Shown in pieces: positions 1 through 64,000 of a stretch of DNA of 64,000 nt; position 1 is the stretch's first letter; each line of letters opens with the position of its first letter. A program made the position numbers and the translations under genes. Where the stretch lies: assembly GCF_012396185.1 (NCBI RefSeq), contig NZ_JAAXOW010000002.1, positions 186,001 through 250,000 on the forward strand, read 5' to 3'. The DNA is from Sanguibacter hominis ATCC BAA-789 (GTDB lineage: Bacteria > Actinomycetota > Actinomycetes > Actinomycetales > Cellulomonadaceae). A model generated the notes under the pieces. The model was not told the DNA's origin, ran no database searches, and saw nothing but the letters and a program-made list of their open reading frames with translations.

Positions 1-20
1 CCCGTGGTGCGGGGGCGCTC

Positions 21-1844
21 ATGGCGCTCCCGCACCACGACGGCTCCGAGATCTATGTCCAGCAAGGCCCCTACCAGCTCGGGTCCGTCCTCACGGTCCG
101 CGTGCGCGTGCCGCGCGGTTACGGCGAGACTGCCGTCCTCCTGCGCTTCGTCCAGGATGCCGAGCCCCGCACGGTGCGCACCGCTCTCGCGCACAGCGAC
201 GAGCACGACCACTGGTACGAGGCGCAGCTCCCGCTGCACAACCCGGTCACGAGCTACCGGTTCGCTCTCGTGCTGCCTGGCGACGTGCACTGGCTCAACG
301 CCCGCGGGGTCCACGACCGTGGCGTGACGGACGAGAACGACTTCCGCATCACGACTGCCGCTCCCGCGCCCGCGTGGCTCCACCACGCCGTCGTCTACCA
401 GGTGTTCCCGGACCGCTTCGCGCGGTCCGCCGCCGCAGACGAGCGCCCGCTGCCGGACTGGGCCGAGCCCGCCACGTGGGACGACGAGCCTGCCGCGCAC
501 GGCGCCCGCACAGGCAAGCAGCTCTACGGTGGTGACCTCGACGGCGTGATCGAGCACCTCGACCACATCGCCGGCCTCGGTGTGACGACGGTCTACCTCA
601 CGCCCATCTTCCCGGGAAGATCCGCGCACCGGTACGACGCGTCGACGTTCGACCACGTCGACCCGCTGCTCGGCGGCGACGACGCGCTCGCGCGCCTCAG
701 CGAGGCCCTGCACTCCCGCGGCATGCGGATCATGGGCGACATCACGACGAACCACACCGGTGAGGGACACGAGTGGTTCCACCGTGCCCGCACGGACGAG
801 AGCTGCGCCGAGCGCGACTTCTACTACTGGATCGACGGGGGACCGGGGTACGCGAGCTGGCTCGGGCACAGCAACCTGCCGAAGCTCAACTTCGCGTCGC
901 CGGAGCTCGGCCCGCGTCTGATCGACGGACCTCGCTCGGTCATCGGCAGATGGCTCGAAGCACCCTGGTCGCTCGACGGGTGGCGCGTCGACGTCGCCAA
1001 CATGACCGGTCGGTACGCCGACGAGGACCACAACGAGGACGTCGGCCGTCGCCTGCGCGCGACGCTCGCCGAGGTGAACCCCGACGCCGCGCTCATCAGC
1101 GAGCACTTCCACGACGCGCGGGGCGACCTGTCCGGCGAGACGTGGCACGGCAACATGAACTACACGGCGTTCTCGAACCCGGTGTGGACGTGGCTCGCCG
1201 CGCCGGACAACGGCATCCGGTACATGGGAGTCGAGGGGCTCGCGATGCCGCGCCGCACCGGTGCTCAGATGGTCGCCGAGATGCGCGACTTCGACGCCGC
1301 CGTCCCGTGGCAGGTGCTGCTGAACCAGTGGAACATGCTCGGATCGCACGACACCCCGCGCATCCGCACGGTCGTCGGCTCCCGCGAGATGCAGGAGGTC
1401 GCTGCCGGTCTCCTGTTCACGTACCTCGGCGTCCCCGCGATGTTCGCGGGCGACGAGCTCGGGCTCACGGGCACGACAGGCGAGCACTCGCGCGTCCCGA
1501 TGCCGTGGGACAGCCCAGACCGTCGGGACGACGTCATCCATGAGCGCTACCGCACCTTGGCGCGCCTGCGCGCCGAGCACCGTGCGCTGCGCGAAGGTTC
1601 GCTGCGCTGGGTCCTCACGGAGGACGACGCCGTGGGCTACGTCCGCGAGACGACCGACGAGGCGCTCCTCGTCGTCGTCGCGCGTGCCGCGTGGGCAGGT
1701 GCCGAGCTGCGCCTCGCGGTACCGGGCGGCGCGGCTGCGACGCTCTACGGCAGCGCGGACCTCGCGGTCACGGAGCGCGACGGCGCGACGAGCGTCGTCG
1801 TGCCGGGCGACGGGCCGGCGTTCGGGGTGTGGAGGCTGCGATGA
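21..1844 (+). CDS. GH13 alpha-amylase-family glycosidase (neopullulanase / cyclomaltodextrinase type)
   Basis: This is probably a cytoplasmic enzyme hydrolysing alpha-1,4 (and perhaps alpha-1,6) links of malto-oligosaccharides. Residues 1-115 look like the N-terminal beta domain (CBM34-like) of neopullulanases, and the (beta/alpha)8 barrel starts near residue 119 (VVYQVFPDRF). All four GH13 regions are visible: DITTNHTG at 240, GWRVDVANM at 320 (nucleophile Asp324), SEHFHD at 360 (acid/base Glu361) and GSHDTPR at 441 (Asp444). No signal peptide is seen. The 607-residue length fits the subfamily. The start is the first ATG in a frame open to the window edge, so a start further upstream cannot be excluded. 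Substrate specificity cannot be read from the sequence; an alpha-glucosidase is the main alternative. Confidence 0.88.
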   Translation: MALPHHDGSEIYVQQGPYQLGSVLTVRVRVPRGYGETAVLLRFVQDAEPRTVRTALAHSDEHDHWYEAQLPLHNPVTSYRFALVLPGDVHWLNARGVHDRGVTDENDFRITTAAPAPAWLHHAVVYQVFPDRFARSAAADERPLPDWAEPATWDDEPAAHGARTGKQLYGGDLDGVIEHLDHIAGLGVTTVYLTPIFPGRSAHRYDASTFDHVDPLLGGDDALARLSEALHSRGMRIMGDITTNHTGEGHEWFHRARTDESCAERDFYYWIDGGPGYASWLGHSNLPKLNFASPELGPRLIDGPRSVIGRWLEAPWSLDGWRVDVANMTGRYADEDHNEDVGRRLRATLAEVNPDAALISEHFHDARGDLSGETWHGNMNYTAFSNPVWTWLAAPDNGIRYMGVEGLAMPRRTGAQMVAEMRDFDAAVPWQVLLNQWNMLGSHDTPRIRTVVGSREMQEVAAGLLFTYLGVPAMFAGDELGLTGTTGEHSRVPMPWDSPDRRDDVIHERYRTLARLRAEHRALREGSLRWVLTEDDAVGYVRETTDEALLVVVARAAWAGAELRLAVPGGAAATLYGSADLAVTERDGATSVVVPGDGPAFGVWRLR

Positions 1845-1873
1845 GCAGCCACGGGCTGCGCGGGCGGCTGGAC

Positions 1874-1879
1874 TAGGCT
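1874..1879 (+). promoter_or_regulatory. Putative -10 hexamer of a leaderless dgt transcript
   Basis: TAGGCT ends 6 nt before the GTG of dgt, which would place the transcription start at the start codon. No convincing -35 is seen. Confidence 0.45.
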
Positions 1880-1885
1880 TACGCC

Positions 1886-3148
1886 GTGTCAGATCCCGCC
1901 CCGCAGCCTGGTTACGCGCCTGCCGACATGGAGCGCTGGGTGCCCGAGCCGCCCAAGAGCAAGGCCCGCACCCCGTTCGAGCGTGACCGCGCCCGTCTCG
2001 TGCACTCTGCTGCGCTCCGTCGCCTCGGCGCCAAGACGCAGGTGCTCGGCCCGTCGAGCGACGACTTCATCCGCACCCGGCTGACGCACACCCTCGAGGT
2101 CGCGCAGGTCGGCCGCGAGCTCGGGAAGCAGCTCGGCTGCGACCCCGACATCGTCGACACCGCGTGCCTCGCGCACGACCTCGGCCATCCGCCGTTCGGG
2201 CACAACGGCGAGCGTGCGCTCGCCGCCGTCGCCAAGGACATCGGCGGCTTCGAGGGCAACGCCCAGACGCTCCGGCTGCTCACGCGCCTCGAGCCGAAGG
2301 TCTTCACGGACGACGGCGAGGCGGTCGGCCTCAACCTCACGCGTGCGAGCCTCGACGCGTCGGTGAAGTACCCGTGGCGCCTCTGGGAGGGGCCGCAGGG
2401 CCGGCTGAGCCACAAGTTCGGCGTCTACCCCGACGACCTGCCCGTGTTCGAGTGGCTGCGCGAGGGCGCGCCCGAGGGCACGAAGTGCCTCGAGGCGCAG
2501 GTCATGGACCTGGCCGACGACATCTCGTACTCGGTTCACGACGTCGAGGACGCGATCGTCGGCGGCAAGGTCGACCTGTCGCTCACGCGCGACGACGACG
2601 AGCGGTCGCGCGTCATCGACGCGCTCACCACCTGGTACGGCACAAGGTTCACCGAGGACGAGCTCGACGCGGCGATCTCCCGCCTCGACGCCGCGGACCT
2701 GTGGCTGCACGACTTCGACGGGTCGCGCCGCTCGCTCGCCCAGCTCAAGAACGCGACGAGCCAGCTCATCGGCCGGTTCTGCAAGGCCGCGCACCGCGCG
2801 ACGCGCGCGGAGTACGGCGACGGGCCGCTCACCCGGTACGGGGCGAGCCTCGTCGTGCCTGACGACACGGTCGCGGAGATCCTCGTGCTCAAGGGCGTCG
2901 CGGTCGCGTACGTCATGGCGCCGCGCGAGTCGGAGCCGCTCTACCAGGCGCAGCGGCAGCTCCTCACCTCTCTCGTCGAGGTGCTGCTCGAGCGTGCACC
3001 GACGGCTCTCGAGCCGTCGTTCGCCGCCGACTGGCGCGCGGCGGACGACGACGCGGCCCGGCTGCGCGTCGTCGTGGACCAGGTCTCCTCGCTCACGGAC
3101 GTGAGCGCGAGCAAGTGGTACGCGCGGCTCGTGGGCCCGGCCTTCTGA
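1886..3148 (+). CDS. dgt: Deoxyguanosinetriphosphate triphosphohydrolase-like HD protein
   Basis: Dgt-family enzymes hydrolyse dNTPs to deoxynucleoside and triphosphate and help control dNTP pools. The 420-residue product has the HD metal site: a histidine in RLTHTLEV near residue 68, the HD pair at 97-98 in HDLGHPPFGHNGE, and a later metal aspartate in the DDISYSVHD segment. The length fits the short bacterial Dgt subfamily. GTG at 1886 is chosen because the conserved N-terminus follows it and a TAGGCT hexamer ends 6 nt before it. The gene sits 50 nt upstream of dnaG, an order common in actinobacteria and consistent with a nucleotide-supply and replication link. Preference for dGTP is family knowledge, not visible here. 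Confidence 0.93.
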   Translation: MSDPAPQPGYAPADMERWVPEPPKSKARTPFERDRARLVHSAALRRLGAKTQVLGPSSDDFIRTRLTHTLEVAQVGRELGKQLGCDPDIVDTACLAHDLGHPPFGHNGERALAAVAKDIGGFEGNAQTLRLLTRLEPKVFTDDGEAVGLNLTRASLDASVKYPWRLWEGPQGRLSHKFGVYPDDLPVFEWLREGAPEGTKCLEAQVMDLADDISYSVHDVEDAIVGGKVDLSLTRDDDERSRVIDALTTWYGTRFTEDELDAAISRLDAADLWLHDFDGSRRSLAQLKNATSQLIGRFCKAAHRATRAEYGDGPLTRYGASLVVPDDTVAEILVLKGVAVAYVMAPRESEPLYQAQRQLLTSLVEVLLERAPTALEPSFAADWRAADDDAARLRVVVDQVSSLTDVSASKWYARLVGPAF

Positions 3149-3186
3149 CAGCCTGTGCGGCGGCTCTGACGGCCGCCCCGACGCCC

Positions 3187-3192
3187 TAGACT
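3187..3192 (+). promoter_or_regulatory. Putative -10 hexamer of a leaderless dnaG transcript
   Basis: TAGACT ends 6 nt before the GTG of dnaG. This suggests dnaG has its own promoter besides any read-through from dgt. Confidence 0.45.
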
Positions 3193-3198
3193 CGGGGC

Positions 3199-5160
3199 GT
3201 GGCAGGTCTCATCAAGCGCGAGGACGTGGACGCGGTCCGCGAGCGGGCACGCATCGACGAGATCGTGGGTTCGTACGTCACGCTCAAGACGGCGGGCGTC
3301 GGCTCGATGAAGGGTCTGTGCCCCTTCCACGACGAGCGCACCCCCTCCTTCCACGTGCGGCCGCAGGTGGGCCGCTGGCACTGCTTCGGGTGCAACGAGG
3401 GCGGCGACGTCATCTCGTTCGTCCAGAAGATCGACGGTCTCGGATTCACGGAGGCGGTCGAGCACCTCGCGCAGCGCGTCGGCATCCAGCTGCGCTACGA
3501 GGAGGGTGGCGGGCCGCGCCGCTCGGAGGAGCCGGGCAAGCGCCAGCGCATCATCGAGGCTAACCGTACCGCCGCGCAGTTCTACGCGGAGCAGCTCTTC
3601 TCGCCGGGCGCGACGGTCGCGCGCGAGTTCCTGGCGCAACGCAGCTTCGACCGCGCCGCGGCCGAGACGTTCGGCGTCGGCTACGCGCCGCAGGGGTGGA
3701 GCGCGCTGCTCACGCACCTGCGTGCCAAGGGCTTCTCGGAAGCCGAGCTGCTCGCAGCGGGCCTCGTGTCCCAGGGCAACCGCGGCGTCTACGACCGGTT
3801 CCGCGGGCGTCTCATCTGGCCGATCCGCGACGTGACGGGCGAGGTCATCGGGTTCGGCGCGCGGCGCCTGTTCGACGACGACCAGGGCCCCAAGTACCTC
3901 AACACCCCCGAGACTGCCGTCTACAAGAAGTCACAGGTGCTGTACGGCCTCGACCTCGCCAAGCGCGAGATCGCGAAGACGAAGCGGGTCGTCGTCGTCG
4001 AGGGGTACACGGACGTCATGGCGGCGCACCTGTCTGGCGTCGGAACCGCCGTCGCGACGTGCGGCACGGCGTTCGGCAGCGACCACGTGCGGGTCGTGCG
4101 CCGCCTCGTCGGCGACACGTCGGCCGGCTCGGGCGTCCAGCTGGCGGGTGGTGGCTCGACGGGCGGCGAGATCATCTTCACGTTCGACGGCGACGCCGCC
4201 GGGCAGAAGGCCGCGATGCGCGCGTTCGCGGAGGACCAGCGTTTCTACGCGCAGACGTTCGTCGCGGTCGAGAAGAGCGGCATGGACCCGTGCGAGCTGC
4301 GGCTCGCACGCGGCCCCGAGGCGGTGCGTGCCCTCGTCGACGCGCGGCAGCCGCTGTTCGAGTTCGTCATCCGCACGACGCTCGCGACGTTCGACCTCAG
4401 CACCGCTGAGGGCCGCGTCGGCGCGCTGCGTGCCGCGGCGCCCGCCGTCGCGAGCATCCGCGACTCCGCACTCAAGCCGGAGTACACCCGGATGCTCGCC
4501 GGATGGCTCGGCATGGACGGCGAGACCGTGCGTCGCGCCGTCGGCTCGGCGCAGCAGGCAGGTCAGCGCGCCGCGCAGGGCCCGGGGGAGAAGCAGGCGC
4601 GGCCCGACGGCGAGCCGGGCCGCCACGCCGCACCGTCTGAGGCCTACCCGGCCGAGCGCGCCCCGGGCGCCTTCTCGCGTCCCGACCGCACCGACCCGGT
4701 CGCCCGTCTTGAGCGCGAGGTCCTCGAGGCGGTGCTGCAGCACCCAGGCTCCGTCCCGCCCGAGTTCGACGAGCTCGGCGCCGACGCGTTCTCCGTACCT
4801 GCCTGGCGCGCGGTGCACGAGGCGATCCGTGCTGCCGGTGGTGTGCAGACGACGACGGATCCGGCCCACTGGGTCTCCCGCGTCCTCGAGGAGGCCTCCG
4901 CTCCGGTGGCCGGGATCGTCAACGAGCTCGCGGTCGCACCGCTCCCGGAGGACCGGGAGTCCGCTGTCGAGGACTACGTGCGCGGCGTCGTCCGGTCGCT
5001 CGTCGAGATGCAGTACACGCGCCGCATCGCCGACCTGCGCTCAGCGCTCCAGCGTACGGACGCGCAGGCCGACCCCGACGGGTACCAGGCGATCTTCGCG
5101 GAGCTGCTCGGCATCGAGGCGCAGCGCCGCGAGCTGCGCTCGCTCGACCAGGGCGACTGA
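3199..5160 (+). CDS. dnaG: DNA primase DnaG
   Basis: Primase makes the RNA primers for lagging-strand synthesis and works with the replicative helicase. The 653-residue product has the N-terminal zinc-binding domain (Cys41, His44, Cys62, Cys65; motif HCFGC). The TOPRIM core has the catalytic Glu268 in VVVVEGYTD and the DxD of FDGDAAG near 330-332. A helicase-interacting C-terminal region lies beyond a Pro/Gly/Ala-rich linker around 455-500. Between the conserved RRL segment and the FDGD strand there is a Gly/Ser-rich stretch (SAGSGVQLAGGGSTGG) that looks about ten residues longer than in other actinobacterial primases I recall. The GTG start is preceded by a TAGACT hexamer rather than a ribosome binding site. 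It ends 4 nt from the convergent acetyltransferase gene. Confidence 0.97.
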   Translation: MAGLIKREDVDAVRERARIDEIVGSYVTLKTAGVGSMKGLCPFHDERTPSFHVRPQVGRWHCFGCNEGGDVISFVQKIDGLGFTEAVEHLAQRVGIQLRYEEGGGPRRSEEPGKRQRIIEANRTAAQFYAEQLFSPGATVAREFLAQRSFDRAAAETFGVGYAPQGWSALLTHLRAKGFSEAELLAAGLVSQGNRGVYDRFRGRLIWPIRDVTGEVIGFGARRLFDDDQGPKYLNTPETAVYKKSQVLYGLDLAKREIAKTKRVVVVEGYTDVMAAHLSGVGTAVATCGTAFGSDHVRVVRRLVGDTSAGSGVQLAGGGSTGGEIIFTFDGDAAGQKAAMRAFAEDQRFYAQTFVAVEKSGMDPCELRLARGPEAVRALVDARQPLFEFVIRTTLATFDLSTAEGRVGALRAAAPAVASIRDSALKPEYTRMLAGWLGMDGETVRRAVGSAQQAGQRAAQGPGEKQARPDGEPGRHAAPSEAYPAERAPGAFSRPDRTDPVARLEREVLEAVLQHPGSVPPEFDELGADAFSVPAWRAVHEAIRAAGGVQTTTDPAHWVSRVLEEASAPVAGIVNELAVAPLPEDRESAVEDYVRGVVRSLVEMQYTRRIADLRSALQRTDAQADPDGYQAIFAELLGIEAQRRELRSLDQGD

Positions 5161-5164
5161 CCTC

Positions 5165-5614
5165 CTAGGGCAGGGGGCGCGACCAGGCGACCTCGCGGTC
5201 GAGCTGTCCGGTCTGGCGGAAGAGACGCACCTGGCACGAGTCTGCGAGGAGGTCTGCGAGCCGGTCGCGGTCGGCCAGCTCGAAGCCGAGCGACTGCCAG
5301 AACGGCCCTGAACGCCGGCTGAACAGCCATGCGGTCGTCGCACCCTCCGCGGCGGCCTGCTCGAGGGCGAAGCGGGCGAGGCGGCTCCCACGTCCGGCCG
5401 TGCGTCGGTCTGGTCGGACGGCGACGCTGCGGATCAGTGCGTGACGCCCGTCGAGCGAGAGCTCGTAACCGGTAGCACCGATGACGTCGTCGCCCTCGTG
5501 CTCGACCCACAGCCGTACGTCTGGGGCGTCGAGGCCGCTGAGCGTCAGGTCCATCTCGCTGAGGAAGGCGACGAGCGCATCCGTGTGCGCCGGGTCGACG
5601 ACGGTGAGCATCAC
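5165..5614 (-). CDS. GNAT-family N-acetyltransferase (ArsN2-like)
   Basis: This is a small acetyl-CoA-dependent acyltransferase of unknown substrate. The 149 residues cover a complete single GNAT domain. The acetyl-CoA binding turn appears as the Arg/Gly-rich segment RPDRRTAGRGSRLARF after the strand ALIRSVAVRP, followed by a C-terminal strand around FWQSLGFEL. The overall pattern resembles the ArsN2 group of arsenic-operon acetyltransferases, but no arsenic genes are nearby. The product begins with two possible starts in a row, GTG 5614 and ATG 5611. Both lie within 5 nt of the 3' end of the upstream tRNA on the same strand, so no free leader or ribosome binding site exists. It is probably cotranscribed with that tRNA. 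Confidence 0.8.
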   Translation of the reverse strand: MMLTVVDPAHTDALVAFLSEMDLTLSGLDAPDVRLWVEHEGDDVIGATGYELSLDGRHALIRSVAVRPDRRTAGRGSRLARFALEQAAAEGATTAWLFSRRSGPFWQSLGFELADRDRLADLLADSCQVRLFRQTGQLDREVAWSRPLP

Positions 5615-5615
5615 G

Positions 5616-5689
5616 TGGGGCGTCTGGGGCTTGAACCCAGGACCGACGGATTATGAGTCCGCTGCTCTGACCGACTGAGCTAACGCCCC
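5616..5689 (-). tRNA. tRNA with CAT anticodon (tRNA-Ile2 or elongator tRNA-Met)
   Basis: Read on the minus strand this is a 74-nt cloverleaf. It has a perfect 7-bp acceptor stem (GGGGCGT / ACGCCCC), discriminator A, a standard D arm, a GCGGA/TCCGT anticodon stem with loop CTCATAA, and a GGTTCAAGC T arm. CCA is not encoded. The CAT anticodon and A73 fit either the TilS-modified isoleucine tRNA or elongator methionine tRNA. Initiator tRNA is unlikely because the acceptor is fully paired at position 1-72. I lean to tRNA-Ile2 but cannot decide by eye. Confidence 0.9.
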
Positions 5690-5757
5690 TGGGACCCTGC
5701 GGGTCCGCGGGACAATCTACCGGGTGGTGAAGGTCCGTCCCGCACGGCACGGCGCGC

Positions 5758-5763
5758 TAGCGT
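5758..5763 (+). promoter_or_regulatory. Putative -10 hexamer, leaderless gene at 5770
   Basis: TAGCGT ends exactly 6 nt before the ATG at 5770. Confidence 0.4.
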
Positions 5764-5769
5764 GGGGTC

Positions 5770-6294
5770 ATGGGACTTCTGAGCCGCGGCCACCGTGCCG
5801 AGCACGACAGGCTGGCACGTCAGCACGCGCAGGAGCGTGCACTCGCCGGCGCACAGGTCACGCGCGGCGCGGGGGAGCCGGGCGAGGGCTGGGCCGTCGC
5901 GACGCCGCACCGGCTCGTGCTCGCCTTCGGTGAGGACGTCGTCGTGCGCCGGTGGTGCGACGTCGACCACGGGGCGCTCGACGCGCAGAGCGCGCAGCTG
6001 ACGATCACCTGGGTCGACGGTGCGCCGGAGACGGTCATCACCCTGACGGACGACAAGCCTCAGGCGTTCGCCCGGACGTTCCGGGAGCGCGTGCAGTCGT
6101 CGGTCGTCCACGCGGAGACCATCAAGCTGCCTCAGGGCGGGGCCGTGCGCGTCGTGGTGCGGCGTGACGAGACCGACGGTCTCTTCTCCGAGGTGCTCGG
6201 CGACGGCTACGTCAGGCTTGACGACCCGGCGACGGCCGCCCTGGTCACAGCCGCCGAGACGAGGGTCCGCGAGGCGGTCGGCCTGCCCCTCTGA
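5770..6294 (+). CDS. Conserved actinobacterial hypothetical protein
   Basis: I do not recognise a named family. The 174-residue product has no signal peptide or membrane segment. The first 30 residues are charged and helical (RAEHDRLARQHAQERALA). The rest alternates short strands, with a segment reminiscent of a PH-like fold (RLVLAFGEDVVVRRWCDVDHG and the following strands) and a final helix. Proteins of this kind occur beside dnaG in other actinobacteria as far as I recall. It stands alone between two tRNA genes, with its own TAGCGT hexamer 6 nt before the ATG. Codon use is typical of the chromosome, so it is very probably real. Confidence 0.75.
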   Translation: MGLLSRGHRAEHDRLARQHAQERALAGAQVTRGAGEPGEGWAVATPHRLVLAFGEDVVVRRWCDVDHGALDAQSAQLTITWVDGAPETVITLTDDKPQAFARTFRERVQSSVVHAETIKLPQGGAVRVVVRRDETDGLFSEVLGDGYVRLDDPATAALVTAAETRVREAVGLPL

Positions 6295-6359
6295 GTGGTT
6301 CGAAGCACCCTTCCGATCCTGGTAGAGTTCTTCTCGTTCGTCACGGCGAACAAGCGCGA

Positions 6360-6432
<73 letters not shown>

Positions 6433-6438
6433 CGTCGG

Positions 6439-6469
6439 AAGGCCCGGAATCTTCAGGATTCCGGGCCTT
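6439..6469. terminator. Intrinsic terminator after tRNA-Asn
   Basis: A perfect 13-bp stem (AAGGCCCGGAATC and its complement) with a 5-nt loop lies 7 nt after the tRNA. It also lies beyond the stop of the convergent acyltransferase gene, so it may act in both directions. Confidence 0.8.
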
Positions 6470-6556
6470 CGTCGTTCCACGCCGGTCGCGCGGACGGCAG
6501 CCGGTGCCCGACCGTGTCCCGCCGGTTCGGCAGCGCGCCCGGTGCGGCGTCGAGAG

Positions 6557-8536
6557 CTACGCCGCGAGGGCCTTGAGCTGCTTGCGCAACAGGTCGGCGT
6601 ACGCGGCGACCCCTGCCATGTTGGGGTGCGTGCGGTCGGCGTGCAGCAACCCCGGGTGCTCGGCGACGTGCTCGTGCCAGTCGACGACGTGGACGTTGGG
6701 ACGGCCCGCGACGCGCTCGACGAGCGTGGCGTTCGCGTCGTCCACCCAGTAGCTGACGCCAACGATCGTGTAGATGATCACCTGCCGGTCCGGTCCGATG
6801 AGGTCGAGCGTCTCGTCGAGCGCCGCGAGCGCGGCGTCGTGCTTGAGCCCGCCGTTGGTCCCGAAGTTGAGCAGGACCACCGGGCGCAGCCGTCCCTTCT
6901 TCTCGGCCGCGCGGACGCGCGCCGGGGCGTCGGCCCACTGGCGGATCGGCTTGGCGTCGATCGAGATCTGGGGGAACTCGTTGTAGAGGGTCGGCGCGGC
7001 GGCTGAGAGGACGGAGTCACCGAACGCGATGACGTCGGCGCCGTCGATCTTCGTGCTGGGCTTCTTCGTGGGCGTGCTGCCCGGTGCTTGTGTCGGCTCG
7101 TGAGAGGGATCCGTCGAGGGCTCCTGCGTGGGGCCGGCCGACGGCGCGTCGGTCGGGTCGTCCGCGGGTGTGGCCTCGCGGTCGGCGATCTCCTGCAGCG
7201 CGGCCTCGATCGCGGCCTGCGTCGACGAGACCCGCGGTGCGGTCGCGACCGAGACCACGGCACCGAGGACGAGTGTCGCGACGAGGACCGCGGCCGTGCG
7301 AGCGAGCGGACGCGGCCCGCGCACGGCGGCGAGCACGCGCCGCGCCACGGCGCGAAAGCCGTCACGCCGCACGGGCGTCTCGATGAACCGGTGGCTCGCG
7401 GCAGCGAGCACGAACGTGACGACGACGGCGACGAGCGGGACGCGCCACCACAGCGCGCTGCCGGGCGCGTCACCGAAGACCTCGCGCACAATCAGGATGA
7501 CGGGCCAGTGCCACAGGTACAGGCCGTACGAGCGATCGCCGACCCATTCGACGGGCCGCAGCTCGAGCGCACGCAGGAGGCTGGGAGGGCTTTCGTGCAC
7601 GCACGCGAGGACGAGAGCCAGGGCCGCGAGGGAGCCGACGGCGATGCCGCCCCGGTAGGCCCACGCGGCGTCGGCCGCCATCGTGGCGCCGAGGACCGCG
7701 AGGACGCCGAGCCCGACGAACGGGAGCGTGCGCGGCCAGGTCCCCTCGGACGGGATGCGGAGGTTCCCGGTGACCGCGATCGCCGCAGAGGCACCGACGA
7801 GCAGCCCGAAGAGGTGTGTTCCTGTGCCGTAGTAGACCCGTGTCGGGTCGTCCCCGGGCGTGTAGGTCGCTGCCATGGCGACAGCGCTCGCGACCGCCCC
7901 GGCCGCGACGAGGAGCGCCATGGCGCGCGCCCCGGCACGCTGGTGCAGGCGCGCCGCGAGCAGCACCAGTCCGAGGAGGGCGAGGGGCCACAGCAGGTAG
8001 AACTGCTCCTCGATCGCGAGCGACCAGAACGGTTGGAACAGCTCGGGGGCGGTCGCGTCGAAATAGCTCGTGCCCGCACCGATCTCGAGCCAGTTCGTCG
8101 AGAACGTGAGCGCACCGAGCCACTGCCGGCGCACGCCGACGAGCAGGTCCGCCTCGACGAGGCGCGCGGCGACCGTGGCGACGACGAGGACGATGACGAG
8201 AGCGGGCAGCAGCCGGCGGGCGCGGCGCTTCCAGAAGTCGGGAAGGTCGAGGTGGCCGGTGCCGCTCATCTGCCGCATCAGCAGTGTGGTGATGAGGAAC
8301 CCGCTGACGACGAAGAAGACGTCGACGCCGAGGAAGCCTCCCACGACGACGTCAGGCCACAGGTGGTAGGCGATGACCGCGAGGACGGCGAGCGCGCGCA
8401 GCCCGTCGAGACCGCGGATCCGCCCGCCGTGGCGAGCGGGACGAGCCTCGCCCGAGCCGGTGCGTGCGTCCGCGACGTGCGCTGTCGTCACGACGACGGC
8501 TCGCACGATGCGCTCATGAGGAGATGCTAGAGCCAC
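6557..8536 (-). CDS. Acyltransferase-3 (OafA/YrhL-like) membrane protein with C-terminal SGNH domain
   Basis: This membrane enzyme probably transfers acetyl or another acyl group to an envelope polysaccharide or peptidoglycan. Residues ~40-400 are the acyltransferase-3 domain with about ten membrane segments, opening with RGLDGLRALAVLAVIAYH (the conserved histidine) and FFVVSGFLIT. A Pro/Ser/Thr-rich linker (about 465-495) leads to an SGNH hydrolase domain: GDSV in block I, GTNGG in block III and the Asp/His pair in DRTHPN near the C-terminus. The two-domain layout matches OafA and peptidoglycan O-acetyltransferases with a fused SGNH module. The GTG start at 8536 is the longest option; later GTGs in the first 20 codons are possible. 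It diverges from the ABC gene at 8634. Confidence 0.9.
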   Translation of the reverse strand: MALASPHERIVRAVVVTTAHVADARTGSGEARPARHGGRIRGLDGLRALAVLAVIAYHLWPDVVVGGFLGVDVFFVVSGFLITTLLMRQMSGTGHLDLPDFWKRRARRLLPALVIVLVVATVAARLVEADLLVGVRRQWLGALTFSTNWLEIGAGTSYFDATAPELFQPFWSLAIEEQFYLLWPLALLGLVLLAARLHQRAGARAMALLVAAGAVASAVAMAATYTPGDDPTRVYYGTGTHLFGLLVGASAAIAVTGNLRIPSEGTWPRTLPFVGLGVLAVLGATMAADAAWAYRGGIAVGSLAALALVLACVHESPPSLLRALELRPVEWVGDRSYGLYLWHWPVILIVREVFGDAPGSALWWRVPLVAVVVTFVLAAASHRFIETPVRRDGFRAVARRVLAAVRGPRPLARTAAVLVATLVLGAVVSVATAPRVSSTQAAIEAALQEIADREATPADDPTDAPSAGPTQEPSTDPSHEPTQAPGSTPTKKPSTKIDGADVIAFGDSVLSAAAPTLYNEFPQISIDAKPIRQWADAPARVRAAEKKGRLRPVVLLNFGTNGGLKHDAALAALDETLDLIGPDRQVIIYTIVGVSYWVDDANATLVERVAGRPNVHVVDWHEHVAEHPGLLHADRTHPNMAGVAAYADLLRKQLKALAA

Positions 8537-8633
8537 CCGGCCCCGGAGCGAGAGGGTGACACCCTCGGCGTCTGGCCCCTAGCCTCGACAGTGAGGCGGT
8601 CGCGACGCGACCGCACCGGCGAGCGGGGTTCCC

Positions 8634-9599
8634 GTGGAGAGTGCACCTCGCGACGGAGACGACGACGTCGTCGCGATCCGCCGCCTGACCAAGTCCTTCG
8701 GACGGACGACCGCCATCGACGCCCTCGACCTGACCGTGCGCAAGGGCGCGGTGACGGGATTCCTCGGCCCGAACGGCGCGGGAAAATCGACGACGCTGCG
8801 GATCGTCATGGGTCTGCTCCGCGCGGATGGCGGGAGCATCGAGGTGCTCGGGGCGGACCCGTGGCGGGACGCGGTCGCGCTCCACCATCGGGTGGCCTAC
8901 GTCCCGGGGGACGTCAACCTGTGGCCGAGCCTGACGGGGGGCGAGGTGATCGACCTGCTCGTCCGGCTCCGCGGGTACGACCGGGCGCCCCGGCGCGAGG
9001 AGATGCTCGAGCGTTTCGACCTCGACCCGTCGCGCAAGGTGCGGACGTACTCGAAGGGCAACCGGCAGAAGGTCGCGCTCGTCGCGGCGCTGGCGGTCGA
9101 TGCGGAGCTGCTGGTGCTCGACGAGCCCACCTCAGGGCTCGACCCGCTGATGGAGGCGCAGTTCGCGACCTGCGTGCGGGAGGCGACGCAGCGTGGTGCG
9201 TCCGTCCTGCTGTCGAGCCACATCCTCGCCGAGGTCGAAAAGCTGTGCGACACCGTGACGATCGTGCGCGCGGGACGGACCGCCGAGTCGGGCACGCTCG
9301 CGGAGCTGCGGCACCTGACCCGTTCGACTGTCACCGCCGTCACCGCCGTCGAACCTGACGGGCTTGCGGCGCTCGACGGCGTCCACGACGTCGTGACGGA
9401 GCGGCACCGGGACTCCTTCCGCTCGACGCTCCAGGTCGACGGCGCGGGGCTCGCCCTCCTGCTCTCGAGGCTCGCGCTGGTCGAGCCGCAGTCGCTCACC
9501 GTGGCGCCGCCCTCGCTCGAGGAGCTGTTCCTGCGCCACTACGGCGACGAGCTCCAGCCAGACGAGGGCATCGACCGCGACCCGCGGGCACGCCGATGA
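8634..9599 (+). CDS. ABC transporter ATP-binding protein (ABC-2 exporter)
   Basis: This is the ATPase subunit of an exporter formed with the downstream permease. The 321-residue product has Walker [10 protein letters not shown] near residue 45 and a linker-peptide signature degenerated to YSKGNRQK (usual LSGGQ replaced, as in many CcmA/DrrA-type ATPases). Walker B is [10 protein letters not shown], with the H-loop in SSHILAEVE and a C-terminal DrrA-like extension. GTG 8634 is the start. Its stop overlaps the permease start (ATGA at 9596), indicating translational coupling. Relatives are called antibiotic or polyketide exporters, but no biosynthetic genes or TetR regulator are adjacent, so the substrate is unknown. 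Confidence 0.92.
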
Positions 9600-11230
9600 C
9601 GACGACGGCCGCCGTCAGGATGGCACCGCGAGCGGGCCCCGCGCTCGCCGGGGTCGGCACCGTGCTGCGTCTGGCCGTGCACCGCGACCGGGCTCGCCTG
9701 GCGGTGTGGACCTGCGCGGTGTGCGGGCTCTGGACGGCCATGTCGGTCGCCCTCCAGGGCGTCTATCCCACGGTCGCGGACAGGCAGGCCCGGGCGGCGC
9801 TCATGAGCAGCCCCGCGGCGGTCATCCTCACCGGCCCTGGCTACGGCACCGCCGACTACACCCACGGTGCGATGGTCGCCGGGGAGCTGGCGCTCATGAT
9901 GTTCGTCGCGCTCGCGATCATGAGCATCCAGACGGTCGTGCGGCACACCCGCACCGAGGAGGAGACCGGGCGCGCCGAGCTGGTCCGCGCCGGCACCGTC
10001 GGGCGTCACGCGCCGTTCGTCGCGGCGTTCGTCCTCGTGGTCGCCGTGAACGCGGTCGTCGCCCTCGGTACCGGAGCGGGTCTGGTGATCAGCGGCTTGC
10101 CGGCGGGCGGCGCGTTCGCCGTGGGCCTCGCCGGCGCGGCCACGGGTGTCGTGTTCGGCGCGGTCGCAGCAGTGGCGGCGCAGGTGGTCGAGCACGGTCG
10201 CGCCGCGACCGGCCTGGCGATCGCGGCGCTGGGTCTCGCGTTCGTCCTGCGTGCAGCGGGTGATCTCCAGCGCCCGCACGGAGGCCCGCTGTCGTGGCTG
10301 TCGCCGCTCGGCTGGGCGCAGCAGGTGCGTGCGTTCGTCGATCTCCGGTGGTGGCCCCTGCTGCTGTCGCTCGCGCTGACGCTCCTGCTGCTGCTCGTCG
10401 CTGGCGCGCTCGGACGCGGGAGAGACCTGGGGGCGGGCCTGCTGCGGGCGCGACCGGGGAACCCGCGCGCCTCGCAGCGGCTCGCGGGGCCCTTCGGGCT
10501 CGCGTGGCGACTGCAGCGGGCGACGATCGCGGCGTGGGCCTGCGGCGTCGCGGCATTCGCGATCGCGTCCGGGACGTTCGTGGACTCGGTCGCCGAGGCG
10601 ACGGCGCAGATGCCGGCGCTCGCCCGTGCGCTTGGGGGAGCCGACGGCGCCACGGAGGCCTTCGTCGCGCTCATGGTGAAGTTCTTCGCGCTCGTCGTGG
10701 CGGGCTGCTGCGTCGCGATGGCTTCCGGAGCGCGTGCCGACGAGGTAGACGGGCACCTCGAGTTCGTGCTCGCGACGTCGGTCGCCCGCAGCAGGTGGAT
10801 GTTCGCGCGACTGGCTGTCGTCGCGCTCGCGGGTGTCGGGCTCCTCGTGCTCTCGGCGACGGGGCTGTGGGTCGGCGCGACCATGACCGGGTCGGGCTCG
10901 GTCGGGCTGGGCGGGCACCTGCTGGCGGGGTGTGCGCAGGTGCCGGCGATCGCCGTGCTCGTCGGTGCGGCGACCTGCCTCTTCGGGTGGGTCCCGCGGC
11001 TTCTTCCGGCCATGTGGGCCTGGTATGCGTACGCCTTCGTCGCGTCCGTGTATGGCGGGCTGCTGGGGCTGCCGGCGTGGGCGTTGAAGGTGTCTCCCTT
11101 CGAGCACGTGCCGAGCCTCCCGGGTGGTGCGCCGGAGCTCGGGGGCGTTGCGGTGCTCGTGGGGGTGGCTGCTGTCTTGGTCGGTGCCGGGCTGGTCGGG
11201 TTGCGGAGGCGTGACATCCCGCACCAGTGA
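9596..11230 (+). CDS. ABC-2 type permease, large (COG3559-like)
   Basis: This is the membrane subunit partner of the upstream ATPase. The 544 residues contain about twelve hydrophobic segments in two halves, the first starting near residue 35 ([15 protein letters not shown]) and the second after a cytoplasmic stretch around 270-290. This is the layout of fused ABC-2 permeases annotated as exporters of polyketide antibiotics. The repeated [11 protein letters not shown] and ARALGGADG motifs before the second membrane helix of each half fit that family. The ATG overlaps the ATPase stop. It ends 47 nt before the SatD-like gene, and the palindromes in that gap belong to the next unit. Confidence 0.88.
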
Positions 11231-11233
11231 GAC

Positions 11234-11288
11234 CTTATATCTAGCCAGATATAAGCGATTCGCTTATAGTGGCAGAATGATAAGCGAT
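11234..11288 (+). promoter_or_regulatory. Palindromic operator cluster overlapping a leaderless promoter
   Basis: CTTATATCT (11234-11242) and AGATATAAG (11247-11255) form a 9-bp inverted repeat. ATAAGCG (11251-11257) and CGCTTAT (11261-11267) form a second one overlapping it. A third ATAAGCGAT lies inside the coding start (11280-11288). The -10 candidate TATAGT (11265-11270) ends 6 nt before the ATG at 11277, and TAGCCA at 11242-11247 sits 17 bp upstream of it as a -35. Repressor binding here would block the promoter. The HTH-bearing product of the gene is the obvious candidate regulator. Confidence 0.65.
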
Positions 11289-11921
11289 CGATATGCCCTG
11301 ATCGTCGACATCGTCCGCTCTCGCGACCTCCCCGATCGCGCCGCCGCGCAGCAGGACGTCGAGCGGGCCTTCGCACGCGCCGGGGAGCGAGTCCCGCTCG
11401 AGGTCCCGCTCTGGGCCACCGTCGGGGACGAGTTCCAGGCCGTCGCGACGCGGCTCGCCGACGCCGTGTGGACCGCCGGGGTGGCCCGCCTCCTCCTCCC
11501 GGACGGGCTCGACGTCCGCGTGGGGATCGGGCGTGGAGAGATCCGCGACGTCGCCCCGGGCGCCACGGGAGTGCCGATCCAGGACGGCTCCGCCTGGTGG
11601 GCCGCACGCGCTGCGATCGACGAGGCCCACGAACGTGCCGACGCAGACGCGCCCTACACCCGGACCTGGTATGTCTCGTCCACCCCGGACCCTGAGGCTG
11701 ACGCGCTGCTCACCTCGCAGCTCGTGCTGCGGGACCGCATGCTCGACGCCATGACCCCTGCTCAACGCGCGTACGCCGGGGCGAGCGCTCTCGGGCAGAC
11801 CCAGGCGGAGATCGCCGCCGCCCACGGTGTGACGCAGCCCGCGGTCTCGCAGTCGCTCCGCCGCTCCGGCGGTGCCGCAGTCGCGGCGTCGCTCCGCCTG
11901 CTGCAGGAGGTTGCTCGATGA
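11277..11921 (+). CDS. SatD-family protein with C-terminal helix-turn-helix
   Basis: The 214-residue product matches the SatD family (PF16264), whose function is not established. The N-terminal domain has LIVDIVRSRDL at the start, VGDEFQA near residue 50, RVGIGRGEI near 83 and an Ala/Arg-rich helix after DGSAWWAAR. The order and chemistry of these motifs resemble a class III nucleotide cyclase core (two metal aspartates, a GDxF turn, RxGIxxGE strand); that resemblance is my inference. Residues ~175-205 form a sigma-r4/HTH segment (QTQAEIAAAHGVTQPAVSQ). ATG 11277 is preferred over upstream in-frame starts because it follows a TATAGT hexamer by 6 nt and earlier codons overlap the permease. It overlaps the next gene by ATGA. 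Confidence 0.82.
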   Translation: MISDRYALIVDIVRSRDLPDRAAAQQDVERAFARAGERVPLEVPLWATVGDEFQAVATRLADAVWTAGVARLLLPDGLDVRVGIGRGEIRDVAPGATGVPIQDGSAWWAARAAIDEAHERADADAPYTRTWYVSSTPDPEADALLTSQLVLRDRMLDAMTPAQRAYAGASALGQTQAEIAAAHGVTQPAVSQSLRRSGGAAVAASLRLLQEVAR

Positions 11922-12751
11922 TCGCCGTGACCGTGCTCGTGCTCGTCGCCGTCGCGGACCTGGTGCGCAAGGTCCCGGCCGTGCAGGCGCTCCGTCGCGG
12001 CGCGTGGTGGGTCGGCGCGGCCGTGCTCGTCGTCGCGGCAGCGCTCGTCCTGGGTGCCGGCGTGCCGCTGCTGGTGGCCCTCGGCGCTGCGGCGGTCGCA
12101 GGAGCGTGGTCGCTCACGATGCCCGTGCAGGGGCCGGGGGAGTCGCGCCGGCTGTGGCCGGCGCTCGTCCTCGCCGTCGTGCTCGTCGTCGGGGCCCTCG
12201 CGCCGACGCGCGAGCTCACCGGGCCGTTCGTGCGGGCTTGGGCGCGCACGTCGCTCGGCTCGGGGACGGCGGCCGTCTCCGTCGAGGTAGCGCTCGGCGT
12301 GATCGCCGTCGTGCTCGCGCTGACCCGGACCGCCAACGTCGTGACGCGCGCGGCCCTCGCCCGGGCGCGTCGAGAGGACGTCGACGGCGTTCCCGGGCGC
12401 GCAGCGCAGGCGCGCCCGGAGCGCGGACAGGGCGGGTGGCGGCTGAGCATCCGTGGCCGTGACGTCGCGGCGGTCGTGCGGGCGCCGTCGCTCGACGCCG
12501 CCGGGCCCCTGCTGCGGGGCGGTCGACTGATCGGCCCGCTCGAGCGGCTGCTCGTCCTCGCGCTGGGCCTCGCCGGCGCCTATCCGGTGATCGCCGCGGT
12601 GCTCGCAGCCAAGGGGATCGTCCGGTTCCCGGAGATCTCCGCCGACCGCGCTCACGGGACCAAGGCGGAGGAGTTCCTCATCGGCAGCCTCGTCAGCTGG
12701 GCGACGGCAGGCGGGGGCGTGCTGCTCGTGCGGCTCCTCCTGCGTGGCTGA
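11918..12751 (+). CDS. Multi-pass membrane protein, partner of the SatD-like regulator
   Basis: This is an integral membrane protein of unknown function. The 277 residues show about six hydrophobic segments, a charged cytoplasmic stretch around 150-190 ([10 protein letters not shown] and following) and a C-terminal pair. The segment [12 protein letters not shown] followed by [13 protein letters not shown] recalls membrane proteins I associate with the DUF3307 group, which I believe occur beside SatD genes. I am not certain of that assignment. The ATG overlaps the SatD stop (ATGA), so the two are translated together and are probably functional partners. There is no signal peptide cleavage site. 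Confidence 0.75.
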
Positions 12752-12827
12752 CCGGTCGGGCCACGTCCGGAGGCAGCGGGCTCGCGTCTCCGCAAACCAC
12801 AGGGCGATCCATGAAACAATCGCCTTC

Positions 12828-13316
12828 ATGGCCATGAGAGAGATCCGCATCCTTCCCGATCCTGTGCTCCGCACGCCGTGCGACCCGATCACGACGATCG
12901 ACGACCGTGTGCGCAGCTTGGTCGAGGACCTCGTGGAGACGGTCGACGACGAGGGTCGTGCCGGCCTGGCCGCGAACCAGATCGGCGTCAGCCTGCGGGC
13001 CTTCTCGTGGAACATCGACGACGAGATCGGCTACATCCTCAACCCGGTGATCGTGGACCTCTCCGAGGACGAGTACCAGGACGGCGACGAAGGCTGCCTG
13101 TCCGTGCCGGGGCTCTGGTACCCGACCAAGCGCGCCTGGTACGCCAAGGTCGAGGGCATCGACCTGGACGGCAACCCGGTCGTCGTCGAGGGGACCGAGC
13201 TGATGGCCCGCTGCCTCCAGCACGAGGTCGACCACCTGGACGGCCACCTGTACATCGACCGCCTCGAGCGTTCGGTGCGGAAGAAGGCGATGCGCGCCCT
13301 GCGCGAGCAGCTCTGA
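12828..13316 (+). CDS. def: Peptide deformylase
   Basis: The enzyme removes the N-formyl group from nascent proteins. The 162-residue product has all three deformylase motifs: AGLAANQIG (46-54; Gln51), EGCLSVPG with metal ligand Cys90, and HEVDH with ligands His132 and His136 and catalytic Glu133. These motifs are typical of a metal-dependent PDF (Fe2+ or Zn2+). ATG 12828 (second choice 12834) is used because the family starts a few residues before the [12 protein letters not shown] strand. A longer in-frame extension to 12744 lacks conserved sequence. The hexamer AACAAT ends 7 nt upstream and may be a -10. Transcribed alone, with a terminator after it. Confidence 0.96.
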
Positions 13317-13328
13317 CGCACGGCAGCC

Positions 13329-13363
13329 AGGCCCGGCGCGCCGCTTCGGCGGGCGCCGGGCCT
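13329..13363 (+). terminator. Intrinsic terminator after def
   Basis: An 11-bp stem (AGGCCCGGCGC / GCGCCGGGCCT) encloses an inner CCGC-TTCG-GCGG hairpin with a stable UUCG tetraloop and is followed by CGCCTTT. Confidence 0.75.
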
Positions 13364-13474
13364 CGCCTTTGCCGCCGTCATGGGGCATGATGGAAGCTGC
13401 ACGCCGCGCGAACACCCGTTCCTGCAGGTCAGAGGCCGTTGGGGAAGACGAACCTCGACTCTGGGAGGAACAAC

Positions 13475-13975
13475 ATGGCTGGTTCGATCACCCGCGGTGT
13501 ACTTTTCGTGCACTCAGCGCCCCGCGCGCTGGTGCCGCACATGGAGTGGGCGGCGTCCAACGTCCTCGGTACACGCGTGTCGATGGACTGGACGGAGCAG
13601 CCCGCTGCCCCTGGCATGCTCCGCGCCGAGCACTCGTGGCAGGCACCGTCAGGTACCGGCGCCAAGCTCGCGTCCGCGCTGCGCGGCTGGACGCACCTGC
13701 GCTACGAGGTCACCGAGGAAGCGAGCCGCGGCGTCGACGGATCTCGCTGGAGCCACACGCCTGAGCTCGGCATCTTCCATGCGGCGACGGACGTCCACGG
13801 CAACATCGTCGTGCCGGAGGACCGTGTCCGTGCCGCCCTCGCGCACGCCGGCGACGCCGAGCGCATGAAGCAAGAGCTCGACCTCGCGCTCGGGCAGTCG
13901 TGGGACGACGAGCTCGAGCCGTTCCGGTTCGCCGGCGCCGGCGCCCCCGTGCGCTGGCTCCACCGCGTCGGCTGA
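13475..13975 (+). CDS. DUF3145 family protein
   Basis: This is a conserved actinobacterial protein of unknown function. The 166-residue product carries the family's features: strand GVLFVHSAPRALVPH near the N-terminus, the MDWTEQPAAPGMLRAE segment, and WSHTPELGIFHAATDVHGN in the middle. No signal peptide or membrane helix is seen. ATG 13475 is chosen because it has a strong ribosome binding site (GGGAGGAA, about 8 nt upstream); an in-frame ATG at 13439 lacks one. It faces the fatty-acid operon across a long shared terminator, so it is a single-gene unit. Confidence 0.9.
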   Translation: MAGSITRGVLFVHSAPRALVPHMEWAASNVLGTRVSMDWTEQPAAPGMLRAEHSWQAPSGTGAKLASALRGWTHLRYEVTEEASRGVDGSRWSHTPELGIFHAATDVHGNIVVPEDRVRAALAHAGDAERMKQELDLALGQSWDDELEPFRFAGAGAPVRWLHRVG

Positions 13976-14001
13976 CCCGGCTCCGCACCGCTTCCCAGAG
14001 C

Positions 14002-14043
14002 ACGACGAAGGGCGCCTCCCCGACGGGAGGCGCCCTTCGTCGT
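14002..14043. terminator. Bidirectional terminator between DUF3145 gene and fabF
   Basis: A perfect 19-bp stem with a 4-nt CGAC loop lies between two convergent stop codons. It can end transcription in both directions. Confidence 0.9.
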
Positions 14044-14053
14044 ACCGCTTGGC

Positions 14054-15298
14054 TCAGGCCGACGTCACGACCAGCGCGACGTTGTGCCCACCGAAGCCGA
14101 ACGAGTTGTTGATCGCCGCGACGTCGCCTGACGGCAGGTCGCGCGGGGTGTCGCGCACCAGGTCGAGGACGAGCTCGGGGTCGGGGTCCGAGACGTTGAT
14201 CGTCGGGGGAGCGGTTCGCTCGTGCAGGGCGAGCACGGTGAAGACCGTCTCGAGAGCGCCGGCGCCGCCGAGGAGGTGCCCGGTCATGGACTTCGTCGCG
14301 GACAGCGCCACGTGGTCCGCGTCCGCCCCGAGCACGCCGCGCACGGAGCGCGCCTCGATCAGGTCGCCGACGACGGTCGACGTCGCGTGAGCGTTGACGT
14401 GCACGACATCCGAGGCGGAGACGCCCGAGTCCTCGAGCGCGGCCTGCATCGCGCGGATCTGTCCCGCACCCGAGGGCTCGGGGGACGTGATGTGGTAGCC
14501 GTCGGCCGTGAGGCCGAGTCCGGCGATGCGCCCGTAGACGCGGGCGCCGCGGGCCGCGGCGTGAGCCGCGGACTCGAGCACGACGACGGCAGCGCCCTCG
14601 CCGATGACGAAGCCGTCCCGCGCGACGTCGTACGGGCGCGACGCGCCTGCGGGGTCGTCGTTGCGCAGCGACAGCGTCCGCGACGCGGCGAACGCCGAGA
14701 TGGGCATGGGGTGGATCGTCGCTTCGGTGCCGCCTGCGACGACGACGTCAGCACGACCCGAGCGGATCATCTCGACGCCGTACGCGATGGCCTCGGCGCC
14801 GGACGCGCACGCCGACACGAGCGCGTGCGCACCGGCACGGGCGCCGAGCTCGAGAGACACGAACGCCGTCGGCGAGTTCGGCATGAGCATGGGCACGGTC
14901 ATCGGCAGGACGCGGCGTGCGCCCTTCTCGCGGAGCGTGTCCCACGCGTCGAGCGTGGTCCAGATGCCACCGATGCCCGACGACACGACCGTGCCGAGAC
15001 GGTCGTGGTCGACATCGGTGATGCCAGCGTCAGCCCACGCCTCGCGCGACGCGATGATCGCGTACTGCGTGGATGGGTCCATCCGCTTGAGCTCGGGGCG
15101 CGCGAGGACCTCCTCGGGCGCGACCTTGATCGTCGCAGCGAAGTTGACGGGCATGCCGTACTTCTCGGCCCAGTCGTTCTCGAAGGTCCGAGCGCCGGAC
15201 TGGCCAGCGAGGGCGGCCTGCCACGTGGAGGCCACGTCACCGCCGAGAGGCGTGGTGGCACCGAGGCCGGTGACGACGACGTCGGGAACGGTGGTCAT
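14054..15298 (-). CDS. fabF: 3-oxoacyl-ACP synthase II (KasA/FabF type)
   Basis: This enzyme elongates fatty acyl chains in the type II fatty-acid pathway by condensing malonyl-ACP with acyl-ACP. The 414-residue product shows the KAS catalytic triad: Cys164 in SACASGAEA, His304 in VNAHATSTVVGD and His341 in MTGHLLGGAGA, with Lys336 in the conserved KSMTGH. The start is ATG 15298. It is the last gene of the fabD-fabH-acpP-fabF operon, about 100 nt after acpP. In mycobacteria the corresponding position is occupied by kasA. Confidence 0.96.
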   Translation of the reverse strand: MTTVPDVVVTGLGATTPLGGDVASTWQAALAGQSGARTFENDWAEKYGMPVNFAATIKVAPEEVLARPELKRMDPSTQYAIIASREAWADAGITDVDHDRLGTVVSSGIGGIWTTLDAWDTLREKGARRVLPMTVPMLMPNSPTAFVSLELGARAGAHALVSACASGAEAIAYGVEMIRSGRADVVVAGGTEATIHPMPISAFAASRTLSLRNDDPAGASRPYDVARDGFVIGEGAAVVVLESAAHAAARGARVYGRIAGLGLTADGYHITSPEPSGAGQIRAMQAALEDSGVSASDVVHVNAHATSTVVGDLIEARSVRGVLGADADHVALSATKSMTGHLLGGAGALETVFTVLALHERTAPPTINVSDPDPELVLDLVRDTPRDLPSGDVAAINNSFGFGGHNVALVVTSA

Positions 15299-15400
15299 GG
15301 TGACTCCTGTCGGGTGGGGAGGGGCCGCGGTGCGGCGGCGCCGGTCGGCGGGCGCGAGCGCACGCGCCGACCGGCACGGTGTCCGGTGGGACCGGGAGGC

Positions 15401-15649
15401 TCAGGCCTGTGCGTTCGTGATGAACGAGACGGCGTCGCCCACGGTCGTGAGGTTCTTGACCTCGTCGTCGGGGATGGTGACGCCGAACTTGTCCTCGGCG
15501 TGCGTGACGATCGTCATCATCGACAGGGAGTCGATGTCGAGGTCGTCGGTGAAGGACTTCTCGGCGGTGACGGTGTCTGCCGGCAGACCCGTCTCCTCGG
15601 CGACGATCTCGGCGAGCCCGGCGAGGACCTCGTTCTCGGTGTGAGCCAT
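15401..15649 (-). CDS. acpP: Acyl carrier protein
   Basis: It carries growing acyl chains on a 4'-phosphopantetheine arm. The 82-residue acidic helical protein has the attachment serine at position 41 in the motif DIDSLSMM. Length and charge are typical of actinobacterial fatty-acid ACPs. The start is ATG 15649, preceded on the minus strand by an AAGGAGA ribosome binding site. It lies between fabH and fabF and is cotranscribed with them. Confidence 0.97.
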   Translation of the reverse strand: MAHTENEVLAGLAEIVAEETGLPADTVTAEKSFTDDLDIDSLSMMTIVTHAEDKFGVTIPDDEVKNLTTVGDAVSFITNAQA

Positions 15650-15696
15650 GGGTGTTCTCCTTGGTTGGGTGTGGGTGAAGCTGGGTGGACTGAGGG

Positions 15697-16698
15697 TCAG
15701 GGGACGATGACGACCTGGGCCGCGTAGACGAGGCCGGCGCCGAAACCGATCTGGAGCAGCACGTGACCGGTCTTGGCGGTGCCCTCCCGGATGAGCCGTT
15801 CGGTCGCGAGCGGGATCGAGGCGGCGGACGTGTTGCCCGTGTCCTCGATGTCCCGGCCGACGACGACGTCCTCACGGAGGCCGAGCTGCTTGATCATCTG
15901 GTCGATGATCCGCATGTTGGCCTGGTGCGGGACGAACACGTCGATGTCTGCGGGGGTGAGGCCAGCGGCCTCGATCGCGCGCAGCGCGACCGGTGCCATC
16001 TGGAAGGCGGCCCACTTGAAGACGGACGGGCCGTCCTGGCGGAGCGTCGGCCACGGCGCGTCCTCGGTGGCGGCGAACTCCTGCCAGCTCAGCGTCTGGC
16101 CGATCGTCGCGGCCTTCGAGCCGTCGGAGCCCCACACCGTCGGTCCGATGCCGGGGAAGTCGGACGGGCCCACGATCGCCGCGCCTGCGCCGTCGCCGAG
16201 CAGGAACGAGATGGAACGGTCGGTCGGGTCGATGAAGTCGCTCATCTTCTCGGCGCCGATCACGAGCACGTGGCGGGCCGCGCCGGAGCGGACGAGCGCG
16301 TCGGCCTGACCGATCCCGTACGAGTATCCGGCGCACGCGGCCGAGATGTCGTAGGCGGCGGCCGGGGTGGCACCGATGCGGTCGGCGACGATCGCGGCGC
16401 CTGCGGGCGTCTGCGCGAAGTAGGTGACGGTCGACAGGATCACGGCGTCGATGTCGGCGCCGGTGAGGCCTGCGTGCGCGAGGGCGTCCTCGGCGGCGGC
16501 GGTCGCGAGGTCGAGCACGTCGACGTCGCCGGTCGCGCGGCGGCGCGTGACGATGCCGGTGCGCTGCCGGATCCACTCGTCCGACGAGTCGATCGGGCCG
16601 GCGATGTCGTCGTTCGTGACGACGACATCGCCGCGTACCCCGCCGATCGCGAGGATGCGCGAGAACTGCGGTCCGGTCGCCTGCTTGAGCTGAGTCAC
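15697..16698 (-). CDS. fabH: 3-oxoacyl-ACP synthase III (KASIII)
   Basis: This enzyme starts each fatty acid by condensing an acyl-CoA primer (branched primers are usual in actinobacteria) with malonyl-ACP. The 333-residue product has the thiolase-fold triad Cys122 (SAACAGYSYG), His258 (VPHQANMRI) and Asn289 (GNTSAAS). GTG 16698 is the start: it overlaps the fabD stop in a GTGA arrangement, and the preceding in-frame sequence is only the shadow of fabD. Such overlap indicates coupled translation within the operon. Confidence 0.96.
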   Translation of the reverse strand: MTQLKQATGPQFSRILAIGGVRGDVVVTNDDIAGPIDSSDEWIRQRTGIVTRRRATGDVDVLDLATAAAEDALAHAGLTGADIDAVILSTVTYFAQTPAGAAIVADRIGATPAAAYDISAACAGYSYGIGQADALVRSGAARHVLVIGAEKMSDFIDPTDRSISFLLGDGAGAAIVGPSDFPGIGPTVWGSDGSKAATIGQTLSWQEFAATEDAPWPTLRQDGPSVFKWAAFQMAPVALRAIEAAGLTPADIDVFVPHQANMRIIDQMIKQLGLREDVVVGRDIEDTGNTSAASIPLATERLIREGTAKTGHVLLQIGFGAGLVYAAQVVIVP

Positions 16699-17687
16699 GC
16701 CGTGGTCTCCTCGGTGGTGGTGGCAGGGGTGGTGACGGAGTGCCGCGTGACGAGGTCGCGCGCCGCGTCGAGGTCGTCGGGCGTCTTGATCGCGAGCAGC
16801 TCGACCCCCTTGAGCGCGCGCTTCGCGAGGCCGGTCAGGACGCCGCCGGGCGCGAGCTCGAGCACAGCGGTGACGCCGAGCGCCCCCAGCGTCTCTTGGC
16901 AGAGGTCCCACCGCACGGGCGCGACGATCTGTGCGACGAGGTGCTCGACGACGTCGGTCCCCGTGCCGTGACCGTACGCTCCCGCTCCGCGCGAGCCGTA
17001 CGCGGTGCCGTCTGCGTTGGTCAGCAGCGGGAGCTGCGGGTCGCGTGCGGGCCAGGCGGCGGCGACGGGCGCGAACGCGTCGAGGGCGCTCTGCATGAAC
17101 GTCGTGTGGAACGCGCCCGCGACCTGGAGCGGGATGACCCGAGCGCGTGCCGGCGGGTTCGCGGTGAGGCGGGCGAGACCGTCCGGGCAGCCCGCGGCGA
17201 CGACCTGGCCGCCACCGTTGACGTTGGCGGGGAAGAGGCCCGCGGCCGCGATCGCAGCGAGCACGTCGTCCGGGTCGCCGCCGACGACGGCGCTCATGCC
17301 AGTCGGGACCGCAGCGGCCGCGGCGGCCATCGCGCGGGCGCGGTGCGCGACGAGCCCGACGGCGCCAGCGTCGTCGAGCACGCCCGCGACGGCCGCGGCA
17401 GTCAGCTCGCCCACGGAGTGCCCCGCGGTGACGTCGACGACGTCGGCTGCGGAGCGGTCTGCGAGGACCTCGCGGAATGCGAGGAGCGAGCTCGCGACGA
17501 TGAGCGGCTGTGCGACGGCCGTGTCCCGGATGGTGTCGGCGTCGCTCACCGTGCCGTGCGCGAGGAGGTCGACCTTCGCCGCCTCCGAGAGCTCGGCGAG
17601 ACGGTCACCGACACCGGGCAGCTCGAGCCAGGGGGCGAGCATGCCGGGGGTCTGGGAGCCCTGTCCTGGGCACAGTACTGCGATCAC
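16695..17687 (-). CDS. fabD: Malonyl-CoA:ACP transacylase
   Basis: It loads malonyl groups onto ACP. The 330-residue product has the nucleophile elbow GHSVGE with Ser91, His115-Arg116 in VAHRARAM (malonate-binding arginine), and catalytic His194 in AGAFHTTFM. The N-terminal CPGQGSQTPGM is the standard acyltransferase opening. It is the first gene of the fab operon, and the promoter is probably in the 88 nt between it and fasR. Confidence 0.96.
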   Translation of the reverse strand: MIAVLCPGQGSQTPGMLAPWLELPGVGDRLAELSEAAKVDLLAHGTVSDADTIRDTAVAQPLIVASSLLAFREVLADRSAADVVDVTAGHSVGELTAAAVAGVLDDAGAVGLVAHRARAMAAAAAAVPTGMSAVVGGDPDDVLAAIAAAGLFPANVNGGGQVVAAGCPDGLARLTANPPARARVIPLQVAGAFHTTFMQSALDAFAPVAAAWPARDPQLPLLTNADGTAYGSRGAGAYGHGTGTDVVEHLVAQIVAPVRWDLCQETLGALGVTAVLELAPGGVLTGLAKRALKGVELLAIKTPDDLDAARDLVTRHSVTTPATTTEETTA

Positions 17688-17754
17688 CCGTCAACCTTGC
17701 CTTCCACAGGACGGCCCCGGGCGTCACGACGCGCACGAAGCTCGGGAAACGAAC

Positions 17755-17771
17755 TTGTGAGGAACCTACAA
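17755..17771 (-). promoter_or_regulatory. Candidate fatty-acid operator upstream of fabD
   Basis: TTGTGAGGAACCTACAA is a near-palindrome (TTGTgAGG / CCTACAA with one extra base) in the short fasR-fabD gap. It may be the site through which the adjacent PucR-type regulator controls the operon. This is inference from position and symmetry only. Confidence 0.3.
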
Positions 17772-17775
17772 CGGC

Positions 17776-19005
17776 TCATGCGTGGGTGGCGTCCGCCCGG
17801 ACGAGCTCGCCCAGGGCGAGCGCGACCTGCAGGACGAAGGACTCGCGCGCGTCGAGCGGGTCCCACCCGGTCAGCTCCGCGACCTTGCGCAGGCGGTACC
17901 TGACCGTGTTCGGGTGGACGTAGAGGCTGCGGGCCGCAGCCTCGAGAGACCGACCGGTGCCGAGGTATGCCGACAGCGTCTCGAGCGTCGCGCCCGCGCT
18001 GCCTGCGAGCGGCGTGTAGGCCTGGTCGACGAGCGTGCGGCGCGCGCTCAGGTCGCCGATGAGGACGCGCTCGGGCAGGAGGTCGTCCGCCTGGACCGGC
18101 CGAGGAGCCTGCGGCCATGCGGCCGCGGCCGCGAGCCCGGCGAGCGCCGCCGTCGCGGAACGGCCGGCCTCGCCGATGCCGCCGACGACGGGCCCGAGCA
18201 CGACCGGACCAGGACCGAAGCGCGGGACGAGCGAGCGGGCAGCCTCGACGAGGTCCGGCCCGCCGCCGAGGACGAGGACGATGCGGTTCGCCTGGATGCC
18301 GACGAGGGAGTCGTCGACGACGCGACGCGTCGCGCGGCGCAGCTCGGCCGCACGCACCTCGTCGAGCTGCTCCGTCGTCGTCCCGACCATGACCAGGACG
18401 TGCGCGGACCCGGACCAGCCGAGCGCGGCGACGCGCGAGCGCACCGCGTCGTCGGACTCGCCCCGCATGAGCGCGTCGACGACGAGGGCCTCGAGGCGCG
18501 CGTCCCACGCGCCGCGCATCTCGGCCGCACGTGCGTACACCTCGGCGGCGGAGAAGGCGACCTCGCGCGAGTACCGCAGGACGGCCTCTCGCAGGTCGCG
18601 CTCGGCACCCGGGACCGCGAGCTCGTCCGAGTACGCCTCGACGACGTCGACGATCACGCGGACGAGCTGGAGCGTGTGCTGCAGGGAGATCGATTGCGTG
18701 AGCTCCGGCGGGGCTGCGGAGAAGATCTCGGAGACGCCGCTCGGTGCGCCCGTCGGCTCCTCGTACCAAGCGACGAACGAGGCGATCGCGGACTGCACGA
18801 CGAGGACGATCCACGACTTGTCCTCGGCAGGGAGGTCGCGGTACCAGGACAGCTCGGCGTCGAGCTGCTTGAGCGCGGCCTTCGTGAGCAGGCCTGTGCC
18901 CGCGCGGACGCGCCGGAGGTGCTCGTCGTCCTCGACCTCGGGTGCGGCCGGGTTGGCAGCCGTCGCGGGATCGACGCGGTCCTGCGCGGGGGTAGCACGG
19001 CTCAT
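17776..19005 (-). CDS. fasR: PucR/CdaR-type transcriptional regulator of fatty-acid synthesis (FasR-like)
   Basis: This is probably the regulator of the downstream fab operon. The 409-residue product has a long N-terminal sensory region, a middle GGDEF-like/CdaR segment and a C-terminal PucR HTH with SLYVHPNTVRYRLRKV near the end. It lies directly upstream of fabD on the same strand. That is the position of FasR in streptomycetes, and of the mycobacterial PucR-type regulator between aceE and fabD. ATG 19005 is chosen because TATGCT (19012-19017, minus strand) ends 6 nt before it. A longer start at 19044 would overlap that promoter. The activator role is family knowledge from Streptomyces. Confidence 0.85.
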   Translation of the reverse strand: MSRATPAQDRVDPATAANPAAPEVEDDEHLRRVRAGTGLLTKAALKQLDAELSWYRDLPAEDKSWIVLVVQSAIASFVAWYEEPTGAPSGVSEIFSAAPPELTQSISLQHTLQLVRVIVDVVEAYSDELAVPGAERDLREAVLRYSREVAFSAAEVYARAAEMRGAWDARLEALVVDALMRGESDDAVRSRVAALGWSGSAHVLVMVGTTTEQLDEVRAAELRRATRRVVDDSLVGIQANRIVLVLGGGPDLVEAARSLVPRFGPGPVVLGPVVGGIGEAGRSATAALAGLAAAAAWPQAPRPVQADDLLPERVLIGDLSARRTLVDQAYTPLAGSAGATLETLSAYLGTGRSLEAAARSLYVHPNTVRYRLRKVAELTGWDPLDARESFVLQVALALGELVRADATHA

Positions 19006-19011
19006 GGGTCG

Positions 19012-19017
19012 AGCATA
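19012..19017 (-). promoter_or_regulatory. Putative -10 hexamer of leaderless fasR
   Basis: TATGCT on the minus strand ends 6 nt before the ATG at 19005. Confidence 0.4.
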
Positions 19018-19108
19018 CGGCCCTGGATTGTGGGGAACGCACAAATCACGGAAGATGCAGGAGGTATCAGGATCCGGCTTGGCGGGTGAGGAATCGTCAA
19101 GAGACGCC

Positions 19109-19114
19109 TAAGGT
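19109..19114 (+). promoter_or_regulatory. Putative -10 hexamer, leaderless gene at 19121
   Basis: TAAGGT ends 6 nt before the ATG at 19121. Confidence 0.4.
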
Positions 19115-19120
19115 GGGTTC

Positions 19121-19822
19121 ATGAGTCTCCTGCCCAAGCTCCGCCAGCTCATGAGGAAGACGACCTCCGCCTCGACCGTGGGGACGCGTCGCCCGACCAC
19201 CGCTGCACGGCCGGGCGACCGGCCGCACGAGGACGCGCTCCGCGCGATGCTGACCGACGACCCGAACAACGAGCGCGCCTTCCGCGCGCTCGTCGAGATC
19301 GTCCGCCAGCGCGCTGCGTCGACCGGGCACCACGAGGACCCGCTCGCCGCCGAGCACGTGGACGAGAGCTACCAGGACGAGCGTCGCCGACAGGGCGACC
19401 TCGCCGTCTGGGCGCTCGCCGAGGAGCTTGCCGGCAACCCGCGCGCCTGGTACCCGCTCATTGAGCTCGCGCGGCTGTCGATCGACGAGGACTTCGAGGG
19501 GGCGATGCGCCGCCTCGCGACCGCAGCTGAGCGCGACTCGTCCGGTGACGGGCTCACGGCCGCGATCGTCATGCTCCGCGAGTCCGGCCACGCGACCGAG
19601 GCGAGCGGCCTCGGCGTCGGGCACTGGCGTCCGCGCGAGCACACCGTCGAGGCGGGGCGCCAGCTGATCCTGGCGGCGCTCGACGCTGGCAGGCTCGGCG
19701 AGGCCAAGCATCACCTCGAGTCGCTCGCCCTCGCTGCTGACCAGGGGGCTGTCGAGCGGATCACCGCCGAGCTGCGCACGAAGATCGCGATGAGCGAGTC
19801 GGGCGTCGGCGGAGGAGCCTGA
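19121..19822 (+). CDS. Conserved hypothetical, helical (TPR-like) protein
   Basis: The function is unknown. The 233-residue product has a basic N-terminus (LPKLRQLMRKTT) followed by paired helices with TPR-like spacing: ALRAMLTDDPNNERAFRALVE near 40-60, WALAEELAGNPRAWYPLIEL near 108-127 and a final repeat AALDAGRLGEAKHHLESLA. There is no membrane segment. It lies divergently from fasR and convergently to aceE, separated from aceE by a 20-bp stem terminator, so it is a single-gene unit. A possible adaptor or scaffold role is only suggested by the helical repeats. Confidence 0.72.
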   Translation: MSLLPKLRQLMRKTTSASTVGTRRPTTAARPGDRPHEDALRAMLTDDPNNERAFRALVEIVRQRAASTGHHEDPLAAEHVDESYQDERRRQGDLAVWALAEELAGNPRAWYPLIELARLSIDEDFEGAMRRLATAAERDSSGDGLTAAIVMLRESGHATEASGLGVGHWRPREHTVEAGRQLILAALDAGRLGEAKHHLESLALAADQGAVERITAELRTKIAMSESGVGGGA

Positions 19823-19847
19823 CGCTCCTCCTCCCTCAGACCTGAAC

Positions 19848-19891
19848 GACGAAGACCCCGTCACCCGGAATCGGGTGACGGGGTCTTCGTC
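19848..19891. terminator. Bidirectional terminator between hypothetical gene and aceE
   Basis: A perfect 20-bp stem (GACGAAGACCCCGTCACCCG and its complement) with loop GAAT separates convergent genes. Confidence 0.92.
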
Positions 19892-19909
19892 ATCGGTGGG
19901 TCCGACCGG

Positions 19910-22651
19910 TCAGGAGTCGCCACCCGCCGTGCCGGACGTGCCTGCGCGCACGTCGTGCAGGCTGTACTTCGCGATCGCCTGTGCTGCAGCGTCGGGCGCG
20001 ACCGCGCCGCGAGCAGCGAGCGACTGGAGGACGCGGACCGCTGTCGACGGACCGTCGATCTTGAAGTGGCGGCGAGCGGCGGCACGGGTGTCCGAGAAGC
20101 CGAAGCCGTCGGCGCCCAGCACGTCGTAGTCGCCCGGGACCCACTTGCGGATCTGGTCGGTCACGAGCTTGTCGTAGTCGCTCGTCGCGATGAACGGCCC
20201 CTCCGCACCCTGGAGCTTGGTCGTCAGGTACGCGACCTTCTTCTCCGCTCCCGGGTTGAGGAAGTTGTGCTCGTCGACGGCCAGGCCGTCGCGGCGCAGC
20301 TCGAGCCAGCTCGTCACGGACCAGACGTCCGCCTGGACCCCCCAGTCCTCGGCGAGCAGCTTGGCTGCCTCGAGCGCCCACAGCACGCCGACACCGGACG
20401 CGAGGATCTGCGCCCGCGGCCCCTCGCCCTGCGCCTCGTGGATGCGGTGGATGCCGCGGAGGATGCCTTCGACGTCCACGTTCTCCGGCTCGGCCGGCTG
20501 AGCCATCGGCTCGTTGTAGACCGTGAGGTAGTAGATGACGTTCGGGTCCCGGTCGCCCTCGCCGTACATGCGCTCGAGGCCGTCGCGCACGATGTGGCGG
20601 ATCTCGTAGCCGTACGCGGGGTCGTAGTGCACGACGTGCGACATGGTCCCGGCGAGCAGCGGCGAGTGGCCGTCAGCGTGCTGGAGCCCCTCGCCCGTGA
20701 GTGTCGTGCGGCCAGCCGTGGCACCGATGAGGAAGCCACGCGTGAGCTGGTCGCCGGCGGCCCAGAACTGGTCGCCCGTCCGCTGGAACCCGAACATCGA
20801 GTAGTAGAAGTAGAACGGGATCAGCGGCTGGCCGTGCGTCGCGTACGACGTGCCGACCGCCTGGAACGCGGCGGCCGAGCCGGCCTCGTTGATGCCCGTG
20901 TGCATGATCTGCCCGGCCTCGGACTCCTTGTAGGAGAGCATGAGGTCAGAGTCGACCGCGCGGTAGTTCTGCCCGAGCGTGTTGAAGATCTTCGCGCTCG
21001 GGAAGATCGAGTCGAGACCGAACGTGCGGGCCTCGTCGGGGATGATCGGCACGATGCGCTTGCCGATCTCCTTGTCCTTGACGAGGTCCTTGAACAGCCG
21101 GACGAGCGCCATCGTCGTGGCGACCTCCTGCTGGCCCGAGCCCTTGGCGAGGAGCTCGTACGTCTTGTCGCCCGGGAGGTTGAGCGGCTCGTACTTCGCG
21201 CGACGCTCAGGGACGAACCCGCCGAGCGCGCGGCGACGCTCGAGCATGTACTGGACCGTCGGGTCCTCGGGTCCCGGGTTGTAGTACGGGGGCAGGTAGG
21301 GCTCGGCGTCGATCTGCTCGTCCGTGATCGGGATGTGCAGCGAGTCGCGCAGCGCCTTGAGCTCCTCGTTCTTGAGCTTCTTCATCTGGTGCGTCGAGTT
21401 GCGACCAGCGAAGCCGGAGCCGAGCCCGTAGCCCTTGATCGTGTGCGCGAGGATGACCGTCGGCTGGCCCGTGTGGGCGCGTGCCGCGGAGTACGCCGCG
21501 TAGATCTTGCGGTAGTCGTGGCCGCCGCGCTTGAGCTCCCAGATCTCGTCGTCCGTCATGTTCTCGACGAGCGCCTTGGTGCGCGGGTCGCGCCCGAAGA
21601 AGTGCTCGCGGACGTACGCGCCGTCGTTCGCCTTGAACGTCTGGTAGTCACCGTCGAGCGTCTGGTTCATGAGGTTGACCAGCGCGCGGTCCTTGTCGGC
21701 GTTGAGCAGGACGTCCCACTCGCGGCCCCAGATGACCTTGATGACGTTCCAGCCGGCGCCGCGGAACTGCGCCTCGAGCTCCTGGATGATCTTGCCGTTG
21801 CCACGCACCGGGCCGTCGAGGCGCTGCAGGTTGCAGTTGACCACGAACGTGAGGTTGTCGAGCTGCTGCTGCGCGGCGAGCTGCAGCATGCCGCGGCTCT
21901 CCGGCTCGTCCATCTCGCCGTCGCCGAGGAAGGCCCAGACGTCCTGCTGGGACGTGTCCTTGATGCCGCGCTCGTGCAGGTAGCGGTTGGTCCACGCCTG
22001 GTAGATCGCCGAGGCTGGGCCGAGGCCCATCGAGACCGTGGGGAACTCCCACAGCTCGGGGGCGAGGCGCGGGTGCGGGTAGGACGGCAGGCCGCCGCCT
22101 GGGTGCGACATCTCCTGGCGGAAGCCGTCGAGCTGGTGCTCGTTCAGACGACCCTCGAGGAGGCCGCGCGCGTAGACACCGGGGGAGGCGTGGCCCTGGA
22201 AGTAGACCTGGTCGCCGCCGCCCGGGTGGTCCTTGCCGCGGAAGAAGTGGTTGAGGCCGACCTCGTAGAGGGTCGCGACGGAGGCGTACGACGAGATGTG
22301 CCCGCCGACGGCGACCGAGGGACGCTGCGCGCGCGTCACCATGACGGCGGCGTTCCAGCGGATCCACGAGCGGTAGCGCCGCTCCATGACCTCGTCGCCC
22401 GGGAAGTAGGGCTCCTCGTGGACACCGATGGTGTTGACGTAGGGGGTGTTGAGCGACGTCGGGACGGCGACGTTGCGCTCGCGCGCCCGCTTGAGCAGGT
22501 TGAGCAGGACGTATCGGGCGCGGGGTCCGCCACGCTCGTCGATCAGGCCGTCCAGCGCCTCGACCCACTCACCTGTCTCGGCGGGGTCGATGTCCGGTAC
22601 CTGGCTGAGCAGACCGTTGATGAGCGGTCGGGTCTCGTCGTGCGAAGCCAC
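19910..22651 (-). CDS. aceE: Pyruvate dehydrogenase E1 component, homodimeric
   Basis: The ThDP-dependent E1 decarboxylates pyruvate and feeds acetyl groups to the E2 lipoyl domains, linking glycolysis to the TCA cycle and fatty-acid synthesis. The 913-residue product has the ThDP/Mg motif [12 protein letters not shown] at 243 followed by VVNCN about 28 residues later. It also has SHPGGG and [12 protein letters not shown], typical of the AceE family. GTG 22651 is chosen because AAAGAGG lies about 7 nt upstream and conserved sequence starts there. The open frame continues 41 codons further without conservation. The lipoate genes lipA and lipB needed for the complex are also in this window. Confidence 0.95.
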
Positions 22652-22978
22652 CAGCAACCTCTTTATCTCGTCATGAGCACTTCCGAGGGGCTGGCGCCCC
22701 GGTGCTCCCAGTCCGGACCCTGAGCTCGTGGCGCGGTAGCGCCGCACGGGTCCTGATGACCATTGTGTTCTCAAAGTCGCGGCAAAGTCACACCGTGTCC
22801 ACCGATCTTTGCCGTGATCCTCGTGACACCCGAGGTGGGTGCGGGCGGCTGCCGTGCACTACCTTTGCCAGTGGGCGCCTCGTCGCGGGGTGCCGGTACT
22901 GCGGGCGGCGTTGTGACACAGGTGACAACGCGCGGGCGGTGCCCGCTGGAGTCTTTTCGGAAGGAACGGGAACCACAG
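22652..22978. promoter_or_regulatory. Divergent aceE / DUF3052 control region with direct repeats
   Basis: This 327-bp gap holds no gene I can support. It contains two CAAAGTC copies (22772-22778 and 22783-22789; 11-bp period, one helical turn) and two GTGACA copies (22913-22918 and 22922-22927) inside GTTGTGACACAGGTGACAAC. These may be regulator sites for aceE and the DUF3052-ahpE pair. The regulators are unknown. Confidence 0.35.
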
Positions 22979-23410
22979 GTGGCCACGAGCACGGACCCCC
23001 AGGACGCGACGAGCGCCGCGGGGGCGGAGAAGCTGGGATTCGACCGGGAGATGGTCGTCCAGGAGTTCGGGTACGACGACGACGTCGACCACGACCTGCG
23101 CTCGGCGATCGAGGACATCACGGGGACGGACCTGGTCGACGAGGACTACGACGACGTCACTGACGGCGTCGTCGTCTGGTACCGGGACGGCGAGGACGAC
23201 CTGACGGACCTGCTCGTGGACGTGCAGACCGTCCTCGACGACGGTGGTGCGATCTGGGTCTTCACCCCCAAGCCGGGCCGCGACGGCCATGTCGGCCACA
23301 ACGACATCCAGGAGGCCGCGAGCACGGCGGGCCTGCACGTGACGAGCACGTTCTCGATCGCGCGCGACTGGTCGGCGACGAAGCTCGGCACGCGAGGCCG
23401 CGGCCGCTGA
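22979..23410 (+). CDS. DUF3052 family protein
   Basis: This is a small acidic conserved actinobacterial protein of unknown function. The 143 residues show the family core: KLGFDREMVVQEFGYDDDVD, then GVVVWYRDGEDDLTDLLVD and IWVFTPKPGRDGHVG. GTG 22979 is used because conserved sequence begins about 25 residues later and the open frame upstream lies in the promoter region. It ends in a TGATG overlap with the peroxiredoxin gene, so the two are coupled. The same pairing of DUF3052, peroxiredoxin and aceE is found in mycobacteria as I recall it. Confidence 0.85.
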   Translation: MATSTDPQDATSAAGAEKLGFDREMVVQEFGYDDDVDHDLRSAIEDITGTDLVDEDYDDVTDGVVVWYRDGEDDLTDLLVDVQTVLDDGGAIWVFTPKPGRDGHVGHNDIQEAASTAGLHVTSTFSIARDWSATKLGTRGRGR

Positions 23411-23874
23411 TGGAGACGGTGCCGCTCGCGGTCGGTGACGTCGCGCCTGACTTCACCTTGCAGGACACGCACGGCACGCCCGTGACGCTGTCGGCGCTGC
23501 GCGGCGGCCCCGTGCTCGTGGTGTTCTTCCCGTTCGCGTTCTCGGGGATCTGCACGGGGGAGCTGTGCGAGCTGCGGGACAACCTCGATCAGTTCGAGGA
23601 CGCGCGCGTCACGCTCCTCGCGGTCTCGTGCGACCCGGTCTTCTCGCTCAAGGCGTGGGCAGAGCAGGAGGGCTTCGGGTTCGACCTGCTGTCGGACTTC
23701 TGGCCGCACGGTGAGGCCGCGCAGGCGTTCGGCGTGTTCGACGACGAGCACGGCCTCGCTGTGCGCGGCAGCTTCCTGATCGACGCGGAGGGGATCGTCC
23801 GCTGGGCGGTCGTCAACCTGCGCGGGCAGCGCAGGGACCTCGACGGCTATCGTGAGGCGCTCGCGCTCCTGTGA
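23410..23874 (+). CDS. ahpE: AhpE-like thiol peroxidase (peroxiredoxin)
   Basis: It reduces peroxides using a catalytic cysteine. The 154-residue product has the peroxiredoxin active site as P41-x3-S45-x2-C48 in PFAFSGICTGELC and closely follows mycobacterial AhpE through LLSDFWPHG and FLIDAEGIVRW. Unlike the AhpE sequence I recall, it has a second cysteine at 53. That gives the C-x4-C spacing used for peroxidatic and resolving cysteines in PrxQ/BCP enzymes. The ATG overlaps the DUF3052 stop. Cytoplasmic; there is no signal sequence. Confidence 0.9.
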   Translation: METVPLAVGDVAPDFTLQDTHGTPVTLSALRGGPVLVVFFPFAFSGICTGELCELRDNLDQFEDARVTLLAVSCDPVFSLKAWAEQEGFGFDLLSDFWPHGEAAQAFGVFDDEHGLAVRGSFLIDAEGIVRWAVVNLRGQRRDLDGYREALALL

Positions 23875-23910
23875 CGGCGACAAGGTAGTCTGACGGCTGC
23901 CTGTTCACCA

Positions 23911-23984
23911 GGGCCTGTAGCTCAGCTGGTTAGAGCGCCACGCTTACACCGTGGATGTCGGGGGTTCGAGTCCCTCCGGGCCCA
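23911..23984 (+). tRNA. tRNA-Val (TAC)
   Basis: This is a 74-nt cloverleaf with acceptor GGGCCTG / CGGGCCC (one T-G wobble), discriminator A, anticodon stem CCACG/CGTGG with loop CTTACAC (anticodon TAC), and T arm GGGGTTCGAGTCCCT. CCA is not encoded. TAGTCT about 20 nt upstream may be part of its promoter. Confidence 0.95.
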
Positions 23985-24033
23985 CCGTCGGCACCTCGGT
24001 CGCCCGAGGTGTCGTTCTGCGTCTCAAGTGACG

Positions 24034-24399
24034 TCAGCGCGCACGCTTGCGGCGCTCTCGCCGTCTCACGACCGCGGCCTCGCGGACCTCGGTGAACCGG
24101 TCGACGTCGGCCTGGCGGAGGAGGCGCGCGCCTTCCGCGCCCACCTGCCACGGCGGCTCCTCAGGTGAGTGCGGGCGGAAGTCTTCGCGTCGCACGCGCC
24201 AGAGCAGGTCGCCCGGATGGCGCGCGGCGACGGCGGCAAGCGGATGGTTGGAGCGAAGACGGTCGTCCTTGCTCGGCCGCCCCAGCCCGTCGGCAGAGTC
24301 GGCGAGCGCACGCGCCTGGGCGAGGCCCTCGGCCTGGCACACGAACTCGAGCGACGGGCCGTACGGCGAGTGCTCAGCCCAGTAGAAGACGGTGCTCAC
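24034..24399 (-). CDS. Hypothetical protein
   Basis: I do not recognise a family. The 121-residue product starts with a compact aromatic segment (VFYWAEHSPYGPSLEFVC) and ends in a very basic tail (VRRRERRKRAR). It has no signal or membrane segment. GTG 24399 is chosen because AAGGAGG sits 5-6 nt upstream, one of the best ribosome binding sites in the window. It stands alone between tRNA-Val and a secreted-protein gene. The basic tail could bind nucleic acid, but that is speculation. Confidence 0.65.
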   Translation of the reverse strand: MSTVFYWAEHSPYGPSLEFVCQAEGLAQARALADSADGLGRPSKDDRLRSNHPLAAVAARHPGDLLWRVRREDFRPHSPEEPPWQVGAEGARLLRQADVDRFTEVREAAVVRRRERRKRAR

Positions 24400-24601
24400 G
24401 TGTGCCTCCTTGTCGTGTCGCCTGCCGGCTCCGTGGACCATGATGCCCGACACGGGTCGCGCGGTTCCCCATGTCGGGTGCGCCTGTGAGGCGTAGAAGC
24501 CTCCTCGGGGACGGTTGTGCTCTTGTCACGGTTCAACAGGACAGAGCGAGGGACGCTGGGTACGGTCGGGAAGACGTCGTCGCCAACCTCTGGAGCCTTC
24601 C

Positions 24602-25234
24602 GTGACTCGTGTGTCTCGCCGCCTGTCGGCACTCGCCATCGCTGCTTCTCTCGGTATCCCGGGTTCCGTCGCTCTCGCGACGAGCGCTGCTGCGCTCCCG
24701 GCCCCGGCTGCTCCTGTCGCCGCGAGTGCGACGGCCATCGACTGCAGCCGCGGCAGCGTGAAGCTCTCCCGCTCGTTCGGCACGTACCGGCTGAAGGGCG
24801 CGTGCGGCAAGGTCACGATCACGGGAACAGGCGTGACGGTCTCGCTGCCCTCTGCCACGGCGCTCAGCGTGAAGGGCAGCAACGCGAAGGTTCGCGTCGC
24901 GAAGAACGTCGGCAAGGCGTCGATCACCGGTACCGGCGTGAACCTCAAGGTCGGAGGTTCGCTCGGAACACTGAAGACAGATGCGAGCAACGTGAGCATC
25001 ACCGTGAAGAACAAGCTCAAGACGGCCCGCCTCGAAGGTGCGAGCACCAAGCTCCGTGCAGGGAAGACCACGACGCTGGTTGTGCGCGGCAGCGGGAACA
25101 ACGTGAAGGTGACCAGCCTGCGCAGCCTCCGTGTCGTGGGGGCGAACAACTACGTCAAGGCGGCGACCGGCAAGGCGAAGACCGTGAAGGTTAGCGGGAC
25201 CGGGAACGTCATCAAGGTGCGCACGTCGCGCTGA
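24602..25234 (+). CDS. Secreted DUF3060-type repeat protein
   Basis: This is an exported protein of unknown function. GTG 24602 gives a clear signal peptide: basic VTRVSRRLS, a hydrophobic core to about residue 30, and an Ala-rich cleavage region (ATSAAALPA). The mature part, about 170 residues, is a string of short strands with recurring G-T-G-V and G-N-N motifs (ITGTGVTVSL, ITGTGVNLKV, RGSGNNVKV, VGANNYVKA). This is the pattern of DUF3060 and similar beta-solenoid surface proteins. Lys-rich with few acidic residues, so strongly basic. A terminator follows. The alternative upstream start at 24515 lacks a signal. Confidence 0.8.
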   Translation: MTRVSRRLSALAIAASLGIPGSVALATSAAALPAPAAPVAASATAIDCSRGSVKLSRSFGTYRLKGACGKVTITGTGVTVSLPSATALSVKGSNAKVRVAKNVGKASITGTGVNLKVGGSLGTLKTDASNVSITVKNKLKTARLEGASTKLRAGKTTTLVVRGSGNNVKVTSLRSLRVVGANNYVKAATGKAKTVKVSGTGNVIKVRTSR

Positions 25235-25251
25235 CGATCGTCCGGACGTGA

Positions 25252-25286
25252 ACGAGGGCCTCGCGACTCAGTCGCGAGGCCCTCGT
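25252..25286. terminator. Terminator after the DUF3060 gene
   Basis: A perfect 16-bp stem with a 3-nt TCA loop lies between the convergent genes ending at 25234 and 25331. Confidence 0.85.
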
Positions 25287-25330
25287 CCGTCACTCCTGCT
25301 GTCGCGCGCATAGTCGCGGTCCTGCGCTCG

Positions 25331-25759
25331 TCAGGCGCAGTTGTCGCAGATCCCCGTCGCCGGGAGCGTCATGAAGCACGTGGGGCACATGGCCGTGGGA
25401 CGCTCCGGCTCGGCGGGACGACGCGTGGAGGCGGGCTTCGCGGCGGCGGTGCGCTTGGGTGCGGGCGCGCGACGCGGCGCCCGTGCAGCGCCGGGCTCGA
25501 CGACGTCGAACCCGCGGTTGCGGACGACCTTGATCGCTCCGTCGTCGAACTCCTCCGCGAGAGCCGTCCGGCCGGTCGCATAGCGGTGCGCGACGCCGAT
25601 GACCGCGGCGCAGTCGTAGCTCGTGCCCTCGTGGACGATCGTCGGCCCTCCCGAAGCCTCGAAACCGTAGACGCCGAGGAAGTTCTCGCTCCCACGGGAG
25701 TCGTGCTCGGCGATCGCCTGGAGGATGTGCTGACGGGTCACGGAGGAGAAGGTAGCCAC
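25331..25759 (-). CDS. Small protein with C-terminal zinc ribbon
   Basis: The function is unknown. The 142-residue product has a compact N-terminal domain (ATFSSVTRQHILQAIAEHD, then GGPTIVHEGTSYDCAAVIGVAHRYATG), an Ala/Pro/Arg-rich linker, and a C-terminal C-x2-C...C-x2-C ribbon (CPTCFMTLPATGICDNC). I recall similar unnamed proteins in other actinobacteria. GTG 25759 is chosen because the hexamer TACCCT ends 6 nt before it and sequence conservation would start at the first strand. It diverges from the aldo/keto reductase gene. Confidence 0.7.
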   Translation of the reverse strand: MATFSSVTRQHILQAIAEHDSRGSENFLGVYGFEASGGPTIVHEGTSYDCAAVIGVAHRYATGRTALAEEFDDGAIKVVRNRGFDVVEPGAARAPRRAPAPKRTAAAKPASTRRPAEPERPTAMCPTCFMTLPATGICDNCA

Positions 25760-25765
25760 CCCGCC

Positions 25766-25771
25766 AGGGTA
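25766..25771 (-). promoter_or_regulatory. Putative -10 hexamer, leaderless gene ending at 25331
   Basis: TACCCT on the minus strand ends 6 nt before the GTG at 25759. Confidence 0.35.
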
Positions 25772-25895
25772 GTCGGCGCGCGCACCGGCCCCGGCCGCTG
25801 AGAGGGCCGGTGTGACGAAGACGGTGCCGCTCCCGGCACCCGTCGCACCGGCGTGGCAGGGTAAGCACCAGGACCAGCCAGCAAGGAGACACATC

Positions 25896-26732
25896 GTGGA
25901 CCAGCAGACCCTGCACCTCGTCCTGAACAACGGCGTAGCGATCCCGCAGCTCGGCTTCGGCACCTACAAGGTCGAGCCTGGGGACGCGGTCGCGGTCGTG
26001 CGGGAGGCCCTCGAGATCGGCTACCGGCACGTCGACACCGCGCAGATGTACGGCAACGAGCGCGAGGTCGGGCAGGCCGTGCGGGAGAGCGGGCTGCTCC
26101 GCGAGGACGTGTTCCTCACGACGAAGCTCAACAACAACCAGCTGACGTACGACGACGCGATGGCGTCGTTCGACCGCTCGCTCGACGAGCTCGGTCTCGA
26201 CTTCGTCGACCTGTTCCTCATCCACTGGCCGCTCGCGACGGTGAGCGACTTCGTCCCCCGCTGGAAGGCGCTCGAGGAGATCTACCGGTCCGGCCGCGCG
26301 CGAGCGATCGGCGTCTCCAACTTCCAGGAGCACCACCTCGTCCGGCTCATGGAGGAGACGGAGATCGTGCCCGCCGTCAACCAGATCGAGATCCACCCCT
26401 ACCTGGTGCAGGACGAGCTGCGTGCGTTCGACGCGAAGCACGGGATCGTCACGCAGGCGTGGTCGCCGCTCGGCCGCGGAGCGGTCCTCGGCGACCCGAC
26501 GATCGCGGAGATCGCGGGCCGCCACGACGCGTCACCCGCGCAGGTCATCATCAGGTGGCACGTGCAGCGCGGCGACGTCGTCTTCCCGAAGGCCTCGAGC
26601 CGCGCGAGGATCGAGGAGAACTTCCGCGCGCTCGACCTGCGGCTGACGGACGACGACATGGCGGCCATCACGGCGCTCGACCGGGGAGAGCGCACGGGGT
26701 CGCACCCCGACACGATGGCCTGGATCCCCTGA
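25896..26732 (+). CDS. Aldo/keto reductase (AKR5-like)
   Basis: This is an NADPH-dependent reductase of aldehydes or ketones. The 278-residue product has the AKR catalytic tetrad Asp48, Tyr52 (DTAQMYGNE), Lys77 (TTKLNNN) and His110 (LIHWPL). The (beta/alpha)8 barrel and its length match 2,5-diketo-D-gluconate reductase-type enzymes. GTG 25896 has an AAGGAGA ribosome binding site about 8 nt upstream. The SDR gene follows on the same strand after about 28 nt, so the two reductases form an operon. The physiological substrate cannot be read from the sequence. Confidence 0.93.
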   Translation: MDQQTLHLVLNNGVAIPQLGFGTYKVEPGDAVAVVREALEIGYRHVDTAQMYGNEREVGQAVRESGLLREDVFLTTKLNNNQLTYDDAMASFDRSLDELGLDFVDLFLIHWPLATVSDFVPRWKALEEIYRSGRARAIGVSNFQEHHLVRLMEETEIVPAVNQIEIHPYLVQDELRAFDAKHGIVTQAWSPLGRGAVLGDPTIAEIAGRHDASPAQVIIRWHVQRGDVVFPKASSRARIEENFRALDLRLTDDDMAAITALDRGERTGSHPDTMAWIP

Positions 26733-26760
26733 CCGGCACGGCGAGGAGGAGGATGTGCGC

Positions 26761-27612
26761 ATGAGCTTCCGTATGCACGGCGCCCGGGCGCTGATCACGG
26801 GCGGGGCCGGCGGCATGGGCCGCATCTACGCCGAACGAGCCCTGCGTGAGGGGGCGGCGCACGTCGCCGTGTGGGACCGCGACGGCGCGGCTCTCGCCGG
26901 GACTGTCGCCGAGCTTACGGCCCGCCACCCGCGCGCCACCGTCGTCGGGACCGAGGTCAACCTGGGGGACACGCAGTCGATCGTGGACCGCGCGCAGGAG
27001 TACCTCGCGGACGGCGGGGCGCCGCAGGTGCTCGTCAACAACGCTGGCGTCGTGCGCGGTGCGCTCTTCTGGGATCACGAGGTCCGCGACATCGAGAGCA
27101 CGATCCAGGTCAACACGGTCGCGCCCATGGTGCTCACCCGGGAGCTCCTGCCCGCGATGATCGCGGGCCGCCGGCGAGCCCGGATCCTCAACATCGCGTC
27201 CGCCGCCGGGACGATCGCCAACCCGAGGATGAGCGTCTACGCAGCCTCGAAGTGGGCGCTGATCGGGTGGTCCGACTCGCTGCGCCTCGAGCTGGAGCGC
27301 ACGGGCAACAGCCACGTGCGCGTCACGACGTTCTGCCCGAGCTACGTGTCGACCGGGATGTTCGACGGGGTGCGCGGTCCGCTGCTGACCCCGATCCTCA
27401 CGCCGCAGACCGCGACCGACCGTGCCTGGCGAGCCATGCTCGCGGGCCGCCCGGTGCGGTCGACGCCGTGGACGGTCCCGCTCGGGCGCGCGCTGCGCGG
27501 AGTGCTCCCACCGCGCGTGTGGGACGTCGTCGCCGACAAGGGCTTCCACGTCTACAACACCATGGACGAGTTCCGGGGGCGGTCCGGGACGGGCACGAGC
27601 CCGCACGCCTGA
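26761..27612 (+). CDS. Short-chain dehydrogenase/reductase
   Basis: This is an NAD(P)-dependent oxidoreductase of unknown substrate. The 283-residue classical SDR has the glycine-rich TGGAGGMG (13-20), NNAG (93-96), the catalytic Ser148 in NIASAAG, and Tyr160-x3-Lys164 in YAASK. Asp39 at the end of the second strand suggests NAD(H) preference. A C-terminal extension (from about 210) is longer than minimal SDRs. ATG 26761 is chosen for spacing from the GAGGAGG site upstream; GTG 26755 is possible. Operon partner of the aldo/keto reductase. Confidence 0.92.
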   Translation: MSFRMHGARALITGGAGGMGRIYAERALREGAAHVAVWDRDGAALAGTVAELTARHPRATVVGTEVNLGDTQSIVDRAQEYLADGGAPQVLVNNAGVVRGALFWDHEVRDIESTIQVNTVAPMVLTRELLPAMIAGRRRARILNIASAAGTIANPRMSVYAASKWALIGWSDSLRLELERTGNSHVRVTTFCPSYVSTGMFDGVRGPLLTPILTPQTATDRAWRAMLAGRPVRSTPWTVPLGRALRGVLPPRVWDVVADKGFHVYNTMDEFRGRSGTGTSPHA

Positions 27613-27651
27613 CCACCCCCGGCGTCACTGACCGGTGCTAGCGCCTCGCCG

Positions 27652-28794
27652 TCAGACGGCCTCACGCGAGCTCGACGCGAGCGCGTCGCGCACGCTGACC
27701 CGCGGACCGGTCCGCAGGAGCGAACCCGAGTAGATGCGGGCCGCGACCGCCATGACCGCGTACGCCGACGCGAGCAGGATCACGATCGCGACGAGCGGCT
27801 CCCACCACTGCGCCTCTCCGAAGAACAGGCGCACCGGCATGCCGACCGGCGCCGAGAACGGGACGTACGAGAGCACGGTCATGACGACCTCGTTCTCGTT
27901 GAGGAACACCACGAGGAAGTACGGGATCATCGTGAGCATCATGGCCGGCATGATCACGGACCCGGTGTCCTCCACGCGGGAGACGAGCGACGCACCTGCC
28001 GCATAGACCGCAGCCAGGAGCAGGAAGCCGACGACGAGGAAGGCGACGAACCACAGGATCGGCGTGCCGAGCATGCCGAGGAGCTCGTCCTGCCCCGTGA
28101 GCACGAGCCCGAGCACCGCTGTGGCGGCGATCGCCGCCGCCTGGCCCAGCGCGAGCACCGTGTTGCCGAGGATCTTGCCCGCGAGCAAGGCCCGGGCCGA
28201 CACGGTCGCGAGCAGGATCTCGACGACACGCGTCTGCTTCTCGGAGACCGTCGACTGCGCGATCATGCCGCCGGAGCCTGCCCCGATCATCATGAACACG
28301 AGCCCGAACGCGAGGGCGACGATGTACCGCACGCCCTCCGACGTCGTGGCCGGCTCGAGCTCCTCGGTCGTCGGCGTGACGGCGAGGGCGTCCATGATCT
28401 CGTGGTCGACCCCGGTGAGGGTCACGACGAGGAGCCCGGACGGCTCCGGCCCCGGCAGGACGGCCGCCTTGACGGTCTCGTCGGCGACGAGAGCGCGAGC
28501 CTCCTCCTCGGACGCGGCGACGACCGGACTGAGCGAGGGGACCGCGCCGACCGTCTGCGAGGTCGCCGCGACGACCGCGACCTGCGTCCGCTCGGAGGGG
28601 TCACCACCGCCGAGGACGTCGGAGGCGTCGTCGGCGAAGAAGCTCGACGCGATGATGCTGCCGAGCACCAGGACGAGCGTGATGATCGTCGAGACGATGA
28701 ACGACTTCGTCGTGACCTGGCTGATGATCTCCCGCTCCGCGACGATCAGCGCGGCGCTCGTGGAGCTGGGCGGGGTGGGGTGCTCGGTGCTCAT
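27652..28794 (-). CDS. ABC transporter permease, NatB/YhaP-like
   Basis: This is the membrane subunit of an exporter with the NatA-like ATPase upstream. The 380 residues have an N-terminal membrane segment (SFIVSTIITLVLVLGSIIA, about 34-52), a large extracytoplasmic domain up to about 165, then five further membrane segments. This is the ABC-2 architecture of NatB. The start ATG 28794 overlaps the ATPase stop (ATGA). The cargo is unknown; NatAB exports Na+ in Bacillus and related systems export antimicrobial peptides. Confidence 0.9.
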   Translation of the reverse strand: MSTEHPTPPSSTSAALIVAEREIISQVTTKSFIVSTIITLVLVLGSIIASSFFADDASDVLGGGDPSERTQVAVVAATSQTVGAVPSLSPVVAASEEEARALVADETVKAAVLPGPEPSGLLVVTLTGVDHEIMDALAVTPTTEELEPATTSEGVRYIVALAFGLVFMMIGAGSGGMIAQSTVSEKQTRVVEILLATVSARALLAGKILGNTVLALGQAAAIAATAVLGLVLTGQDELLGMLGTPILWFVAFLVVGFLLLAAVYAAGASLVSRVEDTGSVIMPAMMLTMIPYFLVVFLNENEVVMTVLSYVPFSAPVGMPVRLFFGEAQWWEPLVAIVILLASAYAVMAVAARIYSGSLLRTGPRVSVRDALASSSREAV

Positions 28795-29732
28795 CGGACG
28801 GTCTCCTCGATGCTCTGGGTGGACGACTGCTCGACGCTGGCGGCCTCGCTCGTGATCTCGCGGAAGATCTCGCCGAGCGTGGGGCGCAGCCTGCCGAACC
28901 GGGCGACCGACGAACGGGCGACGGCGTCGGCCAGGACGGTCTGGGCCGTCTCGGGGGACGCGTCGAACACCGCGTCGCCTCCGGTGAACTCGACGACCTC
29001 GACGCCCGGGACGCCCCGGAGCCAGCCGATGTCCCCACCCGTCGCGATCTCGAAGCGGCTGCCCCCGAACTCGTCGCGCAGGCCGTCACGCGTGCCCACG
29101 GCCTGGATCTTGCCGCCCGAGATGATGACGACGTCGTCGCACAGGCGCTCGACGACGTCGAGCTGGTGCGACGAGAAGAGGACGGGCACGCCCTGGCCGG
29201 CGCGCTCCGCGAGCGCGCGCACGACCACGTCGACCGCGATCGGGTCGAGGCCGGAGAACGGCTCGTCGAGGATGAGGACGGTCGGCTCGTGCACGAGCGC
29301 GGCCGCGATCTGGACGCGCTGCTGGTTGCCGAGCGACAGCTTCTCGAGCGGCTCGTCGGCGCGCTCCGCGAGGCCGAGGCTCTCGATGAGCGCGCTCGCG
29401 TTGCGTCGCGCGGCCGCACGGTCGTAGCCGTGCAGCCTCGCGAGGTGCACGAGCTGGTCGATGACCTTCATCTTCGGGTACAGCCCGCGCTCCTCGGGCA
29501 TGTATCCGATCGTCTGGCGCTGGGCGTGGCTCAGCGGGGCGCCGTCGAACGTGACGCTTCCCGAGTCCGCGGCGAGCACGCCGAGGATGATGCGCATGGT
29601 CGTCGTCTTGCCGGCGCCGTTCGCGCCGATGAAGCCGGTCAGTCGGCCGGGCGCGACGCCGAACGACACGTCGTCCAGCGCGCGCAGGTCCCCGAAGGAC
29701 CTGTTGATGTGGTCGAGCCTCAGCACGTTCAC
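28791..29732 (-). CDS. ABC transporter ATP-binding protein, NatA-like
   Basis: This is the ATPase subunit paired with the NatB-like permease. The 313-residue product has Walker A GANGAGKTT near 35-43, signature LSLGNQQR, Walker B LILDEPFSGLDP and H-loop SSHQLDVVE, plus the C-terminal extension typical of NatA/CcmA ATPases. The start is ATG 29732. A two-component system on the same strand ends 150 nt upstream, so regulation of this exporter by that system is likely from position. Confidence 0.92.
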   Translation of the reverse strand: MNVLRLDHINRSFGDLRALDDVSFGVAPGRLTGFIGANGAGKTTTMRIILGVLAADSGSVTFDGAPLSHAQRQTIGYMPEERGLYPKMKVIDQLVHLARLHGYDRAAARRNASALIESLGLAERADEPLEKLSLGNQQRVQIAAALVHEPTVLILDEPFSGLDPIAVDVVVRALAERAGQGVPVLFSSHQLDVVERLCDDVVIISGGKIQAVGTRDGLRDEFGGSRFEIATGGDIGWLRGVPGVEVVEFTGGDAVFDASPETAQTVLADAVARSSVARFGRLRPTLGEIFREITSEAASVEQSSTQSIEETVR

Positions 29733-29881
29733 TCCCTCGTCGGTGGCGGTGTCGCCTGGTTCGAGCCTAGGGACGGCGCTGTCCCCGACGCTTCCGCCGC
29801 GAGGTGGAACGGGCTAGTCCGCGAGGATGAACGACGTGGTCCTGGGCGTCGCAGCGCAGGTCAGCGGGCCGCGCGAACGGC

Positions 29882-30559
29882 TCAGCGCCGGACGAGGCCG
29901 TGCTCGTGCGCGAACACCACGGCCTGCACGCGGTCGCGCAGGCCCAGCTTCGCGAGGAGGTTGGACACGTGGGTCTTGATCGTCGCGCGCCCGAGGAAGA
30001 GGCGCGCCGCGATCTCGTCGTTGGACAGGCCCTGCGCCATGAGGTCGAGGACCTCGAGCTCGCGCTCGGTGAGCGACTCGACCTCACGGGGGAGGGACGG
30101 TTCGGGTGCTTCGACCTGCGGCGCCGGAGCGCCCAGCACCGCTCTCTCGAGGACGGCGCGCGTCATCTCTGGAGCGAGGAGCGCGTCGCCCTCGGCGACG
30201 GACCTGACGGCCTCGGCGAGCTGCGCGGGGCGGGCGTTCTTGAGGAGAAAGCCCGCTGCGCCCGCCCGGAGCGCAGCCACGAGGTAGTCCTCACGCTGGA
30301 AGGTCGTGAGGATGAGCACGCCCGCACGGATGGTCGGGTCGGCGACGACGAGCCGTGTCGCCTCGAGGCCGTCCATGTCGGGCATCTGCACGTCCATGCA
30401 GACGACGTCAGGATCGAGCCGACGGGCCTCCGCGAGCCCCGCCGCGCCGTCGGCCGCCTGCCCGACGACCGTGATGCCGGGCTGCGCGTCGAGGATCGTC
30501 GCGATCCCCTCACGGACGAGCGCCTGGTCGTCGACGATCAGGACACGGACGTCACTCAT
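29882..30559 (-). CDS. NarL/LuxR-family response regulator
   Basis: This is a DNA-binding response regulator. The 225-residue product has a receiver domain with Asp10-Asp11, phosphoacceptor Asp56 (CMDVQMPDMDG) and a conserved Lys in FLLKNA, then a LuxR HTH (SLTEREL... through ATIKTHVSNLLAKL). ATG 30559 is chosen because it lies 8 nt inside the end of the kinase gene, giving translational coupling; upstream in-frame sequence is only a shadow of the kinase. It probably controls the NatAB-like exporter that follows. Confidence 0.93.
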   Translation of the reverse strand: MSDVRVLIVDDQALVREGIATILDAQPGITVVGQAADGAAGLAEARRLDPDVVCMDVQMPDMDGLEATRLVVADPTIRAGVLILTTFQREDYLVAALRAGAAGFLLKNARPAQLAEAVRSVAEGDALLAPEMTRAVLERAVLGAPAPQVEAPEPSLPREVESLTERELEVLDLMAQGLSNDEIAARLFLGRATIKTHVSNLLAKLGLRDRVQAVVFAHEHGLVRR

Positions 30560-31931
30560 CGGAACCTCCGACGCGCACCGCCGTGCGCGTCCCGTCGACG
30601 CCCGTGCACTTGCGCGGCAGGTGCGCGCGGACGACGAAGCCGCGCGGCAGCGCGGCGCCGACGTGGAGCGTGCCGCCCTCGGCCGCGACGCGTTCGCGCA
30701 TGCCGACGATGCCGAGCCCACCCGGGCCGGAGCGACGCGCCGGGGACGCGCCCGCACCGTCGTCGGACACCTCGATCTCGAGCGCGTCGTCGAGGTAGCG
30801 CAACCGCACGTCCGCGCGGGCGCCCGCACCCGCGTGACGGCGCACGTTCGTCAACGCCTCCTGCACGATCCGGTAGACGTTGAGCGACGTGACCGGTGTG
30901 AGCGGGAACGGCTCGCCGACCACCTGGAAGTCGACCCCGGTCCCGGTGCCGCGGGTGTCGGCGACGAGCTGCGGGATGCTCTCGACGCCGAGCGACGCGA
31001 GGGCCTCGGTGCGGTCGCCGGGACCGTCCGTGGAGACCGGGCTCGTCGCTTCGTCGCGGAGCGTGCCGATGAGCGTGTGGAGCTCGTCGATCGCCTGCCG
31101 CGCCGAGTCCTCGACGTGCTCGAGCGCGGCCGTCACCTTGCCCTGCTCCGCGTCGGCCTCGAGCAGCGCCCGGGCGGCCGACGTCTGCAGGCCCATGACG
31201 GACACGTGGTGCGCGACGGCGTCGTGCAGCTCACGGGCGAGCTGGAGCCGCGCGATCGTCATCGCCTGCGCCTCCGAGCGGATCCGCTCGACCTGAAGCT
31301 GATGGTCGCGCCACCGGTTGCGAGCGCGGTCGCGCGCCGAGGTCCACGCGCGCTCACCAAAGCTCCACGCGGCACCGAAGTACAGGACGTTCGTGAGGAT
31401 CTGGATGAGCAGGTAGGCGACGAGCGGCGAGAACATGCCGCCCGCGACACCGCCGTCCTCCTCGAACTTCTTGATCGTCTCCGGGTCGGTCGCAGCCTGC
31501 ACCAGGCCGATCGCGAGCCACACGAGCATGGCGACGACGACCGTGCCTCTCGCCCACGTCGCCCGCTTGCGGTGCGGCTCCCACGCGCCGACCGAGTAGA
31601 ACGCCGTGAACAGCGCGATGTTGAGGATGAGCGTCTCGGACACCTCGAGGCTGACCGTCGCGATGAAGGCGACGGACACGGCCACGAGCACGGGGACCGG
31701 GTAGCGGCGACGCAGCGCGAGGGGGAGGGTGGTCGCCGCGAGCAGGGCGGCGGCGCCCGGGCCTGTCAGCGGGTCGTCGTACAGGCCCGCGATCGTCCAG
31801 AGGACCATCGACAGCAGCGACCCCGCAAAGAGGGCGACGGCGGCGATCGCGTCGCGGCGCACGTCCGTGTCGGTGACCGGGGTCCGCGCCCAGCCCGGGG
31901 CATCGGGGTCGGCCGGAGGCAGCGTGTTCAC
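30552..31931 (-). CDS. Sensor histidine kinase (HisKA_3 / NarX-like)
   Basis: This is a membrane kinase partnered with the downstream response regulator. The 459 residues contain about five to six N-terminal membrane segments (30-190) with almost no extracytoplasmic domain. This intramembrane-sensing type often detects envelope stress or is paired with ABC exporters. The dimerisation motif LARELHDAVAHHVS has phosphoacceptor His236, and the ATPase has N-box VQEALTNVRRH and G-box DDGAG and GGLGIVGMRERV. The start is ATG 31931. The stop overlaps the regulator start by 8 nt. Confidence 0.93.
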   Translation of the reverse strand: MNTLPPADPDAPGWARTPVTDTDVRRDAIAAVALFAGSLLSMVLWTIAGLYDDPLTGPGAAALLAATTLPLALRRRYPVPVLVAVSVAFIATVSLEVSETLILNIALFTAFYSVGAWEPHRKRATWARGTVVVAMLVWLAIGLVQAATDPETIKKFEEDGGVAGGMFSPLVAYLLIQILTNVLYFGAAWSFGERAWTSARDRARNRWRDHQLQVERIRSEAQAMTIARLQLARELHDAVAHHVSVMGLQTSAARALLEADAEQGKVTAALEHVEDSARQAIDELHTLIGTLRDEATSPVSTDGPGDRTEALASLGVESIPQLVADTRGTGTGVDFQVVGEPFPLTPVTSLNVYRIVQEALTNVRRHAGAGARADVRLRYLDDALEIEVSDDGAGASPARRSGPGGLGIVGMRERVAAEGGTLHVGAALPRGFVVRAHLPRKCTGVDGTRTAVRVGGSDE

Positions 31932-31984
31932 CCCGGCATCTTGTCACGGACGCCCGCGCCGCAGCCCGGCACCCGAGAGGTCGG

Positions 31985-31990
31985 TAGCCT
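31985..31990 (+). promoter_or_regulatory. Putative -10 hexamer, leaderless Nif3-like gene
   Basis: TAGCCT ends 6 nt before the ATG at 31997. Confidence 0.45.
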
Positions 31991-31996
31991 GCTCGC

Positions 31997-32860
31997 ATGA
32001 GCCCCCAGACGCCCACGCTGTCCGACGTCGTCGCGCACCTCGAGCGTCGGTACCCGCCGACGACCGCCGAGCCGTGGGACGCCGTCGGCCTCGTCGCAGG
32101 CGACCCCGCACAGCCGGTGCGCACGGTCCTGTTCGCGGTCGACCCGGTCGCGGCGGTCGCCGACGAGGCGATCGCACGGGGCGCCGACCTCGTCGTCGTG
32201 CACCACCCGCTCCTGCTGCGCGGTGTGCACTCGATCGCCGCAGACGAGCCCAAGGGCGCCCTGCTGCACAGGCTCGTGCGCGCCGGCTGCGCGCTCTACG
32301 CGGCGCACACGAACGCCGACGCCGCGAAGCGCGGGGTCGCGGACGCCCTCGCCGACGTCCTCGGCGTCGTCGACACACGCCCGCTCGTCCCGGCACCTGC
32401 GTCCGCGACGGGCACAGGCCTTGGCCGGGTCGGTCGCCTCTCCGCCCCGACTTCGCTGCGCGACTTCGCGGAGCACGTCGCCCGGGTCCTGCCGGCGACA
32501 GCGCAGGGCGTCCGAGTCGCGGGCGACCTCGACGCCCAGGTCGAGACGGTCGCGGTCCTCGGCGGGTCCGGTGACTCGGAGATCGGGTCCGCCCGCGCTG
32601 CGGGCGCCGACGTGTACGTGACGAGCGACCTCAAGCACCATCCCGTCTCGGACGCACGCGAGCTCGACGCGCTGCGCGGCGACGGCCGTCCGTTCCTGAT
32701 CGACACGGCGCACTTCGCGAGCGAGTGGCCGTGGCTGCGGTACGCAGCCGACGACCTCGTCGCCGACGTCGCCGGCGCAGGAGGCGCGATCGAGGCGTGG
32801 GTCAGCACGGTGCGCACCGACCCGTGGACTGCGCGCTTCGCGAGCCCGGCACGCGACTGA
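31997..32860 (+). CDS. Nif3-like dinuclear metal-centre protein (DUF34/YbgI)
   Basis: DUF34/Nif3 proteins form toroidal hexamers with a dinuclear metal site; their general function is still debated (a GTP cyclohydrolase I type 2 annotation is widespread but uncertain). The 287-residue product has the metal-binding motifs VVHHPLLL near 72, AHTNAD near 102, DLKHHPVSDA near 213 and DTAHFASEWP near 236. It lacks the central insert domain of longer family members. It has a TAGCCT hexamer 6 nt before the ATG and lies upstream of the coiled-coil zinc-ribbon relative. I recall that pairing as common in actinobacteria. Confidence 0.92.
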   Translation: MSPQTPTLSDVVAHLERRYPPTTAEPWDAVGLVAGDPAQPVRTVLFAVDPVAAVADEAIARGADLVVVHHPLLLRGVHSIAADEPKGALLHRLVRAGCALYAAHTNADAAKRGVADALADVLGVVDTRPLVPAPASATGTGLGRVGRLSAPTSLRDFAEHVARVLPATAQGVRVAGDLDAQVETVAVLGGSGDSEIGSARAAGADVYVTSDLKHHPVSDARELDALRGDGRPFLIDTAHFASEWPWLRYAADDLVADVAGAGGAIEAWVSTVRTDPWTARFASPARD

Positions 32861-32975
32861 CCGCACCCGCACGGCGCCGGGTCGCGGAGCCGCGATGCAG
32901 CGCGGACCGGATACCGTGGTACCCGGGCGCGCTCCCGGGCCGCCGACAACAGCACACGATCGAGAGGCACCCCCC

Positions 32976-33716
32976 ATGGCGACTGCACCGGCTCACGACC
33001 AGCGACGTCTGCTCGACCTGCAGGCGCTGGACACCCGCCTCGACCAGATCGCGCACCAGCGTGCGAAGCACCCCACCCTCGCGCGCCTCGTCGAGCTCGA
33101 CAGCCAGCTCGCCGACCTGACGACGACCCTCGTCGCGTCCCGCACCGCCGCGAGCGACCTGCGCCGCGAGCTCGCCAAGGCCGAGACAGACGTCGAGCAG
33201 GTGCGCGCCCGTGCCGAGCGCGACCAGGCGCGCCTCGACTCGGGTGCCGTCGGTGCGAAGGATGCGCAGGCGCTCGTCTCCGAGCTCGAGTCCCTCGCGA
33301 AGCGACAGGGTGACCTCGAAGAGGTCGAGCTCGACGTCATGGAGCGCCTCGAGGCGCACGAGACGGCCCTCGCCGAGATCGAGGCCGCGCACGCGAAGCT
33401 CGTCGCCGCGAAGACCGAGGTCGAGGCGGAGCGCGACGCCGCGTTCGTCGAGCTCGACCGGCTCCGCGGCGCGGTCGCGGACGAGCGTGCCAAGACCGTC
33501 GTCGGGATCGACGACGGCCTCGTCACGATCTACGAGCGGCTGCGCGGACGCCTCGGCGGCGTCGCCGTCGCGGCGCTCCGCCACGGACGGTCCGAGGCGT
33601 CGGGCATGCCGATCAGCCCTGCCGAGCTCTCGCGGATCAAGGCGCTCAGCGAGGACGAGATCGTCTACTGCGAGGACACGGGCCGCATCCTCGTGCGCGG
33701 CAATGACGCGTTCTGA
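32976..33716 (+). CDS. Coiled-coil protein of the C4-type zinc ribbon family, ribbon degenerate
   Basis: The family consists of a long antiparallel coiled coil ending in a C4 zinc ribbon, of unclear role. The 246-residue product keeps the coiled coil (about residues 10-175, rich in Glu, Ala, Leu and Arg). The ribbon is altered: the first C-x2-C is replaced by RSEASG and the second reads CEDTG, leaving one of four cysteines, while the flanking ISPAELSRI and GRILVR are kept. It probably does not bind zinc in the usual way. ATG 32976 follows a GAGAGG site. It lies 115 nt after the Nif3-like gene. Confidence 0.88.
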   Translation: MATAPAHDQRRLLDLQALDTRLDQIAHQRAKHPTLARLVELDSQLADLTTTLVASRTAASDLRRELAKAETDVEQVRARAERDQARLDSGAVGAKDAQALVSELESLAKRQGDLEEVELDVMERLEAHETALAEIEAAHAKLVAAKTEVEAERDAAFVELDRLRGAVADERAKTVVGIDDGLVTIYERLRGRLGGVAVAALRHGRSEASGMPISPAELSRIKALSEDEIVYCEDTGRILVRGNDAF

Positions 33717-33728
33717 GGTCTCGCCGAG

Positions 33729-34511
33729 CTAGTCAGTGACGACGAGCTCGAGCGTGCTGTGCTTCGTGCCCGGCACGAGCGAGACGTCGTGGAGCCGGGC
33801 ACCGACCATCTCGCCTGCGGCGTCGAGCAGCTCGGCCGCCGTACGCGGAGGGTCGGCGGGGCGGCGCAGCAGGTGCCCGGTGAGCAGGCCACGCGTGTGC
33901 TTCGCGTGGTGCGAGACGACCGTCCGCTTGCCCGCCAGCTCGCGCAGCACCTTGACCTGCACGTGCTCCGCGCCCGCGGGCACGCGCCACGCAGCGGCAT
34001 AGCTCGACGACCGGCAGTCGACGACGACATCGCCCTCGACGCGCGCGTCGAGCACCGCGAGCTCGGGACGCCAGAACCGTGCGAGCGGGCCGATTCCCGG
34101 CAGGTCCACCGACATCGACAGCCGGTAGGCCGGCACGTGGTCCGTCGGCCGGACGAGACCCCACAACGCTGAGAACGTCAGGACGTCGTCGAGACGGGCG
34201 CGCGCCACGTCGTCATCACCGTCGAGCACGGCGGCGAGGTCCGCCGCCGCATACAGGACGCCCGTGTAGACCCGCGCCCCCGGTGCTGCCGGAGCCGTCG
34301 TCAGCGCCGTGTTGCGCGCGACCTCGTCCGCGAGGCTGGCCCCGACGCCGAGCACCTCGAGAGCGTCGACCTGAGCCGACGTCGCCGCGAGCGCGTCGAG
34401 CACCTTGCGCCGTGCCGGAGCAAGCTCCGCGTGGACGAGGCCGTGCAGGTCGACGGGCCTGCCGGAAGACGGGGCGGTCTTGCCCTCGGACGGGGGAAGC
34501 AGGATCAGCAC
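33729..34511 (-). CDS. yaaA: Peroxide stress protein YaaA (DUF328)
   Basis: YaaA lowers free iron and DNA damage during peroxide stress in E. coli. The 260-residue product starts with the family signature LILLPPSEGK. It continues with TFSALWGLVRPTD and YRLSMSVDLPGIGPLARFW, and has a basic segment KRTVVSHHAKHTRG near the C-terminus, all diagnostic. GTG 34511 is preceded by TAGGGT ending 6 nt before it. Convergent with the zinc-ribbon relative (12-nt gap) and divergent from rnpB. Confidence 0.93.
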   Translation of the reverse strand: MLILLPPSEGKTAPSSGRPVDLHGLVHAELAPARRKVLDALAATSAQVDALEVLGVGASLADEVARNTALTTAPAAPGARVYTGVLYAAADLAAVLDGDDDVARARLDDVLTFSALWGLVRPTDHVPAYRLSMSVDLPGIGPLARFWRPELAVLDARVEGDVVVDCRSSSYAAAWRVPAGAEHVQVKVLRELAGKRTVVSHHAKHTRGLLTGHLLRRPADPPRTAAELLDAAGEMVGARLHDVSLVPGTKHSTLELVVTD

Positions 34512-34517
34512 GCGCCC

Positions 34518-34523
34518 ACCCTA
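34518..34523 (-). promoter_or_regulatory. Putative -10 hexamer of leaderless yaaA
   Basis: TAGGGT on the minus strand ends 6 nt before the GTG at 34511. Confidence 0.4.
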
Positions 34524-34607
34524 GCCGCCGCCGTCGCGCCGGCCCGGGCGCTGGACGCCCACCGTGACCGACGTCGCACCCGTGTCGGACGCAGCCCCGT
34601 GCGACGG

Positions 34608-34613
34608 TACGAT
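34608..34613 (+). promoter_or_regulatory. Putative rnpB promoter -10
   Basis: TACGAT lies 7 nt before the first base of the outer rnpB helix, the distance expected from a -10 element to the transcription start. The -35 is weak. Confidence 0.45.
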
Positions 34614-34620
34614 TGCCAGG

Positions 34621-34995
34621 CGGATGAGTCGGTCGGGCGGCCGCGTTGCACCTCTGGTGCACCGAGGAACGTCCGGGCTCCGTAGAGCAAGGTGGTGGGT
34701 AACGCCCACCCGGGGTGACCCGCGGGAAAGTGCCACAGAGAGCAGACCGCCCGTCCTCGGACGGGTAAGGGTGAAACGGTGGTGTAAGAGACCACCAGCG
34801 CGGCGGGCGACCGTCGCGGCTAGGTAAACCCCACCTGGAGCAAGACCAGACAGGGTGCGTTCGAGGGCTGCTCGCCCGAGCACCCGGGTAGGTCGCTGGA
34901 GGCGTGCGGCAACGTACGTCGTAGATGGATGGCCGCCCATCGGAGCGAGGCAACTCGCCCGTGGACAGAACCCGGCGTACAGACCGACTCATCCG
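34621..34995 (+). ncRNA. rnpB: RNase P RNA (class A)
   Basis: This is the catalytic RNA that trims tRNA 5' ends. The ends pair perfectly over 14 bp (CGGATGAGTCGGTC with GACCGACTCATCCG), forming helix P1. Conserved blocks are present: GAGGAACGTCCGGGCTCC near the 5' end, GGTAAGGGTGAAACGGTGGTGTAAGAG in two parts in the middle, and the 3' core ACAGAACCCGGCGTACAG. The 375-nt length is usual for actinobacteria. No clear terminator follows: the downstream sequence runs into the prophage remnant after about 100 nt, so the original 3' flank may have been replaced. Confidence 0.96.
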
Positions 34996-35076
34996 CACTC
35001 TGTGCCGGCCGCGAGACACGATCCCGTAGTCCCACTGACCGATGGGTGCCTCAGCGTAGTGCGCGCGGTACTTGGC

Positions 35077-36558
35077 CTACCTCCGCAGTCGCATCCTTGA
35101 CCGGGCAGGCCAGCTGTCTGCAAAATCCACCGCCCTCGCCGTGGAGATCGCCTGGATCTGCAGGAGGTCCTTCACCGCGGCGATCGCGGCCGGCAGGTCA
35201 GCGGGGAGAGCGGACCCGAGCTCGATCGTCGCGCGCGGCACCTCACCCGCGGGCAGGACACCGCCGACTTGGGCGAGACGCATCGCAAACCGCAGTAGGA
35301 GGGGGTACTTCTCGTCGCGGACGGTGCGCATCTCCCGCAGGAGGTTCTTCGCGGGGGCGAACCCGAGCTCGAGCGCGTACCCGGAGGGGACGTCGTTCGG
35401 ATGGACGCGGCCGAGGAGTGCTTGGGCGAGGCGGGCGTTGACGGCGAGACGGTCGAGGAGTGTGTCGACGTGCCCGGTGAGGGCGGTGAGGTTCTTCGAC
35501 GTGTCCATGAACGCGGCGGTGGCGTTCTCGGGGAGGCCGATCGCACCGCCGACGGGTGTGTTCTCCGGTGTGCCGGCGCCCGAGTAGACCATGTTCGGGT
35601 TGGCGCTCTGCGACGCCGCAGCCAGGTCGGTGTCGGTGTTGGCGAGGTCGTCGAGGATATGCGCGATGCGCAGCAGCAGGGACCTGCCGAACGTCCTGGT
35701 GGTGGAGGGGTCGTTGGGGACGTGCACGACGGGGATGAAGTCGATCCCGAGGTTCACCCAGCCATCCGCCAGGCCTTCGGATGGGGTGGTGATGGGGCGG
35801 GTGCCGGCCTTGCGGGCGAGGTCGGGCGAGTACACGTCGACGTCGGATAGGAGGTCCGCGGTGTCGTAGTCGACGACTCGGTACAGGCACACCCAGTCCG
35901 CCGTCCCGCCGTACGGGGGCGTCCACGGCTTTTCGGTCTTGCGCAGCTGCCACGTGTGGGGGCGGATCCACGTCGTACCGGTCTCGTCCTTCCATTCCCA
36001 GGCGAGGTGGACGGTGGCGGGGTATTCGTCGTATTCCCAGCCTGCGACGCGGGCACGGTTCTCGGTGTCGGGGAAGTAGAAGCCCGGGTCGAACACGCGC
36101 AGGCGGGGGCGATGCTTGGTGGGGGACCAGCCGAGGACGTACACGCCATCCCCGTCGCCGATCGAGTGCTCTTCGCCTTCGAGGAGCTTCTGCGTGAGCC
36201 GCTCCGCGTCAGCCCAGTCGGTGAGCCAGTCGACGAACGCGTCAGGGGCGGTGTCGTCGAGGGTGACGGTCTGCTCATCGCCGAGGAGGAGGGCGCGGGC
36301 GGTGTCGATGAGGAGGGATGGGTCGCCGTGTTCGCGGACGTTCTTGCCGCCTGCGTCGGAGTCGTCGCCTGCCTGCCAGACGCTTTCGGGGAGGTGGAAG
36401 CGGCGGGTGTTGGTGCGGTAGGCGCCGAGGACTCCGTATGCGGCGAGGCGTCGTCGGTCGGTCTGGTCGATCCACGTCTTGCCGGGGAGGGCTTCGTGGC
36501 CGCGGAGTTCGGGGATGTGCGCGAGGGGCGCGTACTGGTCGTTCAGGTAGGGCTGCAC
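35077..36558 (-). CDS. Phage portal protein (SPP1 gp6-like), 3'-truncated
   Basis: The portal forms the ring through which DNA enters the capsid. The 493-residue product follows the SPP1-type portals of actinophages: WIDQTDRRRLAAYG early, DGVYVLGWSP and the GFYFPDTENRARV region, then the long helices around NPNMVYSGAGTPENTPVGG and LRFAMRLAQVGG. The family normally continues past ISTARAV with another helix. Here it changes into a short unrelated tail (SWPARSRMRLRR) and stops, so the end is a fusion joint. GTG 36558 follows a GGAGG site. It is the last gene of the packaging operon. Confidence 0.85.
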   Translation of the reverse strand: MQPYLNDQYAPLAHIPELRGHEALPGKTWIDQTDRRRLAAYGVLGAYRTNTRRFHLPESVWQAGDDSDAGGKNVREHGDPSLLIDTARALLLGDEQTVTLDDTAPDAFVDWLTDWADAERLTQKLLEGEEHSIGDGDGVYVLGWSPTKHRPRLRVFDPGFYFPDTENRARVAGWEYDEYPATVHLAWEWKDETGTTWIRPHTWQLRKTEKPWTPPYGGTADWVCLYRVVDYDTADLLSDVDVYSPDLARKAGTRPITTPSEGLADGWVNLGIDFIPVVHVPNDPSTTRTFGRSLLLRIAHILDDLANTDTDLAAASQSANPNMVYSGAGTPENTPVGGAIGLPENATAAFMDTSKNLTALTGHVDTLLDRLAVNARLAQALLGRVHPNDVPSGYALELGFAPAKNLLREMRTVRDEKYPLLLRFAMRLAQVGGVLPAGEVPRATIELGSALPADLPAAIAAVKDLLQIQAISTARAVDFADSWPARSRMRLRR

Positions 36559-36649
36559 CGGGTGGCCTCCATCGCGTGATGCTGAGTCTCAGGAGTATTG
36601 GTTGCGGCATGTCACTCAAGTGAGCGCCCAAGGAAGTCGAAACAGGGGC

Positions 36650-37153
36650 ATGGGGAAGGGAGCGCAGAGGCGCCGCGCGGAGGATGTCGACGCCCTGTTG
36701 GAGCACCTCAGGTGGGCATGGGGCTTGGAGGTAGAGCGTGGATCGCGCGCTCGAGAGCTGGGGCTAGGAGTATTGGCCACGAACGGCCTCCTCCTGGCGC
36801 TACTGATCGAGGACGACGGATCGTTCGGGGTTTCTGGGCTCGATTGGATCCCGGCCTTCTGGCACTTCTTCTCGCTTGCGCTGGCCGTGTGGGCATTACT
36901 GCCTCGGCGGGCGAACCACCTCAACTACGACAACTACATTGACGCGTGGCGCGACCTAGAGCGGGACATGGAGGCGACCGCCGCGATCAAGGAATGCCTC
37001 CTGAGCGAGCTCCTCCTCGGGCCAACTCGGGACCATGCGCCGCTCGTGCAGCAACGGACCCGCAACACCGCGACCCTCGACCTGGTCAGCATCTCGGTGG
37101 CATGCCTCGGAGCCGCCATTGTCTCGCTTGCCGTTGTTACCTGGATCTCCTAG
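36650..37153 (+). CDS. Membrane protein on the opposite strand of the prophage (moron-like)
   Basis: The function is unknown. The 167-residue product has a basic, helical N-terminus, membrane segments at about 35-53 and 66-84, a 55-residue amphipathic cytoplasmic helix region (YDNYIDAWRDLERDMEA and following), and a third membrane segment at about 144-165. This is the shape of small SLATT-like or superinfection-exclusion membrane proteins, but I see no specific family motif. ATG 36650 is the best start; GTG 36620 is possible and would put TCACTcaAGTGA (36611-36622) over the start region. It is followed after 8 nt by a tiny gene. Confidence 0.65.
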   Translation: MGKGAQRRRAEDVDALLEHLRWAWGLEVERGSRARELGLGVLATNGLLLALLIEDDGSFGVSGLDWIPAFWHFFSLALAVWALLPRRANHLNYDNYIDAWRDLERDMEATAAIKECLLSELLLGPTRDHAPLVQQRTRNTATLDLVSISVACLGAAIVSLAVVTWIS

Positions 37154-37161
37154 GAGGGGCC

Positions 37162-37299
37162 TTGTCGAAAAGTACAGGCGGCGGAAAGTCCAACGGCAAG
37201 AAGCCTGCCGAGAAGCCAAAGCCACCCTCGAAGTTCCCCTGGCGGCCCACCAATCTCAGGGAAGGCTCGAAGGGCACGGAGACGCGAAAGCGGGACTAG
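37162..37299 (+). CDS. Very small Lys/Pro-rich protein, TTG start
   Basis: This 45-residue product is strongly basic (KSNGKKPAEKPKPPSKFPW) with no membrane segment. TTG 37162 is preceded by TAGGAGGGG, an excellent ribosome binding site, and lies 8 nt after the stop of the membrane-protein gene, so the two form an operon. The stop overlaps the end of the convergent terminase gene. Codon use is less GC-biased than host genes. It could be a partner of the membrane protein; nothing is known. Confidence 0.5.
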   Translation: MSKSTGGGKSNGKKPAEKPKPPSKFPWRPTNLREGSKGTETRKRD

Positions 37300-38780
37300 C
37301 GTCCGCGCATACCCCCCCACCGCCCACTTCCGGCCTTCCGCGCGGGGTTGACCTTGGTGTGATGCGGCTGGAACAACACCGTCAGCCCGTGCACGAGCGC
37401 GTCCACACGGTCCGGCGACGCACCCTCACCCGTCCACGTGAGCATCTGATCCTCGAGCTTCGACAGGCGGTCCGTGCCGTCGGCGGCGTGCTTCACGTGC
37501 CCCGTCTCGTACAGGGCGGCGATCGCTTCGGCGCGCGTGCGCTTGGACTGGACGGCGTGCACGCGCTGGATGCGCGGCATCAGCCTGCGCGTGTTCCTGC
37601 GTTCGGTGACGACGCGCCAGGCGGCGTTGAGCACCTCGAGGACCATCTCCCCACCCTGGTTGTCCTCGACGACGATGTCGGTGGCGTTCCAGTCGAGGAC
37701 GGCGTCCCAGGCGGCGCAGCCCCACTCGACAGGGGAGCCGCGGAGGGTGCGGTCGTCGAGGACCCAGCCGCGGCGTTGCGAGTCCATGCCCGTGACGACG
37801 ATGCCCGTCATGTCCGATGTCTTCTTGGAGGTGGCGGCGGGGTCGACGGCGACGACGATGCGCTGCAGGTCGTGATGGATCTCGCCGGTCTTGCCGCGGT
37901 TGGACTCGATCCACGGGGACTTCCAGACGGCGCCTTCGGCGGGGGTGGGGCGCTGCTGGTACAGGGCAGCCCACGTGCGAGTGGGGGCGTTGCGCTTGAT
38001 CGCCTCCCACTGCTCGCGGGTGCGCCCTCGGGCGGACAACATGAACTCACCCGCCTCGCGGCCGAGCTGGTCCGTGGCGGGGTCGTCGCACTGTGCGGGG
38101 ATGGATACGACGTCCCAGCGTGGCCCGTCTTCCGATGAGAGGAGGCGGCCGGCGAGGTCATCCTCGTGCCACCTGGTGAGGATGAGGATGACGGGCGCGC
38201 TGGGTGCGAGGCGGGTGGAGGCGGTGTCGGTCCACCAGTCCCAGACCTTCTCGCGGAAGGTGGGGGAGTCGGCCTGTTCGCGGTCCTTCACGGGGTCGTC
38301 GATGAGGAGGAGGTCGACGGGGCGTCCGGTCATGGCTCCGCCGACGCCAGCGGTGAAGACGCCGCCGTCGTGCTGGTCGAGCTGCCACTCGTGCTGCGCG
38401 GACAGGTCCGGACGGACTGAGAGGTTCAGGTCGCGGGCGTGCTGGGTGATGTCGTCGCGGATGGCGCGACCCCACCTGCGGGCGATGTTCGCTTCGTACG
38501 AGGCGACAGCGATGCGCAGGTCAGGGTTCTGGGTGAGGGCCCAGAGGGGGAAGCGGCGGGAGGCGCGTTGGCTCTTGCCTTCCTGCGGGGGCATGGAGAT
38601 GACGAGTCGTGAGTCAGGGGTGTTGAACGCGCGGACGAGTGCGGCGTCGATGACGTCGAGCGCGGGGGTTTGCCGGGTCTTGGGGTCGAGGAATGCCGCG
38701 AGGTCGCCGGGGGTGTCCCAGCGAGGTGGTGGTGCGGGCTCGAACAGGCGTGCGGCATGCTCCGCCCAGGAAGCGATCAC
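37296..38780 (-). CDS. Phage terminase large subunit
   Basis: This is the packaging ATPase and nuclease. The 494-residue product has a Walker A-like PPQEGKS at 64-70, Walker B LLLIDDP at 157-163, ILTRWHEDD as coupling motif, and an RNase H-like nuclease with acidic residues in VVAVDPAATSK and DIVVEDNQGG. Together these define a complete terminase. GTG 38780 is chosen because GGGAG lies 8 nt upstream; earlier in-frame codons overlap the divergent membrane gene. The start sites of the two divergent genes are only 15 nt apart. Confidence 0.9.
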   Translation of the reverse strand: MIASWAEHAARLFEPAPPPRWDTPGDLAAFLDPKTRQTPALDVIDAALVRAFNTPDSRLVISMPPQEGKSQRASRRFPLWALTQNPDLRIAVASYEANIARRWGRAIRDDITQHARDLNLSVRPDLSAQHEWQLDQHDGGVFTAGVGGAMTGRPVDLLLIDDPVKDREQADSPTFREKVWDWWTDTASTRLAPSAPVILILTRWHEDDLAGRLLSSEDGPRWDVVSIPAQCDDPATDQLGREAGEFMLSARGRTREQWEAIKRNAPTRTWAALYQQRPTPAEGAVWKSPWIESNRGKTGEIHHDLQRIVVAVDPAATSKKTSDMTGIVVTGMDSQRRGWVLDDRTLRGSPVEWGCAAWDAVLDWNATDIVVEDNQGGEMVLEVLNAAWRVVTERRNTRRLMPRIQRVHAVQSKRTRAEAIAALYETGHVKHAADGTDRLSKLEDQMLTWTGEGASPDRVDALVHGLTVLFQPHHTKVNPARKAGSGRWGGMRGR

Positions 38781-38783
38781 CGG

Positions 38784-38789
38784 TAGTCT
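38784..38789 (+). promoter_or_regulatory. Putative -10 hexamer of leaderless gene at 38796
   Basis: TAGTCT ends 6 nt before the ATG at 38796. It lies within the leader of the divergent terminase gene. Confidence 0.4.
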
Positions 38790-38795
38790 CCCACC

Positions 38796-39296
38796 ATGAC
38801 CACCGCGGACGAGATTAGGGCAATCGCAAGCGCGCTGGGGGGGATCGCGACCTTCGCGGTGATCCTCCAAGGGTCCTTCGATGGCTTGTCGCAACGGAAA
38901 CTGCTCGAGAAGGACCTAGCTATAGCGAGATCTCTCCCTCGTAAGTCGTCGATGCGCAAAAAACTCCTCGGCAGTATCGAGGGTCGCATCGATGCCCTTG
39001 TCGATCCTGACGTTGATCGGAGCACCCGGCAAGCCAAGTTGGCTGTGATCACGCTGGGCGTGGGGTACGTTGTGCTGCTTTGGGTGGCGGAGGACGGATC
39101 TCTCTGCCTGGCTGGGCTTGCCTCAGTGGGGGTAGTTCTACCGGCAGTTGGACTGTGGCTGAGCATGAGACGTCGAAGCAAGGCGCTAGGGGTCATCCAT
39201 GCCCGCCACTCAGGAGCCGAAGTCTCCGAGGCACGACTTCGCCGACGCGCTCCTGCTGTGCCGCCGTCAGCTGCAGATCACCCAGGATCGCCTTGA
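38796..39296 (+). CDS. Small membrane protein, opposite strand in prophage
   Basis: The function is unknown. The 166-residue product has membrane segments at about 9-27, 83-102 and 106-126, separated by a charged helical stretch (LLEKDLAIARSLPRKSSMRKK). Its C-terminal 35 residues are encoded antisense to the end of the terminase-small-like gene. Part of that tail may be tolerated read-through, because it is Arg/Pro-rich. It has no ribosome binding site but a TAGTCT hexamer 6 nt before the ATG. Base use is less GC-rich than the host. Likely a lysogenically expressed accessory gene. Confidence 0.6.
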   Translation: MTTADEIRAIASALGGIATFAVILQGSFDGLSQRKLLEKDLAIARSLPRKSSMRKKLLGSIEGRIDALVDPDVDRSTRQAKLAVITLGVGYVVLLWVAEDGSLCLAGLASVGVVLPAVGLWLSMRRRSKALGVIHARHSGAEVSEARLRRRAPAVPPSAADHPGSP

Positions 39297-39804
39297 TGAC
39301 CGCGGCCACCTGCTCACCCTGAGCCTCAGCCAGACGCACGCGACGCTCCTCCACGCCAGCACGCAACGCCGCCGTGCACACGGCGACAAGGTGCTTGCGC
39401 TCCCGCTCGTACAGGTCGTACCAGACCGACGTCGACGCCGTCTCCACCGTCTCCTCGATCGGGCCGTCAGCGGAGTCCGTCTGCTTCCACTTCGTCTTGC
39501 CCCACACGAGCTCGTCGCGCTCCACCTCGCGCACACGGTCGCGCAGCCAGTCCACATGCCCGGCCGTCCAGCGAACCTCCTCGAGCAGCGCCTCCGACGG
39601 CGACACGTCCCGAGACAGGCCGAGCGTAGTCACGGCCTTCTCAGCCTCGCGAGCCGCCTTCGCCTCCTCCACACGACGAGCAGCCGCAGCCTTCGCCTTC
39701 CGCGACCCCGACCCATGCACACGACACGTCGACGCACCCTCAATCGCATACCGCGCACACTGCACACCCGTGCTCTTCGCCTTCGCCGTGCACCGCTGCG
39801 CCAT
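39193..39804 (-). CDS. Terminase small subunit-like phage protein with CCCH zinc motif
   Basis: It probably recognises phage DNA for packaging or is an associated factor. The 203-residue product begins with Cys5-x10-Cys16-x10-Cys27-x2-His30 (MAQRCTAKA, VQCARYA, TCRVHG), a motif I recall at the N-terminus of many actinophage small-terminase-like proteins. Long charged helices follow (about 35-60 and 75-175). It lies upstream of terminase large in the same direction. ATG 39804 follows an AAGGGA site, and a pair of 17-bp palindromes lies 20-66 nt upstream. Confidence 0.65.
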   Translation of the reverse strand: MAQRCTAKAKSTGVQCARYAIEGASTCRVHGSGSRKAKAAAARRVEEAKAAREAEKAVTTLGLSRDVSPSEALLEEVRWTAGHVDWLRDRVREVERDELVWGKTKWKQTDSADGPIEETVETASTSVWYDLYERERKHLVAVCTAALRAGVEERRVRLAEAQGEQVAAVIKAILGDLQLTAAQQERVGEVVPRRLRLLSGGHG

Positions 39805-39823
39805 GCTCGGGTCCCTTCATGAG

Positions 39824-39840
39824 GTTCTGTGACACGGAAT
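39824..39840 (-). promoter_or_regulatory. Operator copy 1 (17-bp palindrome), terminase operon
   Basis: GTTCTGTGACACGGAAT matches the consensus ATTCCGTG-N-CACGGAAT at all but two positions. It lies 20 nt upstream of the ATG at 39804. Confidence 0.65.
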
Positions 39841-39853
39841 GGCCTTCATGGGG

Positions 39854-39870
39854 ATTCCGTGTCACAGAAT
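39854..39870 (-). promoter_or_regulatory. Operator copy 2 (17-bp palindrome), terminase operon
   Basis: ATTCCGTGTCACAGAAT has one mismatch to the consensus. Its centre is 30 bp from copy 1. Both copies are part of a ~27-bp direct repeat (39814-39840 and 39844-39870) that also includes CCTTCATG. Confidence 0.7.
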
Positions 39871-39875
39871 GCGGA

Positions 39876-39914
39876 ACTCCCCCCCCGACCCCGTGGTGTG
39901 GGGTTGGGGGGAGT
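39876..39914 (-). terminator. Terminator-like hairpin between the DUF gene and the terminase operon
   Basis: ACTCCCCCCCCGACCCC pairs with GGGGTTGGGGGGAGT (small wobble and bulge) across GTGGTGT. It would end the transcript of the gene at 39930-40154 before the operators. Confidence 0.55.
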
Positions 39915-39929
39915 GTCCGGTGTGGGGTG

Positions 39930-40154
39930 TCAGTCGGTGATCTCGATGGTGGTGCGTCCTCGCGAGTCGACGTCGATCTCGTGGCCTGCGGCGTAGAGCG
40001 TGATCTCGGTCTTGGGTCTGGAGTTGGCGATCCGCTCGTCTTCATGGTTGATCTGGGTGATGCGGCCGGTGATGGAGGTGCCGTCGGGGTGAGTGACGGT
40101 GGTCAGCTTCCCCAGATGCGCAGCGTTGAGGTCTGAGAGGTTGATCGTTGCCAT
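39930..40154 (-). CDS. Small phage protein of unknown function
   Basis: The 74-residue product reads as alternating beta strands (GKLTTVTHPDGTSITGRITQI, then KTEITLYAAGHEIDVDSRG), compatible with a small beta-barrel fold. It has no zinc motif or membrane segment. ATG 40154 follows an AGGGGAA ribosome binding site. A terminator-like hairpin lies just after its stop. I recall similar short strand-rich proteins in actinophage early regions but no function. Confidence 0.6.
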   Translation of the reverse strand: MATINLSDLNAAHLGKLTTVTHPDGTSITGRITQINHEDERIANSRPKTEITLYAAGHEIDVDSRGRTTIEITD

Positions 40155-40311
40155 GGCGGTTCCCCTGTCTGTCGGTGCCCGTCGTTGGGCGTGACGCCAA
40201 CGTAGCGGGAGAGGCGCTGTCACGGCACCTACTGCTTCGGGTGGCTACGGCGACGATGCAGGGACCAGGGGATGGGCGCGGCGAGGGTCAGGCGTGAGGC
40301 TCGCCTGCCGC

Positions 40312-40317
40312 TAGTGT
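40312..40317 (+). promoter_or_regulatory. Putative -10 hexamer of leaderless gene at 40324
   Basis: TAGTGT ends 6 nt before the ATG at 40324. Confidence 0.4.
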
Positions 40318-40323
40318 CGCCGC

Positions 40324-40626
40324 ATGGTCTCCGCTCTCGCAGCATCGCTCGTGATCTTCGGTACTGGTGCGCAAGCGGCTCTCGCGTTGCGCGCGTTGAC
40401 TACCGCGAGCTGGATGAGTGACGCGCTCGCCGTAGACGAACTGCGGTCGGAGGTTCCGTGGTGGCGTCCGCTTCGATGGATCCGGCACCGTCGTCTGGTG
40501 AAGGAGATCGTTGCGACGAGCCCACGGGAGCGTGGTGCGTGGAAGCGCACGCAGTGGGAGTTGCGGGCCTGGGCTTCGCTGCTTATGGGCGCTGGCTTCG
40601 CCTTGTGGGATGCGGTGTTCGGGTAG
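40324..40626 (+). CDS. Small two-helix membrane protein, opposite strand in prophage
   Basis: The function is unknown. The 100-residue product has a hydrophobic N-terminal segment (about 3-26), a basic central region (RPLRWIRHRRLVKE) and a C-terminal membrane segment (about 80-98). It begins without a ribosome binding site, with TAGTGT 6 nt before the ATG. It converges on the beta-clamp gene with no gap. The layout is like the other opposite-strand membrane genes of this element. Confidence 0.55.
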   Translation: MVSALAASLVIFGTGAQAALALRALTTASWMSDALAVDELRSEVPWWRPLRWIRHRRLVKEIVATSPRERGAWKRTQWELRAWASLLMGAGFALWDAVFG

Positions 40627-41721
40627 TCACCCGGCGAAGCGGATGGGGACGAGCAGGTACCGGTATGCGTTGACGAGGTCGCCGTCTGCGGTGACGCCGG
40701 TGAAGACGACGGGCTTGTTCGGGTGGGTGAAGCCGAGCTCGACGGTGGCGGTGTCGAGGGCGGTGAGGCCGTCGATGAGGAACGTCGGGTTGAACGCGAC
40801 GGCGATCGGGGCGCCAACGAGGGTGGCGGGGAATTCTTCGGTGGCGGTGGCGTCGTCTCCGGTGCCTGCGGTGAGCGTGAGGGTGTTCGTGTCGAAGGTG
40901 AGACGGACGGGGGTGTTGCGTTCAGCGACGAGGGCGACGCGCTTGACCGCCGCGGTGAGGTCGGCGACGTTCACCCGAGCGGTGATCGGCGTGTCGTCGG
41001 GGAAGAGACGGCGGACGGGCGGGTAGTCGCCGTCGACCTGCAGGGACGTAAGGGTGCGGGCGCCGGTGGTGAACGCGGCGAGCTGGTCAGAGGTGGCGAA
41101 CCCGACAGGGCCTGCGGTCGTCTTGGTGACTTCGGTGAGGGTGCGGGCGCGCAGCAGCCATTCACCGTCGAGGTCACCGTCGTGTGCGAGCTCGCGCAGG
41201 GCGAGCCTGTACCGGTCGGTGGCGAGGAGCGTGACCTTGCCGGGGGTGGCTTCGACCTTGATGCACGTGAGGAGGGGCAGGGTGTCGTCGCGGGATGCTG
41301 CGACGGCGACCTGGGAGACGGCGTGGGCGAGGGAGTGACCGTCGAGGGTGACGGTGCTCGCGGGCGCGGCCGGGAGGGCGGGGTAACCGTCGTGCGGCAT
41401 GGTCAGGAGGCGGAAGCGGGATGCGCCGCAGCGGATCGAGAGGCCGCCGTCGACCTCGAGGGTGACAGGCTTGCCCGGGAGCGCTTTGACGATGTCGGCG
41501 AGGAGCCGCCCGGAGACGAGCGCCGTGCCCGGGGTGGTGACGTTGGCGGTCACGGTCGTCGTGGTGGACGTCTCGTAGTCGTACGCGGACAGGGTCAGCG
41601 TGGAGCCGTCGGCGGTCAGGAGGATGCCTGCGAGGACCGGGGCTGCGGGGCGGGCCGGGATGGTGCGGGCGGTCCAGGTGACAGCGTCGGCGAGGACGTC
41701 GGAGGGGATGGTGAGCTTCAC
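40627..41721 (-). CDS. Phage-encoded DNA polymerase III beta clamp homologue
   Basis: Beta clamps encircle DNA and tether polymerases. The 364-residue product shows the three-domain clamp layout: an N-terminal KLTIPSDVLADAVTWTAR, a second domain starting near TVTLDGHSLAHAVSQVAVAASRDDTLPLLTCIKVE with ATDRYRLALRE, and a third with TEEFPATL, the FNPTFLIDGL loop and C-terminal YLLVPIR. It is complete, though slightly shorter than host clamps. GTG 41721 overlaps the stop of the preceding membrane gene (GTGA). Host dnaN normally lies by dnaA, so this is a phage copy, probably used with the adjacent DnaB-like helicase. Confidence 0.88.
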   Translation of the reverse strand: MKLTIPSDVLADAVTWTARTIPARPAAPVLAGILLTADGSTLTLSAYDYETSTTTTVTANVTTPGTALVSGRLLADIVKALPGKPVTLEVDGGLSIRCGASRFRLLTMPHDGYPALPAAPASTVTLDGHSLAHAVSQVAVAASRDDTLPLLTCIKVEATPGKVTLLATDRYRLALRELAHDGDLDGEWLLRARTLTEVTKTTAGPVGFATSDQLAAFTTGARTLTSLQVDGDYPPVRRLFPDDTPITARVNVADLTAAVKRVALVAERNTPVRLTFDTNTLTLTAGTGDDATATEEFPATLVGAPIAVAFNPTFLIDGLTALDTATVELGFTHPNKPVVFTGVTADGDLVNAYRYLLVPIRFAG

Positions 41722-41921
41722 GGGATTCGCTTTCGGTTGAGGGCGTACCAGGTCAGGCCTGTGGTGAGGATGAGGGGCCACGTCCACGCGAGGGCGGTGG
41801 CGAGGAGGGCGGCGCGTAGGTCGGTGGGGCGGTGCTCGAGGTGGGCGAGTCTGGCGGCGCAGAGCATCGCTGCGGCCCACATGAGGGTGACGAGCGCGTA
41901 GAACATCACGACGGCGGTCAC
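41718..41921 (-). CDS. Small membrane protein in the clamp operon
   Basis: This 67-residue protein has two hydrophobic segments (about 4-24 and 38-58) joined by a short polar loop (LAHLEHRPTDLR) and a basic end (LNRKRIP). GTG 41921 overlaps the stop of the Cys-rich gene (GTGA) and its own stop overlaps the clamp start (GTGA), so translation is coupled on both sides. No family is recognised. It is too small for a transporter; a holin-like or regulatory role is possible but unsupported. Confidence 0.6.
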   Translation of the reverse strand: MTAVVMFYALVTLMWAAAMLCAARLAHLEHRPTDLRAALLATALAWTWPLILTTGLTWYALNRKRIP

Positions 41922-42139
41922 GGCAGGCCCGCGCGCTGCGACTCGGCCTGCCGGCACTGGAACTCGTGCACGATGCTGGCGGTGCGGGTCTCGAAGCTGA
42001 CGTGGCAGACCGGGCAGTGCGAGTCGCGTTCGCGGCATCGTGTGCAGCCGACGGGGCAGCCTCCGCTGACGGGTGGGAAGTCGCAGTGCGTGCACAGGCC
42101 GGTGCGGGTCTTGCGCGCACCGCAGATGCAGTGGCTCAT
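41918..42139 (-). CDS. Cys-rich small protein with several zinc-binding motifs
   Basis: The 73-residue product carries eleven cysteines in pairs: CIC, LCTHC, GCPVGCTRC and HCPVCHVSF followed by a His and Cys at IVHEFQC, the last resembling a C2HC zinc finger. It could bind nucleic acid or protein. ATG 42139 overlaps the stop of the RHH gene (ATGA). Its stop overlaps the membrane-protein start. Too compact for an enzyme. It is part of the four-gene coupled operon. Confidence 0.7.
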   Translation of the reverse strand: MSHCICGARKTRTGLCTHCDFPPVSGGCPVGCTRCRERDSHCPVCHVSFETRTASIVHEFQCRQAESQRAGLP

Positions 42140-42315
42140 CGGGGCTCCTCGAGGGTGATCTGACGGCGTTCGCAGTCCTCGGCGATGAGGCGGCGAACGT
42201 AGGTGGAGGCGGATGCTTGTCCGCGTGCGAGGTCGACCATGCGACGTCCGTCTTCGGTGAGGCGGACGTTGAGGAACGTGGTGTGGGGTTGGGCGCCCTC
42301 GGGGGTTCGTGCCAC
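42136..42315 (-). CDS. Ribbon-helix-helix (CopG/Arc-type) DNA-binding protein
   Basis: This is a 59-residue transcription regulator. The ribbon strand TTFLNVRLTEDG is followed by helix MVDLARGQAS, the turn and second helix STYVRRLIAEDCERR, the standard RHH pattern in which the NVRL side chains contact DNA. GTG 42315 is the only start giving the full ribbon. It lies 27 nt downstream of a perfect 17-bp palindrome and 47 nt from a second one. RHH dimers usually bind such tandem palindromes near their own promoter, so autoregulation is likely. The stop overlaps the next gene (ATGA). Confidence 0.75.
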   Translation of the reverse strand: MARTPEGAQPHTTFLNVRLTEDGRRMVDLARGQASASTYVRRLIAEDCERRQITLEEPR

Positions 42316-42341
42316 CCGGCGATGGTCGGGGAGGGGGTGTC

Positions 42342-42358
42342 ATTCCGTGTCACGGAAT
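42342..42358 (-). promoter_or_regulatory. Operator copy 3 (perfect 17-bp palindrome), RHH operon
   Basis: ATTCCGTGTCACGGAAT is a perfect 8+1+8 palindrome 27 nt upstream of the RHH start codon. Confidence 0.75.
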
Positions 42359-42361
42359 CGG

Positions 42362-42378
42362 ATTCCGTGTCACGTTAT
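42362..42378 (-). promoter_or_regulatory. Operator copy 4 (17-bp palindrome, one half degraded), RHH operon
   Basis: ATTCCGTGTCACGTTAT keeps one perfect half site. Its centre is 20 bp from copy 3, and it overlaps the stop codon of the helicase gene. Confidence 0.65.
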
Positions 42379-43646
42379 TGGTGGGCCATGTCGACGATCC
42401 GTGAGTAGTGCATCTGGTGCGCGAGGTGGATGGTCCCGCCGGGCCCGTTGCGCTGCTTGCCGACGACGAAGTCCACCTCGCCGGCACGGGCGTGCTCGGG
42501 GTCGACGGCGTCTGGGCGGTGCAGGAGGATGACCGTGTCCGCGTCCTGCTCGAGCCCGCCAGCCTCGCGAAGGTCCGCGATCGTCGGCGCCTTGTCGACG
42601 GCGCGGCCCTTCTCTGGTCGGGCGAGCTGCGCTGCCGTGACCACGGTGAGGTTCTCCGCCTGCGCGAGGCGCTTGAGGCCCTTCGTGTACTCCTCAATGG
42701 CGAGGCGGCGGTTCTCAGCCTTGGGGACCTGGGCGATCTGGACGTAGTCGAGTAGCAGCAGGTCCGGCCGATGCTTCTTCACGGACGCGCGAAGGTCGGC
42801 GAGGGTGGACTGTCCGTCATCAACGATGTGCAGGCGTGCTCCTCGCAGGCGCAGGCCGGCTTCGGTGATGCGATGCCAGTCGTCGTCGCGCAAGTCGCGG
42901 GAGATCATCCGGTCCATCGTGACGCGGGCCTCGGCTGCGAGGAGGCGCTTCATTAGCTCGACCGCGGACATCTCGAGGGAGTGCAGGACCACGGTCTTGT
43001 CCTGGTGGATGGCTGCGTGGCGTGCTAGGTCCACGAGGGTGACGGACTTTCCGATGCGTGGTCGGGCGCCGACGATGACGAGCTGGCCGGGCTGCATCGG
43101 GTGCAGGAGTCGCGCGGCGTCGGCGTAGGGCCATGCGATCCCGGGTGCGACTTCTTCGGGGTCGAGGTCGTCGAGAACGGCGGCGAGGAGGTCTTCTGCG
43201 AGGGTCGTGGTTTGGGTGCCGGTTGGTCGGTGTGAGGCTTCGATCTCGGCGAGGGCGATACCGACCAGGTCGCCGACGTTGCCTTCACCGGACTCGGCGA
43301 TCTGGGCGATGCGCGTGCCTGCGGTCGTGAGGCGTCGGCGGGCGGCGTTCTCGACGACGATCCGCGCGTACGACGTCGCGGCGGCCGGGTTGCTGCCCTC
43401 GGTGATGAGCTCGGCGATGGATGGCAGGCCGCCGACGGAAGCGAGGGTGCCGCGGGTCTTGAGGTGGTCGACCACGGTCACCGCGTCGATCGCGGTGCCT
43501 GCTTCGTCGAGGTCGCGGATGGCCGCCCAGATGGTCTCGTGTGCGGGGAGGTAGAAGTCGTCTGGCTGGACGGCGCGGAGGGCTTCTGGTCGGGGTTGGT
43601 TGAGCGCCGCTCCGATGAGGGCGCGTTCGGGTGCCGGGGCTGGCAC
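42375..43646 (-). CDS. Phage DnaB-like replicative helicase
   Basis: This is a hexameric 5'-3' helicase for phage replication. The 423-residue product has an N-terminal DnaB domain (about 5-105, with YLPAHETIWAAI), a linker, and a RecA-like C-terminal domain with Walker A GARPRIGKS at 193-201, Walker B LLLLDYVQ with Asp300, and the arginine-finger region near the C-terminus (KQRNGPGG). It is somewhat shorter than host DnaB. GTG 43646 is the start. It lies downstream of the nuclease-like gene and a strong terminator, so it has its own promoter near CGTGTTATCACG (about 43667-43678). Confidence 0.9.
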   Translation of the reverse strand: MPAPAPERALIGAALNQPRPEALRAVQPDDFYLPAHETIWAAIRDLDEAGTAIDAVTVVDHLKTRGTLASVGGLPSIAELITEGSNPAAATSYARIVVENAARRRLTTAGTRIAQIAESGEGNVGDLVGIALAEIEASHRPTGTQTTTLAEDLLAAVLDDLDPEEVAPGIAWPYADAARLLHPMQPGQLVIVGARPRIGKSVTLVDLARHAAIHQDKTVVLHSLEMSAVELMKRLLAAEARVTMDRMISRDLRDDDWHRITEAGLRLRGARLHIVDDGQSTLADLRASVKKHRPDLLLLDYVQIAQVPKAENRRLAIEEYTKGLKRLAQAENLTVVTAAQLARPEKGRAVDKAPTIADLREAGGLEQDADTVILLHRPDAVDPEHARAGEVDFVVGKQRNGPGGTIHLAHQMHYSRIVDMAHQ

Positions 43647-43700
43647 GTGGGGGGCTCTCGCACGGTCGGCATCGTGTTATCACGGGTGTGAAGGGGGCAA

Positions 43701-43738
43701 AGAGTAGTCCTCGGCGTCTTGCTGCCGAGGGCTACTCT
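43701..43738 (-). terminator. Intrinsic terminator of the nuclease-like gene
   Basis: A 15-bp stem (AGAGTAGTCCTCGGC pairing with GCCGAGGGCTACTCT, one wobble) with an 8-nt loop is followed on the minus strand by TTTGCC. It separates the nuclease gene from the helicase gene. Confidence 0.8.
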
Positions 43739-43752
43739 GAACCCAATGACTC

Positions 43753-44847
43753 TCAGTCGTAGTAGTGCGCTGTCTTCCTGATGTGCTCCGCGTGCGCGTA
43801 GATCTCGTCGAGCGAGTCGATCGGGTGCCGCGTCTCCACCTTCGCCTCGTCGAACAGGCCGAGGTACTTCTGCGACGTGTTGAAGTGCAGGCGAGCGAGC
43901 GGCTTGCGGTTGTTGTCGTCGAGCAGGATGCCCATGTAGCTCTTGGTGTCGCGGTGCACGATACGGGCCGGCGGGACCTCACTGCATGCGATGGCGCGGA
44001 TGATCTGGAACCCTTCGAGTTCCTCGATGGTCGTTGTTATGCCCCGGTCGTCCCTGGCGTCCTCGGCGTCAACGGCCTGTTCTGCGGCAGCAGTGCCGGT
44101 CATGGGAGCGGTCGTGGTGTCCGGGTAGCGCTGCCCGCCGAGCGCGGCCTTGATGCGGTCGTTGACCTGGTCTGCGAGGAACTGGTTCATCGCCTTCGGG
44201 ACGAGGGTGGAGAACTGTTCACGGACCTTCTGCGTGTAGGAGCCGTCGTAGACGCGGGCAGTGAGGGCCTTGACCCATTCGGCGTCCGGATCACGGAACT
44301 GCCCCGCCAAGACCCGCTTGAGTGCTCCGATGTACTTGAGTTCCTCGGCAGCGTTGACGACGGAGTCGAGGTCGAACGAGTCCTTGGTGAGCTTCTGGAC
44401 CTCCGGGATGAGGGTCTCGTCAAGGTCTGACAGATCGAGCTGGAGGAACGGCTTGTCGTCCATGCGATTCGGCCGGTCGAGGTCGGTGAAGAAGTGGAAC
44501 TGCTCGCCGTTGGTGAGGATTGCGATGCGGGCGTTAGTGGTCGCGAAGTAGCGGAAGAGCTGCGAGGCGTGGTTGATGCCGAGTGGGCTACCGACAGTCT
44601 TCGCTTCGATCAGGATCTGGACTTCGCCGTCCTTGACGATGGCGTAGTCGATCTTCTCGCCTTTCTTCGTGCCCACGTCCGCGGTGAACTCCGGGACGAC
44701 TTCTTGGGGGTTGAAGACGTCGTAGCCGAGGACGAGGGAGATGAACGGCATGATGAACGCGTTCTTGGTCGCCTCCTCTGTCTGGATGGAGGGCTTCTGC
44801 TGCTCGATCTTGGCTGCGAGTGACGCGAGCCGGTCCGCGATGTCCAC
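43753..44847 (-). CDS. Standalone type I restriction R-subunit N-terminal-like nuclease (HSDR_N / COG4748)
   Basis: This is probably a PD-(D/E)xK nuclease-fold protein. Residues 20-85 hold the HSDR_N core: a helical QTEEATKNAFIMPFI segment, then Asp67 (KIDYAIV), Glu81 and Lys83 (LIEAK), the catalytic D...ExK signature. The 364-residue length covers this domain, a helical middle and a strand-rich C-terminal domain (EGFQIIRAIACSEVPPAR and LARLHFNTSQKYLGL). There is no helicase domain and no methylase gene next to it, so it is not a complete type I system. ATG 44847 is the start. Proteins like it are known in prophages and chromosomes; anti-phage defence is possible but unproven. Confidence 0.82.
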   Translation of the reverse strand: MDIADRLASLAAKIEQQKPSIQTEEATKNAFIMPFISLVLGYDVFNPQEVVPEFTADVGTKKGEKIDYAIVKDGEVQILIEAKTVGSPLGINHASQLFRYFATTNARIAILTNGEQFHFFTDLDRPNRMDDKPFLQLDLSDLDETLIPEVQKLTKDSFDLDSVVNAAEELKYIGALKRVLAGQFRDPDAEWVKALTARVYDGSYTQKVREQFSTLVPKAMNQFLADQVNDRIKAALGGQRYPDTTTAPMTGTAAAEQAVDAEDARDDRGITTTIEELEGFQIIRAIACSEVPPARIVHRDTKSYMGILLDDNNRKPLARLHFNTSQKYLGLFDEAKVETRHPIDSLDEIYAHAEHIRKTAHYYD

Positions 44848-45049
44848 TGTATCCCCTTGATTGTTGGTCCCTGTGTTGCGGTGAGCCTATCGGCGTCGTG
44901 GCGCGATTCAAGGCATCTGGGCCGACGTCATGTCGGAAGCCAACATAAGGCTCCGGGACCGCCGAGCGGGTGCGCCCTGCGTGACAGCAACTCTCAGGGT
45001 TGGGAGGCTCGACCTCGTCGAGCGCACGGGCGCTCCACAAGCAGGAGGC

Positions 45050-45330
45050 ATGGTGCGATACGACGTCGAGTTCGGGGTAGGTGGGATAAGCGTGTGGGGG
45101 GAGGCCATCCCGAACTGGATTAGCGCCGTTGGAGGCCTCATCGCGACGCTCGTCGCGCTAGTCGCGTTCTTCCAGGGAAGATCCACAGGGACGGGCTGGA
45201 GGAGGTGAAGAGTGTCGAGAACGCCCGCGCCAACACTGGCGTCGGCCAGGGCGGCGTGAGGGGCTCCCGGAGGGTAGAGCTGCGCGAGGACGGCAGCCTC
45301 CGGCGCGCCGGGTCAATTGGCGGCCGGTGA
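45050..45330 (+). pseudogene. Frameshifted small membrane protein
   Basis: From ATG 45050 (or GTG 45053, better spaced from the AGGAGG at 45043-45048) a frame encodes WISAVGGLIATLVALVAFF, a membrane segment, and then stops at 45208. In the -1 frame from about 45178 a continuation reads KIHRDGLEEVKSVENARA and runs on to a stop at 45330. It has natural-looking composition and would complete a cytoplasmic tail of a single-pass protein. The join GGGAAG is not a classic slippery heptamer, so I call it a decayed gene at the right end of the prophage. Confidence 0.4.
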
Positions 45331-45836
45331 CTGAAAAGCACGGTCGGATGCTCCTGAACCTATCGACAGACAATACCGCGAACGTGCTGAGTTTCAGTAG
45401 TAGCAAGCAGGGGGGCGGTGAATGCGCAGGTGGCGATGCCGGTAGCCATAAGACCGCTCGAAGGGTTGCCGTTTCACGTCCCGTTCAGCCTCCCCGGGCG
45501 CTCGCTTGCGAGCATCGACATCGAGTGGATGGAAGGGGAGGCTGGGCCCTTCTTCGCCACCTGCCTCGTGTGACGGCTCCCAAGGGCGTGTCAGGTGGCA
45601 GCCATCACTTCGACCGATGCGCTGATGCGGTCGAGGTGCACAACGTCGCTGGCTGGGCGCCAGTGTGGTCGTCACAGCGCGCCTGCGCGGCGCCCGCGGA
45701 ACTGGCCATCCGCGCGAGACGCAGTCCGGCTCTTCCGCACTTCATCGCCCGCCGCCCCGTGGACGCGCCTGCTGCGCCCCGCTACCGTGACGGCAGTACA
45801 GGGCGCGCCAGGGCGCGATGACCAGGGGAGATCCAC
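45331..45836. other. Region without a confident gene, right edge of prophage
   Basis: This 506-bp stretch is less GC-biased in its first 150 nt and has stop codons in all frames over short distances. The best coding candidate is a 51-codon frame at 45418-45573 (+), GTG after AGGGGGGCG, with a protein-like composition (PLEGLPFHVPFSLPGRS). I give it low weight. A longer frame across 45327-45821 has a composition typical of out-of-frame GC-rich DNA. This is probably decayed phage DNA plus the promoter of the next host gene. Confidence 0.4.
45418..45573 (+). CDS. Possible small ORF (51 aa)
   Basis: GTG 45418 follows an AGGGGGG run about 5 nt upstream. The product contains IDIEWMEGEAGPFFATCLV at its end and has no membrane segment or motif. 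Third-position GC rises along the frame but is mixed at the start. It could be a remnant 3' end of a phage gene rather than an intact one. Confidence 0.25.
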   Translation: MNAQVAMPVAIRPLEGLPFHVPFSLPGRSLASIDIEWMEGEAGPFFATCLV

Positions 45837-46193
45837 ATGAGCGAGACCTTTGCCGCGCGCGGCTGGCACGACGACCCGTCCAACCCGGACCGGGAGCGTT
45901 ACAGCGACGGGACGCGCTGGGCCGCGAGCAGGCGCCGTCCCGGGACGTTGAGCGGCGTGCCGTTCTTCACGTGGGCCATCGGCCTCCTCGTCGGGAGCCT
46001 CGTGCTCAGCCTCGTCGCCTCGGCGATCGACAGCCCGACGCTCCTCTCCGCGTCGGGTGTTTCTAGCATCGCGGCGCTCGTGGTCGCGCTGTGCGGTGCT
46101 CGTGCGATGGCGGTCCAGGTCGACGCGACCTGGCGCGCGAGTGCTCGCGTCGACGCGCCCGCCGGAGCGTCCGAGACCGCAGAAGCCAGGTAA
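45837..46193 (+). CDS. DUF2510-like small membrane protein
   Basis: The 118-residue product begins with a DUF2510-type motif (RGWHDDPSNPDRERYSDGTRWAA), a short Trp-containing module at the N-terminus of many actinobacterial membrane proteins. Two membrane segments follow, at about 45-64 and 71-90, and a polar tail. ATG 45837 has an AGGGGAGA ribosome binding site. The sequence composition is host-like, so I take this as the first chromosomal gene after the prophage, although a phage origin cannot be excluded. Confidence 0.75.
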   Translation: MSETFAARGWHDDPSNPDRERYSDGTRWAASRRRPGTLSGVPFFTWAIGLLVGSLVLSLVASAIDSPTLLSASGVSSIAALVVALCGARAMAVQVDATWRASARVDAPAGASETAEAR

Positions 46194-46311
46194 CCAGCGG
46201 TTCTGGTCAACGCAAAGATCTTGTCGTGCGGGCGTTGAAAGGCTGTGCGAGAGTGAGACTCGGCCGAGTCCGCAGCTTTGCGGTGCGCAATCAGAGGAAG
46301 AGGGGCTCGTG

Positions 46312-46689
46312 ATGAGCGACGAACATGGTGGCCGGAACGGGGATCCCGTCGGCGGCATCAACATGGAGCTGTCCGAGGTCAAGAGCCGCGTCGTCCTGTG
46401 GGGCGAGATCGATGGGGCGCTGCGGAGCGAGGCGAGCGGGGTTCTCGCGAGCGCGCTCGAGCGTGAGCTCCCCGTCGTCATCGACCTCGAGTCCGTGACG
46501 TTCATGGACTCGACCGGCATCGCGTTCCTCGTGCAGTTCTGCACGATCGGCGCAGACGAGGGCATCGACGTCGTCGTCCGCAAGCCTCCTCAGCTCGTCC
46601 GCGACGTCATCGAGATGCTCGGCATCGCCGAGCTGCTCGGCCTGACCGGCGACCCGGCTCCCGAGGGCCGCACCACCCTCGCGAGCTGA
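46312..46689 (+). CDS. STAS-domain anti-sigma factor antagonist (RsbV-like)
   Basis: Anti-anti-sigma factors sequester an anti-sigma kinase when unphosphorylated and so free a stress sigma factor. The 125-residue product is a single STAS domain with the phosphorylatable Ser67 in FMDSTGIAFL and the preceding strand VVIDLESVTF. ATG 46312 follows GAGGAAGAGGGG; GTG 46309 is an alternative. No anti-sigma kinase or sigma gene is adjacent. A terminator follows. An in-frame upstream extension overlaps the previous gene and is not conserved. Confidence 0.88.
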   Translation: MSDEHGGRNGDPVGGINMELSEVKSRVVLWGEIDGALRSEASGVLASALERELPVVIDLESVTFMDSTGIAFLVQFCTIGADEGIDVVVRKPPQLVRDVIEMLGIAELLGLTGDPAPEGRTTLAS

Positions 46690-46703
46690 TACAGACGACA
46701 GGA

Positions 46704-46734
46704 GCGCGCCCGCCGGGATACCCGGCGGGCGCGC
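46704..46734. terminator. Bidirectional terminator between STAS gene and ppgK
   Basis: A perfect 14-bp stem (GCGCGCCCGCCGGG and its complement) with a 3-nt loop lies between convergent genes. Confidence 0.85.
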
Positions 46735-46748
46735 TTCGTCGTTCGTGC

Positions 46749-47516
46749 TTAGAGGTCGCGTCCCGCCGCGAGCGCCGCAGCACCCACGATCCCCGCCCGG
46801 TTGCGCAGCTGCGCCGGGACGATCGGTGCGCTCAGCTCGAGCAGCGGCAGGAACTTCTCGTGGTGCTTCGACACGCCACCGCCCACGACGATCAGGTCGG
46901 GGGAGAAGAGCATCTCGACCGCCTCGTAGTAACGCTGCAGGCGCTCCGCCCACTGCGGGAACGACAGGTCCTCGCGCGTGCGAGCCGAGTCGGCCGCGCG
47001 GGACTCCGCGTCGAATCCGTCGATCTCGATGTGACCCAGCTCGGTGTTCGGCAGCAGGTGACCGTCCACGATGATCGCCGAGCCGATGCCCGTGCCGAGC
47101 GTGGTCACGAGGATCGTGCCCTTCGCGCCTGCGGCGGCGCCGTAGAGCGCTTCGCCGAAGCCTGCCGCGTCCGCGTCGTTGACCGCACGGATCGGACGGC
47201 CGAGCTCCGCGGCCAGCAGGTTGTCCAGGTCGATCCCCGCCCAGGACTCGTCGAGGTTCGCGATGAACCGGATGCGGCCGTGGTGGATCGGCCCCGGGAA
47301 CGCGACACCCACGGGAGTGGCGGCCGGAAGGTCGAAGTGGTCGACGAGCTCGCGGACGACCGCGGTGACGGCTGCTGGCGTCGAGACGCCCGGCGTCGGG
47401 ATGCGCAGCCGCTCCGCCGTGAACTCACCGGTGCGCAGGTCGACCGGGGCACCCTTGATGCCGCTGCCACCGATGTCGATGCCGAACGCGATCTCGTGCT
47501 CGAGGTCTGTGCTCAT
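46749..47516 (-). CDS. ppgK: Polyphosphate glucokinase (ROK family)
   Basis: It phosphorylates glucose using polyphosphate or ATP. The 255-residue product matches actinobacterial PpgK: N-terminal phosphate-binding [24 protein letters not shown] with the catalytic Asp region, [10 protein letters not shown], and the C-terminal [15 protein letters not shown]. It is shorter than other ROK kinases, as PpgK is. ATG 47516 overlaps the stop of map (ATGA), so the two are cotranscribed and coupled. Confidence 0.92.
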
Positions 47517-48388
47517 GGGAGAGTCAGGATCTCCGTTCCGGTCTCGGTGACGAGGAGGGTGTGCTCGAACTGCGCCGTACGGGACCCGTCCTTCGTGAGG
47601 ACGGTCCAGCCGTCGTCCCACATGACCCATTCGTGCGTCCCGAGAGTGAGCATAGGCTCGATCGTGAAGACCATGCCTGGCTCGATCACGGTCGAGTACT
47701 CCGGGGCCGAGTCGTAGTGCGGGATGATCAGCCCGGAGTGGAACGACTCTCCGACGCCGTGCCCGGTGAAGTCCCGGACCACGCCGTAGCCGAATCGAGC
47801 GGCGTACTTCTCGATCACCCGGCCGATGATGTTGACCTCGCGGCCCGGCTTGACCGCCGCGATGCCGCGGGCGAGCGCCTCACGGGTGCGCTCGATCAGG
47901 TCGGCGTCCTCCTGTGCGATCTCCCCGACGGCGAACGTCGCGTTGTTGTCCCCGTGGACACCACCGATGAACGCGGTGACGTCGATGTTCACGATGTCGC
48001 CCTCGGCGAGCACCGTGGAGTCGGGGATCCCGTGGCAGATGACCTCGTTGAGCGACGTGCACAGCGACTTGGGGAAGCCCCGGTAGCCGAGCGTCGACGG
48101 GTACGCACCGTGGTCGAGGAGGAACTCGTGGCCGATCCGGTCGAGCTCGTCAGTGGTCACGCCGGGTGCGACGGCCCCGCCGACGGTCTGCAGCGCCTGG
48201 GCGGCGAGCCGCGCGGCGACGCGGATGCGCTCGATCGTCTCCGGCGTCTTGATCTCGGAGCCCGAGAACGGTGCGGGCCCCGGACGGCCCACGTACTCCG
48301 GTCGAGCGATGCCCGCCGGGACCGCCCGCGGGGCGCTGACCACCCCCGGCTGCAGCGGGTCTCGGGTGTGGCGCGTCGTCGTGGGCAT
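47513..48388 (-). CDS. map: Methionine aminopeptidase, type I
   Basis: It removes the initiator methionine after deformylation. The 291-residue product has an actinobacterial N-terminal extension with a Pro-rich [12 protein letters not shown] segment. The pita-bread core carries metal ligands in [20 protein letters not shown] (two Asp), GHGVGESFH (His), and Glu in FTIEPML and the C-terminal [10 protein letters not shown]; a substrate-gripping His lies in [12 protein letters not shown] 48388 is chosen because conserved sequence starts soon after and upstream codons are a shadow of the divergent gene. Confidence 0.95.
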
Positions 48389-48445
48389 GGTTGAAGTGTA
48401 CTTTTGTCGCGACCGAGTTCGTGCCGGGAAGCCGAAGGAGATGTG

Positions 48446-48646
48446 GTGGCCGACGACGGCGAGTACTACTTCGACACCGCGACCGGACAGGTGACGCAGG
48501 GCAAGCAGGGCGCCTGGTCGACGCGGATGGGACCGTACAAGACCCGCGAGGAGGCGGAGCACGCGCTCGACAAGGCGCGCGCGGCTTCCGACGCGTGGGA
48601 CGCAGAGGATCGCCGTGAAGCGGCGGAACGGGACGGCGATGCCTGA
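48446..48646 (+). CDS. Small conserved actinobacterial protein (SPOR-like)
   Basis: The 66-residue product reads [16 protein letters not shown], then [18 protein letters not shown]. It is a small protein I recall beside map in many actinobacteria, with a strand pair and a helix resembling a SPOR-type fold. It has no signal or membrane segment. GTG 48446 follows AAGGAG with good spacing; GTG 48443 is too close. It diverges from map and overlaps the next gene. Confidence 0.75.
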
Positions 48647-49610
48647 CACCATGACTCGTGGCCCCCGCACGGGCCAGCAGCGCGCCGTCGTGCCGCGAGG
48701 TCCGAGCCCGATCGTCGCGACGGCGGTGTTCCTCACGTCGCTCGTCGTCGTGGTCTGCGTCGTCGTCGCAGCGGTGCTCCTCTGGCGTGCGCCGCGCGAC
48801 GGGAACGACGCCGCCGCGGATGCTCAGGCCCCCGGGGCCGAGGCCGCAGCCGAGGGCGTCGGCGAGGTGGCCGACGCGGCGACGTCGCTCGCGGCCGCGT
48901 CCGGTGACCTCGGCGCCGCAGTCGTCGCCGCACAGGGCCATGCGACGGCGAGCGCGTGCAACGATGCGGCCGGCGACGGCCAGGCGATCGTCACTCTCGC
49001 GACCTCAGCCCTCACGCCCGACAGGTGGATCGCCGACGGCGCGGTCGAGCCGCTCGTCGGCGTCCCGTTCGAGGAGCTCGCCGTGCGCTGCGGCTCGGTC
49101 TACGCGACCGAGGCCGTCACCGCGACGAACGTCCCGGCTGCGGTGCAGGGGGTCCTTGAAGCGCACGTGCGCAACGGCGGCCTGCGGTCCGCCGTCGACG
49201 CCGCACAGGAGCGCAACGAGCTCGCCGCCGCCGTACCGCCCGAGCTGCTCGTGGGCGAGGCTGCGACGTCGGACGTGGCCGCGTTCGCGTTGCCGTCCGG
49301 CAACGTGGTGTGCACGATCGCGGGCGGCCAGGCGCGTTGCGACATCTCGGCGGCCGTGTACGACCGCAGCGACGCGCCCGAAGGGTGCGACGCCGGCTGG
49401 GCCCTCGCGATGCAGGTCACCGCAGGGGGCGCGCAGGCGGTGTGCGCGGGTGAGCGTGAGCTGCCCCAGATGCCGGCCGTGCTCGGGTACGGCGAGAGCA
49501 CACGGGCCGGAGGCTTCTCGTGCGCGGCGTCTCCCCAGGGTGTCGCCTGCCGTGAGGACGCGACGGGACACGGCTTCTGGCTCCGCTCGGAGGCGTACCT
49601 CCTCTTCTGA
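48639..49610 (+). CDS. Membrane-anchored protein with DUF6636-like C-terminal domain
   Basis: The function is unknown. The ~323-residue product has one membrane segment (about 25-48, [19 protein letters not shown]) with a short cytoplasmic N-terminus, an Ala-rich extracytoplasmic helical region (50-210), and a Cys-containing C-terminal domain. That domain holds [36 protein letters not shown] and TGHGFWL, a pattern matching DUF6636 secreted proteins, with pairs of cysteines probably in disulfides. ATG 48639 overlaps the preceding gene by 8 nt; GTG 48615 is an alternative with AGAGGA upstream. Confidence 0.75.
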
Positions 49611-49618
49611 CGTGCAGA

Positions 49619-49660
49619 CGCTGACGGCGCGGGACCCTCGCGGGTACCGCGCCGTCGGCG
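49619..49660. terminator. Bidirectional terminator between DUF6636-like gene and panB
   Basis: A 14-bp stem (CGCTGACGGCGCGG / CCGCGCCGTCGGCG, one wobble) encloses a small ACCC/GGGT inner hairpin between convergent stop codons. Confidence 0.75.
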
Positions 49661-49673
49661 TGCCAGCGGTCGC

Positions 49674-50519
49674 TCAGCTGTCGTACGAGTGCTCCGCGGT
49701 CGGGAACGCCCCGGACTGCACCTCGGAGACGAAGCTCGCCGCGGCGTCGTGCAGCGCCTGGCCCACCTCGCCGAAGCGGCGGGCGAAGCGCGGCGACCAG
49801 TCACCCATGCCCGCCATGTCCGTCCACACGAGCACCTGGCCGTCGCACTCCGAGCCCGCGCCGATCCCGATCGTCGGGATCGTGAGGATCTCGGTGATCG
49901 CGGCAGCGACCGGGGCGGGGACCATCTCGAGGACGATCGCGATCGCGCCAGCCTCCTGCAGGGCGAGGGCGTCTTCCTTGAGCCGCTCAGCGGCCTCGTG
50001 CCCGCGGCCCTGGATGCGCTTGCCGCCGAGCATGTTCTCGGACTGCGGCGTGAAGCCGAGGTGGCCCACGACCGGGATGCCGGCGCCGGACAACAGCTCG
50101 ACCTGCGCGGCGACGCGACGGCCACCCTCGAACTTCACGGCGTGCGCGCCAGCCTCCTTGAGCATCCGCACCGCCGTCGCGTGAGCCTGTGCGGGGGAGG
50201 CCTCGTAGGAGCCGAACGGAAGGTCCGCGACGACCATCGCCCGCGCCGTCGCACGGGCGACCGAGCGGGTCGCGACGACCATCTCGTCGACCGTCACCGG
50301 GATGGTCGTGTCGTGGCCGAGCATGTTGTCGCCGATCGAGTCGCCGACGAGCAGCATGTCGACGCCGGCAGCGTCGAAGATGCGGGCGGTCGGGCCGTCG
50401 TAGGCGGTGAGCATCGTCAGCTGGCGGCCGGTCGACTTGGCCTCGCGAAGGTGGTGCACGCGGACGCGACGGGGTGCGGCCGCGTGCTGGGGCTGCTCGG
50501 CAGGGGTGTGGGTGGTCAT
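49674..50519 (-). CDS. panB: 3-methyl-2-oxobutanoate hydroxymethyltransferase
   Basis: This is the first committed step of pantothenate (CoA) synthesis: methylene-THF-dependent hydroxymethylation of ketoisovalerate. The 281-residue product shows the PanB motifs MLTAYDGPTARIFD, LLVGDSIGDNMLGHDTT (metal-binding Asp), KFEGG, GHLGFTPQS and GIGAGSECDGQVLV. ATG 50519 has an AGGAG site about 9 nt upstream. It is transcribed in the same direction as nadE, with a 55-nt gap, grouping two cofactor genes. Confidence 0.95.
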   Translation of the reverse strand: MTTHTPAEQPQHAAAPRRVRVHHLREAKSTGRQLTMLTAYDGPTARIFDAAGVDMLLVGDSIGDNMLGHDTTIPVTVDEMVVATRSVARATARAMVVADLPFGSYEASPAQAHATAVRMLKEAGAHAVKFEGGRRVAAQVELLSGAGIPVVGHLGFTPQSENMLGGKRIQGRGHEAAERLKEDALALQEAGAIAIVLEMVPAPVAAAITEILTIPTIGIGAGSECDGQVLVWTDMAGMGDWSPRFARRFGEVGQALHDAAASFVSEVQSGAFPTAEHSYDS

Positions 50520-50574
50520 CCTGATGGCTCCTGGGTCTTTCGGCAGGCGTGCTGGGTTCGGGGGTCCGGGGGCG

Positions 50575-52215
50575 TCACTCGGCGGGTTCGCGCCACCGGT
50601 TCGTGACCGGCAGGCGGCGGTCACGGCCGAAAGCCACTCCCGTCACCTTGGGGCCCGGCGGGTACTGCCGACGCTTCCACTCGGCGCGGTCGACGAGCGA
50701 CACGACGCGCTCGACGACGTCCGCGTCGAAGCCGCGAGCGAGCAGCTCGGCGCGCCCCTCGCTGCGCTCGACGTACGCGTCGATGACCTCGTCCAGCAGG
50801 TGGTACGGGGGCAGGCTGTCCTGGTCGACCTGGCCAGGGCGAAGCTCTGCAGACGGCGGCTTCGTGATCGAGCTCTCGGGGATCGGGGGGATCTCGCCGC
50901 GGTCGATCGCGTGGTTGTTGCGCCACCGGGAGAGGGCCCACACGCGGGACTTGTCGACATCCTTGATCGGCGCGAACCCGCCCACGGCGTCGCCGTAGAT
51001 CGTCGAGTAGCCGACGGCCAGCTCAGACTTGTTGCCGGTCGCGAGGACGAGGTGGCCCTCCATGTTGGACAGCGCCATGAGGGTGACGCCGCGCATGCGC
51101 GCCTGGAGGTTCTCGGCGGCGACCCCCTCGAGATCGAGGTTGCTCTCGAACGCGTCGACCATCGGTCCGATCGGCACGACCCGGTAGTCCGCGCCGATGC
51201 GCTTCGCCGTGTCCGCGGCGTCGTCCTTCGAGTGGTCTGAGGAGTAGCGCGACGGCATGCCGACGCCGACGACGTTCTCGCCACCGATCGCGTCGGCAGC
51301 GATCGCGGCGACGAGCGCCGAGTCGATGCCGCCCGACAGTCCGAGCACGACCGACCGGAAGCCGTTCTTGCGGACGTAGCCCGTCAGCCCGGTGACGAGA
51401 GCCCGGTAGACCTCCTCGTCGGCGTCGAGCGCCTGGACCTGCGGACCAGGCTGTGGAGCGCCGGTCGTCGTCGCGTCCCACACGAGCAGGTGCTCGACGA
51501 ACTGCGGGGCGCTCGCCAGGACCGTGCCGTCGCTGTCGAGGACGAACGAGCCGCCGTCGAACACGAGGTCGTCCTGACCGCCGACCATGTTGACGTACGC
51601 GAGGGGCGCACCGACCTGCGCGGCGCGCGCGGCCGCGCTCTCGAGGCGAAGGTGCGTCTTGCCCTCCTCGTACGGCGAGCCGTTGATGACGAGAAGCAGG
51701 TCGACGCCGTGCTCGGCGAGCTGCTCGACGGTCCCGCCCTCGCGCCAGATGTCCTCGCAGATCGCGAGCCCGACGCGCACACCGTCGACGTCGACGACCG
51801 CGGGTTCCTCACCCGGCACGAAGATGCGTGCCTCGTCGAACACTCCGTAGTTAGGCAGGTGGTGCTTGTCGTAGTGCGCGACGACCTCTCCGCCGCGCAG
51901 CACGACGGCGCGGTTCGTCGGGCGGCTCCCGCCACCCGTGCCGACCGAGCCGACGACGACGGTGACGTCGCCGAGACCCGTCTCGGCGAGCTCGGTCGCG
52001 AGGGCGCGCACGGCGCTGTCAGCGGCACGCTGGAACGACGCCCGCAGCGCGAGGTCCTCGATCGGGTAGCCCGTCAGTGTCATCTCCGGGAACGCGACGA
52101 GCCGGGCGCCCGCGTCCGCCGCCTTCCGGGTCCAGTCGGCGACCGCCGCAGCGTTGCCGGTCAGGTCGCCGACGCACGTGTCGATCTGTGCGAGGGCGAT
52201 ACGCAGTTCAGCCAT
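50575..52215 (-). CDS. nadE: NAD+ synthetase, glutamine-hydrolysing
   Basis: It amidates deamido-NAD+ using ammonia from glutamine. The 546-residue two-domain product has an N-terminal nitrilase-type amidase with the triad Glu44 (FPEMTLTGYP), Lys117 (YDKHHLPNYG) and Cys153 (AICEDIW), and a C-terminal synthetase with P-loop GLSGGIDSAL near 286. It is shorter than the mycobacterial ~680-residue octameric enzyme. ATG 52215 has no ribosome binding site but a TAGGCT hexamer 6 nt upstream. Divergent from glnA2. Confidence 0.95.
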   Translation of the reverse strand: MAELRIALAQIDTCVGDLTGNAAAVADWTRKAADAGARLVAFPEMTLTGYPIEDLALRASFQRAADSAVRALATELAETGLGDVTVVVGSVGTGGGSRPTNRAVVLRGGEVVAHYDKHHLPNYGVFDEARIFVPGEEPAVVDVDGVRVGLAICEDIWREGGTVEQLAEHGVDLLLVINGSPYEEGKTHLRLESAAARAAQVGAPLAYVNMVGGQDDLVFDGGSFVLDSDGTVLASAPQFVEHLLVWDATTTGAPQPGPQVQALDADEEVYRALVTGLTGYVRKNGFRSVVLGLSGGIDSALVAAIAADAIGGENVVGVGMPSRYSSDHSKDDAADTAKRIGADYRVVPIGPMVDAFESNLDLEGVAAENLQARMRGVTLMALSNMEGHLVLATGNKSELAVGYSTIYGDAVGGFAPIKDVDKSRVWALSRWRNNHAIDRGEIPPIPESSITKPPSAELRPGQVDQDSLPPYHLLDEVIDAYVERSEGRAELLARGFDADVVERVVSLVDRAEWKRRQYPPGPKVTGVAFGRDRRLPVTNRWREPAE

Positions 52216-52221
52216 AAGTTC

Positions 52222-52227
52222 AGCCTA
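52222..52227 (-). promoter_or_regulatory. Putative -10 hexamer of leaderless nadE
   Basis: TAGGCT on the minus strand ends 6 nt before the ATG at 52215. Confidence 0.45.
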
Positions 52228-52309
52228 GAGTGTTCGGCGTGGGCGCGAGCCCGCGGCGACACCCGAGCAGGTCATCCGGATGAAACAAGAGTTCAGGCAG
52301 GATAGGTCC

Positions 52310-53647
52310 ATGGACAAGCAGCAGGACTTCGTGCTCCGCACCGTCGAGGAGCGAGACATCCGGTTCATCCGTCTCTGGTTCACGGACGTGCTCGGGATGC
52401 TCAAGTCGGTCGCGATCGCGCCGGCGGAGCTCGAGCAGGCGTTCGCGGAGGGCATCGGCTTCGACGGCAGCGCGATCGAAGGGCTGACGCGGGTCTACGA
52501 GGCGGACATGATCGCCCGGCCTGACCCGTCGACGTTCCAGGTGCTCCCGTGGCGCGGTGAGCGCAACGGCACGGCGCGCATGTTCTGCGACCTGCTCAAC
52601 CCGGACGGCACGCACTCGCTCGCCGACTCGCGCTTCGTGCTGAAGCGCGCGATGGACCGTGCGGCTGACAAGGGCTTCACCTTCTACACGCACCCCGAGG
52701 TCGAGTTCTACCTGTTCCGGCCGCAGGCGTCGCCGAAGGACCCGCTCGTCCCGGTCGACCAGGCGGGTTACTTCGACCACGTCGCGCGCGGCAACGCGCA
52801 CGACTTCCGCCGCGCGGCGATCCAGATGCTCGAGTCCATGGGCATCTCCGTCGAGTTCTCGCACCACGAGGCCGGGCCCGGGCAGAACGAGATCGACCTG
52901 CGCTACGCGGACGCGCTGACGACCGCAGACAACCTCATGACGTTCCGCACGGTCATCAAGGAGGTCGCGCTCGAGCAGGGCGTGTTCGCGTCGTTCATGC
53001 CGAAGCCGATGGCGGAGCACCCTGGCTCGGGGATGCACACGCACCTGTCGCTCTTCGAGGGGGACCGTAACGCGTTCCACGAGCCGGGCGCGCAGTACGA
53101 GCTCTCCCGCACAGGCCGGTCGTTCATCGCGGGGCTGCTCACGCACGCTGCCGAGATCACCGCCGTCACCAACCAGTACGTGAACTCGTACAAGCGCCTG
53201 TGGGGCGGCGCCGAGGCGCCCAGCTACATCTGCTGGGGCCACAACAACCGTTCCTCGCTCGTGCGCGTACCGATGTACAAGCCTGGCAAGACGAACTCGT
53301 CGCGCGTCGAGTATCGCGCGCTCGACGCCGCGACCAACCCGTATCTGTCGTTCGCACTCCTGCTCGCCGCGGGCCTCAAGGGCATCGAGGAGGGCTACGA
53401 GCTCCCCGAGGGGTCGGAGGAGGACGTCTGGGAGCTGACGGACGCGGAGCGCAAGGCGGCGGGCATCAAGCCGCTCCCGCAGTCGCTCGACAAGGCGATC
53501 GAGCTCATGGAGCAGTCCGAGCTTGTCGCCGAGACGCTTGGCGAGCACGTGTTCGACTACGTGCTGCGCAACAAGCGCCAGGAGTGGGACGTCTACCGCT
53601 CGCAGGTGACGCAGTTCGAGCTGGACCGGTTCCTGCCGGTCCTGTGA
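52310..53647 (+). CDS. glnA2: Glutamine synthetase-family protein, GlnA2 type
   Basis: This is a type I glutamine synthetase fold enzyme. GlnA2 of actinobacteria is not always the main ammonia-assimilating enzyme, and related proteins act on polyamines. The 445-residue product has the GS signatures FDGSAIEG, HPEVEFYLF, HHEAGPGQNEIDLRY, PKPMAEHPGSGMHTH and NNRSSLVRVP. The usual adenylylation loop tyrosine context of GlnA is replaced by EGYELPEGSEED, so it may not be GlnE-regulated. ATG 52310 is preferred over 52280 because conservation starts at DFVLRTVEERDIRFI. It lies immediately upstream of glnE. Confidence 0.93.
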   Translation: MDKQQDFVLRTVEERDIRFIRLWFTDVLGMLKSVAIAPAELEQAFAEGIGFDGSAIEGLTRVYEADMIARPDPSTFQVLPWRGERNGTARMFCDLLNPDGTHSLADSRFVLKRAMDRAADKGFTFYTHPEVEFYLFRPQASPKDPLVPVDQAGYFDHVARGNAHDFRRAAIQMLESMGISVEFSHHEAGPGQNEIDLRYADALTTADNLMTFRTVIKEVALEQGVFASFMPKPMAEHPGSGMHTHLSLFEGDRNAFHEPGAQYELSRTGRSFIAGLLTHAAEITAVTNQYVNSYKRLWGGAEAPSYICWGHNNRSSLVRVPMYKPGKTNSSRVEYRALDAATNPYLSFALLLAAGLKGIEEGYELPEGSEEDVWELTDAERKAAGIKPLPQSLDKAIELMEQSELVAETLGEHVFDYVLRNKRQEWDVYRSQVTQFELDRFLPVL

Positions 53648-53661
53648 CGCGGGCCTCCGCG

Positions 53662-56600
53662 ATGAGCTCGGTGCAGGACGTGGCAGAGCCCGGCCCGCGC
53701 GGAACGCGCCGAGAGTCGGCGAGCAGCCGGCTGCGCCGTCTGGGCTTCGTCGACACGACGCGCGCCCAGAACCTTCTCGAGGACAAGGACCTCGTCGAGG
53801 TGCTGGGTTCGGTCGGTCCGACGTCTCCTCTCGTCGGCGCCGTGGGCGGGGCTGCCGATCCGGACCTCGCGCTGCTCGCGCTCGTGCGGCTGTGCTCGAC
53901 CGTCCGTGGCACGTCGTGGTCGGAGCGTCTCGCGGCGCTCGTCGGGGAGCCCGGTCCCGGTCTCACCCGGGCCGCTGCGGTGCTCGGCGCGTCCGCGGCG
54001 CTCGGCGACGAGATCATCCGTCACCCCGAGCTCGTCGACGTCCTCGCCGACCTGACGCCGGGCATCGGGGTCGACGCGGGCGAGGTGCGTGCCGAGCTGC
54101 TCCGCGCGGTCGGGGCCGACCCGGACGCGGCCGTGCCCATCGCGGGCATGCCTGTCGACGAGGCGACCGGTGCGATGCGCCGCGCGTATCGCTCGCGGCT
54201 CCTGCGGATCGCGGCGTCCGACCTGACGTCACCTGAGCCCTTGTCGATCCTGCCCGCGGTCGGCGCTGCTCTCGCCGACCTCGCGGCAGCCTCGCTCGAG
54301 GCGGGCCTCGCGATCGCGCGCACGGGTATCGAGGGTAACGGGCTCGAGGTGCGCCTGGCGGTCCTCGGCATGGGCAAGTGTGGTGGGCGCGAGCTCAACT
54401 ACGTGAGCGACGTCGACGTCATCTACGTCGCGGAGCCTGCCGACGGCGTCGAGGAGTCGGTCGCGATGCGTGTCGGAGCCCGGCTCGTGACGGGCCTGAC
54501 ACGTGCGTGCTCAGCGCCGTCGAACGAGCCGCCGTTGTGGCCTGTCGACGCTGCGCTGCGGCCCGAGGGCAAGGACGGGCCGATCGTCCGGACCCTCACG
54601 AGCCATCGTGCGTACTACGAGCGCTGGGCCAAGACGTGGGAGTTCCAGGCGCTCCTCAAGGCGCGCACGGTCGCGGGGGACCGCGAGCTCGGCCGCGCGT
54701 ACCTCGACGCGGTCGGTCCGATGGTGTGGCAGGCGGTCACCCGCGAGAACTTCGTCTCTGATTCGCAGGCGATGCGACGCCGCGTCGAGGACCACGTCCC
54801 TGCCGCCGAGGCGGACCGTCAGCTCAAGCTCGGCAAGGGTGGTCTGCGCGACGTCGAGTTCACGGTGCAGCTCTTGCAGCTCGTGCACGGCCGTACCGAC
54901 GAGACGATCCGCAGCGCGCACACGCTCACGGCCCTCGCCGCTCTCACGGCTGGCGGATACGTCGCGCGTGACGACGCCGCTCGCATGTCCGTCGCCTACC
55001 GGTTCCTGCGGGTGCTCGAGCACCGCATCCAGATGTTCCGGCTCGAGCGCACCCACCTCCTGCCGACGGACGAGGCCGACCTGCGCCGGCTCGCCCGCAC
55101 TGCAGGGATGCGCGAGGAGGGGGCGGCGGGTCTCCTCGACCGGTGGAAGGAGACGCGTCGCGACGTCCGCAGCATGCACGAGGCGCTCTACTACCGGCCG
55201 TTGCTGCCTGCCGTCGCGCAGCTCTCCCGTGCCGAGGCGAGCCTGAGCCCGGAGAACCAGCAGGCGCGGCTCGCCGCGATCGGCTACCGCGACCCTCGCG
55301 GCGCGGTCCGGCACATCGCGGCCCTCACGGAGGGCGTCTCGCGACGGGCGGCGATCCAGCGGCAGCTGCTTCCTGTCCTGCTCGGCTGGTTCGGGGAGGG
55401 CGCGGACCCGGACTCGGCGCTCCTCGCGTTCCGCAGGCTCTCGGAGACGCTCGGGACGACGCACTGGTACCTGAAGATGCTGCGCGACTCCGGCTCGGCA
55501 GCGCAGCGCCTCGCCCGCCTGCTGTCGTCGTCGCGGTTCGCTGCGGACGCGCTCGCGCTGTCGCCCGAGTCGGTGTCGTGGCTCGCGGACGACGCCGAGC
55601 TCGTCCCGCTGGGCGCAGAGCGTCTGCGCCGTGAGGTCGACGCGATGCTCACGCGCTCCGACGACGTCGAGCAGGCGACCCAGCTCCTGCGGGCGTTGCG
55701 GCGCCGCGAGCTCGCGCGCACCGCCGTGGGCGAGGTGCTGAGCATCAGCGACCCTGTGCGCGCTGCGGAGGCGATCAGCGCCGTCACCGACGCGACCCTC
55801 GAGGGGGCGCTCCGGATCGCGGAGGCCGCTGTCCGGCGCGAGCGTGGCATCGTCGAGGCACCTGCTTATCTCGCGATCGTCGCGATGGGCCGCCTCGGCG
55901 GCCGCGAGCCCGGCTACGGGTCCGACGCCGACGTGATGTTCGTGCACCGCGCGGCCCCGGGAGCGACCGACGTCGATGCAGGCGCATACTCGCTCGCGGT
56001 GGCCTCGCGCCTGCGCTCCCTGCTGGGAGACATGGGGCCGGAGCCCGGTCTCCAGGTCGACGCGGACCTGCGCCCCGAGGGGCGTCAGGGGCCGCTCGTG
56101 CGGTCCCTCGACTCGTACGCCGAGTACTACCAGCGATGGTCCGAGGTGTGGGAGGCGCAGGCGCTCCTGCGTGCGCGCACCGTCGCTGGCGACGAGGCGC
56201 TGTGCGCCGACATGACCGCGCTGATCGACACGGTGCGTTACCCGGCAGAGCTCACGACCGCGCAGGTGCGCGAGGTGCGACGGATCAAGGCGCGCGTCGA
56301 GTCGGAGCGCATGCCGCGCGGCGTCGACCCCACGCGCCACGTCAAGCTCGGCCGCGGCGGGATCAGCGACGTCGAGTGGACCGTGCAGCTCCTCCAGCTG
56401 CAGCACGCCCACGAGATCCCGGCCCTGCGCACGACGTCGACGCTCGAGGCGCTCGACGCCCTCGCCGAGGCGGGCCTCGTCACGGAGGCGGACGCCGTCG
56501 TGCTGCGCGAGTCCTGGGTCCTCGCGTCGGGCATCCGCAACGCCGTCGTGCTGTGGTCCGGTCGGGTCGGTGGATCGCACGGCGACATGCTGCCGAGCGA

Positions 56601-56733
56601 CCGTCTCGACCTCGCAGGCGTGTCGCGCATCCTCGACTACCCGGCGGGGGAGGCGTCAGCCCTCGAGGAGGACTACCTCCGTGCGTCGCGCCGCTGCCGC
56701 CAGGTCGTCGAGCGGGTCTTCTACGAGTCCTGA
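53662..56733 (+). CDS. glnE: Glutamine synthetase adenylyltransferase / adenylyl-removing enzyme
   Basis: It switches glutamine synthetase activity by adding or removing AMP on a tyrosine. The 1023-residue product has two nucleotidyltransferase domains: the N-terminal one with GMGKCGGRELNYVSDVDVI around 236-255 (DxD pair) and the C-terminal one with AMGRLGGREPGYGSDADVM around 741-760. Each is followed by its helical GlnD-like bundle (LGKGGLRDVEFTVQLLQL and LGRGGISDVEWTVQLLQL). ATG 53662 is used; GTG 53644 overlapping the glnA2 stop (GTGA) is an equal alternative. Its 3' end overlaps the convergent transporter gene by 13 nt. Confidence 0.95.
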   Translation: MSSVQDVAEPGPRGTRRESASSRLRRLGFVDTTRAQNLLEDKDLVEVLGSVGPTSPLVGAVGGAADPDLALLALVRLCSTVRGTSWSERLAALVGEPGPGLTRAAAVLGASAALGDEIIRHPELVDVLADLTPGIGVDAGEVRAELLRAVGADPDAAVPIAGMPVDEATGAMRRAYRSRLLRIAASDLTSPEPLSILPAVGAALADLAAASLEAGLAIARTGIEGNGLEVRLAVLGMGKCGGRELNYVSDVDVIYVAEPADGVEESVAMRVGARLVTGLTRACSAPSNEPPLWPVDAALRPEGKDGPIVRTLTSHRAYYERWAKTWEFQALLKARTVAGDRELGRAYLDAVGPMVWQAVTRENFVSDSQAMRRRVEDHVPAAEADRQLKLGKGGLRDVEFTVQLLQLVHGRTDETIRSAHTLTALAALTAGGYVARDDAARMSVAYRFLRVLEHRIQMFRLERTHLLPTDEADLRRLARTAGMREEGAAGLLDRWKETRRDVRSMHEALYYRPLLPAVAQLSRAEASLSPENQQARLAAIGYRDPRGAVRHIAALTEGVSRRAAIQRQLLPVLLGWFGEGADPDSALLAFRRLSETLGTTHWYLKMLRDSGSAAQRLARLLSSSRFAADALALSPESVSWLADDAELVPLGAERLRREVDAMLTRSDDVEQATQLLRALRRRELARTAVGEVLSISDPVRAAEAISAVTDATLEGALRIAEAAVRRERGIVEAPAYLAIVAMGRLGGREPGYGSDADVMFVHRAAPGATDVDAGAYSLAVASRLRSLLGDMGPEPGLQVDADLRPEGRQGPLVRSLDSYAEYYQRWSEVWEAQALLRARTVAGDEALCADMTALIDTVRYPAELTTAQVREVRRIKARVESERMPRGVDPTRHVKLGRGGISDVEWTVQLLQLQHAHEIPALRTTSTLEALDALAEAGLVTEADAVVLRESWVLASGIRNAVVLWSGRVGGSHGDMLPSDRLDLAGVSRILDYPAGEASALEEDYLRASRRCRQVVERVFYES

Positions 56734-57881
56734 GCCGAGGCGTCGGTCGTGGGCGTGGCCGTCTCCGCCGCAGCCGCGGAAGGCTGGGACTCGTCGAGGA
56801 GCGTCTCGTCGATGAGCTCGTGCCGCTGCAGGTACGTCGACATGACCGCCTGGATGGTCGCGGCGACGGGCAGCGCGAGGAACGCGCCGAGGGCCCCGAA
56901 CACCGCGCCGAACGCGATGACGACGACGAACGCGACCGCCGGGTTCATCTCGAGCGCCTTCTCGGAGATCTTCGGCGCGAAGAGATAGTTCTCGATCTGC
57001 TGGTACACGACGATGAAGATGAGCACCGCGAGGGCCTTGACCGGGCTCTCCGCGAGCGCGAGCAGGACCGGCAGCGCGCCACCGATGTAGGTGCCGATCG
57101 TCGGGACGAACTGCGAGACGATGCCCGTGAACAGCGCTAGCGGCAACGAGTACGGGATCTTCAGGATCAGCAGGAAGATCAGCGTGAACGCGGTCGACAG
57201 GAACGCGAGCGCCAGACGCGAGTTGATGAACGCGGACACCTTGGACTGCGTGATGTCCCACAGCGACAGGACCGTCGCCTGGTTCTTCGGTGCGAGCCAG
57301 CGGCAGATCGCGGCCCGGAAGCGCGGGCCGGCCGCGCACAGGTAGTAGACGACCAGGCCGATCGTCATGACCGCGAACACGCCGCCGAGCAGCGACGTCC
57401 CGACACCGACGACACCCTGGGCGACGTCGTCGCCCCAGCCGTCGAGCGCCTGGCCGACAAGCTTCTTCTGGTCGGGCAGCTGCGTGTCGAAGGTCTTCTC
57501 GACCCAACCACGGATGTCCTCGTACAGCGCGGGGAGGTTCTTGCCGAACTCGATGACCTGCTGGACGAACATCGTCCCGAACATCGCGATCATCCCGACG
57601 ATCGTCAGGAACGCGCCGCCCATGACCGCGCCGGTCGCGAGCCCACGCTTCCAGCCGCGGCGCACGAGCGCCACGATCAGCGGCTCGAGCGTGAGCGAGA
57701 TGAACAGCGCGATCACGAGGTTGATGATCAGGCCCGTGAGCATCCCGAGAGAGCGCCAGACGAAGATCCCCACGAAGACCGTGACGACAGCCATGACGAA
57801 GGCCTTCGGCAGCCAGCGCGGCGGCTGCGTGGCAGGGTCCGGTAGGACCGGCGGGACGTGGTTGAGGTCCTGCGTGGTCAC
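56721..57881 (-). CDS. AI-2E family transporter (PF01594)
   Basis: This is a membrane permease family whose substrates are poorly defined (some members are Na+/H+ antiporters or autoinducer exporters). The 386-residue product has the family topology: two membrane helices near 28-80, a third before a soluble segment around 110-150, then four to five more. Conserved PTIGTYIGGALPVLLAL and YQQIENYLFAPKI lie in the C-terminal half. The tail is rich in Ala, Thr and Ser. The start is ATG 57881. It lies between glnE and glnA on the minus strand; no functional link to nitrogen is evident. Confidence 0.88.
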   Translation of the reverse strand: MTTQDLNHVPPVLPDPATQPPRWLPKAFVMAVVTVFVGIFVWRSLGMLTGLIINLVIALFISLTLEPLIVALVRRGWKRGLATGAVMGGAFLTIVGMIAMFGTMFVQQVIEFGKNLPALYEDIRGWVEKTFDTQLPDQKKLVGQALDGWGDDVAQGVVGVGTSLLGGVFAVMTIGLVVYYLCAAGPRFRAAICRWLAPKNQATVLSLWDITQSKVSAFINSRLALAFLSTAFTLIFLLILKIPYSLPLALFTGIVSQFVPTIGTYIGGALPVLLALAESPVKALAVLIFIVVYQQIENYLFAPKISEKALEMNPAVAFVVVIAFGAVFGALGAFLALPVAATIQAVMSTYLQRHELIDETLLDESQPSAAAAETATPTTDASAQDS

Positions 57882-57964
57882 TGTGCCTCCTGCGGTCCGG
57901 GGTCGAGCATGGTGAAACCTATCTCATACGTCCGTGGCCCGACCACGGACCCGCCGCAGACGGA

Positions 57965-57997
57965 CGGAGGCCCGTGCGCTGAGCGCACGGGCCTCCG
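57965..57997. terminator. Terminator downstream of glnA
   Basis: A 14-bp stem (CGGAGGCCCGTGCG and its complement) with loop CTGAG lies just after the glnA stop. Confidence 0.85.
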
Positions 57998-58013
57998 GTC
58001 GAGCGTCAGGCGC

Positions 58014-59438
58014 TCAGCAGTCGAAGTACAGGTCGAACTCGTGGGGAGTCGGGCGCAGCTGCACCGGCTCGATCTCCTTGGCGCGCTTGTAGTCGATCCA
58101 TGTCTCGATGAGGTCGGGGGTGAAGACACCGCCGACGGTCAGGAAGTCGTGGTCCTCCTCGAGTGCGGCGAGAGCCTCGTTGAGGGACCCCGGAACCTGC
58201 TGGATGAGCGCGTGCTCCTCCGGCGGCAGCTCGTAGAGGTCCTTGTCGATGGGCTCCGGCGGCTCGATGCGGTTCTTGATGCCGTCGATGCCCGCGAGGA
58301 GCTGAGCCGCGAAGGCGAGGTACGGGTTCGCCGACGGGTCCGGCACGCGGAACTCGACACGCTTGGCCTTCGGGTTCGAGCCCGTGATCGGGATGCGGAT
58401 GCAGGCCGAGCGGTTACGAGCGGAGTAGACCAGGTTGACCGGGGCCTCGTAGCCGGGCACGAGGCGGCGGTACGAGTTCACGGACGGGTTGGTGAACGCG
58501 AGCAGCGCGGGAGCGTGCTTGAGCAGGCCGCCGATGTACCAGCGGGCGATGTCGGAGAGGCCGCCGTAGCCTGCCTCGTCGTAGAAGAGGGGCTTGCCGT
58601 CCTTCCACAGCGACTGGTGCGAGTGCATGCCCGAGCCGTTGTCGCCGAACAGCGGCTTCGGCATGAAGGTGACCGTCTTGCCGGCCTCCCACGCCACGTT
58701 CTTGATGACGTACTTGAACTTCATCAGGTCGTCGGCGGCGGCGGTCAGCGTGCTGAAGCGGTAGTTGATCTCCTGCTGACCCGCGGTGCCGACCTCGTGG
58801 TGCGCACGCTCGACGTCGAGACCGACCTGACCGAGGACCGCGCACATCTCGTCACGCAGGTCGGCCATCTGGTCGTTGGGCGACACCGGGAAGTAGCCGC
58901 CCTTGTAGCGGGTCTTGTATCCGAGGTTGCCACCCTCCTCCTCGCGGCCGGTGTTCCACGCGGCCTCCTTGGAGTCGAGCGAGTAGAACGCCGAGTGCTG
59001 CGTCGTCTCGAAGCGAACGTCGTCGAAGATGTAGAACTCCGCCTCGGGGGCGAAGAAGGCGGTGTCGGCGATGCCCGTGCTGCGCAGGTAGGCCTCAGCC
59101 TTGAAGGCGATGTTGCGCGGGTCGCGCGAGTAGGACTCGTCGGTGAACGGGTCGACGATCGAGAAGTTCACGACGAGCGTCTTGCGCTTGCGGAACGGGT
59201 CGATGTACGCCGTGGTGACGTCCGGGACGAGCTTCATGTCGGACTCGTGGATCGCCTGGAAGCCGCGGATCGACGAGCCGTCGAACATCATGCCGTCCGT
59301 GAAGGCGGACTCCTCGAACTGCGAGATGGGGATGTTGAAGTGCTGCATCACTCCAGGCAGGTCGCAGAATCGCACGTCGACGAACTCGACGCCCTCGTCG
59401 CGAGTGAAGGCGATTGCCTCCTCGGCGGTCTTGAACAT
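58014..59438 (-). CDS. glnA: Glutamine synthetase, type I
   Basis: This is the main ammonium-assimilating enzyme (glutamate + NH3 + ATP to glutamine). The 474-residue product has [19 protein letters not shown], the [11 protein letters not shown] metal/ATP region, NRSACIRIP, and the adenylylation site Tyr402 in [10 protein letters not shown], marking it as the target of GlnE. ATG 59438 has an AAGGAGCAACGG leader with a good ribosome binding site; the frame upstream is not conserved. A glnA, glnE and glnA2 grouping is standard in actinobacteria. Confidence 0.97.
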
Positions 59439-59610
59439 CCGTTGCTCCTTGGTCGGGTGGGTCCTTCGATCGGACTGCCTCCAGGCTAGGGGAGGGCGAT
59501 TTCCCGACCATGTACCCATTGTTTCGGTCGTGTTACGTCTGGGGCTCGTGCGTGACGACTGTGAGTCGCGAACCTGGAAGCCGGTGAGCGGCGTCGCCGT
59601 CCACGGCCTC

Positions 59611-59616
59611 TAGGCT
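59611..59616 (+). promoter_or_regulatory. Putative -10 hexamer, leaderless RDD gene
   Basis: TAGGCT ends 6 nt before the GTG at 59623. Confidence 0.45.
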
Positions 59617-59622
59617 GGTGCC

Positions 59623-60057
59623 GTGGTTGACAGAAAAGACATCAGCTCCTGGCTCGACGGCGGGGTCCGGCCCGACGGCGACGGCCCCACGCTCGGCCTC
59701 CCCGCCGAGGGGAGCGGTTCGCGCGCGACGCTCAGCCGCCGCATCCCCGCACTGTTCCTCGACTGGTTCGCCTCGATGGGCGTGTCCTACCTCTTCTTCG
59801 ACGGGAGCTCCTGGGCGACGCTCGGCGTCTTCGCGGTCGAGAACCTGCTCCTGGTCGCGACCGTCGGCTCGACGCTCGGTCACCGGCTTCTCGGCCTCGT
59901 CGTCCGCCGGCTCGGTGGCGACCGCCCGTTCGTCGGTCTCGGTCCTGCGGCCCTGCGCGTGGCGCTCCTGTGTCTCGTGATCCCCGCCGTGATCTGGGAC
60001 CGCGACGGTCGCGGGCTCCACGACAAGGCGGCGCGGACGGTCCTCGTCCGACGTTGA
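59623..60057 (+). CDS. RDD-family membrane protein
   Basis: This is a small integral membrane protein of unknown role. The 144-residue product has the RDD family pattern: an Arg and Asp in the first membrane helix (SRRIPALFLDWFAS), a second helix (LLLVATVGSTLGHRLLGLVV) containing the conserved GHRLLGL, and a third (VALLCLVIPAVI) ending at WDRDGRGLHDKAART. GTG 59623 follows a TAGGCT hexamer by 6 nt. Divergent from glnA and convergent with the DUF4191 gene. This gene is next to glnA in many actinobacteria. Confidence 0.9.
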   Translation: MVDRKDISSWLDGGVRPDGDGPTLGLPAEGSGSRATLSRRIPALFLDWFASMGVSYLFFDGSSWATLGVFAVENLLLVATVGSTLGHRLLGLVVRRLGGDRPFVGLGPAALRVALLCLVIPAVIWDRDGRGLHDKAARTVLVRR

Positions 60058-60076
60058 CCGCCCGGGGCGCGACAGC

Positions 60077-60134
60077 GCTCAGGCATACGACGAGGGCGCG
60101 ACCAGCAGGTCGCGCCCTCGTCGTATGCCTGAGC
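60077..60134. terminator. Very long bidirectional terminator hairpin
   Basis: A 27-bp perfect stem with a 4-nt AGCA loop lies between the convergent RDD and DUF4191 genes; its downstream arm nearly reaches the DUF4191 stop codon. Confidence 0.9.
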
Positions 60135-60144
60135 AGGGTGCTTG

Positions 60145-60891
60145 TCAGCGTCCGCGCATGCCCTTGCGGTCGGGACGCGCACGCATCGGGTCCACGCCCT
60201 TGGGGATGGGGAGCTTCGCGCCGCCCAGCGCGGTGAGCCGCTTGTTGACGACAGCGATCTCGTGCTTCTTGAGGACCGGTTTGAGCTTCTGGATCTTCTT
60301 CGTCAGCTCGGGCAGGGGGACCTGGCCGTTCTCGCGGCCCACGTGGATGACCGTGACCGGCACGCCCTGGACGACGCGCTGGGTGCGCTTCCGCTCGAGC
60401 TCAGCGAGCTTGCGGACCCGGCTCATCGGGCCCTCGGTCATCAGGACGACGCCCGCACGGCCGACGCCGCGGAACACCATGTCCTGCGAGCGCGGCTCGA
60501 CAGCGACAGGGGACTCGTCAAACGTCCAGCCGCGGCGGATCGTGCCGACCGCAGCGAGCGTCGCGCCCTTCTCGCCCTCGATACGCGCGTACGCCGCCTT
60601 CTCAGCACGGCGGGCGAGCACGAACATCGCGCCCAGCACCGCCGTCGGCAGGCCGAGGACGGTCATGTAGATCGGGTGACCCCAGATGAAACCGACGCCG
60701 AGGGCGATCCCGAGGATCACCAGGAACGTGCCGAGGATCCACCAGACGACCGCCGGGTCCTGCTGACGCGTCATCGTGTACGCGTCCCAGACCTGGTGAT
60801 ACCAACGGCGCTTCTTCGGCTTCCGGGTCTTCTTCGTCTTCGCCGTCACAGCGCCTGCGGGCACGGCGGCGTCATCGTTCTTGCGGGCCAT
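60145..60891 (-). CDS. DUF4191 membrane protein
   Basis: This conserved actinobacterial protein is always seen near lipA as far as I recall. The 248-residue product has a very basic N-terminus (KTKKTRKPKKRRW), two adjacent membrane helices at about 49-90, and a soluble C-terminal domain with GWTFDESPVAVEPRSQDMVFR, GVVLMTEGPMSRV and a basic end. ATG 60891 follows TAGACT (60899-60904, minus strand) by 7 nt and lies 20 nt from the lipA stop, so it is read with lipA and perhaps also from its own promoter. Confidence 0.88.
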   Translation of the reverse strand: MARKNDDAAVPAGAVTAKTKKTRKPKKRRWYHQVWDAYTMTRQQDPAVVWWILGTFLVILGIALGVGFIWGHPIYMTVLGLPTAVLGAMFVLARRAEKAAYARIEGEKGATLAAVGTIRRGWTFDESPVAVEPRSQDMVFRGVGRAGVVLMTEGPMSRVRKLAELERKRTQRVVQGVPVTVIHVGRENGQVPLPELTKKIQKLKPVLKKHEIAVVNKRLTALGGAKLPIPKGVDPMRARPDRKGMRGR

Positions 60892-60898
60892 GGGGATG

Positions 60899-60904
60899 AG
60901 TCTA
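60899..60904 (-). promoter_or_regulatory. Putative -10 hexamer of the DUF4191 gene
   Basis: TAGACT on the minus strand ends 7 nt before the ATG at 60891. Confidence 0.35.
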
Positions 60905-60911
60905 GTGCCCG

Positions 60912-61913
60912 TCAGCGCACCAGAAGGCTCGCAGCCTCCTGGCGTGACGTCGTCGGCTCGGCGAGGTGCGCGAGCGCGGCAGGGATCTCCTGGCCGCGGC
61001 GCGTCATCGCCTGGCCCCACAGCCGACCGGCACGGTACGACGACCGCACGAGCGGGCCCGACATGACGCCGAGGAACCCGAGGCTCTCCGCGAACTCCGA
61101 CAGGTGCACGAACTCCTCGGGGCGAGCCCACCGGTCGACGGGGTGGTGCCGCGGGGAGGGACGCAGGTACTGGGTGATCGTCACGAGGTCGCAGCCGGCG
61201 TCGTGCAGGTCGCGCAGCGCGTCCTCGGCCTCCTGCGTCGTCTCGCCCATGCCGAGGATGATGTTCGACTTCGTCACGAGGCCGGCGTCGCGCGCCGACG
61301 TGATGACGGAGAGCGAGCGGTCGTACCGGAAGCCGGGGCGGATCGCCTTGAAGACGCGGGGGACCGTCTCGAGGTTGTGCGCGAGCACCTCGGGGCGCGA
61401 CGAGAAGACCTCGGCGAGCTGGTCGGGATCAGCGTTGAAGTCGGGGATCAGCAGCTCGACGCCGGTACCCGGCGTGGTCGCGTGGATCTGCCGGACGGTC
61501 TCGGCGTAGAGCCACGCACCGCCGTCGGGCAGGTCGTCACGGGCGACTCCCGTGATGGTCGAGTACTTCAACCCCATCTGCTGCACGGACTCTGCGACCC
61601 GGCGCGGCTCGTCCGCGTCGAAGTCGGCAGGCTTGCCCGTGTCGATCTGGCAGAAGTCGCAGCGGCGCGTGCACTGGTCACCGCCGATGAGGAACGTCGC
61701 CTCACGGTCTTCCCAGCACTCGAAGATGTTGGGGCAGCCCGCCTCCTCGCACACGGTGTGCAGGCCGCCGGAACGCACGAGGCTCTTGAGCTCGGTGTAC
61801 TCGGGGCCCATCGTCGCGCGAGTCTTGATCCACTCGGGCTTCTTCTCGATCGGCACGGCTGCGTTGCGTGCTTCGATCCGCAGCATGCGGCGGCCTTCTG
61901 GTGCGATCGTCAC
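60912..61913 (-). CDS. lipA: Lipoyl synthase
   Basis: This radical SAM enzyme inserts two sulfurs into octanoyl groups on E2 and GcvH proteins. The 333-residue product has both cluster motifs: auxiliary Cys55-x4-Cys60-x5-Cys66 ([12 protein letters not shown]) and radical SAM Cys81-x3-Cys85-x2-Cys88 (CTRRCDFC). The C-terminal RSSYRAG serine ligands the auxiliary cluster. GTG 61913 follows a GAGGGAG site. Cotranscribed with lipB upstream. Its product supports the pyruvate dehydrogenase complex encoded in part at 20-22 kb. Confidence 0.97.
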
Positions 61914-62018
61914 GTGCCTGCTCCCTCGTGGACGGTTTGTCCCCAGCCTATGCCGGAAGTAACGCGAGTCACGCCGGTAGCCCGCCCACCGGACGTGACG
62001 TCGGTCATGGTGCAGGGG

Positions 62019-62690
62019 TCACGGTGAGACCGTCGCATGCTCCGGCCGCGCCGCCGCCGTCATCGGGCCGACGTGCACCTGGAGCAGACGTCCCAGCGGC
62101 TCGGCGATGTCGACGGGCGTGATCGTCCGGCCCAGCTCGGCCGACAACGACGTGACGTCGGCGTCACTGATGCCGCACGGCACGATCCGGTCGAACGCCG
62201 TGAGGTCCGGGCACGCGTTGACGGCGACGCCGTGCATCGTCACGCCCTTCGCGACGCGGCAGCCGATCGCCGCGACCTTCGCCGCCCGCCGCCCCTCGGA
62301 CGCGGGCACCCAGACGCCCGAGCGTCCCTCGACGCGCTCGGTCGCCAGGCCCAGGTCGGCGCACAGCTCGATCACGGCGGTCTCGATCGCGCGGACGAAC
62401 GCGACGACGTCGACCGGGTCCGCGAGCCGCACGATCGGGTAGGCGACGAGCTGCCCGGGGCCGTGCCACGTGATCTTGCCACCGCGGTCCACGTCGACGA
62501 CGCGCGTGCCGTCGGTCGGCCGGTCGGCGCGGTTGGTCCGGCGCCCCGCCGTGTAGACGTCCGCGTGCTCGAGCAGCAGCACCCGGTCCGGGCCGCCGTC
62601 GAGCACCTCGGCGTGCACGCGGCGCTGCAGCTCCCACGTCTCCTCGTAGTCGAGGAGGGCGCGGCCCAGGTCGAGAGGAAGCAGCTCCAT
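62019..62690 (-). CDS. lipB: Octanoyl-ACP:protein octanoyltransferase
   Basis: It transfers octanoate from ACP to lipoyl domains before LipA acts. The 223-residue product has [16 protein letters not shown], the catalytic Lys138 ([11 protein letters not shown]) and Cys172 ([12 protein letters not shown]). ATG 62690 is chosen because conserved [19 protein letters not shown] begins at once; the open frame upstream overlaps the divergent oxidoreductase gene and is not conserved. TAGCCT (62698-62703, minus strand) ends 7 nt before it. Confidence 0.96.
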
Positions 62691-62697
62691 GGGCCTC

Positions 62698-62703
62698 AGG
62701 CTA
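62698..62703 (-). promoter_or_regulatory. Putative -10 hexamer of lipB
   Basis: TAGCCT on the minus strand ends 7 nt before the ATG at 62690. It is 9 bp from the opposing hexamer of the divergent gene. Confidence 0.4.
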
Positions 62704-62711
62704 ACCCCGGC

Positions 62712-62717
62712 TAGGTT
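62712..62717 (+). promoter_or_regulatory. Putative -10 hexamer, leaderless oxidoreductase gene
   Basis: TAGGTT ends 6 nt before the ATG at 62724. Confidence 0.4.
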
Positions 62718-62723
62718 GGACGC

Positions 62724-63773
62724 ATGACGGAAGCCCATGGGTCGCGCGACGACCTGCGCATCGGACTTGTCGGTTACGGCGGCGCGGGGCGTGGGATCCA
62801 CGCGCGCCTCCTGCGGGAGGCAGGGATGGCGGTGCACGACGTCGTCGTGCGTGATCCTGCGCGTCGCGCGGCGGCGGCCGCGGACTGGCCCGGCGCCGGC
62901 CTGCACGACTCGCTCGAGCGAATGCTCGACGCCGCCGCCCTCGACCTCGTCGTCGTCGCGAGCCCGAGCGGGCTGCACGAGCAGCACGCTGCGACGATCG
63001 TCGCGGCCGGCGTGCCCCTCGTGCTCGACAAGCCGATCGCGCGGACCGCCGACGCCGCACGGTCGGTCGTCGAGAGCGCCGAGGCAGCAGCCGTCCCGCT
63101 CACCGTGTTCCAGAACCGCCGTTGGGACCCCGAGCAGCTCACGCTCGCGTCCGTGCTCCCGCGTCTGGGGCGCGTGCACCGCTTCGAGCGCCGGTGGGAG
63201 CGCTGGCGGCCCGTGCCGCAGGAGCGGTGGAAGGAGAACGACCTCGACGGCGGCGGCCTGCTCCTCGACCTCGGGCCGCACCTCGTCGACAGCGCGACGC
63301 AGCTCTTCGGCCCCGTCGTCTCGGTGTACGCGGAGCTGCGGGCGCTGACGACGCCGACAGAGGACGACGTCTTCCTCTCGCTGCGCCACGAGCCCTCGGG
63401 GACGGGCGAGGGGACCGACGGCGTCGTCTCGCACCTGTGGGCTGGTTCGCTCGTCGGGGCGCCGGGACCGCGGACGCGCGTGCTCGGTGACCAAGGGGCG
63501 TTCCTCGTGACGTCGTTCGAGTCGGACGCCTCGCCGTTCGAACGGCTCGACGCCGCCGCTCCCGAGGGGCACCTCGGATGGATCGCGACCGGTCGCGAGC
63601 TCGAGCCGGTGCTGCAGGCCCCAGGCGGGCACGCAGACTTCTACCGGGCGGTCGCGCGATGGCTCACGGAGGACGGCCCCGTGCCCGTCGACCCGTGGGA
63701 CGCTGTGCGGACCGCGCGGGTGCTCGACGCCGCACGGGAGAGCGCCTCGACGGGGGCGCGCATCCACGTCTGA
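62724..63773 (+). CDS. Gfo/Idh/MocA-family oxidoreductase
   Basis: This is an NAD(P)-dependent dehydrogenase, usually acting on sugars or inositols. The 349-residue product has the N-terminal Rossmann motif [13 protein letters not shown], the family lysine in VLDKPIA (EKP variant), and the C-terminal [14 protein letters not shown] with the catalytic histidine. There are no sugar genes next to it, so the substrate is open. ATG 62724 has TAGGTT 6 nt upstream. The start sites of this gene and lipB are only 33 nt apart, so their promoters overlap. Confidence 0.92.
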
Positions 63774-63840
63774 CCCCACCTCGCCGTCTCGAGCCTGTGG
63801 ACAACGTCCGCAGGGCGCCCGCCTCGGCTTCGATGGACGG

Positions 63841-64000
63841 GTGGACCAGCAGACCCGGCGCTCCGCCGACGAACCCGACCTCTCTCCGGACGACCTCGCG
63901 GGTGCGATCGCGCCGCTCGGGCTGCGCGTCGTCGGAAGCACGCCGAGAGGATGGGAGGCCGAGGCCGACGGCGACCGCTTCCTCGTGACGTACGCCCCCG
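63841..64000 (+). CDS. Partial unknown protein, runs off window
   Basis: At least 53 residues are visible from GTG 63841: an acidic N-terminus then [35 protein letters not shown], which looks like the opening of a globular domain. TTCGAT ends 6 nt before the start, so it may be leaderless. No family can be assigned from this piece. Host codon use. Confidence 0.55.

Follow-up and report, generated by a model that had tools for sequence, protein, structure and literature searches.

The 64-kb stretch of Sanguibacter hominis DNA analysed here, hereafter the window, contains a small phage-derived element in which related 17-bp palindromes stand before two different genes, one for a TerS-like protein and the other for a protein of 59 residues with a ribbon-helix-helix (RHH) sequence pattern. 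This arrangement raises the question of which protein reads these sites, and whether the two genes could belong to one regulon.

The element and its four palindromes

The element is what is left of a worn-down prophage, spans about 11 kb and adjoins the 3' end of the host rnpB gene (Table 1). Similarity to genus-mates stops within approximately 6 bp of the rnpB 3' end, where the element begins, and no duplicated attachment site was found at its right end. The tyrosine integrase family (PF00589) has two matches in this genome, both outside the element, which we take to be of the XerC/XerD type. Regarding its gene products, the portal protein is 61% identical to that of locus L062 (residues 1-477), the membrane-like protein has a 42% identical counterpart in L059, and the clamp shares 60% identity with the DnaN encoded by the host. 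By eye, a small Cys-rich ORF sits at the equivalent position in L059 and L063, and an ORF resembling the 74-residue protein sits before TerS in L123. The phage family to which the TerS-like protein belongs, phrog_3678, carries no annotated function. The hairpin ahead of the TerS-like gene folds with -33.7 kcal/mol (39868-39935, z -3.4) and has a counterpart in L059 (-33.8 kcal/mol, z -3.1); a simple terminator scan that included this region detected none.

Table 1. Features of the element and its left border in the window.
Feature	Coordinates	Strand	Evidence or remark
Host rnpB (RNase P RNA)	34625..34995	+	element begins at 3' end
Portal protein	35077..36558	-	left end of element; E 0.0037
Terminase large subunit (TerL)	37296..38894	-	extent of longest ORF; true start probably near 38780
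TerS-like protein	39193..39804	-	next upstream phage gene before TerL; phrog_3678, E 5.9e-49
Operator-like palindrome 4	39824..39840	.	before TerS-like gene; 2 mismatches
Operator-like palindrome 3	39854..39870	.	before TerS-like gene; 1 mismatch
Strong G+C-rich hairpin, terminator-like	39872..39919	-	no long T run; between upstream genes and candidate TerS operators
Small protein, 74 residues	39930..40154	-	internal ATG start; final gene ahead of hairpin
DnaN-type sliding clamp, 364 aa	40627..41721	-	phage family phrog_947
Membrane-like protein, 67 residues	41718..41921	-	by eye
Cys-rich protein, 73 residues	41918..42139	-	overlaps RHH stop; zinc-ribbon PF13453, E 0.012, below cut-off
RHH-type protein, 59 residues	42136..42315	-	candidate regulator; GTG start; sequence pattern, weak matches
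Operator-like palindrome 1	42342..42358	.	before RHH gene; exact, ATTCCGTGTCACGGAAT
Operator-like palindrome 2	42362..42378	.	before RHH gene; 2 mismatches
DnaB-type replicative helicase	42375..43646	-	directly upstream of candidate operators
Phage endonuclease, HSDR_N-type	43753..44847	-	phrog_4225

The palindrome ATTCCGTG-N-CACGGAAT has four matches in the 64 kb when up to three mismatches are allowed, against a chance expectation of 0.11 (sd 0.35, largest 2), and at least four matches were reached in none of 100 shuffles. The centres lie at 39832 and 39862, 30 bp apart, and at 42350 and 42370, 20 bp apart; the number of copies and both spacings are thus as the earlier note had described them, although a single copy is exact and the other three carry mismatches. 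Also in line with that note, one pair lies upstream of the TerS-like gene (start 39804, sites 20-66 bp upstream) and the other upstream of the RHH gene (start 42315, sites 27-63 bp upstream), both genes being on the minus strand. The site at 42362-42378 shares bases with the helicase stop codon. The notion that the spacings correspond to two and three helical turns holds only approximately, since at 10.5 bp per turn they amount to 1.9 and 2.9 turns, and the spacings found in relatives are 19 and 33 bp. A search around the palindromes revealed no sigma-70-like promoter.

These sites are specific to the element. The whole-genome scan that the earlier note had suggested located the full 17-mer, at up to two mismatches, in four places, all of them in the element, while the reversed control gave none. 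The looser 15-mer TTCYGTGNCACRGAA, again at up to two mismatches, was found in 13 places (control, five), namely, four inside the element (three exact, one with two mismatches) and nine outside it, none of which is exact. Six of these nine were inspected, yielding two copies of a tRNA-like sequence and two flagellin genes, all four assigned by eye, in addition to two places on C3. Furthermore, the DNA pattern of two palindromes at most 31 bp apart had no match in the viral_contigs collection and three loci in genome_contigs: one stretch of an Acidimicrobiia MAG, with no obvious phage genes in the 1 kb inspected, and two stretches of a single Bacteroidales MAG.

The candidate regulator and its relatives

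The 59-residue protein may adopt an RHH fold, as suggested by its sequence pattern together with weak matches, and we use RHH-type as a label rather than to claim membership of a named family. Pfam gave no curated RHH family above cut-off for this protein, and a NikA-like match lies below cut-off in two of seven members of the RHH-type family (best E 0.031). In a PDB profile search the best matches were 2kke (E 0.054) and then 3h87_C (E 0.32), and phrog_14312 was matched weakly by four of the seven members (best E 0.00057). A single-sequence, monomeric structural model of poor confidence (pLDDT 68) places helices at residues 21-32 and 38-51 after a coil stretch; a structural search with it returned no useful fold match.

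Relatives of the RHH-type protein were found in seven of 221 family genomes (its own included), in two IMG/VR phage contigs and, weakly, in Curtobacterium phage Sunfish (gp16), such that nine further elements or phages besides the window encode one. Two of these relatives come from phage contigs 38 and 58 kb long. Widening the genome search to the order brought no further relative, its hits being confined to four of 396 genomes, all of the same family. With the window protein as query, there was no relative in viral_contigs and one weak match in phage records; the L062 protein found none in phage records, and the L061 protein none in viral_contigs. We also considered an inverted repeat spanning the start codon of the RHH gene, which initially seemed general, but do not include it in the mechanism: folding and stem counts recovered it in L061 and L093 only, with L063 being borderline.

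Conservation of the sites with the RHH-type gene

Five elements carry both the RHH-type gene and a clamp gene, and they represent three lineages: the window, G005 (L059), G044 (L063 with L096), L123 and L124. The G044 element is split over two contigs, which we infer to be one. G044, L123 and L124 are closely related. The relatives are not independent, L063, L123 and L124 being the least so. In all five, a pair of sites 19-20 bp apart precedes the RHH gene, within 100 bp of it (20 bp apart in G005, at L059 positions 11017 and 11037; 19 bp in L063, L123 and L124), and the TerS-like gene has one or two sites ahead of it, so that the same candidate operator occurs at both operons. The combination of RHH gene, clamp gene and conserved palindromes, akin to what the earlier note had proposed to seek in related prophages, is present beyond the window. 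On the TerS side, L059 has a site at 8498 with three mismatches and, 33 bp from it, another that is degenerate and has five, whereas L096, L123 and L124 each have a single GTTCCGTCACACAGATA, which in G044, L123 and L124 corresponds to five mismatches against the window consensus. The clamp is not a constant partner of the RHH gene: no clamp gene turned up in the stretches examined of L060, L061, L062, L093 and Sunfish (first 11 kb).

We applied a matrix trained only on the sites of the window and G005, a genus-mate, to six held-out relatives. In the 100 bp ahead of the RHH gene, the best match ranked 1 in L063, 2 in L062 and Sunfish, 3 in L060, 5 in L061 and 36 in L093, and the combined score was reached by none of 2000 scrambled palindromic matrices. 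One held-out relative fails; in L093 the expected place holds no more than a GTGTGACAC core, and the L061 site is weak. In Sunfish, a variant of the palindrome lies just before the RHH-type gene, but this variant motif was derived from the three Sunfish sites themselves and is not an independent test. Both site position and the matrix test place a candidate operator adjacent to the RHH-type gene and conserved with it.

Co-occurrence of sites and gene was also seen by counting. At up to three mismatches, sites occur in six of ten RHH-bearing elements (window counted, L096 counted with L063) and in none of 15 RHH-less loci, a good number of them incomplete stretches. Homologous elements retaining the palindromes in the absence of an RHH gene, which the earlier note regarded as evidence against its proposal, were looked for and not found among these loci. 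L012 is illustrative, as it has DnaB, clamp, TerS and TerL in the same order and is missing both the RHH cassette and the palindromes. Some weaker signals were recorded. In L062 the site at up to three mismatches is at the TerL start, away from the RHH gene, and the second site of both L060 and L062 coincides in part with what is probably the start codon of TerL, where coding constraint may explain it. RHH-less L104 shares with L060 a 12-bit matrix match over the first codons of one conserved gene. RHH-less L012, L106 and L108 have one match each at four mismatches, a threshold at which about 0.35 matches per 20 kb are seen in shuffled DNA. Two RHH-less genomes yielded two-mismatch sites away from the element loci analysed, G038 (two) and G086 (one), and the reversed control in the same 16 genomes yielded one.

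What may read the palindromes

The comparison of relatives favours the regulon envisaged in the earlier note, an interpretation that is partly supported. We consider it likely that the palindromes are operators through which the RHH-type protein would control both its own clamp operon and the packaging operon, most probably as an autorepressor. The protein would be produced from a compact operon flanked by the helicase gene on one side and the packaging genes on the other, and would bind, probably as dimers of dimers, the two palindromes before its own gene, and also the one or two palindromes before the TerS-like gene. The units so regulated would be its own operon (RHH, Cys-rich, membrane and clamp genes) and the TerS-TerL-portal operon, both of which may be kept at a set level or time.

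An unlikely alternative reader is a helix-turn-helix (HTH), cI-like repressor, lost or unlinked, for which the RHH gene would be merely one target. Odd-centred 17-bp palindromes paired at a distance of about 20 bp are reminiscent of the classic phage operators of HTH type, and the 17-mer suits the length of HTH repressor operators equally well; a truncated element may have lost the repressor gene, and Sunfish does have an annotated HTH gene (gp13), three genes ahead of its RHH-type gene. However, the sites track with the RHH gene and not with the DnaB-TerS-TerL core, it is the RHH-type gene that the Sunfish motif variant precedes, and no HTH family appeared among the 10 window proteins scanned. 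We find it decidedly improbable that the palindromes serve DNA processing, with the RHH-type or the TerS-like protein recognizing them as replication iterons, a partition-like site or the place where packaging starts. Plasmid partition and relaxosomes are among the processes that involve RHH proteins, the two pairs of sites are close to replication and packaging functions, at the helicase gene and the TerS-like gene respectively, and a ParB-N-like gene is present in Sunfish. The dual role described for MobC of plasmid RA3 counts in the same direction (PMC4175270). Against this, TerS-like genes without the RHH gene never have the sites at the threshold of three mismatches, the distances of the sites to the start codons are those usual for operators, and no ParA-like family was found in the window proteins scanned.

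It is hardly credible that the RHH-type protein is an antitoxin paired with the Cys-rich or the membrane protein, with palindromes serving that autoregulation only. RHH antitoxins do autoregulate via operators, MazE6 being reported to bind an 18-bp operator (PMC9477884), and the next gene overlaps the RHH gene; but the TerS-like gene, too, is preceded by these sites, L060-L062 have no Cys-rich ORF after the RHH gene (ORF list, by eye), and 59 residues leave little room for a toxin-binding tail.

The proposed regulation by the RHH-type protein has partial precedents, RHH autoregulators with palindromic operators being already known. Arc and Mnt of phage P22, and other phage RHH repressors, are of similar size and repress phage genes from palindromic operators; yet they control immunity or antirepressor genes rather than clamp and packaging operons, and no sequence relationship to them emerged in this analysis. 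In Sunfish, the weakly related gp16 (36% over 47 residues, E 0.03), annotated as a DNA binding protein, lies two genes ahead of the ParB-N-like gene, followed by TerS and TerL. We liken the RHH-type protein to RA3 MobC without claiming sequence membership: MobC is an RHH-superfamily dimer that autoregulates its operon via an imperfect palindrome whose arms are 8 bp each (PMC4175270). A small RHH-type dimer and a palindrome before its own operon would be common to both, binding being predicted in our case, whereas MobC belongs to plasmid transfer, uses one operator and also stimulates conjugation, with no second, packaging operon. The extended start-associated sequences (ESAS) of cluster K mycobacteriophages, also an actinobacterial phage group, are pairs of imperfect 17-bp inverted repeats of variable spacing upstream of a subset of genes (PMC3203893). 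There, however, two 17-bp units form one inverted repeat, whereas here each unit is itself a palindrome; nearly all ESAS are tied to a 13-bp start-codon sequence and occur at several genes per genome (PMC3203893), while window-type clamp elements have three or four palindromes each, which track with one gene.

Being a remnant, the element has ceased to be a working prophage regulon in the window itself. Related phages keep both sets of sites, which suggests that one small protein probably coordinates the replication-clamp and packaging steps. To our knowledge, regulators that time replication and packaging have not been identified in most actinobacterial phages, and a phage regulon uniting a sliding-clamp operon and a packaging operon under one tiny protein would, if true, be new. 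With the protein, the sites and several relatives now named, this idea is open to direct testing. It is tempting to speculate, although we hold this only tentatively, that the RHH-type protein might be a dedicated replication-to-packaging switch in a group of actinobacterial phages, which would sense its own level via the paired palindromes and tie clamp supply to the onset of packaging, and whose operator code may have drifted with the protein from prophages to Curtobacterium phages.

Probable insertion point and gene order of the element

DNA similarity to genus-mates is interrupted at rnpB (see table below), and between the same flanks there are only ~0.4 kb in one of them (G005), ~1.3 kb in another (G002) and, in a third (G003), an unrelated stretch of ~5 kb with one transposase-like ORF and one transporter-like ORF, both named by eye. 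Because of this pattern, ~11 kb were most likely inserted at the rnpB 3′ end in this strain, and, as G003 carries a different stretch at the same point, the rnpB 3′ end looks like an insertion hot spot. The phage remnant starts within about 6 bp of that end. A search of the element for a tyrosine integrase domain gave none, and its 15 scanned ORFs matched no capsid or tail family; the element is taken for a remnant.

Features of the element (window positions) and of related loci, with phage genes in − strand order
Feature	Position	Strand
RNase P RNA (rnpB)	34625-34995	
End of similarity to genus-mates	34996-35001	
Restart of similarity, G003	46223	
Restart of similarity, G005 and G002	46391-46395	
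Endonuclease (phrog_4225)		−
DnaB-type helicase		−
Sites	42342-42378	
RHH-type protein		−
Cys-rich protein		−
Membrane-like protein		−
DnaN-type clamp (phrog_947)		−
74-residue protein		−
Strong hairpin	39872-39919	−
Sites	39824-39870	
TerS-like protein (phrog_3678)		−
TerL		−
Portal		−
Small ORFs	36602-37153, 38796-39296, 40324-40626	+
TGACACCCC, then shortly GACACTC	~39932; L059, 8601; L060, 4682	
L059 (G005), sites before RHH gene	11017, 11037	
L059, site before TerS-like gene	8498	
Sunfish (L057), variant palindrome	323-339, 495-511, 5106-5122	
L061, inverted repeat	10207-10251	
L093, inverted repeat	9359-9404	

Overlaps between the RHH, Cys-rich, membrane and clamp genes are consistent with a four-gene operon. 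The four palindromes of the earlier note are present as it described them, but only one of the four is an exact copy; the first candidate operator (42362-42378) overlaps the DnaB stop codon. A hairpin stands between the TerS-side sites and the upstream genes in G005 as well as in the window, so there may be a separate start for the packaging genes. The hairpin is very stable and immediately precedes the candidate TerS operators; a simple terminator scan did not call it. The TGACACCCC...GACACTC arrangement falls at the end of the gene preceding the TerS-like gene in all three loci. The small + strand ORFs, membrane-like by eye and without Pfam or PADLOC match, lie antisense between the portal, TerL, TerS-like and clamp genes, and may be added cargo genes.

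Distribution of the palindromes and of the RHH gene

The RHH profile matched, at E 1e-5, seven of 221 family genomes, the own one among them (G000, G005, G044, G073, G259, G261 and G230), and an alignment of seven RHH-type members (A1) was built. The same-genus G005 protein is 70-72% identical, its element being itself a decayed remnant; two IMG/VR phage contigs (L123, L124) encode proteins 95-96% identical to that of G044, and gp16 of Curtobacterium phage Sunfish is a weak match.

A genome scan for the 17-mer, as proposed earlier, placed it (≤2 mismatches) four times in the own 2.98-Mb genome, always inside the element (reversed control, 0). In 15 other genomes the same threshold gave six places, namely, three within RHH-bearing elements (two in G005, one in G044) and three outside them (two in G038, one in G086; reversed control, 1). 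Some related elements also carry paired sites before the RHH gene: 20 bp apart in L059, as in the window, and 19 bp apart in L063 from G044 (2 and 4 mismatches), L123 (3 and 3) and L124 (2 and 3). The TerS-like gene of L059 is preceded by a site with 3 mismatches and, 33 bp from it, a degenerate one with 5. In G044, GTTCCGTCACACAGATA precedes the TerS-like gene at the start of a separate contig (L096); it departs from the window consensus at 5 positions, yet is the top matrix match in L096. A single identical copy precedes the TerS-like genes of L123 and L124, even though the two TerS-like proteins are not alike, being 52% and 69% identical to that of the window.

A matrix made from the four window and three G005 sites, taken on both strands, was run on six other RHH loci, ranking per locus the best match in the 100 bp that precede the RHH gene. 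The ranks were 1 (L063), 2 (L062), 3 (L060), 5 (L061), 2 (Sunfish) and 36 (L093), the last being the only failure. The combined log score was -24.6, against -7.1 on average and -22.5 at the lowest for 2000 scrambled palindromic matrices, a comparison that is not a strict probability, the six loci being mutually related. The first-ranked match of L062 and the second-ranked of L060 are located at the likely start codon of TerL and may reflect coding constraint; the first-ranked of L060 lies within the coding start of another gene. In Sunfish, a variant palindrome, whose motif was derived from its own three copies in 61 kb, precedes gene 1 twice and the RHH-type gene 16 once. L061 and L093 contain perfect 8- and 9-bp inverted repeats with the start codon of the RHH gene inside the 3′ arm, which suggests translational control there.

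Among 25 elements (26 loci, L096 being counted with L063; several partial), ten have the RHH gene, and six of these a site with ≤3 mismatches (window, L059, L063, L123, L124 and L062). Palindromes kept without the RHH gene, which would have spoken against the earlier proposal, were found at this threshold in none of the 15 elements, some partial, that lack the gene in the stretch examined. G261 has one element of each kind, RHH-bearing L060 and RHH-less L104. The clearest contrast case is L012, where the order DnaB, clamp, TerS, TerL is unchanged and the DnaB and clamp matches lie 49 bp apart, with neither RHH gene nor site.

A candidate regulon

In the accessible part of the open-licence literature we found no RHH regulon of this make-up in phages or actinobacteriophages, which is not proof of its absence from print. 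In the mechanism that we propose, the RHH-type protein would be produced from the operon that follows the helicase gene and would bind both the paired sites at its own operon and those preceding the TerS-like gene. Its effect would most likely be repression, rather than activation, given the precedent in PMC4175270. By binding at both places, the RHH-type protein would set the output of both operons.
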